Assembly: GCA_030533385.1 (NCBI GenBank)
Contig: JAUNJG010000012.1
Location: 1-48,792 of the forward strand
Direction of reading: 5' to 3'
Length of the DNA: 48,792 nucleotides
Origin: Eubacteriales bacterium
Lineage (GTDB): Bacteria > Bacillota > Clostridia > Lachnospirales > Lachnospiraceae
A model generated the notes under the pieces. That model did not search any database. It had not been told where the DNA came from and was given only the letters and a program-made list of their open reading frames with translations. Positions within the stretch are counted from its first letter, which is position 1. Each line of letters opens with the position of its first letter. Below are positions 1-48,792 of the stretch, one piece after another. The position numbers were made by a program, and so were the translations under genes.

Positions 1-70
1 AACATTTGAAAGAAAAACAAAAGAAAAGTTGCCAACGTTTACTTGACACAAACCGCCGGAAATGACGAGG

Positions 71-99
71 TGTACTTGATGATTTTCTTGTGGTATCAT
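71..99 (+). promoter_or_regulatory. candidate promoter of the first gene
   Basis: An extended -10 element (TG at 91-92, then TATCAT at 94-99) lies about 25 bases before the start codon at 125. The base string 17 bases upstream, TGTACT, is a poor -35 box, so the extended -10 would carry most of the recognition. Start-site mapping has not been done. Confidence 0.35.
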
Positions 100-124
100 A
101 CATAGGAAAGGTCAGGAGGTTTCT

Positions 125-838
125 ATGGAAGACAAAAATCAAAATGCAAAGCCGGCGTTAAAACCGCTGCTGTCCATTTGTGCCTCTCTTTTTCTCGTGG
201 CGGCGGCCATCAGCATGGTGGCGGCTGTGAGGCTTTACTTAAAAGATAGAGAGTATACGGGGCCGGTGCCGAAAGCGGGAATAGAGCAGGCCGAAGAAGA
301 GGGAAGAGACAAGGACTATCTGGAATTGGATAAAAAGTTTAAGGGTAGTTATGTGATGATCTGCAATGTTTCTTCCGGGGGAGTCTGGGCTACCCGGGTG
401 CCGGGGAAGCGGGAGGAAGATTCCGTGGCTTTGTCCGACGGGCAGATTCTGAAAGCGGTGGAAAGAGGGGTCTGTGGAGGATCCGCCTACTATTTGCTGG
501 ATAACGGTCTGTATCTGAACGCAAGCGTCGCCCATGTGGAGCCGCTTGCCAGCTACACGGAACTGAGCGGTTATCTCGCCATCACTTATGTCAGTGCTTC
601 CGGCGTTCACTTGCGGGCCTGGGCAGACTTTGATGCCGATAACGTCGTCAAGTCCGTCTATGTGGGAGACAAGGTGCCGGTGAAGGCCAAGGTGGAGACA
701 GAAAAAGGAGATGCCGCCTTTTTGACAACAGAAGGGTTATATATTACGACGGACTCTCGATATTTGAACGATTATACATCTGTTCCCGAAGATGGGGCAG
801 TGGGATCTCAAATGGACAGCGAAGAGGAAAAACCATAA
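125..838 (+). CDS. membrane-anchored protein of unknown function
   Basis: I do not recognise this 237-residue protein. A short charged N-terminus is followed by one hydrophobic segment at about residues 15-37, which should act as an uncleaved anchor or signal anchor. The rest (about 200 residues) would then lie outside the membrane. It is rich in small beta-forming stretches and has no obvious catalytic motif or cysteine pair. The tail is acidic. The start is set by AGGAGG seven bases upstream. It is monocistronic: it is followed by an inverted-repeat block and then a tRNA with its own promoter. Confidence 0.7.
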   Translation: MEDKNQNAKPALKPLLSICASLFLVAAAISMVAAVRLYLKDREYTGPVPKAGIEQAEEEGRDKDYLELDKKFKGSYVMICNVSSGGVWATRVPGKREEDSVALSDGQILKAVERGVCGGSAYYLLDNGLYLNASVAHVEPLASYTELSGYLAITYVSASGVHLRAWADFDADNVVKSVYVGDKVPVKAKVETEKGDAAFLTTEGLYITTDSRYLNDYTSVPEDGAVGSQMDSEEEKP

Positions 839-852
839 AAACAGGCAAACAT

Positions 853-918
853 GCGCCCTATGCCTGATAATAGACGCTCTTCTTGGCAAGTAAACTTGCC
901 TTAAATATCGTCTATTAT
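853..918. repeat. 66-base palindromic repeat, copy 1
   Basis: The unit contains outer arms ATAATAGACG / CGTCTATTAT and an inner hairpin GGCAAG-taaa-CTTGCC. It is identical to copy 2 at 1028-1093. After the shared 66 bases this copy carries two extra bases (AT) before the closing CAGG arm, which breaks the perfect outer stem seen in copy 2. Confidence 0.85.
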
Positions 919-1027
919 ATCAGGTGATGGATGATATCCGTATAAAACGATTCAGTCCTGCCATCTCGGGTTTGCAGCTAACGCTGCTGTATGCTGCTGT
1001 CGCAGCAAAACCCTCGATTAGGGCGAA

Positions 1028-1093
1028 GCGCCCTATGCCTGATAATAGACGCTCTTCTTGGCAAGTAAACTTGCCTTAAATATCGTCTATTAT
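1028..1093. repeat. 66-base palindromic repeat, copy 2
   Basis: Same sequence as copy 1. Here the closing arm continues directly into CAGG, giving a perfect 14-base stem CCTGATAATAGACG / CGTCTATTATCAGG around the inner GGCAAG/CTTGCC hairpin. It lies about 40 bases upstream of the tRNA promoter. Confidence 0.85.
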
Positions 1094-1134
1094 CAGGCGC
1101 AGGGCTGAATCGTAAAAAAAAAAGAAAAAAGTAC

Positions 1135-1163
1135 TTGCTTTTTTGGGAAAGCCGTGATATAAT
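1135..1163 (+). promoter_or_regulatory. sigma-A promoter of tRNA-Leu
   Basis: TTGCTT (1135-1140), a 17-base spacer and TATAAT (1158-1163), with TG one base before the -10. The tRNA begins 35 bases after the -10 hexamer, as expected for a short 5' leader. Confidence 0.75.
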
Positions 1164-1197
1164 CAATTTCGTTGGTGAGCAAGAGACTTACCGAAAT

Positions 1198-1282
1198 GCA
1201 GACGTGGCGGAATTGGCATACGCGCTAGACTAAGGATCTAGTCCGGGCTAACTGGGTACGGGTTCAAGTCCCGTCGTCTGCA
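1198..1282 (+). tRNA. tRNA-Leu, anticodon AAG
   Basis: A complete long-variable-arm tRNA of 85 bases. The acceptor stem GCAGACG (1198-1204) pairs with CGTCTGC (1275-1281), with discriminator A at 1282 and no encoded CCA. The anticodon stem CTAGA/TCTAG encloses the loop CTAAGGA, giving anticodon AAG at 1232-1234, which reads CUU leucine codons (A34 is presumably deaminated to inosine by TadA). The T loop GGTTCAAGTCC is canonical. It has its own promoter and terminator. Confidence 0.95.
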
Positions 1283-1294
1283 CTAAGCAATGTA

Positions 1295-1328
1295 GATCCG
1301 AGCATCGAGAGGTGTTCGGATTTTTTTG
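1295..1328 (+). terminator. rho-independent terminator of tRNA-Leu
   Basis: ATCCGAGCATC pairs with GGTGTTCGGAT (11 base pairs including G-T pairs) around a GAGA loop, followed by a run of T (1321-1327). Confidence 0.9.
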
Positions 1329-1373
1329 TGTTTTATCGCATTGCAAAATGAGCCGTTTTATTTAAGTTTGTAA

Positions 1374-1642
1374 ACTTTTGTAGAAACCAAAGCTCAGCTG
1401 AAAGCAATGGTGAGCGGGGCGATGGCCAAACACGTCTTGCCATATTTCGAGAAAAAGGGTATACTACTTAGGCAGACGGGAAATATCCGAACGTAATTAA
1501 AAGATATAATGCAAAACATTCACAGGGCTTTAAATCATGTCATTCGAGAAGTCTGATACAGTTTCATCCGGCCAATGCGGCAGAGTTACCATTCATAATA
1601 AAATACAAGATAGACTTCTATGCATTGTATTTTGAGAGATAG
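1374..1642 (+). pseudogene. possible gene remnant in the tRNA-uup gap
   Basis: The 482 bases between the tRNA and the next gene contain no convincing gene. Two overlapping open stretches lie here: frame one from 1374 to 1496, including MVSGAMAKHVLPYFEKK-like residues, and a second frame from 1472 to 1642 that continues about where the first stops. Both have protein-like composition, and together they could be a frameshifted remnant of about 85 residues. I recognise no family, and neither has a good ribosome binding site, so the call is weak. Chance open frames are the alternative. Confidence 0.2.
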
Positions 1643-1764
1643 CTGAGAGCCTTTGAGAGAAGAGTTCCCGGCTGTTTTTGTTTTAAATAAAAATTTTTAG
1701 GAGGCCGGCATCCCATCGGAGGTTGACGGTTTTATACAAAGGATACAAATGTTTGGAGGAAACC

Positions 1765-3621
1765 ATGAGCATAATTAATGTAGAACATATTTCAAAACTG
1801 TACGGGGACAGAATGGTATTGGAGGATTTGTCCTGTAGTGTGGAATTTGGAGATAAAATAGGAATTATCGGAATCAATGGCATGGGGAAATCCACGTTGC
1901 TCCGCATGATGGCGGGAGAGGAAGAACCGGATAGCGGGAGCGTTATTTTTTCCAGAGGGCTGACGGTCGGATGGCTGCCGCAAAATCCTGAATTTCGGGA
2001 GGAAGAAACGGTCTTTTCTTATGTCTGTCAGGGGATGGAAGGAGATTATGGCCTGGAGAGTGAAGCGAAATCCATGTTGCAGATTATGGAATTGGATGAC
2101 TCTTCTCAGAGGATGGCAGCCCTGTCGGGCGGGCAGAAAAAAAGGGTGGCGCTTTGCCGGGTGCTGTTGCAAAAGGCGGATATTTTGATTTTGGACGAGC
2201 CGACGAACCATCTGGACAACCGGATGGCAGACTGGCTGGAGCGATTTTTGATACAATATAAAGGCGTTTTGCTTCTCGTGACCCACGATCGGTATTTTTT
2301 GGATCGGGTGACGAATAAAATCTGGGAGATTGACAGAGGGAGCCTGTACGAGTATGAAGCCAACTATTCCGGTTTTTTGGAAAAGAAGGCGCAGAGAGAA
2401 GAGATGGAGCAGGCCGCTGAAAGGAAGCGTCAGAGCGTGCTGCGAGTGGAGCTTCAGTGGGTAATGCGGGGAGCAAGGGCGAGAAGCACGAAGCAGAAAG
2501 CGAGATTGGAGCGATTTGAATATCTGCAAAATATGGATTCTCCCCAGAAGGCAAAGCAGGTGGAACTGGAAGCTGTTGGGACGAGACTTGGGAAAAAGAC
2601 GATTGAGGTGGAAGAAATTTCCAAAGCTTATGGGGAGAATCCGCTGTTTTCCGGATTTTCTTACATTTTTAAAAGGTATGACAGAATCGGTTTTGTAGGA
2701 AATAATGGGTGTGGAAAATCGACCCTGATGCGCATTTTGACTGGCCTGGAGGAGCCGGATAGCGGAATCATCTCCTGGGGAGAGACCGTAAAAATCGGCT
2801 ATTTTGCCCAGGAATGTGAGAGCATGGACGAGAGGCAGAGGGTGATTGATTATATACGGGATGAGGAGGAGTTTGTGAGGACGACGACGGGAAAGCTGTC
2901 TGCCTCCCGAATGCTGGAGCGGTTTTTGTTCACGCCGGATATGCAGTATACTTCTGTGTCCAAGCTGTCCGGAGGAGAGAGAAGAAGGTTGTATTTGCTG
3001 CGAATTTTGATGAGTTCTCCCAACGTTTTGATTTTGGATGAGCCGACCAATGATTTGGACATTGCAACCTTGCAGGTGTTAGAGCAGTTTTTGGATACTT
3101 TCCCCGGCATTGCCATTGTAGTTTCCCATGATCGCTATTTTCTTGACCGTGTGGCGGATAGAATTGCCTCCTTTGAAAACGGGAAAATTTGTGTTTATGA
3201 AGGGGGATATTCGGAGTATTTAGAAAAGAAAAAAGAATGCGACGGGGCGGAAGGGAAGATTTTTCATGTAGAGGGAAGCAGCCGCTTCCATGGCAGCAAA
3301 AAAAGCGGAGGTAAGGCTGAGGGCGAGGGAAAGAAGAATACATGGAAATCTCCGTCGAAAAAACTGCGGTTTACCTACATGGAACAAAAAGAATATGATA
3401 CGATAGATGAGGATATAGAGGCTTTGGAGGAAAAGCTGGCGCAAATCGAAAAAGAGATGACGGACAATGCGACAAATTTTGTAAAGCTGAATGAGTGGAT
3501 GAAGGAAAAAGAGGAGACGGAGCGTCTGCTGGAGGAAAAAACGGAGCGCTGGGTTTACCTTACGGAACTGATGGAAAGAATCGAGGAGCAAAAAAATGAA
3601 GACAGCACTCATCGCCTGTAA
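1765..3621 (+). CDS. ABC-F family ATPase, Uup-like
   Basis: A 618-residue soluble twin-ATPase without membrane segments, the ABC-F layout. Domain 1 has Walker A GINGMGKST (residues 36-44), signature LSGGQ (120-124) and DEPTNHLD (144-151). Domain 2 has GNNGCGKST, LSGGE and DEPTNDLDIATLQVLEQF; the last stretch is typical of Uup. A basic linker joins the domains, and the last 80 residues form a charged coiled coil, also Uup-like. ABC-F proteins act at the ribosome E site; Uup has also been tied to branched-DNA tolerance and ribosome assembly. The start follows GGAGG by seven bases; an earlier in-frame ATG at 1723 lacks that signal. The stop overlaps the next gene by 26 bases. Confidence 0.9.
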   Translation: MSIINVEHISKLYGDRMVLEDLSCSVEFGDKIGIIGINGMGKSTLLRMMAGEEEPDSGSVIFSRGLTVGWLPQNPEFREEETVFSYVCQGMEGDYGLESEAKSMLQIMELDDSSQRMAALSGGQKKRVALCRVLLQKADILILDEPTNHLDNRMADWLERFLIQYKGVLLLVTHDRYFLDRVTNKIWEIDRGSLYEYEANYSGFLEKKAQREEMEQAAERKRQSVLRVELQWVMRGARARSTKQKARLERFEYLQNMDSPQKAKQVELEAVGTRLGKKTIEVEEISKAYGENPLFSGFSYIFKRYDRIGFVGNNGCGKSTLMRILTGLEEPDSGIISWGETVKIGYFAQECESMDERQRVIDYIRDEEEFVRTTTGKLSASRMLERFLFTPDMQYTSVSKLSGGERRRLYLLRILMSSPNVLILDEPTNDLDIATLQVLEQFLDTFPGIAIVVSHDRYFLDRVADRIASFENGKICVYEGGYSEYLEKKKECDGAEGKIFHVEGSSRFHGSKKSGGKAEGEGKKNTWKSPSKKLRFTYMEQKEYDTIDEDIEALEEKLAQIEKEMTDNATNFVKLNEWMKEKEETERLLEEKTERWVYLTELMERIEEQKNEDSTHRL

Positions 3622-4279
3622 AACATTGGAAAAGGAAATAGAGAAGGTGTTGTCGGAGGAAAATCCATCCATAGATTACATTTTTTATGTGGCTTCCGGC
3701 CTGCACAATGCGACGCCCCGGCTTCAGGAGGCAATCAGAAATGAGATGGCAAAGCTGGAAGGACTTCAAGTAGAGCGTTTGTTGCTCTGTTTTGGATTGT
3801 GCGGCAACGTGGTGGAAGGGCTTGCGACGGGAGATTATGAGACGGTAATGCCAAAGACCGATGACTGCATTACCATGCTTTTAGGTTCCGCAGAGAGGCG
3901 GGCTGCCTTGGATGAGACGAGAAGAGGATATTTTCTGACGGAAGGGTGGTTGCAGGGGGAGGCAAATCTTCATAGAGAATATGAGAAAACGGTAAAGACT
4001 TATGGCAGAGAAATGGCGGATGAAATATATCGGCAAATTTTTGACGGCTATGATTATCTGTCCCTGATTGACACGGGCAGACAGGATTTTTCTTCTTTTT
4101 ATAAAGAAGGAGAAAAAATCGCCGAAGATTTTAAATTGCAGCCGTTTGCGCTGCGGGGAACTTTGGGGTGGTTAAGAGATTATCTGCTCCAGAGGCTGGA
4201 TGTTTTGAAAGATCAGGATAAGATTGTCATATATCCGCCTCACAGCTCTATGAGCTGGAAGGACTTTGTGAGAGAATAA
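3596..4279 (+). CDS. DUF1638 family protein
   Basis: A 227-residue soluble protein matching DUF1638 over its whole length. It has an N-terminal LIACKTLEKEI strand-helix, a LCFGLCGN motif, MPKTDDCITMLLGS in the middle, then GYFLTEGWLQ. The conserved Cys/Asp/His positions hint at metal or corrinoid-type chemistry, and the family occurs beside methyltransferase genes in methanogens and anaerobes, but no reaction is established. It starts inside the 3' end of the ABC-F gene (26-base overlap) behind a GAGGAG site, so the two are translationally coupled. The next gene follows after 33 bases, probably in the same operon. Confidence 0.85.
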   Translation: MKTALIACKTLEKEIEKVLSEENPSIDYIFYVASGLHNATPRLQEAIRNEMAKLEGLQVERLLLCFGLCGNVVEGLATGDYETVMPKTDDCITMLLGSAERRAALDETRRGYFLTEGWLQGEANLHREYEKTVKTYGREMADEIYRQIFDGYDYLSLIDTGRQDFSSFYKEGEKIAEDFKLQPFALRGTLGWLRDYLLQRLDVLKDQDKIVIYPPHSSMSWKDFVRE

Positions 4280-4312
4280 AGATAGTTGCAATAGCAGGAG
4301 GAAAGCGGACTG

Positions 4313-5641
4313 ATGAAGACAGAAGGAAATACCAGTAAAAAAAGGGCATTTGGCCCGACGGATATCATGCTGCCAAAGCAGGGAACGAATATGCAACGAT
4401 GGTCTGTGGTGGCCTGCGACCAGTTTACGAGTGAGCCGGAATATTGGGCAGAGACGGAGCGAATTGTGGGAAGAGCGCCGTCCACCCTTCGCATGATTTT
4501 GCCGGAAGTCTATCTGGATGGCCCCGAGGAAGAGGAGAGACTGGAAGACATTCGATTTTATATGAAAGAATACAAGGAAAAAGAGCTGTTTCAAGTCTAC
4601 GAAGAATCGATGATATATGTGGAGAGGACGGATAGCACGGGAAAACTCCGGGCTGGAATTGTGGGCTGCGTGGATCTGGAACAGTACGATTATCATAAGG
4701 GCAGTCGCTCTTTGATTAGAGCCACGGAAGCGACCGTGGTGGAGCGGATTCCCCCGAGAATCCGGGTGAGGAAGAATGCCCCGGTGGAGCTTCCTCACAT
4801 TATGCTCCTCATTGATGATAAAAAAAAGACGGTGGTAGAAGGATGCGAAAAATATAAAAAAGAGGATTGCCTGCTTTATGATTTTGACTTGATGCAGGGA
4901 GGAGGGCACCTAAAAGGATATCTGCTGGAAAAGGAGGCCCGGGAGGAAGTGCTGCTGGCTCTGGATAAAATGGAGGAGACGCAGAGGCGCATCGCCCAGC
5001 AGGTGGTAGCGGACAGTCCGGGGGCGAAGCCTTCCGTTCTCCTGTTTGCCGTGGGAGACGGCAATCACTCTCTGGCCTCTGCCAAGGAGTTTTATGAACA
5101 ACAAAAGGCGGAGCATCCCGAGAAAGATTTCTCCCGTCATCCTGCCAGATATGCCATGGTGGAACTGGTAAATCTGCACAGTCCTGCCCTGGAGTTTGAA
5201 GCCATCCATCGAATCGTCACGGGGGCTGATGTGGAAGATTTGATGAAAAATCTGATCGAGGCACTGGATTTGGTGGTACTGGAACAGGGAAGAGAGCCGG
5301 AAAAAGGGGAGCAGTCTTTTATTATTGTACAACAAGGGCGGGAAGACCGCAGAGTGGTTGTAAAAAAGCCGACCTCAAAATTGACGGTGGGAAGTCTCCA
5401 GAACTTCCTGGATGCTTACCAAAAGAGGAGCGGGATAAAAATGGATTACATTCACGGGGAAAATGCGGTGAGAACGCTGACTAAGAAGGAAGGCAGCCTG
5501 GGATTTTTATTGCCGGACATGAGAAAGGAAGAATTGTTCCTGACGGTGATGGCGGACGGAGCGCTGCCCCGGAAGACCTTTTCCATGGGACATGCCGAAG
5601 ATAAGCGATATTATACCGAATGTCGGAAAATACGGGAATAA
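4313..5641 (+). CDS. DUF1015 family protein
   Basis: A 442-residue soluble protein of the DUF1015 family. Recognisable segments are the N-terminal GPTDIMLPKQ, VVACDQFTSEPEYW, a VGDGNHSLASAKEFYE motif near residue 250 and a C-terminal GLLP-like FLLPDM region. The conserved GDGNHS/AK stretch resembles a nucleotide or phosphate site. In other bacteria the gene is often beside serine biosynthesis genes, but no activity is proven. The start follows AGGAGG by about 12 bases. It is the last gene of the rightward uup cluster and converges with the phosphofructokinase gene. Confidence 0.85.
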   Translation: MKTEGNTSKKRAFGPTDIMLPKQGTNMQRWSVVACDQFTSEPEYWAETERIVGRAPSTLRMILPEVYLDGPEEEERLEDIRFYMKEYKEKELFQVYEESMIYVERTDSTGKLRAGIVGCVDLEQYDYHKGSRSLIRATEATVVERIPPRIRVRKNAPVELPHIMLLIDDKKKTVVEGCEKYKKEDCLLYDFDLMQGGGHLKGYLLEKEAREEVLLALDKMEETQRRIAQQVVADSPGAKPSVLLFAVGDGNHSLASAKEFYEQQKAEHPEKDFSRHPARYAMVELVNLHSPALEFEAIHRIVTGADVEDLMKNLIEALDLVVLEQGREPEKGEQSFIIVQQGREDRRVVVKKPTSKLTVGSLQNFLDAYQKRSGIKMDYIHGENAVRTLTKKEGSLGFLLPDMRKEELFLTVMADGALPRKTFSMGHAEDKRYYTECRKIRE

Positions 5642-5675
5642 GGCTCTCCATCTAATCTAATAGAGGAAGAGCCTT
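5640..5675. terminator. hairpin between convergent genes
   Basis: AAGGCTCT (5640-5647) pairs perfectly with AGAGCCTT (5668-5675) in the gap between two convergent genes. Neither side has a T run longer than two, so termination would be weak. A second GGGGTG...CACCCC hairpin follows at about 5682-5705. Confidence 0.4.
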
Positions 5676-5712
5676 ATGAGAGGGGTGATCCGGTCGGTGC
5701 ACCCCGGATACC

Positions 5713-6954
5713 TTATCTTGATTTGTTGTCCAAAGTCAGGTGTCTTGGAAGACCTCCGGCATAGTATGGAAGGATGGTTCCGATAATCAGAGGACGGGCA
5801 TATTCCAAATATTTTTCACTCACATAAGTACCGTCATTGGTGATCCAGTCCCGGGGAACTTTGCGCTCCACGTTGGCGATTTCGTGAATGTCGTATTTGT
5901 TGTAGGAGACAAGGTAAGGCTCCCGGCTGACAACCTGGATGATGATCATCATTCCGGTGTGCCCCTGCATGGCTGCCTCACATGCCACATAGCCAACGTT
6001 GGTTGCCTCGTCAATGTCAACCCGGGAGGCAAGGTGGGTGGCGCATCGTTGCAAGGTGGAAAATTCGATGGCTCGTGACTTTAATCCCGTGGCTTCTGTC
6101 ACCTTGTTGGCGAGGAAAGAAGCGCAGCCGGAAAGCTGACGGTGACCGAAGGCGTCAACATAATCGGAAGCATTTCCAAGTTCGCATACGAAACGGCCGT
6201 CGGCCAGCCGGACTCCCTCGGAAACGGCGATGACAACCGAGCGTTTCTTCTCGGCAAGCTGTTTCACTTTTTCCATGAAAACATCTAAATCAAAAGGAAC
6301 TTCCGGAAGGTAAATCAAGTCGGGGCCGGAGCAGTCAGGACCTTTTGACAAGGCGGCGGCAGCGGTGAGCCATCCTGCATGTCTTCCCATGATTTCCACG
6401 ATGCACACAATAGGTTTGGATGCGCCAAAGCTTTCATTATCCCGGATAATTTCTTTCATGGCGGTTGCGATGTACTTGGCGGCGGAACCGTAACCCGGTG
6501 TGTGGTCGGTCAGAGGCAGATCGTTGTCGATGGTTTTTGGAACGCCCATGAACTTCTGCGGTTTATCTTTTAATGCCGCATAATCAGACAGCATTTTGAT
6601 GGTGTCCATGGAGTCATTTCCGCCGATGTAGAGAAAGTATTCGATGTTATACTTTTCCATGATGGCAAACATGCGATCATAAAGCGCCTCGTTGCCCTCG
6701 ATTGGCGGCAATTTGTAGCGGCAGGAGCCGAGGAAGGCAGACGGGGTGCGTTTTAACAAGGAGAGGTCGGAAGCGCAGGTGATATAGTCGCTGATATCAA
6801 TGATATCCTCGTTTAAAAATCCCTCGATTCCGTAATGCATTCCGTAAATTTTTCCGGCTCCATTTTTTTGTGCGGCGTTGATGACGCCTGCCAGGCTGGC
6901 GTTGATGACGGCCGTTGGCCCTCCCGATTGTCCGACAATTACATTTCCTTTCAT
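5713..6954 (-). CDS. PPi-dependent 6-phosphofructokinase
   Basis: A 413-residue phosphofructokinase that interconverts fructose 6-phosphate and fructose 1,6-bisphosphate in glycolysis. The residues that decide the phosphoryl donor point to pyrophosphate: GGNDS at 111-115 has Asp where ATP enzymes carry Gly, and PKTIDND at 139-145 has Lys where ATP enzymes carry Gly. The substrate motif MGRHAGW (189-195) is intact. The reaction is therefore expected to be reversible. The start has AGGAGG about 10 bases upstream, and a strong promoter lies at 7037-7065. It is monocistronic and convergent with the DUF1015 gene. Confidence 0.92.
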   Translation of the reverse strand: MKGNVIVGQSGGPTAVINASLAGVINAAQKNGAGKIYGMHYGIEGFLNEDIIDISDYITCASDLSLLKRTPSAFLGSCRYKLPPIEGNEALYDRMFAIMEKYNIEYFLYIGGNDSMDTIKMLSDYAALKDKPQKFMGVPKTIDNDLPLTDHTPGYGSAAKYIATAMKEIIRDNESFGASKPIVCIVEIMGRHAGWLTAAAALSKGPDCSGPDLIYLPEVPFDLDVFMEKVKQLAEKKRSVVIAVSEGVRLADGRFVCELGNASDYVDAFGHRQLSGCASFLANKVTEATGLKSRAIEFSTLQRCATHLASRVDIDEATNVGYVACEAAMQGHTGMMIIIQVVSREPYLVSYNKYDIHEIANVERKVPRDWITNDGTYVSEKYLEYARPLIIGTILPYYAGGLPRHLTLDNKSR

Positions 6955-7036
6955 GATATACTTTTCCTCCTTTTTGATGAATGTTTTTGTAAATGAATGG
7001 AAAGACCGTCACCAGCCTTTCCCTTCGCTTTCTACT

Positions 7037-7065
7037 ATTATAACAGTCTATTCGGCGACAGGCAA
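7037..7065 (-). promoter_or_regulatory. sigma-A promoter of the phosphofructokinase gene
   Basis: On the minus strand TTGCCT (7065-7060), a 17-base spacer and a perfect TATAAT (7042-7037). The leader to the ATG is about 75 bases. Confidence 0.75.
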
Positions 7066-7124
7066 ATGATTTGTGTGAATTGTGCAGCCTATTGTAGTCA
7101 GTCGTGGTTTTGAGGAGAGAATAT

Positions 7125-7154
7125 TTCGACTTTTGGGAAAAAAGATGGTATGAT
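7125..7154 (+). promoter_or_regulatory. candidate promoter of the phospholipase C-like gene
   Basis: TTCGAC (7125-7130), an 18-base spacer and TATGAT (7149-7154). It diverges from the phosphofructokinase promoter about 60 bases away. Confidence 0.5.
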
Positions 7155-7241
7155 AGTTTCAGAGATATCGCATTGTTCTCGCAGGAAAAGAGAACAATGG
7201 AGCCTGACAGGGAAAAATAATACGAAAAAAGAGGAGACATT

Positions 7242-8045
7242 ATGCCGACAACATACACACATTATGCTTATGGGCAGGAAGTATTTCAAAGATTAAGCCC
7301 GGAGCTAAGAAAACAGATACGACCTTATATGGGATATTATCACATCGGGGTTCATGGCCCTGACATCTTGTTTTATTATCGATCCTTTCGCAAAAACGGG
7401 ATGAACCAGTACGGCGTGAAGGTACATCAGGAACCGATGCGCTGTTTTTTAGAGTATGCCTTCTCTGTGTACGGGCGGCAGGATCACAAAGAGGAAGCCT
7501 TTGCTTATCTGGCAGGTTTCATGACCCATTATATTCTTGACAGCACCTGTCATCCTTATATCAGAAAGAGGATTCGGGAAACTGGAATCAGCCACGCGGA
7601 GATTGAGACGGATTGGGATTACCTTATGATGAAAAAATATGGCAAAAATCCGCTGCATTACAAGGCGGCGCGTCACATTCACACGGACAGGAGGAAGGCG
7701 GAGGTCATTGCGCCCTACTATAAAAAAAGTCCGGGACAGATTCAAGAGGGACTGCGCTACATGAAGTTTATTTTGAATCATGTCTTTCATTCTCATTTTG
7801 GAGCCAAGAGGGAGCTGTCCTCCCTGATTAATCGGTATTTTCTGGGAGGTCGGAGCAGCTTTCCTCACTATTTTAGAAAAAAAAGAATGAATCCCCAAAA
7901 TGAGCAGACGTGTCGCAGATTGTCCGAATACTATCGGGAGAGCATCCCGCTCTGCGCTCGAATGATAACGGAGCTTCACGAGGCTCTTTGCATCGATGAC
8001 AGAAGTTTTTGCAGGAAGAAACGGTTTAATCAGAATTTTTCCTGA
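7242..8045 (+). CDS. zinc-dependent phospholipase C family protein
   Basis: A 267-residue protein with the histidine-rich layout of the zinc-dependent phospholipase C fold: a THYAYG motif near the N-terminus, GVHGPDILFYY near residue 40, then MTHYILDSTCHPY around residue 100. These His/Asp positions are the expected zinc ligands. No signal peptide is visible, so the protein probably stays in the cytoplasm, unlike secreted toxins of the fold. Its substrate is unknown. The start follows GAGGAG by seven bases. It lies 42 bases before the carboxypeptidase-like gene, in the same direction. Confidence 0.82.
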   Translation: MPTTYTHYAYGQEVFQRLSPELRKQIRPYMGYYHIGVHGPDILFYYRSFRKNGMNQYGVKVHQEPMRCFLEYAFSVYGRQDHKEEAFAYLAGFMTHYILDSTCHPYIRKRIRETGISHAEIETDWDYLMMKKYGKNPLHYKAARHIHTDRRKAEVIAPYYKKSPGQIQEGLRYMKFILNHVFHSHFGAKRELSSLINRYFLGGRSSFPHYFRKKRMNPQNEQTCRRLSEYYRESIPLCARMITELHEALCIDDRSFCRKKRFNQNFS

Positions 8046-8087
8046 AAGTTATGATACACTGTGATAGACAAAGGAGGAATCCATTTG

Positions 8088-9629
8088 ATGGAATTGATTC
8101 GTTCACTGAGAACAGAGAAAAAGAGAAGCACCGGGGAGAAGGTAAGAGTATGGTGCCTGTTGGTCGCCCTGATTTGCCTGTGGCAGCCGGTGTGTGGAAA
8201 AGCCAAGGTGAAGGCTCCCAAGATGGACTGCCATGCCTATGTGGTGATGGATGCGGGATCGGGGGAAGTTCTTTTTGGGCAAAAGAAAAATAAAGTGATT
8301 TATCCTGCCAGCACCGCAAAGCTTATGACTGCCATTGTGTGTGTGGAGAATGGAGATGTCAACAGCAAGATTAAGACGAAACCGGAGGTGATCCGTGGAA
8401 CGACCTACGGAACGTACTGCCTGGGGCTTCGCTCTGGCGTGACTTTCACATTCAAAGATTTGTTGAACATGAGTCTGGTATCCTCCGCCGCAGATGCCAC
8501 GGACAGCCTGGCCGTGGGAGTGTTTGGCTCAAAGCAGGCATGCGTGGACGCCATGAACGAAAAGTGCGCCCAGCTGGGATTGACAAGCACCCGGTTTGAT
8601 AACCCGGTTGGATCGGATATCGGAGCGGGATTTACGGAAACCTATGCGACAGCTGCGGAGATGGCCGCCATATGCCGCTACGCCATGACCGTGCCGGAGA
8701 TTCGCAAGTCGGTGGCACGTCCCCACTACAGCACAGTGATGGGGCAGGATATTACCTGCAACACGACGAACCGGTTTTTGCGGGGAATGTCCTACTATGA
8801 TAAAAAGAAATATAAAATTATCGGCTCGAAATCGGGAACGACCAATGCGGCGGGACACGTTTTTATTGCCACCGCCATAGATAAAGAAGGTCACGAAGTC
8901 ATTTGTGCCTATTTCGGAAAGGTGAGCAAGGAGAGCACGTTTTCTTCTATAAGAAAACTGTTGGACTACACTTTTGACAATTATAAAAAAGGAAATCTGA
9001 CGCTGACAAAGAGCAATTATGATGTTCGCTGTTCCGAGGAGATGGGGGCGGTGTACGATACATACGCTTCCCTCCATTGTTATCCGGGAGAGAAAGACGG
9101 CAGATACCATAAAAATAAGCCGGTGAAGAGAAAGGAACTCTCAGGCATGATGCGGGCAATGAACAATCTGGAAGGTGACGCCGTTTTAGAGACATTTACA
9201 AAGGGAAATCCAAGAGGGACGGTCACTGCGGCCCGCCTTGCCATGTTGGTGCAGGAAATGTATCCGGCGCATCTTTCCGGGGAGGAGAGAGAGGAGATTC
9301 TAAAGGGATGCTTCAACATGGAAGGGATGACGGAGGAGGAAAAGGAAGCCTATGCTTTGTTCTTGAAAAATGGACTGGCGACGGACGAGTCTTTCCGCAA
9401 TGCAAGGCAGCGCATTACCCGGGGGCAGGCATTATTGTTCGCCGACAGGCTTTCAGATTATCAGTTCGTCTATGCCGCATCTCATCCGGTGGCGCTGCTG
9501 GGGAGCGTGCAGGAGGCAAGCATATATCCTCAGATTCCATGCGGAGACATCGGTGCGTGCTGGAATAAAAAATGGACGGAGAGGCTGACGGAACAGGCGG
9601 CCCTTCGGACGGCCGGGAGAGGAGAATGA
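8088..9629 (+). CDS. S11 D-alanyl-D-alanine carboxypeptidase-like protein
   Basis: A 513-residue exported protein of the DacF/penicillin-binding protein 5 class, which trims the terminal D-Ala of peptidoglycan stem peptides. The signal peptide spans about residues 20-38. The nucleophile motif is S75-T-A-K78 and the third motif is K248-S-G-T. The middle SxN motif reads S-A-A near residue 133, so the usual Asn is Ala. After about residue 360 come stretches such as ITRGQALLFADRL that look like degenerate SLH repeats, a possible cell-wall anchor. The start at 8088 has AAGGAGG 10 bases upstream; the GTG at 8061 lacks one. The next gene follows after four bases. Confidence 0.85.
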   Translation: MELIRSLRTEKKRSTGEKVRVWCLLVALICLWQPVCGKAKVKAPKMDCHAYVVMDAGSGEVLFGQKKNKVIYPASTAKLMTAIVCVENGDVNSKIKTKPEVIRGTTYGTYCLGLRSGVTFTFKDLLNMSLVSSAADATDSLAVGVFGSKQACVDAMNEKCAQLGLTSTRFDNPVGSDIGAGFTETYATAAEMAAICRYAMTVPEIRKSVARPHYSTVMGQDITCNTTNRFLRGMSYYDKKKYKIIGSKSGTTNAAGHVFIATAIDKEGHEVICAYFGKVSKESTFSSIRKLLDYTFDNYKKGNLTLTKSNYDVRCSEEMGAVYDTYASLHCYPGEKDGRYHKNKPVKRKELSGMMRAMNNLEGDAVLETFTKGNPRGTVTAARLAMLVQEMYPAHLSGEEREEILKGCFNMEGMTEEEKEAYALFLKNGLATDESFRNARQRITRGQALLFADRLSDYQFVYAASHPVALLGSVQEASIYPQIPCGDIGACWNKKWTERLTEQAALRTAGRGE

Positions 9630-9633
9630 TGTC

Positions 9634-9831
9634 ATGAATAAAAAATTATACAAATCAGAAATGGACAGAAAGATCTGTGGAGTGTGCGGAGGACTGGGTG
9701 AATATCTGGGAGTAGATTCCACCGTCATTCGTCTGATTTTTGCGCTGGTCACCTTTTTTGGCGTGGTGCCGGGATGTGTCGTCTATTTGGTGGCGGCGAT
9801 TATCATGCCCGACGAAAGTAACTGCCATTAA
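9634..9831 (+). CDS. PspC domain small membrane protein
   Basis: A 65-residue protein made of little more than a PspC domain: KKLYKSEMDRKICGVCGGLG, then GEYLGVDSTVIRL, then one hydrophobic segment (about residues 33-58) ending in MPDE. PspC-type proteins sit in the membrane and sense or damp envelope stress; this short stand-alone form is common in Firmicutes, and its partner is not known here. It starts four bases after the carboxypeptidase-like gene behind GGAG, so the two are co-transcribed, which suits a cell-envelope role. Confidence 0.88.
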   Translation: MNKKLYKSEMDRKICGVCGGLGEYLGVDSTVIRLIFALVTFFGVVPGCVVYLVAAIIMPDESNCH

Positions 9832-9850
9832 AAAGTGCTGTCTGTACAAA

Positions 9851-9888
9851 AAGAGCCGTTTCTCTCAAGAAAGAGAGGCGGCTCTTTT
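9851..9888. terminator. bidirectional rho-independent terminator
   Basis: AAGAGCCG (9851-9858) pairs with CGGCTCTT (9879-9886), extended by TCTCTC/GAGAG around AAGA. A run of T follows on the plus strand and AAAA precedes it at 9848, so it can end both the pspC transcript and the leftward EFR1 transcript. Confidence 0.85.
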
Positions 9889-9931
9889 GCGGCGCGGGTC
9901 CGGTAGTAGAAAACTTGGCAAAGAAACAGGG

Positions 9932-10726
9932 TCAGATGATGGTATACCACGGTTCTAGGCGGGTGCTGCAAAGAGGGCGGAGTAATTCTTCCTGAAGCGT
10001 TTTAAAGGGTTCCGGTGTGAAGAATTTTGCTCCGGCCGGGCAAATACGGATGCAGGAACCGCAGCGGATGCATTCATTGTGTCGAATGTTTTTTGGATTA
10101 TTTTTTCCGATGGCCTTCACCGGGCAGGTCTGGGCGCAGAGCATACAGTAGATGCAAAACTCGTTGGTTTCCACCTGAAATGGGAAAAGATGCATCGGCT
10201 CTTTTTTGTAGGGATAGCTGCCTGGAACATCCAAAGGATCCATGTTATCGAGGTTGACGGAAGAAAGCCGTTCTCGGATGGCGTCCCCGAAAGAGTGGAT
10301 GATTTCTATGTCTTTTTCATCCGGCCTTTGGAAGGCCAAGTCGCTCAAAAAGGTGTGCTGACAGACGAAAGATCCGGCGGCCACCGGCAGGAATCCTCTC
10401 TCGGACAGCAAAACTTTCAACTCCATCAGGGTGTCGTCGATGGCCCGGTTGCCGTAGGTGGCCACGAGAACAGCGGGTGTGCGGTCGCCGCAAAAGTGGG
10501 AGAGACACTCGCTGACAGGAGACGGAACACGCCCTCCGTAGGAGGGAACGCCGAGGATGAGAAGGTCTGTCTCACACAGGGACAAAGGCTGCTGCCTGAC
10601 ATCATAATCGGTCAGATTGACCTTCTCGACAGGATAATCCTGGAAGGACGCCCCGATTTCAGATATCACCTTTTTGGTTGTGTTGGCAGGGCTAAAACAG
10701 GCACAATATACTTTTGTAATTTTCAT
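9932..10726 (-). CDS. EFR1-family flavodoxin-ferredoxin protein
   Basis: A 264-residue fusion of an N-terminal flavodoxin-like domain (residues 1-150; VYCACFSPANTTKK is the phosphate-binding loop region, GVPSYGGRVP the second loop) and a C-terminal two-cluster ferredoxin domain. The clusters are C-IYC-MLC-AQTC-P near 190 and C-IRC-GSC-IRIC-P near 220, each a CxxCxxCxxxCP for a 4Fe-4S cluster. It is a cytoplasmic electron-transfer protein; donor and acceptor cannot be read from sequence. The start was chosen because AAGGAGG lies eight bases before the ATG at 10726; the upstream in-frame extension is not protein-like. Confidence 0.9.
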   Translation of the reverse strand: MKITKVYCACFSPANTTKKVISEIGASFQDYPVEKVNLTDYDVRQQPLSLCETDLLILGVPSYGGRVPSPVSECLSHFCGDRTPAVLVATYGNRAIDDTLMELKVLLSERGFLPVAAGSFVCQHTFLSDLAFQRPDEKDIEIIHSFGDAIRERLSSVNLDNMDPLDVPGSYPYKKEPMHLFPFQVETNEFCIYCMLCAQTCPVKAIGKNNPKNIRHNECIRCGSCIRICPAGAKFFTPEPFKTLQEELLRPLCSTRLEPWYTII

Positions 10727-10872
10727 AACACATTCCTCCTTGTAATGCCAGTGGTATCCGAACATGCCGTTGAGAGTTCGGATAATTCCTGTCAGGTTAA
10801 AAATAAAAAAGATTGCTGTCCTTATTATAAATCGCAGGAAATACAGATTCAACGAGATTCTTCTATTTTATA

Positions 10873-10901
10873 TTGCCGAAATCAAAAAAAGAAGTTATAA
10901 T
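10873..10901 (+). promoter_or_regulatory. sigma-A promoter of the hsdS-like/hsdM-like operon
   Basis: TTGCCG (10873-10878), a 17-base spacer and perfect TATAAT (10896-10901), 33 bases before the GTG start at 10934. Confidence 0.75.
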
Positions 10902-10933
10902 GGGAAATAACATGTGAAAGAGGGGAAAAGATA

Positions 10934-11527
10934 GTGGAACTTCTGCTGGAACAAATCAGCCGGATTACCCATGGGGTGGTGTTAAACAGGGTAAAACCTA
11001 AAATACAGAACGAGGGAATCGAATACCCGATATTATCGATCAGCCAGCTATTGGATGAAGAGAATGGCATCAGGGATTATGAGGTTCCTTCTGTTTTTGT
11101 GGACAAAAAAAAGGAAAATAACCTGAATCTGGCGAAGGAGAACAGCATTGTCATCGGTCTGACGTCCTTTCACCGGGCGGTGGTGCTGGAAAAACAGCAT
11201 GAGGGAAAAATCATACCTTCTAATTTTGTGTCCATAGAGTTCACGGACGGGATTATGGATCCCTATTATTTTGCATGGTATTTTAACGAGCATCCTGAGA
11301 TTAAGGCGCAAAGAAGCATTGCTATCCAGGGAAATTCTTCCGTAAAGGTTCTTTCGATACACATGATACGGCAGTTGATGATTGAATGTCCGGATTTGTC
11401 CACGCAGATGTCTATCGGCAAGCTTTATTATTACCAGAAAAGAAAACAGTTGCTTCTCATGGAAAAAATGGAGCTGGAGAGATCCGTGCTGACAGAAGAG
11501 ATGATGCAGCGGTTAAAAAAGATATGA
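10934..11527 (+). CDS. HsdS-like half specificity protein
   Basis: A 197-residue protein that looks like half of a type I restriction specificity subunit: one target-recognition-like domain (residues 1-150, with YPILSISQLLDEENG and an FVSIEF-type central strand) followed by a short helix (about 160-195) like an HsdS conserved helical spacer. Type I S subunits normally hold two such halves; a half protein would have to dimerise. It begins with GTG behind GAGGGG and lies 14 bases before an HsdM homologue, S before M, the reverse of the usual order. There is no HsdR gene here. Its assignment rests on fold-like features and on its partner. Confidence 0.65.
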   Translation: MELLLEQISRITHGVVLNRVKPKIQNEGIEYPILSISQLLDEENGIRDYEVPSVFVDKKKENNLNLAKENSIVIGLTSFHRAVVLEKQHEGKIIPSNFVSIEFTDGIMDPYYFAWYFNEHPEIKAQRSIAIQGNSSVKVLSIHMIRQLMIECPDLSTQMSIGKLYYYQKRKQLLLMEKMELERSVLTEEMMQRLKKI

Positions 11528-11541
11528 AAAGGTGAAGTACC

Positions 11542-12900
11542 ATGGATGAAAAACAATTACGTTATGAATTTTTATCAGTATCGGGGGAGAGCCATCCCGG
11601 CCTGACCTTCGAGGAATACAGAGATAGCTGCGTGTTCTTGCTGTTTTACCAATATCTGTGCCTGAAGTACGAGGACAAGCTGGAAGAGTGCTATCGGCCT
11701 GGTGCGCTGGTTCGGATGGCCATCAGAGGAAAGCTTCAGATACCTTCTTTTCTCCGCTTTATTGAGGCGGCTTCTCCCTTTATCCATCTGGCGGATCGTC
11801 ATTTTCAGCTCACAGAGTTTTCTTTTTTTAAAAATCTTCAAAAAGTGCAGCTTTTGGAAAAACAAAAAAGTTATGCTCGTTTTTTTAGAAAACTCATAAA
11901 AAAAATAGATGCCTGGGACTGCCATGAGCTTTTGCTGGAGGAGTATCCTCGTCTTTTCGGCGAGCTGATGGGAACCTTTGCCCGGATGAAGAAAGAAACC
12001 TACTTTTCTGAGGAGTTGCTGTCTTTGTACCGGATGTTTTTTTCGGAGACGGTGAAAAAACCGGAGGCGGTATTTCTGCCGAATTTTGAATATGGTCTGC
12101 TTTTGCAGGCAATGATGAAGGAAGGACAAAAAGATATTAAGATTTCCGGGTTTGAAGAGCATATCGGCTATCGGGAAATCTTTGAGATTCTTTGTGATAT
12201 GAAGGGGATTCCCCGCTCCGGGATGACGATTTGCTCCAAGGAGGAATGGAGAGGGGACGCCCTGTTTGACAGCATCGGCATTTTTATGCCGGAAGGAGTA
12301 GAAGGAGGAACTCTGATTGAGGCCGAACGACAGCCAAGGCTGGTGGCGGAGACGGCCGGCTCTATTGCAAAAGGAGAACTTCCTTTTTTGCTGTCCGCCC
12401 TTTCCTTTTTGCGGGAAGGAGGCACAATGGTAGCGGTGGTGCCTGGCGCATTGCTCTACCGGGAGGGGAGAGAGTCCCAGCTGCGCCGGTATATTGTGGA
12501 AGAAAAAAATTATCTGGATACTGCCATGCTTTTACCGGACGGCATGTTTCAGTCCACGGGACAAAAAGAGGTACTGTTGCTGTTCAGAAAAGGAAGAAAG
12601 AAAAAGGACGTCCTGTTTTTTGACTGTGGGGAGACGGAAGAGTTCGGAGAAGAACAGCTTCGCTCCATTTTGCTGGCGTGGAGGGAGAGGAAGACGATTC
12701 CCGGTTTTTGCAGCGCTGTCACCCAGGAAGTCATAGAAGAAAATGAGTTTAACTTGAATCTGCCCCGCTATATCACGAAGACAACCCATCTGTCCAAGGT
12801 GGACGTGGAGGCAAGAAAAAAACGAATCAAAGAAATTGACAGAGAATTACTGGAGATAGAAGAAAAGATTTTAATGTACAAAAGAGACCTGGAAATGTAG
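11542..12900 (+). CDS. HsdM-like protein without methylase motifs
   Basis: A 452-residue homologue of the type I methylation subunit. The architecture is retained: an N-terminal helical domain, then a methyltransferase-like core with the late motifs GGTMVAVVPGALLYREG (about 294-310), LPDGMFQSTGQKEVLLLF (about 331-348) and a C-terminal coiled coil. But motif I, DPxxGSG in the family, is replaced by LPNFEYGLLL (179-188), and the catalytic NPPF is absent; the matching place near 242-252 reads FDSIGIFMPEG. It should bind neither AdoMet nor catalyse methyl transfer. It is co-transcribed with the S-like gene, and 18 bases separate it from the lipoprotein gene downstream. Function unknown. Confidence 0.7.
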   Translation: MDEKQLRYEFLSVSGESHPGLTFEEYRDSCVFLLFYQYLCLKYEDKLEECYRPGALVRMAIRGKLQIPSFLRFIEAASPFIHLADRHFQLTEFSFFKNLQKVQLLEKQKSYARFFRKLIKKIDAWDCHELLLEEYPRLFGELMGTFARMKKETYFSEELLSLYRMFFSETVKKPEAVFLPNFEYGLLLQAMMKEGQKDIKISGFEEHIGYREIFEILCDMKGIPRSGMTICSKEEWRGDALFDSIGIFMPEGVEGGTLIEAERQPRLVAETAGSIAKGELPFLLSALSFLREGGTMVAVVPGALLYREGRESQLRRYIVEEKNYLDTAMLLPDGMFQSTGQKEVLLLFRKGRKKKDVLFFDCGETEEFGEEQLRSILLAWRERKTIPGFCSAVTQEVIEENEFNLNLPRYITKTTHLSKVDVEARKKRIKEIDRELLEIEEKILMYKRDLEM

Positions 12901-12918
12901 TTCTGAGAGGATGGAAGA

Positions 12919-13689
12919 ATGAAAAAGACATATGTGGGAATGATGCTGCTCTGCCTGCTTTTGTTGCTCGGATGCGTCGGAGAAAAAAAGGCCGGTGAAG
13001 ACAAAGGGGAGAGTGCCGATATCATTGTGGGGGTGGAGGAAAAAAACGCACCCTACTATTCCGTGGACGAGAAAGGAGAGGAGAGCGGCCTCTATGTGGA
13101 TCTGATGGAGGAGCTGGCGGCAAAAGGAGGGTTTACTTACTCTTTTTGTCCCATGACGATCTCGGGATTCCGGGGCAGTGCCGGGCAGGAGTGTGATGTG
13201 TTTCTCGGCAACATGGAGATGGAAAGAGGCTCCATGGCAAAATATGCACAGATGGAGCCATTTTTTCAGACAGCTCTTTGTCTGATGGTAAAAAAAGGCT
13301 CTGCCATCAAAGAAAAAAGTGATTTAAGGGGCGTGTCCATTGCGGCCACGGCCGGGGCGGGAGAGGAGAATTTTGCTGAATACCTAGCGTCAAAATATGG
13401 AGCGGACAGCATTCTGTTTGTAAATGAGAAAAGCTGTTACGAAGATTTTGCGGCAGGGTATTCCGAGGGACTCGTGGTGGAGGACATCCTGGCACAGAAA
13501 AAAAAGAAGAAGGATAAAAATTTTCGCATCATGATAACCAGCAAAAAATATAAGAGCAGCCACACTTTCACGGCGAGAAGCGCCTCCGGCATCCCTAAGT
13601 TGCTGTCGGAAGGGATGAAAAGGATGAAGGAGGACGGGTCGCTGGGGGTGCTGATTCAAAAATACAAAGATTCTTTTTCTCAGATATAA
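12919..13689 (+). CDS. family 3 extracellular solute-binding lipoprotein
   Basis: A 256-residue lipoprotein. The N-terminus is a signal peptide ending in the lipobox LLLLGC (Cys about residue 19), so the protein is anchored on the outer face of the membrane. The body is the periplasmic-binding fold of polar amino acid receptors: IIVGVEEKNAPYYSVDEKG, GLYVDLMEELAAKGG and the DLRGVSIAATAGAG hinge strand. No permease or ATPase gene is next to it. It sits 18 bases behind the HsdM-like gene behind GAGG, so it is probably transcribed with it, but I see no functional link. The ligand is unknown. Confidence 0.85.
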   Translation: MKKTYVGMMLLCLLLLLGCVGEKKAGEDKGESADIIVGVEEKNAPYYSVDEKGEESGLYVDLMEELAAKGGFTYSFCPMTISGFRGSAGQECDVFLGNMEMERGSMAKYAQMEPFFQTALCLMVKKGSAIKEKSDLRGVSIAATAGAGEENFAEYLASKYGADSILFVNEKSCYEDFAAGYSEGLVVEDILAQKKKKKDKNFRIMITSKKYKSSHTFTARSASGIPKLLSEGMKRMKEDGSLGVLIQKYKDSFSQI

Positions 13690-13692
13690 GGA

Positions 13693-13742
13693 AGGATTTT
13701 TGTGGCCGATGGCGGTGCCTTCTTTTCCCGTCGGAAAAATCC
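13693..13742 (+). terminator. hairpin downstream of the lipoprotein gene
   Basis: GGATTTTT (13695-13702 region) pairs with AAAAATCC, with CCGA/TCGG stacked inside. It is followed by CCTTTTCC rather than a clean T run, so it could be a weak terminator or an attenuator before the tepA-like gene. Confidence 0.35.
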
Positions 13743-13840
13743 GCCTTTTCCAAAAGTATAAAAGCGCAAAAAGTGAACACCCTAGTGTAGGAACAAAGCC
13801 GCAGAAAAATTTAAAAATACCCCGGCTTTCAGGAGGTCTT

Positions 13841-14500
13841 ATGCAAAATCAGGGAAAAGGAATCATAGAATTTGGGCAGGAATTTTTGGAAAATCATGCC
13901 AGTGGGCACCACATTTTATATTTGTCCGTCATCGGAGAGATTGAGGGGCATGAGCTGGCCAGTGAGCGGACAAAGACAACGAAATACGAGCATTTGCTTC
14001 CCCTCCTTGCCAGGGCGCAGGATGATCGGGAGATTGACGGAGTGTTGATTCTCATCAATACTCTGGGCGGAGATTGTTCCTGCGGGCTGGCGGTGGCGGA
14101 GATGATTGCCTCCATGGATAAGCCGGTCGTGTCCTTGATAATCGGAGACAGTCATTCCATCGGCGTTCCTTTGTCGGTGGCGTCGGATTACACAGTCATT
14201 GCGCCCACGGCAACCATGCTGATTCATCCTGTCAGGTTGAGCGGGACGGTCATCGGGGCGCCGCAGACCTTTGAGTACTTCAAATTGATTCAGGACAGGA
14301 TTCTAAACTTTATCGAGGGACATTCCGGAGCGAAAAAAGAAGACCTGGAGAAAATGATGATGAAAAAAGGGATGATGGCCAAAGATCTCGGAACCATTCT
14401 TGTGGGGGAAGATGCGGTGAAGGCAGGACTTGCAGATGCGGTGGGTGGCATTGCGGATGCCCTCGCCTGGCTCCATCAAAAGATTTCTTCAGAAAAATAA
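13841..14500 (+). CDS. tepA: ClpP-class protease, TepA-like
   Basis: A 219-residue ClpP-fold protein. The oxyanion strand is [19 protein letters not shown] (about 72-89), the nucleophile region [14 protein letters not shown] (102-115; probably S106), and the catalytic His lies in [10 protein letters not shown] (H129). In Bacillus the homologue TepA lies next to spoIIIE, exactly as here, and has been linked to protein export. It is cytoplasmic or membrane-associated, with no signal peptide. The start at 13841 follows AGGAGG by four to five bases; the upstream in-frame extension to 13700 is not conserved-looking and crosses the hairpin. spoIIIE follows after 17 bases. Confidence 0.85.
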
Positions 14501-14517
14501 AAAAAGGTGTGAATACT

Positions 14518-17500
14518 ATGTCGAATACAACAAAAAATAATGCGGGAGCAGGTCAGCGGGCGGGCGGCAAAAAGGTGTCTGCCCCGAAAGCCTCTCAAAA
14601 GAAAAAACAGACGTCCTTTGGAAAAAAGAAAACGGAGGAGAAGGATCGGGGCATTCCGATGAAAAATGAAGTCTGGGTCATTGCCTCCTTCGGAATCATG
14701 GTGATTTTGATGTTGAGTAACTTTGGCTGGTGCGGAACCGTGGGCGTCTGGCTTTCCAGCTTTCTTTATGGAATCTTTGGCTGTGCCCAGTATGTGATGC
14801 CGGTGGCTTTCTTTTTGTTTGTCACTGCGCTGCTGGCCAACGATTTCAGCGTTCTTGCCATGAAAAAATGCGGGGCGGCCTTTCTCACCCTGACCATGCT
14901 GTCCTCCTATGTTCAGATTATTTATCAGGGAGAAGTGAAGAATTTTTATGATTTGTTTGCCACGGCAGTCAAGGATCACATGTCCGGCGGTATGCTGGGA
15001 GGAGGCATCGCCCTGCTCTTAAAACAGTGGTTTGGAACGCCCGGCGCCATCGTGATTATTTCCTGCGTGATGCTGTTGTCTCTGGTGGTGTTGACCCAGA
15101 GATCCTTTCTGCAATTTTTCCGGGAGAGGATGGAGAAGGGGAAGGCGCTGTGGAAAAATGGCCTGAAACGCCTTGAAAAAGAGAGACAAGAGAAAAAAGA
15201 GAAGGAGGAGAAAGAAAAGAAAGAGAAAATATCATTGGCGGATCGCATCCGGGCGAAAAAATGTGAAGAAAAAATAAAAGAGATAGAAGAAGAACAGATG
15301 CAGGCGGCGGCCGGGCAGCGCAGAGAAGGAGAAGGAGACAAAAAAGAAAAGACGAAAAAAACAGGTGTCAAAAAACAGCCTGAAATCAAAATACATATTC
15401 CGCTTTTTACGGACGAGCAGGAGGTAAAAAGAAAGGACGAGGTAAAAGAGCTGCACCCGGAAGTTTACCCGTTTACTGCGGAGGATGGAAAACCTCAGGA
15501 GTTTGACGGCAAGCTTGATTTTTCTGCCTTCTCCTTCCGAAGCGGCAAGACTCCGGAAGAGTTTGAGGAGGAGGTAAAGCAGACGTCCTTTGAGGAGGCC
15601 GTCTCAGAAATTTTGCGTCGAGAAAGGGAGCAGGAAGTTGTCGGGGAGGACGAAGCTCCGGAAGAAAAGGAAGGAGGTCTCCCGGAGGAGATCGTGCTGT
15701 CTGAGAAGAGGACGGATACGACCTTCGCCACAGATGGGGAGGGAGACTGGAACAAAGAAGATTGGATGAAAGAGGAAGATGCGGAGGAAGAGACCGGGGA
15801 TGTGTGGCCTCAAAAACCTGAGGACACGGCGGTGGAAGTGGTGCTGTCGGAGGAAGAAGAAGTGCTGTCGGCAGTGGAAAATCCCCAGTCTCGGAAGACG
15901 AAGGATGAAGAATCCGCTTCCGTCACATCGGCATCTCGGGAGGAGGCGGTGTTTGAGACTGTCAAGGAAGAGCCGGAACGGCTGGGTGGAGTGAAAAAGT
16001 CCACCTTGCAGGCACAGCGTAAGTCTGAGAAGCAGAGAAAGACGGAGATGGCGCCTGGGCAGCAGCCGAATGAAGAGAAGGAGACGTTAAAAAGACCAAA
16101 AAGTTACGAGACAGTCGAGGAGAGCAGACAGTATGTGTTCCCGCCGGTGAATCTTTTGGTCTATGAGAAACATACGCTGGCTCCGGATTATGATAAACAT
16201 CTGAAGGAGACTGCCATGAAACTGCAAAGCACTCTGGAAAGCTTTGGCGTTCATGTGACCATCACCGACATCAGTTGTGGTCCGGCGGTCACCCGCTATG
16301 AAATGTTCCCGGAACAGGGAACAAAAGTCAGCAAAATTGTATCTTTGACCGATGACATCAAGCTGAATCTGGCGGCTTCGGACATCCGGATAGAGGCGCC
16401 GATTCCAGGAAAGGCAGCCATCGGCATCGAGGTTCCGAACAAGGAAAACCAGACGGTACATTTCAGGGAGCTGGTGGACAGCCGGGTATTTCGGAGCTTT
16501 AAGTCCAAGCTGGCCTTTGCCGTCGGAAAGGATATTGGCGGAAAGATTGTGGTGGCTGATTTGGCAAAAATGCCTCATCTTCTCATTGCGGGAGCGACCG
16601 GATCAGGAAAGTCCGTCTGCATCAACACCCTGATTATGAGCATTCTTTATAAGGCGTCTCCATCGGAGGTCAAACTGATGATGATAGACCCGAAAATGGT
16701 GGAACTTAGTACATATAACGGGATTCCTCACCTTCTGATTCCGGTAGTCACGGATCCGAAAAAAGCTTCCGGTGCTCTGAACTGGGCGGTGGCAGAGATG
16801 ACGGACCGATACAAAAAATTTACGGAGTGCAGTGTACGAAACATCGAGGGATATAATAAGAAGGTGGATTCTCTGCTGGCTTCCGGCGAGGTAGAGGAAG
16901 GAAAACTGGAAAAAATGCCGCAGATAGTGATTATCATCGACGAGCTTGCGGACTTGATGATGGTCGCTCCCGGCGAGGTGGAAGATGCCATCGTGAGGCT
17001 TTCCCAGCTGGCCAGGGCGGCGGGGATCCATCTTGTGATTGCCACCCAGAGACCTTCCGTCAACGTCATTACCGGCCTGATCAAGGCGAATGTCCCATCA
17101 AGAATCGCCTTTTCCGTTTCTTCCGGCGTCGACAGCCGGACGATCATCGACATGAATGGAGCAGAAAAATTGTTGGGAAGAGGAGACATGCTCTTTTATC
17201 CATCTGGTTATCAAAAGCCGGTTCGAGTGCAGGGTGCCTTTATCTCTGATGCGGAGGTAAGTCGGGTGGCCGAATTTTTAAGGGAAAATGAGACGATGGC
17301 CGTGTATGATGCGGAAGTCTCGGAAAAAATTGAAAACAAAATAAAGAACAGCAGCGTCTCCAGTGAGAGAGATGAATATTTCGAGGCGGCAGCCCGCTTT
17401 ATCATGGAAAAGGACAAGGCGACCATAGGGATGCTGCAAAGAATGTTCAAAATCGGATTTAACCGGGCGGCTAGAATCATTGACCAGATGGCAGAGGCCG

Positions 17501-17589
17501 GAATCGTGGGGCCGGAAGAGGGAACCAAGCCAAGAAAAATCCTCATGACGCCAGAGCAGCTAGATGCTTTTTTTGAGGAGATGCTATAA
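14518..17589 (+). CDS. spoIIIE: DNA translocase FtsK/SpoIIIE
   Basis: A 1023-residue septal DNA pump that moves the chromosome across the closing division or sporulation septum. After a basic N-terminus come four membrane segments (residues 48-195). A long, highly charged Glu/Lys linker follows (about 200-530), longer than in Bacillus SpoIIIE. The motor carries Walker A GATGSGKS near 695 and Walker [12 protein letters not shown] near 805. The C-terminal gamma winged helix, from about 960, reads DNA polarity sequences. The start ATG 14518 has AAGGTG nine bases upstream; GTG at 14509 is possible. The tepA neighbour supports the assignment. The stop abuts a tnpB relic. Confidence 0.93.
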
Positions 17590-17599
17590 ATAAAGCTGA

Positions 17600-17698
17600 A
17601 AAAGATGGGATTGTCCAGATTGCGAAACTCATCACGACAGGGATATAAATGCTGCTAAAAATATTAGAAACGAGTTTATGCAGTTAGTAACTGTATAA
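17600..17698 (+). pseudogene. tnpB: 3' remnant of an IS200/IS605 tnpB gene
   Basis: The reading frame encodes the last 32 residues of a TnpB nuclease: KRWDCPDCETHHDRDINAAK and onward to QLVTV and a stop. This is the second half of the zinc ribbon (CPxC) and the HHDRDINAAKNI block that ends TnpB proteins and carries the last RuvC Asp. Everything upstream is lost: a stop precedes it at 17597 and spoIIIE ends at 17589. The element must therefore have been deleted right up to the host gene. Confidence 0.85.
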
Positions 17699-17814
17699 GC
17701 TCAAACATAGAACCGTGGGACACACGGGGTTAGCTCGTTGATACTGTACTTGTTGGAGTACTTGAGCAAGCCCCCCCCGCTTCTATGCTCCGCATAGATG
17801 GTGGGAGTATGTCA
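17640..17814 (+). ncRNA. candidate omega RNA (reRNA) scaffold of the tnpB relic
   Basis: In this transposon class the guide RNA of TnpB is made from the 3' part of tnpB through the right end, and the bases just outside the element act as the guide. The retained stretch has the right position and multi-hairpin build; its guide would begin near 17815 (AGGACAGGTGAGCACC). Whether it is still transcribed is unknown, and no complete TnpB is encoded in the window. Confidence 0.45.
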
Positions 17815-17846
17815 CAGGACAGGTGAGCACCCTTGGAATCTCACCC

Positions 17847-17875
17847 TTTACGAAATATGGAAATTGTTGTATGAT
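17847..17875 (+). promoter_or_regulatory. candidate promoter of folD
   Basis: TTTACG (17847-17852), a 17-base spacer and TATGAT (17870-17875), about 100 bases before the folD start and just outside the transposon relic. The -35 is poor. Confidence 0.4.
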
Positions 17876-17973
17876 AGTAATGATTTGGCCGCAGGCCTAA
17901 AAAAAGATAACATCCGAAGCAAAGACAGAGAGCAAAAAAGCGACAGGTGACTGATGCAGAAAGAGTGGACAAA

Positions 17974-18822
17974 ATGACAAAAAAGATTGACGGAAAAAAG
18001 ATTTCCCTGGAAATCAAAGAGGAAGTAAAGGTGCGGGTTTCCGAATTGAAAGAGGAGGGACTGCAGGTGTGCCTTGCAGTTATTCAGGTGGGGAATGACC
18101 CGGCTTCCACCGTGTATGTAGGAAATAAAAAGAAAGCCTGTGCGTACACGGGCATAGAGTCCAGGGCTTTTGCGCTGCCGGAGGAGACGACGCAGGAGGA
18201 ACTTTTGGAGCTGATAGCCAGATTGAATGAGGACGACACAGTCCATGGAATCCTGGTGCAGCTTCCGATTCCTGCCCACATGGATGAAAAAAAGGTGATT
18301 GAGGCAATCTCTCCCAAAAAAGATGTGGACGGGTTTCATCCCCGGAGTGTCGGTGCCCTATCCATCGGGGAGCCGGGATTTGTATCCTGCACGCCGGCGG
18401 GCATCATTCAGCTGTTAAAGCGCTCCGGCGTGGAGATTGACGGAAAGGAATGTGTGGTGGTCGGAAGGAGCAATATCGTGGGAAAGCCTATGGCCATGCT
18501 TTTGTTGAGGGAGAACGGCACTGTGACCGTCTGTCATTCTCACACGAAAAATTTAAAGGAAATCTGTCGGCGGGCAGACATTCTGGTGGCCGCCATCGGA
18601 AAGCCGAAGTTTTTTGACGACTCTTATGTGAAAGAGGGAGCGGTCGTCATTGACGTGGGTATTCACAGAGATGAAAATAATAAGCTTTGCGGAGATGTAG
18701 ACTACGAAAAAGTTGCAGAGAAAGTGAGTGCTGTCACACCGGTTCCGGGCGGGGTGGGCCCCATGACCATCGCCATGCTTATGAACAACTGTGTGGAGGC
18801 GGCAGTAAGGATGAAAGATTAG
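17974..18822 (+). CDS. folD: bifunctional methylene-THF dehydrogenase/cyclohydrolase FolD
   Basis: A 282-residue FolD, which converts 5,10-methylene-THF to 10-formyl-THF for one-carbon metabolism. The substrate site shows VGNDPASTVYVGNKKKAC with the catalytic Lys, then GILVQLPIP and KDVDGFHP. The Rossmann domain has VVVGRSNIVGKPMA, and the end is TPVPGGVGPMTIAML. I chose the ATG at 17974 because it gives the normal N-terminus (MTKKIDGKKIS); the GTG at 17947 adds nine unusual residues, and neither has a strong ribosome site. The stop codon is immediately followed by rimO. Confidence 0.93.
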   Translation: MTKKIDGKKISLEIKEEVKVRVSELKEEGLQVCLAVIQVGNDPASTVYVGNKKKACAYTGIESRAFALPEETTQEELLELIARLNEDDTVHGILVQLPIPAHMDEKKVIEAISPKKDVDGFHPRSVGALSIGEPGFVSCTPAGIIQLLKRSGVEIDGKECVVVGRSNIVGKPMAMLLLRENGTVTVCHSHTKNLKEICRRADILVAAIGKPKFFDDSYVKEGAVVIDVGIHRDENNKLCGDVDYEKVAEKVSAVTPVPGGVGPMTIAMLMNNCVEAAVRMKD

Positions 18823-20199
18823 ATGAAAAACATATTATTTATTTCTTTGGGATGTGATAAGAATCTGGTGGACAGCGAAAAAATGCTGGGACTTCTCTCC
18901 GAGAACGGGTATACTCTCGTGGAGGAGGAGAAGGATGCGGATGCCATCGTTGTAAACACCTGTTGTTTTATCCATGATGCAAAGGAAGAGAGCATTGAGA
19001 CGATTTTGGAGATGGCCGCCTGGAAGGATGCGGGCAGGCTGAGGGCACTGGTGGTGACCGGGTGTTTGGCGCAGAGATATCATGAGGAGATCGAGCAGGA
19101 GATTCCTGAGGTGGACGCAATCATCGGAACGACGGGATACACGGAGATTGTATCGGTGATTAACGGGCTTTTGGAGGTGGAAGGAGAGAAAGGGGACGCC
19201 GGGAAGAAGGCGCTGACCTGCTGTCCGTCCGTCGACAGGCTGCCCGCCTCCCTGAGTGACAAGAGGGTGGTGACGACAGGAGGTTACACGGCATTTTTAA
19301 AGATTGCGGAAGGATGCAACAAGTTTTGCAGTTATTGTGTGATTCCCTATGTCCGGGGCAGATATCGGAGTTTTCCGATGGAAGATCTGTTGGATGAGGC
19401 GAGGCATCTGGCAGATTCAGGGGTCAGGGAGCTGATTCTCGTCGCCCAGGAGACGACGATGTACGGCACGGATACCGACGGGAAGAAGATGCTGCCGGAG
19501 CTGTTAAGAAGACTGTGCCGCATAGAGGGGATTTCCTGGATAAGGCTTTTGTACTGCTATCCGGAAGAAATTACCGATGAGCTGATAGAAGTGATTCGAG
19601 AGGAAGAAAAGATTTGTCATTACCTGGATATGCCGATTCAGCACAGCGAGGATGCGGTGCTGCGCCGGATGGGAAGGAAGACAAGCCGGGCAGAGCTGAT
19701 CGCTCTGGTGCAAAAGCTTAGAAAGGAGATTCCGGACATCGTGCTGCGCACGACGTTGATTACCGGATTTCCGGGGGAGACCGAGGAAGAATTTGAAAGT
19801 CTCACTGCCTTTGTGGAGCAGATGGAGTTTGACCGTCTGGGAGTCTTTCCCTACTCGCCGGAGGAGGGAACGAGGGCGGCAGAGATGGAAAACCAGATTC
19901 CTGAGGAGATCAAGGAGCAGCGGCGGGATGCAATTATGCAGATGCAGCAGGAAATCTCCGCCAACAAGCTGGATGAGAGAGTTGGAAGAGAGCTTACGGT
20001 GCTCATAGAAGGTTATCTTTACGAGGAAGATGTCTACATCGGAAGAACCTACATGGATGCGCCTAAGGTGGACGGCAGCGTGTTTGTCCGCTCCGAGGAA
20101 GAACTGCTTTCCGGAGACTTTGTGACGGTGAGGATCACCGGTGCCGGAGAATATGATTTGATGGGGGATGTAATTTATGAAGATGAATTTACCGAATAA
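18823..20199 (+). CDS. rimO: ribosomal protein S12 methylthiotransferase RimO
   Basis: A 458-residue radical-SAM enzyme that adds a methylthio group to the conserved Asp of ribosomal protein S12. The N-terminal UPF0004 domain carries the auxiliary-cluster cysteines C11, C47 and C81. The radical-SAM motif is C165-NKF-C169-SY-C172. The C-terminus is a TRAM domain (about 385-458). SLGCDKNLVDSE at the N-terminus is typical of RimO rather than MiaB. It begins directly after the folD stop and its last 23 bases overlap pgsA. Confidence 0.93.
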   Translation: MKNILFISLGCDKNLVDSEKMLGLLSENGYTLVEEEKDADAIVVNTCCFIHDAKEESIETILEMAAWKDAGRLRALVVTGCLAQRYHEEIEQEIPEVDAIIGTTGYTEIVSVINGLLEVEGEKGDAGKKALTCCPSVDRLPASLSDKRVVTTGGYTAFLKIAEGCNKFCSYCVIPYVRGRYRSFPMEDLLDEARHLADSGVRELILVAQETTMYGTDTDGKKMLPELLRRLCRIEGISWIRLLYCYPEEITDELIEVIREEEKICHYLDMPIQHSEDAVLRRMGRKTSRAELIALVQKLRKEIPDIVLRTTLITGFPGETEEEFESLTAFVEQMEFDRLGVFPYSPEEGTRAAEMENQIPEEIKEQRRDAIMQMQQEISANKLDERVGRELTVLIEGYLYEEDVYIGRTYMDAPKVDGSVFVRSEEELLSGDFVTVRITGAGEYDLMGDVIYEDEFTE

Positions 20200-20752
20200 G
20201 CTGACAATTCTCAGAATGATACTGGTGCCGTTTTTTGTATTTTTTATGCTGGTAAGCCCGGATGTCATACCCGGAGAATACTCAAAATGGATTGCGCTCG
20301 TTCTGTTTTGCGTGGCGAGTATCACAGACTTTCTGGATGGCTATATTGCAAGAAAAAATGACATTGTGACAAATTTCGGAAAGTTCATGGATCCGCTGGC
20401 AGATAAAATACTGACCTGCTCCGCCTTCATTTGTCTGATTGTTTCCAGGCCGGAGAGTATGCCGGCATGGATTGTCATTATCATCATTGCAAGGGAGTTT
20501 GTCATCAGTGGTTTCCGTCTGATTGCCAGTGACAACGGCGTGGTCATTGCGGCCAGCTACTGGGGAAAGTTTAAGACGAATTTTCAGATGTTTGCGATTA
20601 TTTTGCTGATTGCGGATTTTGGGGGAAAGGTTGTGTTTATCATTGAGCAGGTACTTGTGTATATTGCGCTGATTCTCACGATAGTATCCCTTGTTGACTA
20701 CCTGGCGAAAAATATAGACGTACTCAAAGAAGGGGGAGCGGACGACCGATGA
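20177..20752 (+). CDS. pgsA: CDP-diacylglycerol-glycerol-3-phosphate phosphatidyltransferase PgsA
   Basis: A 191-residue membrane enzyme that makes phosphatidylglycerol phosphate, the first committed step of acidic phospholipid synthesis. It starts with NLPNKLTILRMILVP and contains the CDP-alcohol phosphotransferase signature D-FLDG-...-GKFMDPLADK (about residues 54-79). Several hydrophobic helices span the length. The start overlaps the rimO end by 23 bases; a G-rich site nine bases upstream favours 20177 over the ATG at 20183. It overlaps pncC by four bases, so the run folD-rimO-pgsA-pncC is translationally coupled. Confidence 0.92.
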   Translation: MKMNLPNKLTILRMILVPFFVFFMLVSPDVIPGEYSKWIALVLFCVASITDFLDGYIARKNDIVTNFGKFMDPLADKILTCSAFICLIVSRPESMPAWIVIIIIAREFVISGFRLIASDNGVVIAASYWGKFKTNFQMFAIILLIADFGGKVVFIIEQVLVYIALILTIVSLVDYLAKNIDVLKEGGADDR

Positions 20753-21270
20753 GTTCTGGCCGACGAATCATAGAAATACCAGTAGAAAAAAAGATTGCGC
20801 GTGTGCTGCGTCACAGAGGACTGACGGTGACGACGGCGGAGTCCTGCACCGGAGGCCTGATAGCGGGCACACTTGTAAATGTAGATGGCATTTCTGAGGT
20901 ATATCGAGAAGGATATGTCACCTATTCCAACGAAGCGAAGATGAGACTCCTCGGAGTGAAAGAGGAGACGCTGGAAGCTTATGGGGCCGTCTCCAGACAG
21001 ACTGCCAAAGAGATGGCGGAAGGAGCGGCGAGAGCGGCCGGAACGGAGGTAGCCATCGCCGTGACCGGCATTGCCGGGCCGGGAGGCGGAAGCAAGGAAA
21101 AGCCGGTGGGCCTTGTGTTCATCGGATGTACGGTCTGCGGAAAGACCATCGTGAAACGGTGCTTTTACGGCGGAGACCGTCAGTCGATTCGCCATGCGGC
21201 GGCCAGGGAGGCGCTGGAGATTCTTTATTGTCAGATTCTTGTGCCGGAGGATGCCGGGGAAGGTCGGTAA
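20749..21270 (+). CDS. pncC: nicotinamide-nucleotide amidase (CinA C-terminal domain)
   Basis: A 173-residue stand-alone CinA C-terminal domain, the deamidase that turns nicotinamide mononucleotide into nicotinate mononucleotide for NAD recycling. Conserved stretches are TAESCTGGLIAGTLVNV (catalytic Ser), GYVTYSNEAKMRLLGV, YGAVSRQTAKEMAEGA and AVTGIAGPGGGS. The N-terminal molybdopterin-binding-like domain of full-length CinA is absent, as in many bacteria. The ATG overlaps the pgsA stop (ATGA). Confidence 0.9.
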   Translation: MSSGRRIIEIPVEKKIARVLRHRGLTVTTAESCTGGLIAGTLVNVDGISEVYREGYVTYSNEAKMRLLGVKEETLEAYGAVSRQTAKEMAEGAARAAGTEVAIAVTGIAGPGGGSKEKPVGLVFIGCTVCGKTIVKRCFYGGDRQSIRHAAAREALEILYCQILVPEDAGEGR

Positions 21271-21338
21271 GTATTCCGACCAAAACGGAAATCTGGATTT
21301 TCAGACGGTCTTATATCGGTAAGGCTATCACATAACAA

Positions 21339-21464
21339 AAGAAAAAACGCATGAGCTGCTCTGCCCGGTGGATGCCGGTCGCCCTCAAAAGCGGGAGGCG
21401 CCGGTTCTTCACACAGTCTTTTTCCACCGAACCTGGCAGAATATGTTTTTATGCGTTTTTTCTT
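21339..21464. other. strongly structured 126-base intergenic element
   Basis: The outer arms AAGAAAAAACGCAT (21339-21352) and ATGCGTTTTTTCTT (21451-21464) are perfect 14-base inverted repeats. Inside, CTGCC pairs with GGCAG (21435-21439 region), CGGTGGA with TCCACCG (about 21423-21429), and GCCGG/CGCC with GGCGCCGG around an AAAAGC loop. All arms nest without crossing. The plus strand ends in a T-rich tail, so it could terminate the pncC transcript; the minus strand also ends in T6, so it could be an independent small RNA. I do not recognise it as a known RNA family. Confidence 0.6.
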
Positions 21465-21495
21465 GACTTTTTTGCGATAGTTGATATAGACTATA
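21463..21495 (+). promoter_or_regulatory. promoter with overlapping operator for gntR-clpC
   Basis: TTGACT (21463-21468), a 16-base spacer and TATAGA (21485-21490). The -10 is embedded in the palindrome TATAG-a-CTATA (21485-21495), which fits a dimeric repressor site; the adjacent GntR protein is the natural candidate for autoregulation. Confidence 0.6.
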
Positions 21496-21534
21496 TAACA
21501 CAGACGAAAGATACAGAGGAGAGGAGGGGGCGGC

Positions 21535-21912
21535 ATGTTGATAGAGATTGACTTCAACAGCCCGGAAGCGATTTACATACAACTTAGAAATCAGATTGTG
21601 ATGGAGATTGCCCAGGACAGGCTAAAAGACGGAGATTCTCTGCCTTCTGTGAGGAATATGGCCCATATCCTCGGAGTCAATATGCATACGGTGAACAAGG
21701 CTTACGCTATACTCAGGGAAGAAGGCTATCTGAAGCTTGACAGAAGAAAGGGAGCCATCGTGTCCGTGGAGAAAAGCAGCAAGCAGGCAGAGCTTGAAAA
21801 AATCAACGGATGCATGCAGATGATTGTGGCCCAGGCGATATGCAAGGAAGTTACAAAAGAAGAGATGAAACAGATTGTGGGAGAGATGTATGATGCATTT
21901 CGCATGTTATAA
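21535..21912 (+). CDS. GntR family transcriptional regulator, YtrA type
   Basis: A 125-residue regulator. The N-terminal winged helix has the GntR pattern (IYIQLRNQIVMEIA, then LPSVRNMAHILGVNMHTVNKAY, then LREEGYL), and only a short helical tail of about 45 residues follows, the hallmark of the YtrA subfamily. No ligand domain is visible. The start follows GAGGAGG. clpC lies 39 bases downstream with no terminator between, so the regulator probably controls clpC and itself through the palindrome over its -10 box. Confidence 0.88.
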   Translation: MLIEIDFNSPEAIYIQLRNQIVMEIAQDRLKDGDSLPSVRNMAHILGVNMHTVNKAYAILREEGYLKLDRRKGAIVSVEKSSKQAELEKINGCMQMIVAQAICKEVTKEEMKQIVGEMYDAFRML

Positions 21913-21951
21913 AAGCCGGAGAATGCCTCAGGCAGGACACAGGGAGGTTTT

Positions 21952-24411
21952 ATGAGGAAAGAGTATAACAACTACGCTTTTGCGGCCCTGGAAAAAGCAG
22001 AACAGGACGCAAAGCAGTGCAGGCAAAAATATGTGGGGACGGAGCATCTTGTGCTGGGGCTTTTGTCCGAAAACTATTCCATGGCCGGAAAGATTCTCAC
22101 TGAAAACGGAATCACTTATGAAAGATTTTTTGAGGCGGTGCTGAATCAGTCTGCCGCTTTAGGAGACAATGAAAAGGCTCCCTTTACAGGGTACAGTCCG
22201 AAGGCGGAGGAGGTGCTGGAAAACAGCAGGCGGGAGGCAGACCGTTTCCGGTCTGAAAAAATCGGCACGGAGCATATTTTGCTCTCGATACTCCAGGAGA
22301 CAGACTGCATCGCCATACGGCTGTTAAAAGGATTGAATATCAACCTGAAAAAGATATATGTGGATATTCTTGTGACATTGGGGGCAGATGCCGGACAGGC
22401 GCAAAAAGAATTTCAGTTTGTCACCGGACAAAGCCGGGGCAAAGAGCAGGCATCTATGACCGACTCCTTCTGCGACGATTTGACGGAGAAGGCCAGGGAA
22501 GGTCTGCTTGACCCCATTGTTGGCAGAGAGGAAGAACTAAAGAGAGTGATTCAGATATTGAGCCGGCGCACGAAAAACAGTCCGTGCCTCGTCGGCGAGC
22601 CGGGAGTGGGAAAGACGGCCATAGTAGAAGGACTGGCCCAGTGGATTATCCGGGATGAGGTGCCGGAAATGCTAAAAGGAAAGCGGGTGCTTACCCTGGA
22701 TTTGCCAGGACTTGTGGCAGGTTCCAAATACCGGGGAGAGTTTGAGGAAAGAATCAAAGGCCTTTTGCAGGAAGTGATGGCACAAGGCGACATCCTCTTG
22801 TTCGTGGACGAGATTCACACCATGATTGGAGCCGGAGGAGCGGAGGGTGCCATCGATGCTTCCAATATTATGAAACCGTTTCTGGCAAGAGGAGAAATTC
22901 AGCTCGTGGGAGCGACCACGAGGGAAGAATACCGCAAATATATCGAAAAGGACGCAGCTTTCGAGAGGAGATTTCAGCCGGTAACGGTGGAGGAGCCGAC
23001 GGTGGAGGAGACGGTGCGAATATTAAAAGGACTGAAGGAACGGTTTGAAAGCCATCATCATGTTCACTACACAGCCGCCGCCCTGCAAGCTGCCGCCGCT
23101 TTATCTAAGCGCTATATCAGTGATCGTTTTCTGCCGGACAAGGCGATTGATGTGATGGACGAGGCTGCCTCTAAAAAGAAGGTAGGACTTTTCACCATGC
23201 CGGAGGAGATGCGGCGCCTGACAGAGCAGGTGGATAAGTATGCCCGGAGAAAAGAAGAAGCTTTGGTGGAAGGAAACATCAGAAAGGCGAAGCTGAACAA
23301 CACCAAACAGCAAAAAGCCTGGGAAGAGCTGAAAAAGCACAAAGAGAAATGGGAGGAAGACAAGCAGTTTTCCAGCATCACCGTCACGGAAAATGACGTG
23401 GCGGCGGTGGTTTCTTCCTGGACAAAGATTCCGGTGGCAAAAATTGGACAGACCGAATCTCAAAGGCTGCTGGCGCTGGAGTCTGAGTTAAAAAAGCGGG
23501 TCATCGGCCAGGAGGAGGCAGTGTCTATTCTGTCAAAAGCCATCAAGAGGGGAAGGGTCGGTATGAAAGATCCGAAGAGGCCAATCGGCTCCTTCTTATT
23601 TCTGGGTCCTACGGGCGTGGGAAAGACAGAACTATCCAAGGCGCTGGCGGAAGCGCTGTTTGGTGATGAGAACGCCATGATTCGAGTGGACATGTCAGAA
23701 TATATGGAGAAGCACAGCGTTTCCAAACTGATTGGTTCGCCTCCGGGGTATGTGGGATACGAGGAAGGCGGACAGCTCAGTGAGCAGGTGAGAAGGCATC
23801 CTTACTCAGTGCTTCTTTTTGATGAGATAGAGAAGGCTCACGGCGATGTCTTTAACGTGTTGTTGCAGGTTCTGGATGATGGGCAGATTACCGATTCCAA
23901 CGGACGCCGGGTCGATTTTAAAAATACGGTCATCATCATGACATCCAACGCAGGGGCGCAGCGGATTATGACGCCTAAGAATTTAGGTTTTACCACGAAG
24001 ACCGACGCCGAAAAAGATCATGAGAAGATGAAGGGCCGAGTCATGGAAGAAGTGCGTAAGATTTTCAAGCCGGAGTTTCTCAATCGAATTGACGGGGTGG
24101 TCGTCTTTAGGACGTTGGAAAAGAAGCAGCAAAAAGAGATTGTGAAGCTGCTGATTAAGGAATTGACGGACAGGGTCAAGGAAACCCCTGGCTTTTCTCT
24201 TTCCGTGACGGAGGAAGTGGAAGAGTATATCCTTGAGAAAGGATACAACCCGCAGTATGGAGCGAGACCGCTGAGAAGGACGATTCAAAATGAGCTGGAA
24301 GATTTTCTTGCGGATGAATATCTTCTTGGCCATATCAAAAGCGGGGCGAAGATTGTCCTCGGGGTGACGGATGGGAAGATCGGCTTTTGTTTTGAAGAAG
24401 AGGCAAAATAG
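21952..24411 (+). CDS. clpC: ATP-dependent Clp protease ATPase subunit ClpC
   Basis: An 819-residue HSP100 unfoldase that feeds substrates to ClpP. Two Clp_N repeats (residues 1-145) start with FAALEKAEQDAKQ. AAA domain 1 has GEPGVGKT near 218 and DEIHTMIGAGG. A short middle coiled coil (about 410-470) separates it from AAA domain 2 with GPTGVGKTELSKALAE near 550 and a C-terminal D2-small domain. The size and the short M domain fit ClpC rather than ClpB. In Bacillus clpC follows ctsR-mcsA-mcsB; here a GntR gene takes that place. The start follows GGGAGG. Confidence 0.93.
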   Translation: MRKEYNNYAFAALEKAEQDAKQCRQKYVGTEHLVLGLLSENYSMAGKILTENGITYERFFEAVLNQSAALGDNEKAPFTGYSPKAEEVLENSRREADRFRSEKIGTEHILLSILQETDCIAIRLLKGLNINLKKIYVDILVTLGADAGQAQKEFQFVTGQSRGKEQASMTDSFCDDLTEKAREGLLDPIVGREEELKRVIQILSRRTKNSPCLVGEPGVGKTAIVEGLAQWIIRDEVPEMLKGKRVLTLDLPGLVAGSKYRGEFEERIKGLLQEVMAQGDILLFVDEIHTMIGAGGAEGAIDASNIMKPFLARGEIQLVGATTREEYRKYIEKDAAFERRFQPVTVEEPTVEETVRILKGLKERFESHHHVHYTAAALQAAAALSKRYISDRFLPDKAIDVMDEAASKKKVGLFTMPEEMRRLTEQVDKYARRKEEALVEGNIRKAKLNNTKQQKAWEELKKHKEKWEEDKQFSSITVTENDVAAVVSSWTKIPVAKIGQTESQRLLALESELKKRVIGQEEAVSILSKAIKRGRVGMKDPKRPIGSFLFLGPTGVGKTELSKALAEALFGDENAMIRVDMSEYMEKHSVSKLIGSPPGYVGYEEGGQLSEQVRRHPYSVLLFDEIEKAHGDVFNVLLQVLDDGQITDSNGRRVDFKNTVIIMTSNAGAQRIMTPKNLGFTTKTDAEKDHEKMKGRVMEEVRKIFKPEFLNRIDGVVVFRTLEKKQQKEIVKLLIKELTDRVKETPGFSLSVTEEVEEYILEKGYNPQYGARPLRRTIQNELEDFLADEYLLGHIKSGAKIVLGVTDGKIGFCFEEEAK

Positions 24412-24481
24412 CATGGAACGGCGGCTTCAGGTCGCCATGAAGGAACAGTTACAATTTTTTTATTGTTTTCGTAGTTTTGTA

Positions 24482-24510
24482 TGGAATATTTGCAGGGTTT
24501 CCTGTATAAT
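24482..24510 (+). promoter_or_regulatory. candidate promoter of the small protein at 24610
   Basis: A perfect TATAAT (24505-24510) with a poor -35 (TGGAAT, 24482-24487) at 17 bases. About 100 bases of leader follow. Confidence 0.45.
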
Positions 24511-24609
24511 GGGGATATCAATATGGGAGGCTTATGTGTCCAAAAACTATTAGAGAAAAGAGACAGATGGACGGCGGTTCGTCTGTCGGGAGTAGGAGGA
24601 TATGATATT

Positions 24610-25023
24610 ATGGCTAACGTGAAAGAATTGCTGAGAGCAGAAGCGAACGACAGTATCAGTTTTGGCGATTACAGTCTGGAGACGAAGACCAAGCTGGCGG
24701 ACTTCAAGTTTCAGGATTCTGTATATAAGGTAAAGACATTCAGAGGGATTACCCGTCTGGAAAAAAATGGAGGAGTAGTGTATGAATCCGTTCCGGGTTC
24801 TGCGGTGCACGAGTTTAAGGAGACGGACAGACAGGTTACCTTCGTGGCAGAGGCATCGGACGATATACATATCACTCTGGAACTTGAGCCGGAAAAAGAG
24901 TACAAAGTGTTTGTGGATGATACCAACATCGGCAGGATGAAGTCAAATCTGGGAGGAAAGATTGATTTCAGCATTGAATTAAATCAGGGAGAATCCGCAA
25001 AGGTAAACGTTGTAAAATTATAA
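24610..25023 (+). CDS. small conserved protein often labelled 'endosialidase'
   Basis: A 137-residue soluble protein conserved in Lachnospiraceae-type genomes, where it is commonly annotated endosialidase. Nothing in the sequence supports that activity. Visible features are FGDYSLETKTKL near the N-terminus, KVKTFRGITRLEKNG, VYESVPGSAVHEF and a C-terminal MKSNLGGKIDFSIEL repeat-like beta region, suggesting an all-beta fold. The start was chosen by TAGGAGGA nine bases upstream; in-frame upstream ATGs lack a ribosome site. It has its own promoter and a strong terminator, so it is monocistronic. Confidence 0.8.
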   Translation: MANVKELLRAEANDSISFGDYSLETKTKLADFKFQDSVYKVKTFRGITRLEKNGGVVYESVPGSAVHEFKETDRQVTFVAEASDDIHITLELEPEKEYKVFVDDTNIGRMKSNLGGKIDFSIELNQGESAKVNVVKL

Positions 25024-25030
25024 AAGAGAA

Positions 25031-25073
25031 AGGCTGCTGCATAGGTGCCCTTGGTATTTGCAGCAGCCTTTTT
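25031..25073 (+). terminator. rho-independent terminator
   Basis: AGGCTGCTGCA (25031-25041) pairs perfectly with TGCAGCAGCCT (25059-25069), then a run of five T. Confidence 0.92.
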
Positions 25074-25170
25074 GTGTTGTTGACCCGACAGTGGGCTGTC
25101 TCTGCGCAAGGTGACGTTGGCCGACGCAGAAGCAAAAAGACTGTAGTTTAGGAGACAGAGAGGATTTTGT

Positions 25171-26541
25171 ATGGCAAAAGGAAAAGCGAAAACCGTATTT
25201 TTTTGCAAAGAATGTGGATATGAATCCGCAAAGTGGCTGGGGCAATGTCCGGGATGCCGCCAGTGGAATACCCTTGTGGAAGAAAAGGTTTTGTCCGGTA
25301 GAAGAGGCGGAACCAAGAAGAGCGGCCTGCCGGGACAGCAGCTCACAGGCCTGTTTGAAGTGTCCATGGAGGAAGAGGAGCGGATGGATTCCGGCATCCC
25401 GGAGTTAAACAGAGTGCTGGGGGGAGGCGTCGTGCGGGGGTCTCTCGTGCTGGTGGGCGGGGACCCGGGCATCGGAAAGTCCACGTTGCTTTTGCAGATT
25501 TGCCGGAACATGGCCAATGCGGGAAAGAAGGTCATTTACGTTTCCGGGGAGGAATCGCTGAAACAGATCAAAATGAGGGCTGACAGGCTGGGAGAATTTC
25601 AGAAAAACATTTTTCTTCTCTGCGAGACAGATATAGATGCGGCGGCAGAGGTGATTCGGGCGCAGGCCCCGGACATGGTCGTCATAGATTCTGTGCAGAC
25701 CATGTCCAGCGAAGAGGTGACCTCGGCGGCGGGGAGCGTCTCCCAGGTGAGGGAGGTGACCTCCCTCCTGATGGAGCTGGCCAAAACCCGGGGGATTGCC
25801 ATCTTCGTGGTGGGACATGTGACGAAGGAAGGAGTCGTGGCAGGGCCAAAAACGCTGGAACATATGGTAGACACGGTGCTGTACTTTGAGGGAGAGCAAA
25901 GCGCGGTCTACCGGGTGTTAAGGGGAGTGAAAAACCGTTTCGGATCCACCAATGAAATCGGCGTATTTGAGATGAAACAGAAAGGACTTGTCGAAGTTTC
26001 CAATCCGTCTCAGGTGATGCTGGACGGCAGGCCTACGGATGCCTCCGGCTCCGTGGTCGTCTGTTCCATGGAGGGAACCAGACCCCTTCTCATCGAGATA
26101 CAGGCGCTGGTCTCTCCCACCAGCTTCAACATGCCAAGGCGGACGTCCGTGGGCATCGACTATAACAGGGTAAACCTTCTTCTGGCTGTGCTGGAAAAAA
26201 AGGCGGGGATGCAGCTTGGCGGGTGCGATGCCTATGTGAATCTGGCAGGAGGAATGAAGCTGGGGGAACCTGCCATTGATTTGGGTATTGTTGCCGCCGT
26301 CATTTCCAGTTATCGGAACCTGCCGGTTCATCCGGGAACGATGATTTTCGGAGAGGTGGGGCTGACCGGGGAAATCCGGGGGGTAAGCTTTGTGGAACAG
26401 AGAATTTCTGAGGCGGTGAAGATGGGATTTACCCGCTGTATGCTTCCAAAGACCAACGAGGAGATGCTGGGGGAGGCGGTGCGAAGGCAAATTGAGGTGG
26501 TGGGCGTCTCCAGCGTGCGGGACGTGATGCAGCTTTTATGA
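25171..26541 (+). CDS. radA: DNA repair protein RadA
   Basis: A 456-residue RecA-like ATPase that drives branch migration during recombination. The N-terminal C4 zinc finger is C-KEC ... C-PGC (residues 10-30). The RecA core has Walker A GDPGIGKSTLLLQ near 97, and the RadA-specific KNRFGSTNEIGVF motif lies near 253. The C-terminus is a Lon-like domain (about 280-456). The ATG is spaced seven bases from GGAGACAGAGAGG. It stands alone between a terminator and the glyA promoter. Confidence 0.94.
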   Translation: MAKGKAKTVFFCKECGYESAKWLGQCPGCRQWNTLVEEKVLSGRRGGTKKSGLPGQQLTGLFEVSMEEEERMDSGIPELNRVLGGGVVRGSLVLVGGDPGIGKSTLLLQICRNMANAGKKVIYVSGEESLKQIKMRADRLGEFQKNIFLLCETDIDAAAEVIRAQAPDMVVIDSVQTMSSEEVTSAAGSVSQVREVTSLLMELAKTRGIAIFVVGHVTKEGVVAGPKTLEHMVDTVLYFEGEQSAVYRVLRGVKNRFGSTNEIGVFEMKQKGLVEVSNPSQVMLDGRPTDASGSVVVCSMEGTRPLLIEIQALVSPTSFNMPRRTSVGIDYNRVNLLLAVLEKKAGMQLGGCDAYVNLAGGMKLGEPAIDLGIVAAVISSYRNLPVHPGTMIFGEVGLTGEIRGVSFVEQRISEAVKMGFTRCMLPKTNEEMLGEAVRRQIEVVGVSSVRDVMQLL

Positions 26542-26556
26542 ATTGGCGAGGAGGTC

Positions 26557-26585
26557 TTGCGTGACGACTGTCCCTGTGATATACT
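26557..26585 (+). promoter_or_regulatory. sigma-A promoter of glyA
   Basis: TTGCGT (26557-26562), a 17-base spacer and TATACT (26580-26585), with TG one base ahead (extended -10). Confidence 0.7.
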
Positions 26586-26638
26586 GAAAATCAATTGCGC
26601 AGCCGCAGAGTATTGAGAGAAATACGGAGGAAAAAGAG

Positions 26639-27880
26639 ATGTTTAGTTTTGATTATGTAAAAAACGCAGATGCTGAGATCGCCGCAGCGATGGAGGCGGA
26701 GCTAAAAAGACAAAGAGAGAATCTGGAGCTGATTGCTTCTGAAAATGTAGTGTCAGAGGCGGTGATGGCAGCGATGGGAAGTCATTTGACGAATAAATAT
26801 GCGGAGGGGTATCCGGGAAAGAGATATTATGGCGGATGTCAGCATGTGGACGTGGTGGAGAACCTGGCCATCGAGAGGGCAAAGGAGCTTTTCGGATGTG
26901 AGTATGCCAACGTGCAGCCTCACTCGGGAGCGCAGGCGAACATGGCTGTATTTTTTGCGGTGATGAACGTGGGAGACACCTACATGGGCATGAACTTAGA
27001 TCACGGCGGACATCTGACCCACGGAAGTCCTGTTAATATGTCCGGAAAAAATTATCACTGTGTCCCTTACGGAGTCAACGACGAAGGGTATATTGATTAT
27101 GACAAAGTGCTGGAGACGGCAAGAGAGTGTCATCCAAAAATGATCATTGCGGGCGCAAGTGCCTATGCAAGGAAGATTGACTTTAAGAGAATGCGGGAGA
27201 TTGCAGATGAGGTAGGAGCGGTTCTGATGGTGGACATGGCCCACATTGCAGGACTGGTGGCGGCAGGACTTCACGAAAGTCCGATTCCATACGCTCATGT
27301 GACGACGACCACCACACACAAGACGCTGCGAGGCCCGAGGGGTGGACTGATTTTGTCCAGCGAGGAAGTCAATGCCAAGTATAATTTTAACAAGGCTGTC
27401 TTCCCGGGCATCCAGGGAGGACCTCTGATGCATGTCATTGCGGCGAAGGCGGTCTGCTTCAAGGAAGCGTTGTCCCCTGCCTTTAAAGAGTACCAGATGC
27501 AGATTGCCAAAAATGCAAAAGCGCTGGCAGATGCTTTGACAGAGAGAGGATTTGACATCGTGTCAGGGGGAACGGACAATCACCTGATGCTTGTTGATTT
27601 GCGCCGCATGGGTCTGACCGGAAAAGATATGGAGAAGCTTCTTGATTCCGTTCACATTACCTGCAACAAAAATACTGTGCCAAACGATCCGAAATCTCCG
27701 TTTGTTACCAGCGGACTGCGCATCGGCACACCTGCCGTAACTTCCAGAGGATTAAAGGAAGAAGATATGGTACAGGTGGCAGAGGCCATCAAGCTGGCCA
27801 TTATCGACGGCAAGCTGGAGGAGGCCGATCACATTGTAAAAGAGCTGACGGACAAATATCCACTTTACAAAGAAATATAA
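26639..27880 (+). CDS. glyA: serine hydroxymethyltransferase
   Basis: A 413-residue PLP enzyme that splits serine to glycine while charging tetrahydrofolate, so it feeds the same one-carbon pool as FolD. Conserved features are [16 protein letters not shown] at the N-terminus, [16 protein letters not shown], and the PLP-lysine motif [14 protein letters not shown] near residue 230. Length and motifs are typical and complete. The start follows CGGAGG by nine bases. It has its own promoter and a terminator that also serves the convergent LUD gene. Confidence 0.95.
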
Positions 27881-27884
27881 ATAA

Positions 27885-27956
27885 CAAAAACCGCCGTGGC
27901 GGCGGAGAGACAGATGTTTGTTTTTTGTCTCCCCGTCGGTTTCCGGCGGTTTTTTA
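27885..27956. terminator. bidirectional terminator between glyA and the LUD gene
   Basis: AAAACCGCCG (27887-27896) pairs with CGGCGGTTTT (27944-27953), with GGAGAGACA/TGTCTCCC stacked inside. Six T follow on the plus strand and the A run gives T on the minus strand. Confidence 0.85.
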
Positions 27957-28014
27957 AGATGTATGGCACGTCTTTCCCGCAACCGGGATAAGAAGGCTGA
28001 AAATTTTGTTTTTG

Positions 28015-28656
28015 CTAAAATCCCAGCGGTTCTCCCACCAAAATAACGTGAATGCGTCCCGGATGTTTGGACATTCTTGTGGTCACAAAAGAGGAGCAGA
28101 TGGAAGAGTCGGACAGACACTCTTTACAAAATCCGGTTTTGCTGCAAGGGGTGTCCAGGTTCAGACGAATGCAGTTTGGCGGACAGGCCTGCTGGCGCAC
28201 TCTCTCGTAGGCAGCTTCCACGGAAGGAGCCATCTTGTTCATACCTGCTACGATGATGACCTGTTTTGGGCCAAAGCAAAGGCAGCTTACCCGGTTTCCA
28301 TTTCCGTCGATGTTGACGAGCTGGCCGTCGGTGGTGAAGGCGTTGGTACTCATGAGATAATAATCGGCGAGGACGCTCTTGGCGTGAAGCTCTCTGGCCG
28401 CTTCCGGCGACTTGGCTGTGGAGCGGTCGAGGTAGGTGTATTCTTCCGGATGAGTCTTTACATAGTCAAGCAGACCGATCTCCCCGATAGAGGTGGATCC
28501 GCCGCTGGCAACGACAGTGCCTTTTTCCATGAGAGACAGTGCCTTTTCCAGTGCTTCCTTTCCTGTCTCACAATAAGAAGCCTCAAAGTTTCTTTTCTTC
28601 ATTTCTTTTATCACATGCTCTGCCTGCAAGCGGCGGGATGTCTGTAATGGTGTCAT
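28015..28656 (-). CDS. LUD (LutC/YkgG-type) domain protein
   Basis: A 213-residue protein of the LUD superfamily, seen in lactate utilisation subunits and stand-alone forms. Marks are VASGGSTSIGEIGLLDYV (about 48-65), DYYLMSTNAFTTDGQLVN, RVSCLCFGPKQVIIVAGMNK and a Cys-rich tail with CPPNC, CSKTGFC-KEC and SSICSSF, which could hold an iron-sulfur or zinc site. It is not next to lutA or lutB, so its substrate is open. The ATG at 28656 has AGGAGG seven bases upstream; the longer in-frame extension is not protein-like and spans the promoter. Confidence 0.85.
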   Translation of the reverse strand: MTPLQTSRRLQAEHVIKEMKKRNFEASYCETGKEALEKALSLMEKGTVVASGGSTSIGEIGLLDYVKTHPEEYTYLDRSTAKSPEAARELHAKSVLADYYLMSTNAFTTDGQLVNIDGNGNRVSCLCFGPKQVIIVAGMNKMAPSVEAAYERVRQQACPPNCIRLNLDTPCSKTGFCKECLSDSSICSSFVTTRMSKHPGRIHVILVGEPLGF

Positions 28657-28734
28657 AAAATACCTCCTTTTGTTTCTTGCGCCTTCCGTCCGCATGGAGA
28701 GAGAAAGGCGATGATTGATAGAATCTCTATAAAA

Positions 28735-28763
28735 ATTATACGCAACCGGAACGAATTTGGCAA
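28735..28763 (-). promoter_or_regulatory. sigma-A promoter of the LUD gene
   Basis: On the minus strand TTGCCA (28763-28758), a 17-base spacer and perfect TATAAT (28740-28735). The gap 28657-29007 holds this promoter and the divergent topB promoter and nothing else that I can support. Confidence 0.75.
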
Positions 28764-28887
28764 GAGAGGAAAATTTTTGACGAGTATGGAAGGGGAAGTA
28801 CTTGGGTGTGTTAGGATATTCCTCCTCTGTTCGGAAGACAGACAGTGTTTCGATATGGAAGGAGGTGAGGGGCGTTTTGACAGACAT

Positions 28888-28915
28888 TTGCAAAAAAAAG
28901 AAAATGTGATATAGT
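28888..28915 (+). promoter_or_regulatory. promoter of topB
   Basis: TTGCAA (28888-28893), a 16-base spacer and TATAGT (28910-28915), preceded by TGA (extended -10). The leader to the ATG is about 90 bases. Confidence 0.6.
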
Positions 28916-29007
28916 TATCATTTGATATGCCGGGCGGGGCAGATGCTGTCCATCAGTCCGCACGTCAAAGAATGTGAAGAGAGTCTGAAAGGGAAGGAGA
29001 TTGCAGG

Positions 29008-31161
29008 ATGAAAAAATTAATACTTGCAGAGAAGCCTTCTGTGGCAAAAAACATAGCGGATGCCGTTGGCGCCGTCCGGAAAAACGGATATTTTGAAGGG
29101 AAAGATTACCTGATTACATGGGCCTTTGGGCATCTTTTGCAGCTGTATGACGCAAGAGATTACAATCCGGAAATGAAAACATGGCGCATGGAAAAATTTC
29201 CTTTTATTCCCGAGGAATTTCATTATAAAGTAAAAATGGACGCAAAAAACAGAGAAAAGGCAGATGCCGGGGCGGTGCGCCAGATAGGCATCATCAAAAA
29301 CCTGATGGAACGTTCCGATGTGGGAGGCATGATCTCCGCCACGGACGATGACAGGGAAGGGCAGATTATTGCAGATGAGATATGGAATTATCTGCGTCCG
29401 CAAAAGCCTGTAGAACGGCTGCTGTTGAACGAGTGGACGGCCGATGAGGTGAAGCGGGGACTGGAAAACGTCAGATCCAACGAGGAGATGCGCTCTTTGC
29501 AGGATGCAGGCTTTGGAAGACAGATGGCTGACTGGCTCATTGGGATTAATCTCACTTCTGTGGCTACCTTGAAATGCCGGCATGGGAAAAACAGCCGTCT
29601 GCTCAACGTGGGTCGGGTGCTGATGCCGACCTTAAAAATCATTTATGACCGGGATAAGGAAATCGCAGATTTTAAGGTGACGAAATATTATAAATTAAAA
29701 GGATGTTTCCAGACGGATGATAAAGAAAAACTGGAAGGCATATACTATGTAAAGAAGAATGAGAAGTTTGATTCTCCGGAGGAATTAAAAGAGATACAAA
29801 AACAGGTGGAGGGGCATCCTGCGGTCATCACGGAAAAGAAAGTGTCCCAAAAAAAGGAATATGCCCCTTATCTGTTTAACTTGTCCAATTTGCAGGGATT
29901 TGTGACGGGGAAATATAAAGGATGGACATCGGACAGAGTGTTGAGGACGGCCCAGAGCCTGTATGAAAAGAAGTTGATTACCTATCCGAGAACGGCCAGT
30001 TCGGTGTTGGACGAAAGTTTGATTGGCAGGGCGAAAAAGGTGTTGGAAATACACAAAGAAGTCTGTCCCTACAAGGAGATGATAAAATTTCACACGGCCA
30101 GAAGGGTGTTTGACAGCAAAAAAGTAGAGAGCCATTCGGCCATCATTCCCACCTACGTGATGCCCGGAAATCTGAGTGACGCCGAGACGATTGTGTATGA
30201 GGCGATTCGGAACCGGTTCCTTGCCCAGTTTATGCCGGTGGCAGTGGCGGAAGATACCGTGCTTCATCTTAAAATGAAGGATATGGAACTGCCGGGAGAG
30301 TTTCTTTCCAAAGGAAAAATCCAGCTGGAAGCCGGATGGAAGAGGATAGAGGGGATTGACGCAAAGGAAGTGATTTTGCCTCCCGTAGAAAAGGGGCAGG
30401 AAGTCCTTCTCATTCAGGCGGAAGTCAACGAGGTGGAGAGAAAGCCGCCCAAGGCGCACACGGAAAAGACGCTTCTCCGGGTGATGGAAACCTGCGGAAG
30501 AAACTATGAAGAAAAAGATGAGCAGGAGATGATGATGGCCATCTTGAGCGGATTTAGCATCGGAACGCCGGCCACGAGGGCGGAGACCATAAAAAAATTA
30601 AAGGACGCCGGATACATCAGGGCAAAGGGAAAAAATCTATCCTGCACAGATCTTGGGAAAATGCTCGTGGAAACTTTTCCGGCCAGAGAGCTGTTTGATT
30701 TGGAATATACGGGCAGATTAGAAAAAACTCTTTCCGATATTGAGAAAAAAAGATACACGAGGGAAGAATTTTTGGATTTCGTGACCTCCTTCGTGGAATC
30801 TTCCGTAAAAAAAATCAAGGAAGATGTCAATTTCGGAGGGGCGGAAGCGGGAGTGCCTCTTCATGCGGAGCCGGCGGGAAAATGTCCGGAATGTGGAGCG
30901 GATGTGATAGAGACGCCGAAAGCTTTTGGATGTTCCCGGTGGAGAGAAGGATGTAAATTTACGATTTGGAAAAATGATTCCCTCATCACCTCACTGGGAA
31001 AAAAGGTGTCTTATGAGATGGTAAAAATTTTGCTGGAACATGGAAAAGTAGGATTCCGAGGATGTGTCAGCAAGAAGGGAAACAAGTTTTCTGCTTATTT
31101 CTTCTATGAAAAAGAGGAGAAAACAGGAAAATATAAATGGAGGCTGGAATTTATTGATTGA
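29008..31161 (+). CDS. topB: DNA topoisomerase III
   Basis: A 717-residue type IA topoisomerase that decatenates DNA through a single-strand break. The Toprim domain begins LILAEKPSVAKNIADAVG, with the acidic triad in ATDDDREG (111-118). The catalytic tyrosine is Y326 in LITYPRTASS. A C-terminal zinc ribbon (CPECG ... C-SRWREGC near 630-650) and the TIWKND tail follow, which favour TopB over TopA. The start follows GGAAGGAG. It is probably monocistronic; the next gene has its own promoter overlapping the topB stop. Confidence 0.93.
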   Translation: MKKLILAEKPSVAKNIADAVGAVRKNGYFEGKDYLITWAFGHLLQLYDARDYNPEMKTWRMEKFPFIPEEFHYKVKMDAKNREKADAGAVRQIGIIKNLMERSDVGGMISATDDDREGQIIADEIWNYLRPQKPVERLLLNEWTADEVKRGLENVRSNEEMRSLQDAGFGRQMADWLIGINLTSVATLKCRHGKNSRLLNVGRVLMPTLKIIYDRDKEIADFKVTKYYKLKGCFQTDDKEKLEGIYYVKKNEKFDSPEELKEIQKQVEGHPAVITEKKVSQKKEYAPYLFNLSNLQGFVTGKYKGWTSDRVLRTAQSLYEKKLITYPRTASSVLDESLIGRAKKVLEIHKEVCPYKEMIKFHTARRVFDSKKVESHSAIIPTYVMPGNLSDAETIVYEAIRNRFLAQFMPVAVAEDTVLHLKMKDMELPGEFLSKGKIQLEAGWKRIEGIDAKEVILPPVEKGQEVLLIQAEVNEVERKPPKAHTEKTLLRVMETCGRNYEEKDEQEMMMAILSGFSIGTPATRAETIKKLKDAGYIRAKGKNLSCTDLGKMLVETFPARELFDLEYTGRLEKTLSDIEKKRYTREEFLDFVTSFVESSVKKIKEDVNFGGAEAGVPLHAEPAGKCPECGADVIETPKAFGCSRWREGCKFTIWKNDSLITSLGKKVSYEMVKILLEHGKVGFRGCVSKKGNKFSAYFFYEKEEKTGKYKWRLEFID

Positions 31162-31186
31162 TTCCCCCACTAACCTTTGTTAGAAT
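31158..31186 (+). promoter_or_regulatory. promoter of the hexapeptide-repeat gene
   Basis: TTGATT (31158-31163), a 17-base spacer and TAGAAT (31181-31186) with TG one base upstream. It overlaps the topB stop codon. Confidence 0.6.
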
Positions 31187-31260
31187 AGTATTATTCGTAC
31201 TGTGAAGTTATCTGTAAAGTTCAGGAAAGGAGAGACCGGAAACAACGGTCGGAAAAGAAA

Positions 31261-31935
31261 ATGAGGCGTGTAGAAAATAAAGCATTATTTCAGCATTTAG
31301 ATAAAACCATCGCAGCGGTGCTTTTTGAAGAAAACACTTATCCGTGGGAGGTGCTGCCGAAAATCCATGATTTTATTCTTGAAGTGGGGATGCTTCTCTC
31401 TCCGGAGGAATATGATCAGGTGAAGGAGCATGTGTGGGTATCAAAGAGTGCTTCCGTTGCCCCCACTGCATTTATCGGAGGGCCAGCCATCATTGGGCCG
31501 GAGGCGGAGATACGGCATTGTGCCTTTTTGCGGGGCAATGCCATTGTCGGAGAAAAAGCGGTGGTGGGAAATTCTACCGAGTTAAAAAACGTCATCCTGT
31601 TTGACCGGGTGCAGGTTCCACACTACAATTATGTGGGGGATTCCATCCTTGGGTACAAGGCGCACATGGGAGCCGGCTCCATCACCTCCAACGTAAAGTC
31701 TGACAAAAAACCGGTGGAGATTAAGGTGGGTGATTATAAGATTGAGACCAGAATGAAAAAAATCGGAGGCATCCTGGGAGATCATGTGGAAGTGGGCTGT
31801 GGTTCTGTACTGAATCCGGGTTCTATCATAGGCCGTCACACGAACATTTATCCATTGTCCAGCGTGAGAGGTTATGTAGATGCCAATTCCATCTATAAAA
31901 ATCAAAATGAAATCGTGCGAAAGGACGAATATTAA
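31261..31935 (+). CDS. left-handed beta-helix (hexapeptide repeat) protein
   Basis: A 224-residue protein. An N-terminal helical part of about 60 residues leads into a left-handed beta helix built from hexapeptide repeats (for example IIGPEAEIRHCAFLRG, AIVGEKAVVGN, VEVGCGSVLNPGSIIGRHT). This resembles the acetyltransferase part of GlmU or sugar-nucleotide enzymes, and such proteins are often annotated UDP-GlcNAc pyrophosphorylase. The nucleotidyltransferase domain is missing, so acyl transfer is possible but unproven. It shares a promoter with the lipoprotein gene 14 bases downstream. The ATG lacks a perfect ribosome site, with AGGAGAG about 28 bases upstream. Confidence 0.75.
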   Translation: MRRVENKALFQHLDKTIAAVLFEENTYPWEVLPKIHDFILEVGMLLSPEEYDQVKEHVWVSKSASVAPTAFIGGPAIIGPEAEIRHCAFLRGNAIVGEKAVVGNSTELKNVILFDRVQVPHYNYVGDSILGYKAHMGAGSITSNVKSDKKPVEIKVGDYKIETRMKKIGGILGDHVEVGCGSVLNPGSIIGRHTNIYPLSSVRGYVDANSIYKNQNEIVRKDEY

Positions 31936-31949
31936 TTGCGGAGGCAAAA

Positions 31950-32957
31950 ATGAGAAAAAGAAAAATGCTGATGACAACCGGTCTCTTTCTCCTCATGGTT
32001 TTGATGCTGACGGGATGCGAACCTTCCAAAAAGAAGGTGGTGACTTCTTCTTATTATAAAGAGTTAAAAAAGGAGAAGGAAAAACTGGAGCGGCAAAATC
32101 AGCAGCTAAAAAAAGAGATGACAAAGAAAGAAGAGCCGGGAGTGGACGAGGAGAGGGCCATTGATTACCTGGATAAGATAGCCAGGGACAGCCTGGTGAA
32201 GCTGGAAGTAGGATACGCCGATAATATGGAAGGCAGTGAGTTCGTGAAGGAGGAAGCCGCCTTTGACATGGCGACGGCCATTGCAAAGAGGGCGGACATC
32301 ACGAAAAAGTATACGCCCGAAGAAGTGGAGAACCGATTCGGTCCCGGTTATGAATACATTTTATACGATGAAAATAATGCCATCTATGAGATATTTGTGT
32401 ACGGCGGCAATTATGTGGTCTTCACAGATTTGCCAAACAATGTATATTACGCTTACAATGCGTCAGCGCTCGGAGAGGCGTTTCTTCATTATAAAAATGG
32501 ATATCCTGACTCCACTCTGCTGCACCGTCTGTCGGACGCCGCTCTCATTGTCGATAAAAAAGGGGGTTGTTATGAAAATACTGCTGCGTCTGCGGCGGCC
32601 ATTGCAATTAACAATATGGAAAAGACGAAAAGCAGCCGCAAGGAGGCAAGGCAGGAGTGGAAGGAAGAGAGCGGGAAAAAGAAAAACTATGAGCCAAAAT
32701 CAGAATACTATCTGTTTTACCATCATGGAAACACCCTCTCCCTGACTTTGTACGACAAATATTTCCGTCTGGAAAACATGGATGGCAAGAAGACCTGGTA
32801 TCGTGTGAATGAAGATGGCGTCAACGCCTTAAAAGAGATCTTTTCCCAGGAAAGGCAATGGATGGAACAGGAACAAAAAGGCGGGGAAACTGTGGAGGAA
32901 GAGACGCAGGAAAAGAAGCATTTTTCTGAAATCCAGGAAGAGGACGGGAGAAGATGA
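31950..32957 (+). CDS. lipoprotein of unknown function
   Basis: A 335-residue secreted lipoprotein. The signal peptide ends with lipobox LTGC (Cys about residue 23). A charged coiled coil (about 38-70) is followed by a globular domain containing GPGYEYILYDENNAIYEI and YYLFYHHGNTLSLTLYDKY. The C-terminus is again charged and rich in Glu and Lys. I recognise no enzyme family. It lies 14 bases behind the beta-helix protein behind GCGGAGG and is likely co-transcribed with it. Confidence 0.75.
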   Translation: MRKRKMLMTTGLFLLMVLMLTGCEPSKKKVVTSSYYKELKKEKEKLERQNQQLKKEMTKKEEPGVDEERAIDYLDKIARDSLVKLEVGYADNMEGSEFVKEEAAFDMATAIAKRADITKKYTPEEVENRFGPGYEYILYDENNAIYEIFVYGGNYVVFTDLPNNVYYAYNASALGEAFLHYKNGYPDSTLLHRLSDAALIVDKKGGCYENTAASAAAIAINNMEKTKSSRKEARQEWKEESGKKKNYEPKSEYYLFYHHGNTLSLTLYDKYFRLENMDGKKTWYRVNEDGVNALKEIFSQERQWMEQEQKGGETVEEETQEKKHFSEIQEEDGRR

Positions 32958-32981
32958 CAGGTTACTTCTCTCTTTGTCTTT

Positions 32982-33008
32982 CGTGATTTTCCATAAAAGA
33001 AAATCATG
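32982..33008 (+). terminator. hairpin after the lipoprotein gene
   Basis: CGTGATTTTC (32982-32991) pairs with GAAAATCATG (32999-33008) around a CATAAAA loop. No T run follows, so it may be a weak terminator or a 3'-end stabiliser. Confidence 0.4.
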
Positions 33009-33184
33009 GATGCAGGCGGCAGAAAATTGTTACGATTCTGTCAAAAAATAAAAAAAAAGTATGGACGAAACTTGTAATTTATGAGAAAATAAATCGTGTG
33101 TGAGGACTTTTCGTCTTGACTTAGGGATTACTTGCGTAAGTCTTTCACAAAATTAAATCAATTTATACCGAAAGGAGTAATAAC

Positions 33185-33889
33185 ATGATTATTTCACAAG
33201 AAGTCGAAAAAATGTGTCCAGTGGCTCAGGGCGTACATCACGGAGCTGCTCCTATTCCAGAAGAAGCAAAATGGGTGAAAGCCAAAGAAGTGAAAGACAT
33301 TTCCGGTTTTACACACGGTATTGGATGGTGTGCTCCTCAGCAGGGTGCCTGTAAGCTGACCCTGAATGTGAAGGAAGGTATCATCCAGGAGGCTCTTGTC
33401 GAGACCATCGGATGTTCCGGTATGACTCACTCCGCAGCCATGGCTTCCGAGATTCTTCCGGGTCTCACTGTCATGGAAGCATTGAATACAGACCTTGTTT
33501 GTGATGCAATTAATACAGCAATGCGTGAATTATTCCTGCAGATTGTATACGGACGTTCCCAGTCTGCATTCTCTGAAGACGGACTTCAGGTTGGCGCCGG
33601 CCTTGAAGACCTTGGAAAAGGACTTCGTTCCCAGGTTGGTACGATGTACGGAACGCTTCAGAAGGGACCTCGTTACCTTGAGATGGCGGAAGGCTATGTG
33701 ACAGGAATCGCTTTAGATGAAGATGATTTGATTATCGGATATCAGTTTGTAAGTCTTGGAAAGATGACAGATTTCATTAAGAAGGGGGACGACCCTAACA
33801 CAGCATGGGAGAAAGCTTCCGGACAATACGGCCGTGTGGCTGATGCTGCCAAGATTATTGATCCTAGAACAGACGAAGTCATTGGTTAA
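33185..33889 (+). CDS. NifU-like iron-sulfur scaffold protein (GGGtGRT partner)
   Basis: A 234-residue protein with a NifU/IscU-like region: GIGWCAPQQGACKLTLNVKEG, then IGCSGMTHSAAMASEILPG, which present the cysteines expected for cluster assembly or binding. In anaerobic Firmicutes it is found with the GGGtGRT protein, as here, 17 bases apart. Codons differ from neighbouring genes, with many CGT, GGT, CTT and TCC, typical of a strongly expressed gene. The start has GAAAGGAG about nine bases upstream. Upstream sequence is AT rich, with GACTTA...TAAGTC arms (33116-33140) that may be regulatory. Confidence 0.82.
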   Translation: MIISQEVEKMCPVAQGVHHGAAPIPEEAKWVKAKEVKDISGFTHGIGWCAPQQGACKLTLNVKEGIIQEALVETIGCSGMTHSAAMASEILPGLTVMEALNTDLVCDAINTAMRELFLQIVYGRSQSAFSEDGLQVGAGLEDLGKGLRSQVGTMYGTLQKGPRYLEMAEGYVTGIALDEDDLIIGYQFVSLGKMTDFIKKGDDPNTAWEKASGQYGRVADAAKIIDPRTDEVIG

Positions 33890-33906
33890 TCAGGAGGTAA
33901 AGAATA

Positions 33907-34917
33907 ATGGCATTATTTGAATCATATGAAAGAAGAATTGATAAAATTAATTCCGTGTTAAGCAGCTACGGCATCGCATCTTTGGAAGAGGCAGAACAGA
34001 TTACGAAAGATGCCGGCCTTGACGTGTACGGCATGGTAAAAGGCATTCAGCCGATCTGTTTTGAAAATGCCTGCTGGGCTTATACCGTGGGTGCTGCCAT
34101 CGCCATCAAAAAAGGCGCAAGAAAGGCAGCTGAGGCAGCAGCAGCTATCGGAGAGGGTCTTCAGGCGTTCTGTATCCCAGGTTCCGTGGCAGAGAACAGA
34201 AAGGTTGGTCTGGGACATGGAAACCTTGGAAAGATGCTCCTGGAAGAAGACACAGAATGTTTCGCTTTCCTGGCAGGTCATGAGTCCTTTGCAGCGGCAG
34301 AGGGAGCCATCGGTATTGCAGAGAAAGCAAACAAGGTTCGTCAGAAACCTCTCCGTGTTATCTTAAACGGTCTTGGAAAAGACGCAGCACAGATTATTTC
34401 CCGTATCAACGGCTTTACTTTTGTAGAGACGGAGTACGATCCATACACCAACACTGTAAAAGAAATATTCCGCAAATCCTACTCCGAAGGACTTCGCGCA
34501 AAGGTTAACTGCTATGGCGCCAACGATGTCTGCGAAGGTGTTGCCATCATGTGGAAAGAGAACGTGGATGTATCCATCACCGGTAACTCCACCAATCCTA
34601 CCCGTTTCCAGCACCCGGTAGCAGGTACATACAAAAAAGAAAGACTGGAAGCCGGAAAGAAATACTTCTCCGTGGCATCCGGCGGTGGTACAGGCCGTAC
34701 CCTTCATCCGGACAACATGGCAGCAGGCCCTGCTTCCTACGGTATGACAGATACCATGGGACGTATGCATTCTGACGCTCAGTTTGCAGGTTCTTCCTCC
34801 GTGCCGGCTCATGTAGAGATGATGGGCTTAATCGGAATGGGTAACAACCCAATGGTAGGTGCTACCGTTGCCGTTGCCGTTTCCGTAGAAGAAGCAGCGA
34901 AGGCTGGGAAGTTCTGA
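33907..34917 (+). CDS. GGGtGRT protein
   Basis: A 336-residue protein of the family named for its GGGTGRT motif, here in VASGGGTGRTLHPDNMA near residue 257. The N-terminal half has an alanine-rich helical stretch (AIAIKKGARKAAEAAAAIGEG) and GHGNLGKMLLEEDTECFAFLAGHESFAAAEG; the C-terminal part has GSSSVPAHVEMMGLIGMGNNPMVGA. It is soluble with no membrane segment. It accompanies the NifU-like gene and is presumably part of the same iron-sulfur process, but its reaction is not known. The ribosome site is AGGAGG. Codon choice again suggests high expression. Confidence 0.88.
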   Translation: MALFESYERRIDKINSVLSSYGIASLEEAEQITKDAGLDVYGMVKGIQPICFENACWAYTVGAAIAIKKGARKAAEAAAAIGEGLQAFCIPGSVAENRKVGLGHGNLGKMLLEEDTECFAFLAGHESFAAAEGAIGIAEKANKVRQKPLRVILNGLGKDAAQIISRINGFTFVETEYDPYTNTVKEIFRKSYSEGLRAKVNCYGANDVCEGVAIMWKENVDVSITGNSTNPTRFQHPVAGTYKKERLEAGKKYFSVASGGGTGRTLHPDNMAAGPASYGMTDTMGRMHSDAQFAGSSSVPAHVEMMGLIGMGNNPMVGATVAVAVSVEEAAKAGKF

Positions 34918-34953
34918 GTATACATATCTTTTTATAAGTCAAGAAATGCTGAA

Positions 34954-34991
34954 AAGTGCCGTAACTTCAAGGGTTGCGGCGCTTTTTTTTA
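34954..34991 (+). terminator. rho-independent terminator of the GGGtGRT operon
   Basis: AAGTGCCGTAAC pairs with GTTGCGGCGCTT around TTCAAGG, followed by eight T. It is the last chromosomal feature before the prophage. Confidence 0.9.
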
Positions 34992-35064
34992 TGTCTGGAT
35001 GAAGAAAATAAAAAATGCGGTAAGATGTCATGGAACGCCTCAAAAATTGGAAGGAAGGAAACGG

Positions 35065-35098
35065 GTAGGCAACGAGTAGGTAACAAGACGTAGGTAAC
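35065..35098. repeat. three 9-base direct repeats near the left end
   Basis: GTAGGCAAC (35065-35073), GTAGGTAAC (35076-35084) and GTAGGTAAC (35090-35098), spaced by 11 and 14 bases, lie just outside the integrase 3' end. Their position and size fit arm-type integrase binding sites. Confidence 0.55.
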
Positions 35099-35111
35099 AA
35101 ATTCTGAGTAC

Positions 35112-35149
35112 AAAAAAATACCGCAAACCCAGCGGTTACGGTATTTTTT
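35112..35149 (-). terminator. rho-independent terminator of the integrase gene
   Basis: AAAAAATACCG (35113-35123) pairs with CGGTATTTTTT (35139-35149), with CCGC/GCGG nested inside. On the minus strand it lies within and just after the last integrase codons. It is nearly symmetric, so it may work both ways. Confidence 0.75.
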
Positions 35150-36272
35150 CGATGTCAGAACGCAGCCATTCCAGATCACGGACAGTATAGACACCCTCGG
35201 TAACGTCTGTGATCCTGTGACCGGCAAGACGTTTGATGACCAGATTATCTATCCCTGCTTTTTTGGCCATGGTAATGAAGGTCATGCGGGGATCATGTGG
35301 TCTGTGCTCTGGATTCAAGTTAAGTTCTTCTACGACCTTTTTGAAGCGGCCGGCATACTTGTCATAGGTGATGTTGATGCCACCCTTGGTAGCTTTCGGA
35401 TCATTGAAGAGGAAGTTGCTGCCAAGCGAAAGCGCATAGTCATAATTCCGTTTGACCAGCGGCCTGATTCTGGAATGGATCGGGATAACCCGGTCTTTCC
35501 CAGCAGAGGTCTTCATGCCGGCCTGCATATACCATTCGTCCAGATGCACATCCTCCAGACGGAGCGTAGCAAGCTCCTGCGGACGCCACCCCATGTAACA
35601 TTGTATGAGAATCCAATCTGCAAACCGGATCGAATCAGCGGCGGACCACAAGGAGTCCATTTCGCTCTCGCTGAAAATAATGTGGCCACGGGTGGCAGCT
35701 TCCTTTTCTTTGATAATGTCTTCCGAGATGTCGAAGGTTCGGGCATAGTTTTTGTCTACGATCTCAAACTCCAAGGCATAGTCCAGCATAAGGTTGAACA
35801 TGGATTTGATACGGGCTTTTGTCCCAGGTGACGCAGGTATCTTCTCGCCGGCCTTTTTCCCACGGGAAGCGATGATATACCCGTCTTCCATTATCCCTTT
35901 GATGTGCCGGGCACGAAGATCCTTTACCCTCATTTTGCAAAGAGGGTGGCAGTATCGCCATGCGGCAACAATAGTTCTGGTTGAGCTTTCGCCGGAGAGG
36001 GTAGGGAAGTAAGACTCGGTCCATTTCTGATAAAGCTCCGCAAGCGTCAGATTATTATTTGCAATGTCGTAAGGGTTCGCCCCGTACTCGGCAAGAGCCT
36101 GCAGAGCTTCTTTCTTAGTCTTGAATGTGCCTATAGTGATGCGGTTTTGCTTCACGCTCTCTCCGTCAGCGTCCATGATCCAGCCGAGGGTAACACGGGC
36201 CAGGTAAGGTTTTCGGCGGTTCCCGGACAATTTGGTTACGCTCCCGTATCCGTTAGGGAGTTTCAATTTCAA
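35136..36272 (-). CDS. int: tyrosine-type phage integrase
   Basis: A 378-residue site-specific recombinase. An arm-binding AP2-like N-terminus (residues 5-60) contains the GNRRKPYLARV pattern. The SAM-like core-binding domain spans about 72-180, and the catalytic domain shows R230 (GWRPQELATLRL), K254, H326-DPR-R329, H352 and nucleophile Y362. The HxxR motif reads HDPRMTF rather than the common HDLRHT. It is transcribed leftward, toward the chromosome junction, with its terminator inside the last codons. An in-frame ATG behind AGAGGTGATTG serves as start. Confidence 0.93.
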   Translation of the reverse strand: MKLKLPNGYGSVTKLSGNRRKPYLARVTLGWIMDADGESVKQNRITIGTFKTKKEALQALAEYGANPYDIANNNLTLAELYQKWTESYFPTLSGESSTRTIVAAWRYCHPLCKMRVKDLRARHIKGIMEDGYIIASRGKKAGEKIPASPGTKARIKSMFNLMLDYALEFEIVDKNYARTFDISEDIIKEKEAATRGHIIFSESEMDSLWSAADSIRFADWILIQCYMGWRPQELATLRLEDVHLDEWYMQAGMKTSAGKDRVIPIHSRIRPLVKRNYDYALSLGSNFLFNDPKATKGGINITYDKYAGRFKKVVEELNLNPEHRPHDPRMTFITMAKKAGIDNLVIKRLAGHRITDVTEGVYTVRDLEWLRSDIEKIP

Positions 36273-36282
36273 TCACCTCTTT

Positions 36283-36859
36283 TCATAATTCTATGGTTTC
36301 GATGACATTCCCAAGGTTAGAAAAGTTCGTCTTTATCGGTCCGAGAGCGATGAGAGACTGAAGGCCGATTTTCTTCTGTTCCGGACACTCCTGATTAAGA
36401 ACTGCGGTAGGCAGCACGTAAAAATCCCAGAGGTCCAGATCCAGGATAGACTGATCTTTGCTTAAAGCGGTATAGACGCAGAAGACATAGAGATCAGAAT
36501 GCCTGACCACTTCCGGTGAATATCCGGATTCCGGAGTCCATGCCCGCTTCGGGGCGATGTCAAAGTTGATTTTGGAATAATAGTCCCTGGTCCACGATTG
36601 GAGGTAAGCGGCAGATTTTACCTCAACACGCCGCCCGGAAGGACTGGTTATATCATAGGGCATCCAGTCTATTCGCATTTGCGTGTTCGGGGGGGGGGGT
36701 AATCCGGGTAAGGGATTTTTCAACAAGGAACTCTGCCATTACCCCACGGGATGTATTATTGAGAAGATCAGAGTAGGCCCAGCTCCAGAAGTCGGAGAGG
36801 CGTATTCCGGTCTTGTCTCCGCGCAGAGTAAATTCCTCGTTTCCTGTGTATTGTTCCAT
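36283..36859 (-). pseudogene. PD-(D/E)XK nuclease-like gene split by an 11-base homopolymer
   Basis: The minus strand starts at ATG 36859 (AGGAGG seven bases upstream) with MEQYTGNEEFTLRGDKTGIR and reads through VMAEFLVEKSLTRITPPP. A run of 11 C (36699-36689) then shifts the frame and translation stops at 36653. Losing one C (10 in the run) joins it to the second frame, NTQMRIDWMPYDITSPSGRR then VEVKSAAYLQSW, giving one protein of 191 residues ending at 36283. The D-x8-EVK pattern with an upstream Glu helix suggests a PD-(D/E)XK nuclease fold. The gene may be phase variable, or the run may be a sequencing error. It lies between integrase and repressor, where phages keep accessory genes. Confidence 0.65.
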
Positions 36860-36867
36860 ATAGCCTC

Positions 36868-37176
36868 CTAGCTGCCGGCATAAGAAGAAAGGATGTCTTT
36901 GATCCCGGACAAATTGCCGGTAATGGCAAAACGCACCAGACTTCGGCAGTCGAAATCTGAGAAAGTTCCGTAGGAATGAACGCAAGAAAGAAGTTCATCA
37001 TCTGACAGACGCAGTACCCTCTGAAGCCTGCGGATCTTTTCTGCAGCCTGATATGGCAGGTTACCGGAATGAAAACCGGAGAGAAGCGAGGATATGTACT
37101 GCAGCAATGCGGCAGAGGGCATCCCTTCCTTTTCGGACTTTCTCGCAAGATGAAAGTATTGGGTTGATAGGTTCAA
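36868..37176 (-). CDS. small helical phage protein, unknown function
   Basis: A 102-residue all-helical protein with repeats like YISSLLSGFHSGNLPYQAAEK and LSDDELLSCVHSYGT. I do not recognise it. The start is TTG at 37176, with AAGGAG eight bases upstream; the ATG a few bases earlier is out of frame and stops at once. Its stop lies eight bases before the nuclease-like gene, so the two form a leftward pair read after the repressor. Confidence 0.65.
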   Translation of the reverse strand: MNLSTQYFHLARKSEKEGMPSAALLQYISSLLSGFHSGNLPYQAAEKIRRLQRVLRLSDDELLSCVHSYGTFSDFDCRSLVRFAITGNLSGIKDILSSYAGS

Positions 37177-37221
37177 TTCATCGTCTCCTTCCTGGCGGCC
37201 TGCGGTATTTTCTGGCCCACT

Positions 37222-37590
37222 CTAAACTGATAACTTCCCTTCTGCATCCAGATATTTGTCAGATTCGTGCGATCTCCGGTGAGCCTCCTCGATAATGCCA
37301 ACAATGCGCCACTGTTCACGTTCGGGAAGATCCCGGTAGAGGTTCAGGAAATAGTCTTCCTCGTCAGTAGTGGTTTTCCTGGGTGGAACATCCTTGCCGG
37401 TAAGCAGATAATCAAGTGTCACGCCGAGAAAGCTGGCAATGGTAGGCATATATTCCGCCGGGGGATTGCGCCTTCTGGACTTCCACGTAGACATGGTGGA
37501 CTGTTGGATGTTGAGAAGGTTGCACAGATCCACCGCCATCTTATTTTTCTCTTTGAGAAGTCTTGTGATCCTGTCGATTATAGTCTCCAT
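37222..37590 (-). CDS. XRE-family prophage repressor (CI-like)
   Basis: A 122-residue regulator. The N-terminal XRE helix-turn-helix has LLNIQQSTMSTWKSRRRNPP and FLGVTLDYLLTGKD, then a C-terminal helical tail (YFLNLYRDLPEREQWRIVG) that probably dimerises it. No peptidase domain is present, so induction must go through another route than RecA-driven self-cleavage. ATG 37590 was preferred because GGAGG sits eight bases upstream and overlaps the possible GTG start. Operators with TACGAA lie directly upstream in the divergent control region. It heads the leftward group. Confidence 0.88.
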   Translation of the reverse strand: METIIDRITRLLKEKNKMAVDLCNLLNIQQSTMSTWKSRRRNPPAEYMPTIASFLGVTLDYLLTGKDVPPRKTTTDEEDYFLNLYRDLPEREQWRIVGIIEEAHRRSHESDKYLDAEGKLSV

Positions 37591-37611
37591 AAGCACCTCC
37601 GCATAAAAATA

Positions 37612-37762
37612 ATTCGTCAGATACGAATAAAATACTTTACAAATACGCAGATACGAAGTATAATATATATATAAAACAAAACAAATTCAAACGTGCGAGG
37701 TTGTGAGTTTCGATGTTTTATAGCATCTGCGTATTTGTTTGTGAATCCGTATTCATTATAAC
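37612..37762. promoter_or_regulatory. divergent repressor/Cro control region with operators
   Basis: The gap between the leftward repressor and the rightward Cro-like gene holds related sites. They are ATTCGT-cagat-ACGAAT (37612-37628), ATACGCAGATACGAA (37643-37657), CATCTGCGTATTTG (37724-37737, the reverse of the second site) and GAAT-ccgt-ATTC (37743-37754). The leftward promoter is TTGTTT near 37682-37677, a 16-base spacer and TATACT (37660-37655). The rightward promoter is TTGTTT (37735-37740), a 16-base spacer and TATAAC (37757-37762). Sites overlap both promoters, as in a lambdoid switch. Confidence 0.7.
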
Positions 37763-37813
37763 ACGCAGTTGCGAAAAAATAAAGCGTGAATACGAGAAGG
37801 GAGTGAAAAGCAA

Positions 37814-38251
37814 GTGTGTGTTACAAATGAGACGTTCGCCAGTTTGCAGGAATGGGGAATCGAGGTGAGAAAAGCCTGTCTCGACAGAGGTGAAAACCTG
37901 CATACCGTATCGGAGGCAATCGGTCATAGCTATTCTGCGATTACATCATTGATAAGCGGCAGGGTAGTAAAGACGAACTACCTGGAGATCGCAAAGAAAA
38001 TCAATGACCATCTCGGTGTTACGATTCTTCCGAAGAAACCGCAGCTTCCGTCAAACGAATGGTGCGCTGCTGTTCGTACAAAGCTGTTCATGCAGAAAAT
38101 GAGCATCGGTCAGTTGTCGGAGGAAACCGGGTTTAGCCGTGACAGATTATCTTTGGTGCTTAACGGACACACAATGGACGATCCGGTGATTGAAAGAATC
38201 AACGGGGTTCTCAATATTGAAGTCCCGGTGATCCCTTCAAGCTCTGAGTAA
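37814..38251 (+). CDS. tandem helix-turn-helix Cro-like regulator
   Basis: A 145-residue protein made of two similar helix-turn-helix units. Unit 1 (about 12-70) reads EWGIEVRKACLDRGENLHTV then SYSAITSLISGRVVK. Unit 2 (about 82-137) reads EWCAAVRTKLFMQKMSIGQL then SRDRLSLVLNGHTMD. Both start with EW...VR, place a conserved serine-rich turn and end with a G-rich linker, so an internal duplication is likely. It starts with GTG about 10 bases after GGGAG. As first rightward gene opposite the repressor it fits Cro or an antirepressor. Confidence 0.75.
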   Translation: MCVTNETFASLQEWGIEVRKACLDRGENLHTVSEAIGHSYSAITSLISGRVVKTNYLEIAKKINDHLGVTILPKKPQLPSNEWCAAVRTKLFMQKMSIGQLSEETGFSRDRLSLVLNGHTMDDPVIERINGVLNIEVPVIPSSSE

Positions 38252-38279
38252 ATTATAACGGAAAGACAGGTAGAACAGA

Positions 38280-38774
38280 ATGGGGAATGGCCCTATGAAA
38301 GAGAACACGAATATTTATTTTCAGGCAAGAAAAGAGGCGTCAAAAGGGGATGCGAGGCTTTTTAACCGTGACTTTGCAGCTGAACAACTCGGAGTTGCGT
38401 CTTATACGTTGGGAGAATACGAGAGAGGCGTAACAAAGGTGGTTCCGATAGACAAGGTGGTATTGATGGCCGACCTTTACAATAAGCCGGAGCTGGTAAC
38501 AAACTACTGCCGGCATGAATGCCCGGTACACGGTTTTCTTCCGCTTGCTACTGAAGATAAGGGAATCCAGGGAATCACACTGAGACTGCTCAATGGACTG
38601 GACGATGACGATCTGGATGAAATGAAGTCAAAGCTGATCGACATAGCGGAGGACGGAGAGGTGTCCGATGAAGAAGTGGCAGAGCTGAGAAAGATCGTAG
38701 ATCAGCTTACCAAGATAGCAGAAGTGATCAGCGAGCTTAAAATTGCCGCCGAGAAGAGACTGAAAGGAAGATAG
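38280..38774 (+). CDS. XRE-family phage regulator
   Basis: A 164-residue protein. The N-terminal part (about residues 10-55) is a helix-turn-helix with FAAEQLGVASYTLGEYERG and VVLMADLYNKPELVTNY. A CRHECPVHG motif near 78 may bind zinc, and the C-terminal half is a long acidic helix rich in DDDLDEM and EEVAELRK. The start at 38280 has AGGTAG upstream; the next ATG at 38295 is also possible. It is the second gene of the rightward early operon and probably controls early expression or copy number. Confidence 0.75.
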   Translation: MGNGPMKENTNIYFQARKEASKGDARLFNRDFAAEQLGVASYTLGEYERGVTKVVPIDKVVLMADLYNKPELVTNYCRHECPVHGFLPLATEDKGIQGITLRLLNGLDDDDLDEMKSKLIDIAEDGEVSDEEVAELRKIVDQLTKIAEVISELKIAAEKRLKGR

Positions 38775-38786
38775 GGGGTAGGCTTT

Positions 38787-38987
38787 ATGAGGAAGAGAAT
38801 GATATGGGTACTCGACAATGTAATTCCTGTTTTGGCGGGAATTGCAGCGACAACGGCGGCTGTGGATTACGCCAATGAATGGCGGGGTTATATGGCATAT
38901 GGTAGCGAGTGGCTGGTATTCCCGGTCACAATTTTTATTTTGAGGAGGGCATTCAAAATTGCCAGGACAATGAAAGGGGGGAACTGA
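38787..38987 (+). CDS. small membrane protein
   Basis: A 66-residue protein with two hydrophobic segments (about residues 7-27 and 42-54) separated by a short polar loop, and basic ends. No family is recognised. The start has GGGGGT about nine bases upstream. Its stop lies just before the next GTG start, so it is coupled to the zinc-ribbon gene. Confidence 0.65.
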   Translation: MRKRMIWVLDNVIPVLAGIAATTAAVDYANEWRGYMAYGSEWLVFPVTIFILRRAFKIARTMKGGN

Positions 38988-38992
38988 GAAGC

Positions 38993-39226
38993 GTGTGTGC
39001 AGAGTGCAGGATGACGATATGCAGCAGCAGATGTCCAAACGCACCGGAGCCTAAAGCGGTTTATACGTGCAGCAGGTGCGGATACGGAATCTTTGAAGGG
39101 GACAGCTTCTATGATGGACCGGAAGGGTATGTGTGCGAGTGCTGCATAGAAGAAATGTCTTCAAAAGAATTCATGGAAATGATAGGGGAGCAGATGAAAA
39201 CGGCAGAAAGAGAGGCGATAGCATGA
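38993..39226 (+). CDS. small zinc-ribbon phage protein
   Basis: A 77-residue protein with paired cysteines: CAEC and C-SSRC near the N-terminus, then CSRC and CECC around residues 25-50, arranged as a double zinc ribbon with a DSFYDGPEGYVC turn between. The C-terminus is a helix ending in MKTAEREAIA. Start GTG 38993 is eight to twelve bases after GGGGGG; the earlier in-frame ATG at 38909 lies inside the preceding gene with no ribosome site. The stop overlaps the recT start (ATGA). Confidence 0.65.
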   Translation: MCAECRMTICSSRCPNAPEPKAVYTCSRCGYGIFEGDSFYDGPEGYVCECCIEEMSSKEFMEMIGEQMKTAEREAIA

Positions 39227-40143
39227 CAGATCAGATGACACAGGGAAATGCACCGGCAGTACAGGGTCAGGGTAAAGAAGTTCCGGTTGTGAATCAGGTA
39301 AAAGCAATGCTTTCTGCAGAAAATGTGCAGAAAAGGTTTACAGAGGTTCTGGGAAAGAAAGCACCTCAGTTCATGGCGTCCATTACAAATACGGTCTCCG
39401 CAAGTAAGCAGCTGAAGCGGTGTCCGGCCAACTCCATTCTCAGCGCAGCTTTTGTGGCCGCAACCTACGATCTTCCAATAGACAGCAATTTGGGGTTTGC
39501 GGCAATCGTGCCTTATAACGAGAGCGTGTACGACAAGCAAAATGAGGAATGGGTAAAGGTTCCGAAGGCTCAATTCCAAATGATGTACAAAGGTTTCATA
39601 CAGCTGGCGATCAGATCCGGATACTACGAGAAAATGAATTATGCGGTAGTGTATGAGGATGAGATGGAATCGTACAATCCAATCACGGGTGAGGTGAAAT
39701 TTGTTGACGATTTCAGCCAGTGTACGCAGAGGGATGCAGGGGATGAAAAACATGTTGCCGGATATTACGCATGGTTCCGGTTGAAAACCGGATACAGCCA
39801 GGAACTGTATATGTCAAAGAAGGCAGTAGATAATCACGCAAGAAAGTATTCACAGGCGTACAGATATGACCTCAATAACAGAAAGAAATCCAGCAAGTGG
39901 ACTACGGACTTTGAGGCTATGGCACTGAAAACGGTGATCAAACTGTTGCTCAGCAAGTGGGGAATCCTGTCAGTGGATATGCAGAGGGCAATCCAGGATG
40001 ACCAGAAAACCTATGACGAAGACGGAGAGGGAACCTACGGCGATAATAAGCCGGACGTCATAGAGGCGCAGGACCCGTTTGAGACAGATGGGCCAGAGGA
40101 AGATGATTCCGTAGTGGAGGATGTTGATATAGAGAGTATGTAG
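39223..40143 (+). CDS. recT: RecT single-strand annealing protein
   Basis: A 306-residue phage annealase that pairs complementary single strands during recombination. The core shows FMASITNTVSASKQLKRCPA, SILSAAFVAATYDLPID, GFAAIVPYNE, QFQMMYKGFIQLAIRSG and a C-terminal ALKTVIKLLLSKWGI helix; the tail is acidic. It starts on an ATGA overlap with the zinc-ribbon gene and sits 13 bases before the exonuclease gene, the usual RecT-exonuclease order. Confidence 0.93.
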   Translation: MTDQMTQGNAPAVQGQGKEVPVVNQVKAMLSAENVQKRFTEVLGKKAPQFMASITNTVSASKQLKRCPANSILSAAFVAATYDLPIDSNLGFAAIVPYNESVYDKQNEEWVKVPKAQFQMMYKGFIQLAIRSGYYEKMNYAVVYEDEMESYNPITGEVKFVDDFSQCTQRDAGDEKHVAGYYAWFRLKTGYSQELYMSKKAVDNHARKYSQAYRYDLNNRKKSSKWTTDFEAMALKTVIKLLLSKWGILSVDMQRAIQDDQKTYDEDGEGTYGDNKPDVIEAQDPFETDGPEEDDSVVEDVDIESM

Positions 40144-40156
40144 GAGGAAATGACAT

Positions 40157-40954
40157 ATGGTTTTAACGGCTGAAAATTACTACAGCAGAGAAGCGAATGA
40201 GGAGTTCATGAGTGTGTCTCAGTTCAAGGATTTTTCCGGAACATATGGGAAGATGGCCTGCGAGTTTGCGGCATATGAAAAGCTGAAGGAAAGATGGGAG
40301 GAACCGAAATCAAAGGCCATGATGGTCGGAAGCTATGTGGATTCCTACTTCGAGGGGACGCTGGACAGATTCAAACAGGACAATCCGGATCTTTTCAAAA
40401 GAGACGGGGGCCTTAAAGCGGAATATGAGAAGGCAGATGAAATCATAGCGAGGATCGAGAGAGATGCATATTTCATGAAATACATGAGCGGCGAGAAGCA
40501 GACCATTATGACCGGCGAAATGTTTGGGGCCAAATGGAAAATAAAGATGGACAGCTACATTCCGGACGTTGCCATTGTGGATCTGAAAATCATGTCATCG
40601 ATCACGAAGTTGGAGTGGGTGCGAGACATTGGATATTTAGATTTTGTTCGGTACTGGGGCTATGATATTCAAGGCGCAGTCTATCAGGAAATCGTTCGGC
40701 TGAATACCGGAAAGAAGCTGCCATTCTTCATAGCGGCTGCCACAAAAGAAGCGGAGCCAGACATCCGGATCATCCACGTCACGGATAATTATCTGGTAGA
40801 AGCGCTGAACATCGTCCAGATGAATATGCCGAGAGTCCTCAGAGTGAAAAGCGGAGAAGTGGAGCCAGACAGATGTGAGCTGTGTGATTGCTGCAGAAAG
40901 AACAGGGTGCTGAAACGCCCGATCTCAATCACAGATCTGACGGCCGCTATTTGA
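40157..40954 (+). CDS. PD-(D/E)XK exonuclease, RecE-like
   Basis: A 265-residue nuclease partner of RecT that should resect double-strand ends. The acidic core is visible as MVGSYVDSYF, then IPDVAIVDLKIMSSI (D-x-DLK, residues about 133-150). A QGAVYQEIV helix follows. The C-terminus carries clustered cysteines (C-ELC-DCC-RKN), reminiscent of iron-sulfur RecB-family nucleases, though a fourth ligand is not obvious. It follows recT behind AGGAGG. Confidence 0.85.
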   Translation: MVLTAENYYSREANEEFMSVSQFKDFSGTYGKMACEFAAYEKLKERWEEPKSKAMMVGSYVDSYFEGTLDRFKQDNPDLFKRDGGLKAEYEKADEIIARIERDAYFMKYMSGEKQTIMTGEMFGAKWKIKMDSYIPDVAIVDLKIMSSITKLEWVRDIGYLDFVRYWGYDIQGAVYQEIVRLNTGKKLPFFIAAATKEAEPDIRIIHVTDNYLVEALNIVQMNMPRVLRVKSGEVEPDRCELCDCCRKNRVLKRPISITDLTAAI

Positions 40955-40965
40955 GGAGATGGCGT

Positions 40966-41688
40966 ATGGCAGAGAAGAAATACTATTGGCTGAAGCTGGG
41001 ACCTGATTTCTTTCAGGACAAGGCAATAAAGAAACTGCGGAAGATAGCCGGAGGCGATACATACACGATCATTTATCAGAAGATGCTGCTGCTGGCGATC
41101 CAGCAGGGAAACAGGCTTTACTTTGAAGGCGTGGAGGACACTTTCGCTGCAGAGCTGGCTCTGGAACTGGACGAGGACGAAGAAAATGTGGCAGTTACCT
41201 GTTCGTTTCTGGAGAAAAAAGGTCTCATGAAAGTCATGAGCGAGGAGGAATTTTTGCTGACGCAGTGCGAAGAGTTGGTTGGCTCCGAGACGGATGCGGC
41301 CAGACGGAAGCGAAAGCAGAGAAATCTTGAAAGACTATCCGGGATGAAGCAGGAAGCTCTTCCGGAAAAGAAGGCAGGTAAGGAGACACAGATCCAGATA
41401 TTTCTCCGACTGGTTGATGACTATGCGATCTCTGATCCGGTGAGAGAAAAGATGCAGGTGTGGTTCAAATACAAGACAGAGCGGAAAGAAAACTACAAGG
41501 AGCAGGGCATGAAGTCTCTGCTGAAAAGAGTAGAGACAAACGCCGCAAAGCATGGAGATCAGGCTGTATGCGACCTGATAGACGAATGTATGAGCAGCAA
41601 CTACGCAGGGATCATCTGGGACAAGCTGGCAAGGCAGTTACCACGAGGAGGAATCCAGAACCGAGTAAGTGAGGTAGATAACTGGTAA
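40966..41688 (+). CDS. phage replisome organizer N-terminal domain protein
   Basis: A 240-residue protein. The N-terminal domain (about 1-110) begins YYWLKLGPDFFQDKAIKKLR, the typical opening of phage replisome organizers, a winged-helix origin-binding module, with TIIYQKMLLLAI and FLEKKGLM. The C-terminal half is charged and would contact the loader or helicase. The ATG at 40966 follows GAGGAG; the longer frame upstream lies in the exonuclease gene. Its stop overlaps the next ATG (TAATG). Confidence 0.85.
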   Translation: MAEKKYYWLKLGPDFFQDKAIKKLRKIAGGDTYTIIYQKMLLLAIQQGNRLYFEGVEDTFAAELALELDEDEENVAVTCSFLEKKGLMKVMSEEEFLLTQCEELVGSETDAARRKRKQRNLERLSGMKQEALPEKKAGKETQIQIFLRLVDDYAISDPVREKMQVWFKYKTERKENYKEQGMKSLLKRVETNAAKHGDQAVCDLIDECMSSNYAGIIWDKLARQLPRGGIQNRVSEVDNW

Positions 41689-42341
41689 TGGAACGGGAAG
41701 AATTTAAAATTCTGGCAAAGAGCATGAAAGCCGTGTATGCGCAGCCTACATTCCTTCCGGATCAAGACGCTTTCAATGTATGGTATGCGCTCCTGAAAGA
41801 TCTTCCGTATGAGCTGGCGAGTATGGCAATACAAAAGCATATGATGACCGAGAAGTTCCCTCCGACCATTGCAGACATCCGGTCCAAGGCATTTGAGATG
41901 ATGGAGAAACCTGTAGAGGAAATGAGCGAGCTGGAGGCGTGGGCGATTGTCAGGAAAGCGATTGGAAGATCAGGATACTATTCGGAGGAAGAGTTTGAGA
42001 AACTTCCGGAAGCCTGCCGCATTGCGGTTGGTAGTCCAGCCAACCTAAGAGAGTGGGCGCTGATGGATTCGGATGAGGTGGCAACGGTTGAGCAATCGCA
42101 TTTTATCCGGAATTACAGAGCCGCCGTCAAGAGAATGGCAGAGGATAAGAAGCTGCCGCCGGCATTCCGGGAGCGGATAGCAGAATCCAGGCAAAAGTAC
42201 ACGGCTTTGAACAGCCGGGATCGTCAGGAGATCGAAAAGAAATCGGAGGAAGAGGAACCAAAGAAGGAAGAACGGCACTCTGAAATGTCGGAAGAGATAC
42301 GGAGAAAGCTGGACGAATTGTTAAGGGGAATAAGAACATAG
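41688..42341 (+). CDS. replicative helicase loader/inhibitor-like protein
   Basis: A 217-residue protein. The first 75 residues, with ILAKSMKAVYAQPTFL, FNVWYALLKDLPYELASMAI and FPPTIADIR, match the G39P/loader N-terminal domain found in phage helicase loaders. The middle is helical; the tail is highly charged with KSEEEEPKKEERHSE. Translational coupling to the replisome organizer (one-base overlap) supports a role in helicase loading at the phage origin. Confidence 0.8.
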   Translation: MEREEFKILAKSMKAVYAQPTFLPDQDAFNVWYALLKDLPYELASMAIQKHMMTEKFPPTIADIRSKAFEMMEKPVEEMSELEAWAIVRKAIGRSGYYSEEEFEKLPEACRIAVGSPANLREWALMDSDEVATVEQSHFIRNYRAAVKRMAEDKKLPPAFRERIAESRQKYTALNSRDRQEIEKKSEEEEPKKEERHSEMSEEIRRKLDELLRGIRT

Positions 42342-42349
42342 GAGGCAAT

Positions 42350-42547
42350 ATGGTACAGGGTGACAAGGTTACATTGGAAAAGGTGGCAGAACTCAGTTTA
42401 TATGAATGGGAAGACAGAGCAAAGGTAGCAACGGCGCTTCTGAAAAATGGATATACCATCGGTCCGGGAAAGAGAAAAAAGACACCGACCGGGAAGCAGC
42501 TGGATTATTACCTGGAAGTGTACAAGAAAGAGGAGACGGATGAATGA
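42350..42547 (+). CDS. small phage protein, unknown function
   Basis: A 65-residue basic protein: VAELSLYEWEDRAKVATALL then KKTPTGKQLDYYLEVYKK. I do not recognise it. AGGAGG lies five bases upstream of the ATG. Its end overlaps the earlier possible rusA start, consistent with tight packing. Confidence 0.65.
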   Translation: MVQGDKVTLEKVAELSLYEWEDRAKVATALLKNGYTIGPGKRKKTPTGKQLDYYLEVYKKEETDE

Positions 42548-42582
42548 GTATATCTGAGGCGGCAGATGCGGAAGGAGAGGTT

Positions 42583-43020
42583 ATGAAGAGTATAAGATTC
42601 TCAATACCGGGCCAGCCCATGGGTAAACAGAGGCCCAGGGTGATCCATAACGGATCTTTCACACGGGCTTACACACCGAAAGAAACGGTGGCGTATGAGA
42701 ACCTGGTGAAAGTGAAGTTCCAGGAAGCGGCGAAAGGGAGGAGGTTCGCTGATGAAGATATGCTGGACGTGAGAATCATTGTTTACTACGGCATACCGAA
42801 ATCCACGAGCAAAAGGAAAAGAAAACTCATGCTGGAGCATAAGATCAGGCCGGGTAAAAAGCCAGACTGGGATAATGTGGGAAAGGTCATCTGCGATAGT
42901 CTGAACACGGTAGCATACCACGATGACAGCAGCATTGTGGACGCCCAGGTGAGGAAATTTTATTCCGAAAGGCCGAGAGTTGACGTGACGATCCGGAGAA
43001 TCGATCCGGGAGAAATTTAG
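42583..43020 (+). CDS. rusA: RusA-like Holliday junction resolvase
   Basis: A 145-residue endonuclease that cuts four-way junctions. The motif pattern is FSIPGQPMGKQRPRV at the N-terminus, then YTPKETVAYENLVK, then the catalytic acidic segment KKPDWDNVGKVICDSLNTVAYHDDSSIVD with two Asp residues, and ending VTIRR. I prefer ATG 42583 because AAGGAGAGG lies three to four bases upstream; ATG 42544 would add 13 residues and overlap the previous stop. Confidence 0.9.
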   Translation: MKSIRFSIPGQPMGKQRPRVIHNGSFTRAYTPKETVAYENLVKVKFQEAAKGRRFADEDMLDVRIIVYYGIPKSTSKRKRKLMLEHKIRPGKKPDWDNVGKVICDSLNTVAYHDDSSIVDAQVRKFYSERPRVDVTIRRIDPGEI

Positions 43021-43030
43021 GAGGTGGCTT

Positions 43031-43255
43031 GTGAATAAGCAGAGAAGAAAAAGACTCGGAGAGGCGTTTGATAAGCTGAGCGAAATACAGGAGATCTTGG
43101 AGGAAGTGAAGAACGATGAGCAGGAAGCTTACGATAACCTTCCGGAGAGTTTTCAGTATGGAGAGCGTGGAGAGGAAATGCAGAACTATATTGAGATGAT
43201 CGAGGAAGTGGATGGATATATCGAGGACGCAAAATCGGTCATTGAGCAGATTTAA
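43031..43255 (+). CDS. small coiled-coil phage protein
   Basis: A 74-residue acidic protein that is almost entirely helical (KLSEIQEILEEVKNDEQEAY, MIEEVDGYIEDAKSVIEQI). GTG start with AGGAGG eight bases upstream. Seen in phage recombination clusters; function unknown. Confidence 0.65.
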   Translation: MNKQRRKRLGEAFDKLSEIQEILEEVKNDEQEAYDNLPESFQYGERGEEMQNYIEMIEEVDGYIEDAKSVIEQI

Positions 43256-43270
43256 AGGAGGATATGGTAT

Positions 43271-44359
43271 ATGGCAGAAGAAATGGTACGGGCAGAAACA
43301 GTGGAGGCGCCGCCGGCAAAGATGGAATTTCGGCTGATAAATCCTACAGAGGCGGGTTTCCTCAAACATATTGAGTGGAACAAAGAGGAGCTGGAGGCTG
43401 CGGTCAGGGCGAAGGTGGACAGCTACAAAGGAATCGTATACACGGAAGACACCTTGAAAAGTGCAAAAGCAGATAGGGCAGAACTGAATAATCTGCTGAA
43501 AGCGATTGAGGACCGAAGGAAAAAAGTGAAGGAGATCATCAATCAGCCGTATGCGGACTTTGAAAAAGAACTGAAAAGCGTCACCGCACTTATTAAGAGC
43601 CAGACGGAGGAAATCGGGAAGCAGATCGACAGTTTTGAGGATCGTCAGAGAGAAGAAAAGAAGCAGAAAATCCAGGAAGCGTATGATTTGGCCATCGGCG
43701 ATCTGAAGGAAGTTCTTCCGTTCACGAAGGTTTTCGATCCAAGGTATCTGAATAAAACATATAAGCTGAATACGGCGATTTCCGAAGTGAACGCCAGAAT
43801 AGAGAAAGTGAAAAGGGACCTTGAAACTATTGAAAGCGTCTGCGGGAAATATGCCCTCAACGCAAAAGACGTGTATGTAAGGACACTGGATCTGTCGAAA
43901 GCCCTGGCGGAAGAAAAGCGTCTGAAAGAGCTGGAAGAAAAGCTGGAGGCTGAACGCATCCGGAAAGAAAAGGAAGCAGAGGAGCGTAGAAAGGACGAGG
44001 AGCAGCGAAGGATTGAAGCCGAGCGCCTGAGAAAAGAAGAGGAGGAGCGCAGAGCGGAAGCAGCAAGGGCGGCAGAGCAGGCAAAGGCGCAGCAGAAAGA
44101 GGAAATCCCGTGGCAGGACGAAGCTGCAGTGCAGGAGATAGCTGAAGCGGTTACAAGCGGGATGAGTATTCCGGAAACGGAACAGGTTCAGCCGGCACAG
44201 GAAGAACAGGCGGTTGATCCGTTCGAGCAGAAAAAGCAGGAACCCGCACCAGAGAAAAAAGTCAGAGCGAAATTCTTTGCTATAGGCACCAGAGAGCAGT
44301 TAAAAGCGCTGACTCAGTACATGAAAGACAACGGAATCAAGTATGGAAAGGTGGAGTAA
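43271..44359 (+). CDS. DUF1351 phage protein
   Basis: A 362-residue protein of the DUF1351 type. The N-terminal half (about 18-200) has FRLINPTEAGFLKHIEWNKEEL, KADRAELNNLLKAIEDRRKKVK and FTKVFDPRYLNKTYKL. A long, charged coiled coil (about 215-285, alternating Lys-Glu-Arg) follows, then a proline-glutamate linker and a C-terminal FFAIGTREQLKALTQYMKDN segment. Such proteins accompany recT and resolvase genes; role unknown. The ribosome site AGGAGG is nine bases from the ATG. Confidence 0.85.
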   Translation: MAEEMVRAETVEAPPAKMEFRLINPTEAGFLKHIEWNKEELEAAVRAKVDSYKGIVYTEDTLKSAKADRAELNNLLKAIEDRRKKVKEIINQPYADFEKELKSVTALIKSQTEEIGKQIDSFEDRQREEKKQKIQEAYDLAIGDLKEVLPFTKVFDPRYLNKTYKLNTAISEVNARIEKVKRDLETIESVCGKYALNAKDVYVRTLDLSKALAEEKRLKELEEKLEAERIRKEKEAEERRKDEEQRRIEAERLRKEEEERRAEAARAAEQAKAQQKEEIPWQDEAAVQEIAEAVTSGMSIPETEQVQPAQEEQAVDPFEQKKQEPAPEKKVRAKFFAIGTREQLKALTQYMKDNGIKYGKVE

Positions 44360-44363
44360 CGAC

Positions 44364-44966
44364 ATGAGCGATTTTGTGAAGAAGCTGAATTTTGAGAGCG
44401 ATACGTTCAGTGACATGAAAAGGGATATGAATTTTGTTCTGCAGAGGCTCCTGGGAAATATGCAGGAAAAAGGGGCAACAGAGGGAAGCATGACTCTGAA
44501 AGTGGAGATCAGCCTTGCGGAAGAGTATATTCCGAATTACGATCCGGAGATCGAGGGAGAGAGCAGAAAGATCAGCAAGCCGAAGTTCAAGCACAAGGTG
44601 ACATCATCTGTTCAGATCAAAGATGAGAAATCCGGAAACCTGGACACGGAGATGGAGCTGACCTTCGATGAGGATACCGGAGAGTATATCATGCAGCCGG
44701 TAGCAAATACGGAGCAGAGAACTATTTTTGATAAGGATTTTCAGGACAGCATGAACGCCCCGGAGGAAGAGGGTAAGTCGTCCGGCATTCCGCAGCTTCC
44801 CGGACCGGCAGAGGACGATGTTGTGGATGCGGAATACAATGAGGTTGAGGAAGAAACTGAGGGAGAAGAGCTGGAAGACATCACAGACGAGATCATGAAG
44901 GATATGGAATCTGGCGATTCGGAGGACGATGCTGACGATTATGATTACGATGATCCGGAAGAGTAG
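44364..44966 (+). CDS. acidic phage protein, unknown function
   Basis: A 200-residue protein. The N-terminal half is a helix pair (FVKKLNFESDTFSDMKRDMN, then LQRLLGNMQEKG) plus a beta region with SMTLKVEISLAEEYIPNYD. The last 60 residues are almost only Asp and Glu, a DNA-mimic-like composition. The start ATG 44364 was chosen for its GGTGGAG site; the longer frame to 44343 lies in the preceding gene. No family is recognised. Confidence 0.7.
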   Translation: MSDFVKKLNFESDTFSDMKRDMNFVLQRLLGNMQEKGATEGSMTLKVEISLAEEYIPNYDPEIEGESRKISKPKFKHKVTSSVQIKDEKSGNLDTEMELTFDEDTGEYIMQPVANTEQRTIFDKDFQDSMNAPEEEGKSSGIPQLPGPAEDDVVDAEYNEVEEETEGEELEDITDEIMKDMESGDSEDDADDYDYDDPEE

Positions 44967-44981
44967 GGAGGAAAAAAGCGC

Positions 44982-45086
44982 ATGAAGCTCAGCAAGAAAG
45001 ACAGAATGACCAGCTATGTGTTAAGAGCGAATAAACTTATGAGTTCCGGAAATCCGGGAGAGGCGAAGAAAATGCTTTCCAACTGA
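44982..45086 (+). CDS. short phage peptide
   Basis: A 34-residue basic peptide starting MKLSKKDRMTSYVLRANKLM, with GGGAGG eleven bases before the ATG. It stops directly in front of the next gene's ATG. The overlap-free junction and ribosome site support it as real; function unknown. Confidence 0.55.
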   Translation: MKLSKKDRMTSYVLRANKLMSSGNPGEAKKMLSN

Positions 45087-45296
45087 ATGAAATATTACAG
45101 CGGGAAGGTGATTAAGGCAATCAGTCCATATGCGTCAGCCGATGCAGGGCTTTTGTCATTCACTCTTCGCACCTTGGCACACGAAGTAGAGGAGGGCCAG
45201 CCTGGATCAAAAGAACTGAGAGAAGAGCTGGAGCGGATTACGAGCGGAGTATTAAGCAAAGCCACAGAGAAGGTACAGAAACCTACAGCGAGGTAA
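45087..45296 (+). CDS. small phage protein, unknown function
   Basis: A 69-residue protein (YYSGKVIKAISPYASADAGL, then SFTLRTLAHEVEEG) with a helical C-terminus. It starts immediately at the stop of the 34-residue peptide, so translation is probably coupled; its own ribosome site is weak. No family is recognised. Confidence 0.55.
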   Translation: MKYYSGKVIKAISPYASADAGLLSFTLRTLAHEVEEGQPGSKELREELERITSGVLSKATEKVQKPTAR

Positions 45297-45299
45297 GGA

Positions 45300-45623
45300 A
45301 TGAGCGGATATAAATTAGTCCATCGGAGAATCCAGCAGGAGGAGAAGAGGCTGCAGTCCGTTTATGACGGTATGCCGATAAAGGGAAAGGGCACACGGGA
45401 AGATACCCAGAAGAGAGTTCTTCGGGAAATGCAGGAGATGACATTCCTTCTGGCCAGAGAGTGCAATATCCTGGTGAACTATCCGAAACTCAGCATACAA
45501 GGAAACAAGGTGGTTTTAGGGCCGCCAACGATATTGCTTCCGGATTGCAGATATGTAACGTTTGAACAGTTAAAGGAGCTGGAAATCAGCGAGATAAAGC
45601 GAAGGGAGGTGAAGAAGGGATGA
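45300..45623 (+). CDS. small phage protein, unknown function
   Basis: A 107-residue protein with basic helices (HRRIQQEEKRLQSVYDGMP, EDTQKRVLREMQEMTFLLAR) and a short beta segment (LSIQGNKVVLGPPTILLPDC). The upstream stop overlaps its GTAAGGA ribosome site. It overlaps the next gene by four bases. Unknown function. Confidence 0.6.
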   Translation: MSGYKLVHRRIQQEEKRLQSVYDGMPIKGKGTREDTQKRVLREMQEMTFLLARECNILVNYPKLSIQGNKVVLGPPTILLPDCRYVTFEQLKELEISEIKRREVKKG

Positions 45624-45874
45624 AAGGTGAAGGAGGCGGGAATTTCGGACAGTGCAGGGCTTGTGGCGCAAGAATCATGTGGATCAAGACCAAGAACGGG
45701 AAGAATATGCCGGTTGATCCTCAGTTCGTGGACTTTAAGACGAAGGCCGGAGGAAAGGAGAGGATCGTCACCCCTGCCGGTGATGTCGTAGCTGGTGAGC
45801 GGTGTAAGGCCGGCGAAGCGGACGGGTACGGGTACATATCCCATTTCGCAACCTGTCCAAGCTACAGAAGATAA
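45620..45874 (+). CDS. zinc-ribbon phage protein
   Basis: An 84-residue protein with CRACGARIMWIKTKNGKNMP near the N-terminus and a distal CPSYRR tail preceded by GYISHFATC. The CxxC plus distal Cys/His pattern fits a small zinc ribbon of a type common in phages. ATGA overlap with the previous gene. Unknown function. Confidence 0.7.
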   Translation: MKGEGGGNFGQCRACGARIMWIKTKNGKNMPVDPQFVDFKTKAGGKERIVTPAGDVVAGERCKAGEADGYGYISHFATCPSYRR

Positions 45875-45887
45875 GAAAAAGGCCGCC

Positions 45888-45950
45888 CCTTGACGAAGCA
45901 GCCCAACCGACACTGAGGATTATACCTCAGAAACGCTGATCAAGTCAAGG
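45888..45950 (+). promoter_or_regulatory. structured leader that can cover a ribosome site
   Basis: CCTTGAC (45888-45894) can pair with GTCAAGG (45944-45950), the first part of the AAGGAGG ribosome site of the next gene. Between them CTGAGG-attata-CCTCAG (45913-45930) makes a perfect hairpin. Closing the long stem would hide the ribosome site. Confidence 0.5.
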
Positions 45951-45961
45951 AGGTGGCACCA

Positions 45962-46684
45962 ATGGCGGAAAGAGAATTGGCCCAGGCATCACAGCAGGAG
46001 CCGGAGGCTCCGGAGAGCAAAGCGGAGAAGCGGTACGTGATTATATCGGAGGAAGACCTGGATAATCTGATCCGGAACGCAGGAAGAGAGGGGGCAAAGA
46101 AAGGTGTAGAGGCATATGAAAAGAGAAAGGAGAAGGAGCGGGAGGAGCAGGCGGATAAGCTGCGGAACAGCGCAAAGGACATTATCATCAATTACCGCAG
46201 ACTAAAGGGCCTGAAGAAAACATCCGTGTGTGATGTGGATTCGGTAACAGATCCCACGCTGAAAGAGATCCTGGAAGGGCTGGCAGGAAGAGTCCGGGAA
46301 GATGAGTTCACGTTGAACAGCACCACGAGGAATAAGATCAAGACCGGAATGCTGATGAATCATGTGGACGTAAAGCTGGAGGAATATAAGAAAGAGTGCC
46401 GGCGGAGCCGGATCGTAGATGTCCAGAGGCGGTACAGGGTGATCGAAATGCTGTACCTCCAGGAAGACAGAATGAGCGTGGAGGAAGTGGCGGAAACCGA
46501 GGAGTGCGACAAGAGCACTATCTACCGGACATTGGAAAAGGCATATGACGATCTTACCGTGTTGATGTTCGGGATTGACGGAGTGATCACGATGGGGATA
46601 AAGCGGCAGGCAAGGAAAAATAAGGGAAAACCGGTGCGAAGTACGAGTGGAGAAAAACTCTCAAATGCGAAAAAACCGCACTAG
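45962..46684 (+). CDS. sigma-like HTH phage transcription regulator
   Basis: A 240-residue protein. An acidic/charged N-terminus (about 20-75) leads to a helical middle and a C-terminal sigma region 4-like helix-turn-helix: RYRVIEMLYLQEDRMSVEEV, then TEECDKSTIYRTLEKAYDDL. This resembles ArpU-type late regulators of Gram-positive phages. Start ATG 45962 fits the AAGGAGG at 45948-45954; the GTG at 45953 overlaps that site. Its ribosome site lies inside the inverted repeat described just upstream. A promoter-bearing gap follows. Confidence 0.75.
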   Translation: MAERELAQASQQEPEAPESKAEKRYVIISEEDLDNLIRNAGREGAKKGVEAYEKRKEKEREEQADKLRNSAKDIIINYRRLKGLKKTSVCDVDSVTDPTLKEILEGLAGRVREDEFTLNSTTRNKIKTGMLMNHVDVKLEEYKKECRRSRIVDVQRRYRVIEMLYLQEDRMSVEEVAETEECDKSTIYRTLEKAYDDLTVLMFGIDGVITMGIKRQARKNKGKPVRSTSGEKLSNAKKPH

Positions 46685-46918
46685 ACATGAGAATGGGAAT
46701 CTGATAAGATGGTAATCAGCCAATAGACCATATGTCACCCCTTAAAAATACGATTCTTGCCATTGTTCCAGGGGAAGCCGGGAGGAGACGGTTCTTCCCG
46801 GCAAGGCTCTGGAATTATGAAAAATCGGTTAATTATCCCGGTAAATGTGTACTCTGAGGGGTTCGCATAGTATAATTATTATATACAGTTTAATCGCATA
46901 TGCGAGGAGGAATGACAT
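46685..46918 (+). promoter_or_regulatory. intergenic control region before the DUF488-like gene
   Basis: Contains a CCAGGGGAAGCCGGGA...TTCCCGGC...CTGG nested hairpin (46768-46813). A perfect -10, TATAAT (46871-46876), follows with no good -35. The palindrome CGCATATGCG (46895-46904) abuts the AGGAGG ribosome site. The missing -35 fits activation by the upstream sigma-like regulator. Confidence 0.5.
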
Positions 46919-47446
46919 ATGGCTATATGGACAAGCCGGTACAGCAACAAGGAGCTGGCCGAGCACAAGGAAAAGTATTATTGCGTAGGAATCAGCATTG
47001 GGACGCCGAAGTTCCCTCTGGGTTATGTTCTGGAGCAGCAGTGCTACTCACTGGCCCCGAAGGGATACATGCTGAAAATGGAGAAAGACGAGTACCAGGA
47101 GGCGTATTTCCGGAAGCTGGAAGGCATTGGAGCTGACAAGATAATCGGAATGGTAATGAGGTTCGAGGAGGCCGCAGCGCAGGAGGACAAGGAATTGGTT
47201 CTGCTCTGTTACGAGGACATCAGAAATCCGGAAGACTGGTGCCACAGAACGATGTTTGCGCAGTGGTACTGTGAGCAGACCGGAGAGGTTATCCAGGAGC
47301 TGCAGGACCCGACCCCGCCCAAAGGGAAAAGGGCAAAGCCACAGAAAAACGACAACAAGGAGCCGGCGGCTCGAATGGAAGCCAAACGGGAGGACGATGG
47401 CTACCAGCAGATGAGCTTGTTTGGAATGGCCGGCATGACAATATAA
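46919..47446 (+). CDS. DUF488-like phage protein
   Basis: A 175-residue soluble protein. An N-terminal CVGISIGTPKFPLGY strand region and a central block KELVLLCYEDIRNPEDWCHR with the LLCYE...WCHR pattern match the conserved Cys/His block of DUF488 proteins. The C-terminus is a low-complexity basic stretch ending in MSLFGMAGM. Starts with AGGAGG seven bases upstream. First gene behind the regulator; its activity is unknown. Confidence 0.6.
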   Translation: MAIWTSRYSNKELAEHKEKYYCVGISIGTPKFPLGYVLEQQCYSLAPKGYMLKMEKDEYQEAYFRKLEGIGADKIIGMVMRFEEAAAQEDKELVLLCYEDIRNPEDWCHRTMFAQWYCEQTGEVIQELQDPTPPKGKRAKPQKNDNKEPAARMEAKREDDGYQQMSLFGMAGMTI

Positions 47447-47471
47447 TATCCGGAATTGGTGAAAGCATCAC

Positions 47472-47625
47472 GCTTCCCTTCCAGGGGAGAGTTCCTGTTC
47501 ATTGCAGGGTTCCGGACCAAAAGAAACGGCATCGCATGAAAGTGTGGTGCCTTTATTTTGTGCAAATTGCCAGCGAGGTATCAAAAATATCCGGGGTTAT
47601 ACCAAGGGAGACCCGCTGGCTTTTG
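47472..47625 (+). other. structured non-coding stretch before the methyltransferase-like gene
   Basis: GCCAGCG (about 47570-47576) pairs with CGCTGGC (about 47612-47618), with GGTAT/ATACC nested inside, followed by TTTTGTG. Upstream, CCCTTCC-agg-GGAGAG and GGCA...TGCC arms add smaller hairpins. The T tail hints at a terminator or attenuator. No reading frame here is supported. Confidence 0.45.
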
Positions 47626-47662
47626 TGTATATTCAACAAAAATAGAAAGGAGTGGTGCGGAA

Positions 47663-48792
47663 ATGGCATTTTTCAGAGATCCGGGAGAGATGTTCCTGGG
47701 CTGTCTTGGTACTGTGGAGCAGAGGTTTCTGGTTACTCTGATTGAGACAGCGGCAAAATCCGGGTACACACGGTTCGTTGAGCCATATGCAGGAACATTT
47801 GCGATGGCGAATCTGGCGGTTCGATCCGGATTCAGGCCAGAGCAGATAGAAACCAGCGATGTGTCCATGATGACATCGGTGCTGGGGTATGCCATCACAG
47901 ATCAGTCTTTAGAGCCTCTGGAAATCCATGCACAGGGCTTCACGGATGAGGAGCTTCTGGACCCGGCAACGGCTCTGTACGCACAGATGTACCTCAGAAC
48001 ATCGAAGACGGCAGGAAATCAGTATTATCACAATATGCTGATGGATCTGAAGCACAGGCGGCAGGAGCATATTGACAACATCCGGAAGCAGATTGAGAAG
48101 ACCAGGGAGCTTCTGAATGGTATGAGTTACCGCCCCCTGGATATGTGGAAGCATCTGGAAGAGGTGCTGGACGATCCTCACGCATTGGTTGTGGCGAATC
48201 CGCCTACATACTTTTCAGGGTACGAGAAGTTCTACGACACCCAGGGGAAGATGACGTGGAAAGAACCGGAGTATCAGCTGTTCGATCCGGCGACAGGGCA
48301 TCAGCAGCTATACGATATGTGCATGGGAGCAAAAGCACTGGTGATCTGTTATCAGGAAAAGAAGGTAGGGGAAACCGTAGGGTACACGATCTTCGCAAGA
48401 TCAGGCACGAGAGCAGACCTGAACAGCTATATCACAACGAACAGAGAAGAGGAAGCCGTTTCCCTGGCGCATGGGAAGAAAATTAAGAGACCGTCAGAAA
48501 GCAAGCTGGAGCCTCTGGAATGTAGTATGCTGCCAAGGGATTATGAAATCACCGAAGAAAGCAAGGTGAGTGTGATCCAGATAAAAGCTGCGCAGGCGCA
48601 ATACTACCGTGTGTTATGGACTCATAACTTTGTCGGCTCATCAGCGACCTGGAACCGGGCATTGCTGATTGACGGATATGTGGCGGGCGTCTTTGGAATA
48701 TCGAAGATGGCCGCTGATTCTCTGTTTGTCTGGTACGTGATGAAGGTGCCTCATGAGAAGTACCGTCTCGGCCGGCTCTGCTATATGATAGC
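47663..48792 (+). CDS. adenine methyltransferase-like/Mom-like protein (partial)
   Basis: An open frame of 376 residues runs off the window end; the gene is incomplete on the 3' side. Residues 37-55 (FVEPYAGTFAMANLAVRSG) look like the AdoMet-binding motif, followed by SDVS at 65-68, and residues 176-183 (VVANPPTY) are an NPPY-type catalytic motif, so the N-terminal half resembles an N6-adenine methyltransferase. The C-terminal part from about 300 (YYRVLWTHNF, IDGYVAGVFGISK, YRLGRLCYMI) resembles a Mom/GNAT-like acyltransferase. Similar proteins are annotated putative antirestriction adenine methyltransferases. Start ATG 47663 follows AAAGGAG. Confidence 0.7.
   Translation, partial: MAFFRDPGEMFLGCLGTVEQRFLVTLIETAAKSGYTRFVEPYAGTFAMANLAVRSGFRPEQIETSDVSMMTSVLGYAITDQSLEPLEIHAQGFTDEELLDPATALYAQMYLRTSKTAGNQYYHNMLMDLKHRRQEHIDNIRKQIEKTRELLNGMSYRPLDMWKHLEEVLDDPHALVVANPPTYFSGYEKFYDTQGKMTWKEPEYQLFDPATGHQQLYDMCMGAKALVICYQEKKVGETVGYTIFARSGTRADLNSYITTNREEEAVSLAHGKKIKRPSESKLEPLECSMLPRDYEITEESKVSVIQIKAAQAQYYRVLWTHNFVGSSATWNRALLIDGYVAGVFGISKMAADSLFVWYVMKVPHEKYRLGRLCYMI

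Follow-up and report, generated by a model that had tools for sequence, protein, structure and literature searches.

What becomes of a type I modification unit when its methyltransferase loses the residues that methylate? The question is raised by two neighboring genes in the window (the whole stretch of 48,792 nucleotides analyzed here), which belongs to the genus Anaerobutyricum (Lachnospiraceae): a half-size HsdS-like protein (S) is encoded ahead of an HsdM-like protein (M) in which the usual catalytic motifs cannot be recognized. The first-pass annotation, made from the letters of the DNA, had proposed that the two are a repurposed, non-methylating type I pair, either a DNA-binding or regulatory complex or a component of defence. 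The repurposing is supported by what follows, and the DNA-binding or regulatory branch is favored over defence; the function itself we infer.

Architecture of the pair and its lost catalytic motifs

The features of the locus are collected in Table 1. Both reading frames are intact in the window sequence, and a promoter like that of the window, with small changes, was found again upstream of S in the near relatives L067–L072, L074, and L077. The proposed absence of an HsdR nearby was likewise borne out: the four window ORFs longer than 600 aa are an ABC transporter ATPase, FtsK, a ClpC-like ATPase, and a topoisomerase, leaving no HsdR-sized ORF unnamed among them.

Table 1. Features of the S–M locus, in window coordinates
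Feature	Position	Strand	Basis
Half-size HsdS-like protein, 197 aa, one target-recognition domain (TRD) and C-terminal helix, GTG start	10934..11527	+	Profile/homology matches
HsdM-like putative pseudo-methyltransferase, 452 aa, without motifs I and IV, C-terminal half kept	11542..12900	+	Profile matches, alignment
Former AdoMet loop (motif I), codons 179–185, LPNFEYG	12076..12096	+	Aligned to DPAAGSG of EcoR124 HsdM
Former catalytic motif IV, codons 248–251, FMPE for NPPY	12283..12294	+	Alignment
S–M promoter, TTGCCG-17-TATAAT	10873..10901	+	Sequence; similar in relatives
GTTAT-N8-ATAAC interrupted palindrome over the −10, candidate operator	10894..10911	.	Same place in L069–L072, L083
ftsK/spoIIIE DNA translocase, downstream neighbor in 14/15 loci	14509..17589	+	Synteny

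The family membership of M is clear in profile searches. PF02384 (N6_Mtase) matches the window protein at E 9.1e-23, over residues 265–415 only, and matches 16/16 of the genus M proteins (best 2.6e-32); the NCBIfam hsdM model gives 78.9 bits, under its cut-off of 242.75. A profile of the genus M proteins finds the HsdM of 3lkd at 2e-31 and the EcoR124 HsdM (7bst) at 4.1e-26, the latter over columns 123–443, so the part of M that PF02384 leaves unmatched has diverged and was not deleted. In the register of the EcoR124 alignment, both the AdoMet loop and the catalytic motif have been replaced (Table 1), in agreement with the first-pass annotation, and the loss is not peculiar to the window: the canonical motifs I (DPxxGSG) and IV (NPPF/Y) are found in none of 16 aligned species, and neither in any of the 20 members, two being partial, that were correctly parsed among the 22 genus M matches (of the other two, one was read in a wrong frame and one not parsed). 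To judge from these motifs, M is probably no longer able to methylate DNA. M is also distinct from MAD2 of methylation-associated defence, scoring 13.4 bits against NF047738 where the cut-off is 720.

Divergence along M is uneven. Mean pairwise identity over the 16 species is 0.556, rising to 0.79 in residues 1–45, lying at 0.54–0.62 in the C-terminal parts and falling to 0.395 in the least conserved region, the former AdoMet half (residues 176–265), a drift that relaxed constraint would explain no less well than a new role for this region. Cysteines 30, 40, 362, and 390 of M are invariant in 16/16 species, and a metal or redox site is possible.

The homology of S is more modest. Its best match among the PADLOC type I specificity models is at 5.1e-8, and residues 2–188 match the half HsdS of locus L087 (E 2.6e-10), a complete type I locus with an intact-motif M, a full-size S and an HsdR (Pfam). 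The search with Methylase_S (PF01420) that had been suggested as a check succeeded in part: it gives a weak match in 7/16 genus members, the best at 0.0014, but none for the window S itself at E ≤ 1. Against PDB sequences S has no match at E ≤ 0.1. By length and alignment, S carries one TRD.

The layout of the pair, by contrast, is less odd than it had seemed. S is indeed half-size and encoded first, as the first-pass annotation stressed, but four other loci (G306, L058/L088; G247, L062; G342, L063/L087; G623, L110) encode a half S ahead of an intact-motif M, so the arrangement is not unusual in itself; at L088, an HsdR-like fragment was seen, by eye only. These loci share the gene order and the S size of the window pair and differ in that their M keeps DPxxGSG and NPPF/Y, and they likely represent the kind of ancestor from which the pair arose. 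In comparison with type I restriction–modification HsdM/HsdS (EcoR124, 7bst; 3lkd), homology extends over columns 123–443 of M and most of the length of S, in a two-gene unit, whereas HsdR and motifs I and IV are wanting and S is conserved where a type I S is variable. By homology, then, the pair appears to descend from type I modification enzymes but to fail their defining catalytic tests.

Enzymes with half-size S subunits are known. PMC2877798 describes an engineered half-S enzyme that dimerises and reads the split palindrome GAAN7TTC, PMC6158711 one that dimerises and reads ACCN5GGT, likening half-HsdS dimers to homodimeric transcription factors, and PMC3874165 half-S chains that dimerise and read split palindromes. 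As these half-HsdS homodimer enzymes are presented there (EcoR124INT, the M–half-S of CC398, NgoAV), each S chain has one TRD, like the window S, and the target is a split palindrome; they methylate, however, while in the window pair methylation should be impossible. A further likeness is to CamA of Clostridioides difficile, which is described as an orphan methyltransferase-family protein present throughout a lineage, as is M; CamA is active and methylates CAAAAA, whereas M is predicted to be inactive. In the literature covered, mostly open access and outside bioRxiv, we found no paper on the pair and none whose title and abstract concern an HsdM/HsdS that is dead and domesticated.

Two further arrangements with altered motifs were observed in Lachnospiraceae. 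A second half-S and M pair, its M 49% identical, lies at L084:6971–9008 (G288) and L085:7500–9573 (G150), with DFSCGVG and SAPPI in one and DFSCGAG and SAPQL in the other; by eye, it is near serine-recombinase-like and XRE-like genes, and pairs of this type are present in 2/299 family genomes at E ≤ 1e-20. At L086:1–3590 (G185), a half S is followed by an M with DMPL at the place of motif IV and, after it, by what by eye is another HsdM-like ORF, running off the contig end; the two M genes could be a dead/live pair.

Distribution, neighborhood, and selection

The pair is close to universal in Anaerobutyricum and close to absent elsewhere. M homologues are found in 22/24 genomes of the genus and S homologues in 20/24, A. 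hallii DSM 3353 being among those with S; each is present in 11/11 good genomes (completeness ≥ 90%, contamination ≤ 5%), and the genus genomes without a match are 70–84% complete. Across 397 family genomes, sampling 334 genera, M is matched at E ≤ 1e-25 in three: that of the window, another Anaerobutyricum, and G319, the sole match outside the genus, which covers residues 263–443 only. S reaches E ≤ 1e-8 in 11/397, nine of them outside the genus at 24–36% identity, and among 344 order genomes E ≤ 1e-10 is reached in two, the window's own and a 26% match.

The position of the pair is fixed as well. S–M lies upstream of ftsK in 14/15 loci examined, the contig of the 15th ending after M; a solute-binding protein gene and tepA stand between in many loci, and folD, rimO, and pgsA follow beyond ftsK wherever the contig reaches. 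On the other side, the neighbor is pnp in L074–L078 and L082 (named in L076, and in the others by identical printed sequence) and a ferredoxin-domain gene in the window and L067–L072. Trees of S, M, FolD, and RimO, compared by eye, have no well-supported conflict, many branches of the poorly resolved S and FolD/RimO trees being unresolved. Distribution, synteny, and trees together indicate vertical inheritance of the pair as a core locus of Anaerobutyricum.

Selection on the pair is purifying. By a simple Nei–Gojobori count, dN/dS is 0.007–0.036 for S and 0.044–0.119 for M, next to 0.084–0.130 for FtsK, 0.028–0.046 for FolD, and 0.070–0.087 for RimO; the ratios come from two to four pairs per gene, some of them near saturation (dS up to 2.9), other pairs being saturated at synonymous sites and giving no ratio. 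None of the 22 genus M matches has an internal stop. The first-pass view that the pair is maintained and not decaying thus agrees with the ratios well below 1 and the unbroken frames, and the survey of relatives that it proposed found the motif loss conserved genus-wide within the same neighborhood. It had also held that intact-motif homologues at this locus, decayed frames or the want of a structural-family match would speak against it; neither of the former was seen, and for the latter the profile match of M to an HsdM of known structure is clear, that of S modest.

Within the pair, the pattern of conservation is inverted relative to that of the live type I systems of the same genomes. Live HsdS varies in its TRDs. 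In G003, G004, and G023, the live HsdM proteins are 83–95% identical and the neighboring HsdS 36–67% (one of the three live S frames compared being only 215 aa), whereas in the window-type pairs of these three genomes M is 53–74% and S 84–96% identical. More widely, the window S is 81–91% identical to that of 15 other genus loci, and in the alignment its TRD region is the most conserved stretch of the whole pair. A TRD so nearly frozen points to an unchanging DNA target.

What the pair may do

We consider it probable that the pair is a domesticated, non-methylating, site-specific DNA-binding complex derived from a type I unit and serving as a regulator or architectural protein. A unit of half HsdS and HsdM would have been captured, probably once, upstream of the ftsK operon in an ancestor of Anaerobutyricum, and then domesticated. 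HsdM would have lost AdoMet binding and catalysis and retained its C-terminal half and N-terminal domain, so that the surfaces holding HsdS were probably kept. On homology, two half-S and two M chains are expected to pair into an S2M2 clamp that encircles DNA at a single, unchanging interrupted palindrome and leaves it unmethylated, and the conservation of the TRD suggests that DNA binding has persisted. Such a complex may regulate the chromosome at specific sites or shape its architecture, with a plausible link to the segregation that depends on FtsK; the adjacency to ftsK could also be passive.

Type I parts are usually parts of defence, and the pair descends from a restriction system and has an S that matches PADLOC models, so a component that recognizes DNA entering the cell, and then obstructs it or raises a signal with no methylation involved, has to be weighed. 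We think this unlikely, since the locus is a fixed, vertically inherited core locus with a near-frozen TRD, the same properties on which the DNA-binding or regulatory reading is favored. No nuclease gene was seen moving along with it, and without methylation self DNA could not be marked. Relatives of S were not found in viral contigs or phages; 12 plasmid records match S, at 30–32% identity over less than half of its length among the 10 matches listed. Where live-looking HsdM genes are also present, as they are in several genomes including the window's own, the pair could conceivably supply accessory or decoy subunits and so modulate a live type I enzyme of the same cell. In 10/24 genus genomes, however, one 97% and another 100% complete, PF02384 has no match at E ≤ 1e-10 other than the dead M, which is nevertheless free of stops; the pair seems not to need a live type I enzyme, and this role is very unlikely.

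The pair might, on the other hand, have given up DNA altogether and become a protein- or RNA-binding scaffold, working for example with PNPase or FtsK, as its neighbors include pnp in several species and, at nearly every locus seen, ftsK, and as M evolves faster than S; with the DNA-reading TRD region the most conserved stretch of the pair, we regard this as quite improbable. The same fast evolution of M, fastest of all in its AdoMet half, would suit a slowly decaying relic kept by chance, to which 22 matches without stops and dN/dS well below 1 leave the smallest share of our belief. Hardly more credible is a still active methyltransferase with unusual motifs: the fold family is kept, and at the place of motif II G203 is invariant with an E or D as the second residue after it in 15/16, but in 16/16 motif I no longer has its D and first G, nor motif IV its N.

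If the DNA-binding reading is right, the pair shows how, in nature, a restriction–modification unit can become a complex that has given up catalysis, binds DNA at a specific sequence, and is kept in a housekeeping role throughout a genus of gut bacteria that make butyrate. Genes of this kind are apt to be entered in databases as restriction–modification, and surveys of methylomes or of defence systems could miscount them. An S more conserved than its M would serve as a simple screen for more type I units that have been domesticated, and a TRD so frozen should let binding assays find the DNA target.

Interrupted palindromes as candidate sites

A lead to such a target is the palindrome overlapping the −10 of the S promoter in the window, L069–L072, and L083 (Table 1). 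When 293 kb of genus loci were scanned for split palindromes with 5-base half-sites, four of the 15 best were located, and GTTAT-N8-ATAAC had seven copies, six at S promoters. The half-sites ACATG and TGGAT, found mostly at seemingly orthologous places, and ATCTG, with 6/12 copies inside the S gene, were set aside. Over 24 genomes, exact GTTAT-N8-ATAAC has 149 forward matches against 55 for the reversed control, and only 19 of 44 copies examined in six genomes are intergenic by a simple ORF call; GTTATTT-N4-AAATAAC with at most one mismatch has 148 against 26. The commonest recurrent copy of the latter, among the matches listed, lies inside a coding gene in 12 genomes examined (which we take to be yggS) and was dropped.

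A fuller palindrome, TGTTATTT-N4-AAATAACA, stands upstream of a gene for a XerS-like recombinase (NCBIfam XerS 1e-52, under cut-off), a gene present in 97/100 family genomes. Exact GTTAT-N8-ATAAC occurs within 350 bases upstream of xer in 10/20 parsed genus loci, or 10/18 orthologues, two of the 20 being G013 paralogues, and in none of the 27 outgroup loci parsed (of 29). One further orthologue carries 14 of the 16 palindrome positions; the site is missing in the other seven (the window's genome, A. hallii, G004, G011, G015, G018, and G020). With at least 14 of 16 positions required, there are 14 matches in the 293 kb of genus loci, which are orthologous so that the matches are not independent: 11 at ftsK, two upstream of S, and one elsewhere. 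The 210 kb of outgroup loci, which are of lower GC, count about 10 kb twice and leave out the ftsK upstream regions, hold none. At 13 or more positions, the ftsK site is present in 12/15 loci, those without it being the window, L067, and L073; at 12 or more, the genus loci give 61 matches and three shuffles 33, 24, and 33. Some copies (L072, L077, L082, and L251) resemble terminator hairpins by eye.

With the xer site missing in 7/18 orthologues and the ftsK site missing in the window's own genome, we do not claim the palindrome as the target of S, and its binder may be S–M or any other regulator. That the pair is a genus-specific regulator that binds TGTTATTT-N4-AAATAACA at its own, the ftsK, and the XerS-like promoters, and in this way ties its abundance to the segregation of chromosomes and the resolution of dimers, is a doubtful extension.

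A palindrome like GTTATACT-NNN-AAATAAC was also observed 40–140 bases upstream of a YgjP-like metallopeptidase gene in L124, L135, L139, and L160, from three Anaerobutyricum genomes, the gene being confirmed by Pfam in L124 and assigned by eye in L135, L139, and L160; a fourth Anaerobutyricum genome has a similar site (L154). Elsewhere in the window, the stretch 35136–48792, with a tyrosine integrase (35136–36272) and a RecT (39133–40143), may be a prophage or similar element.
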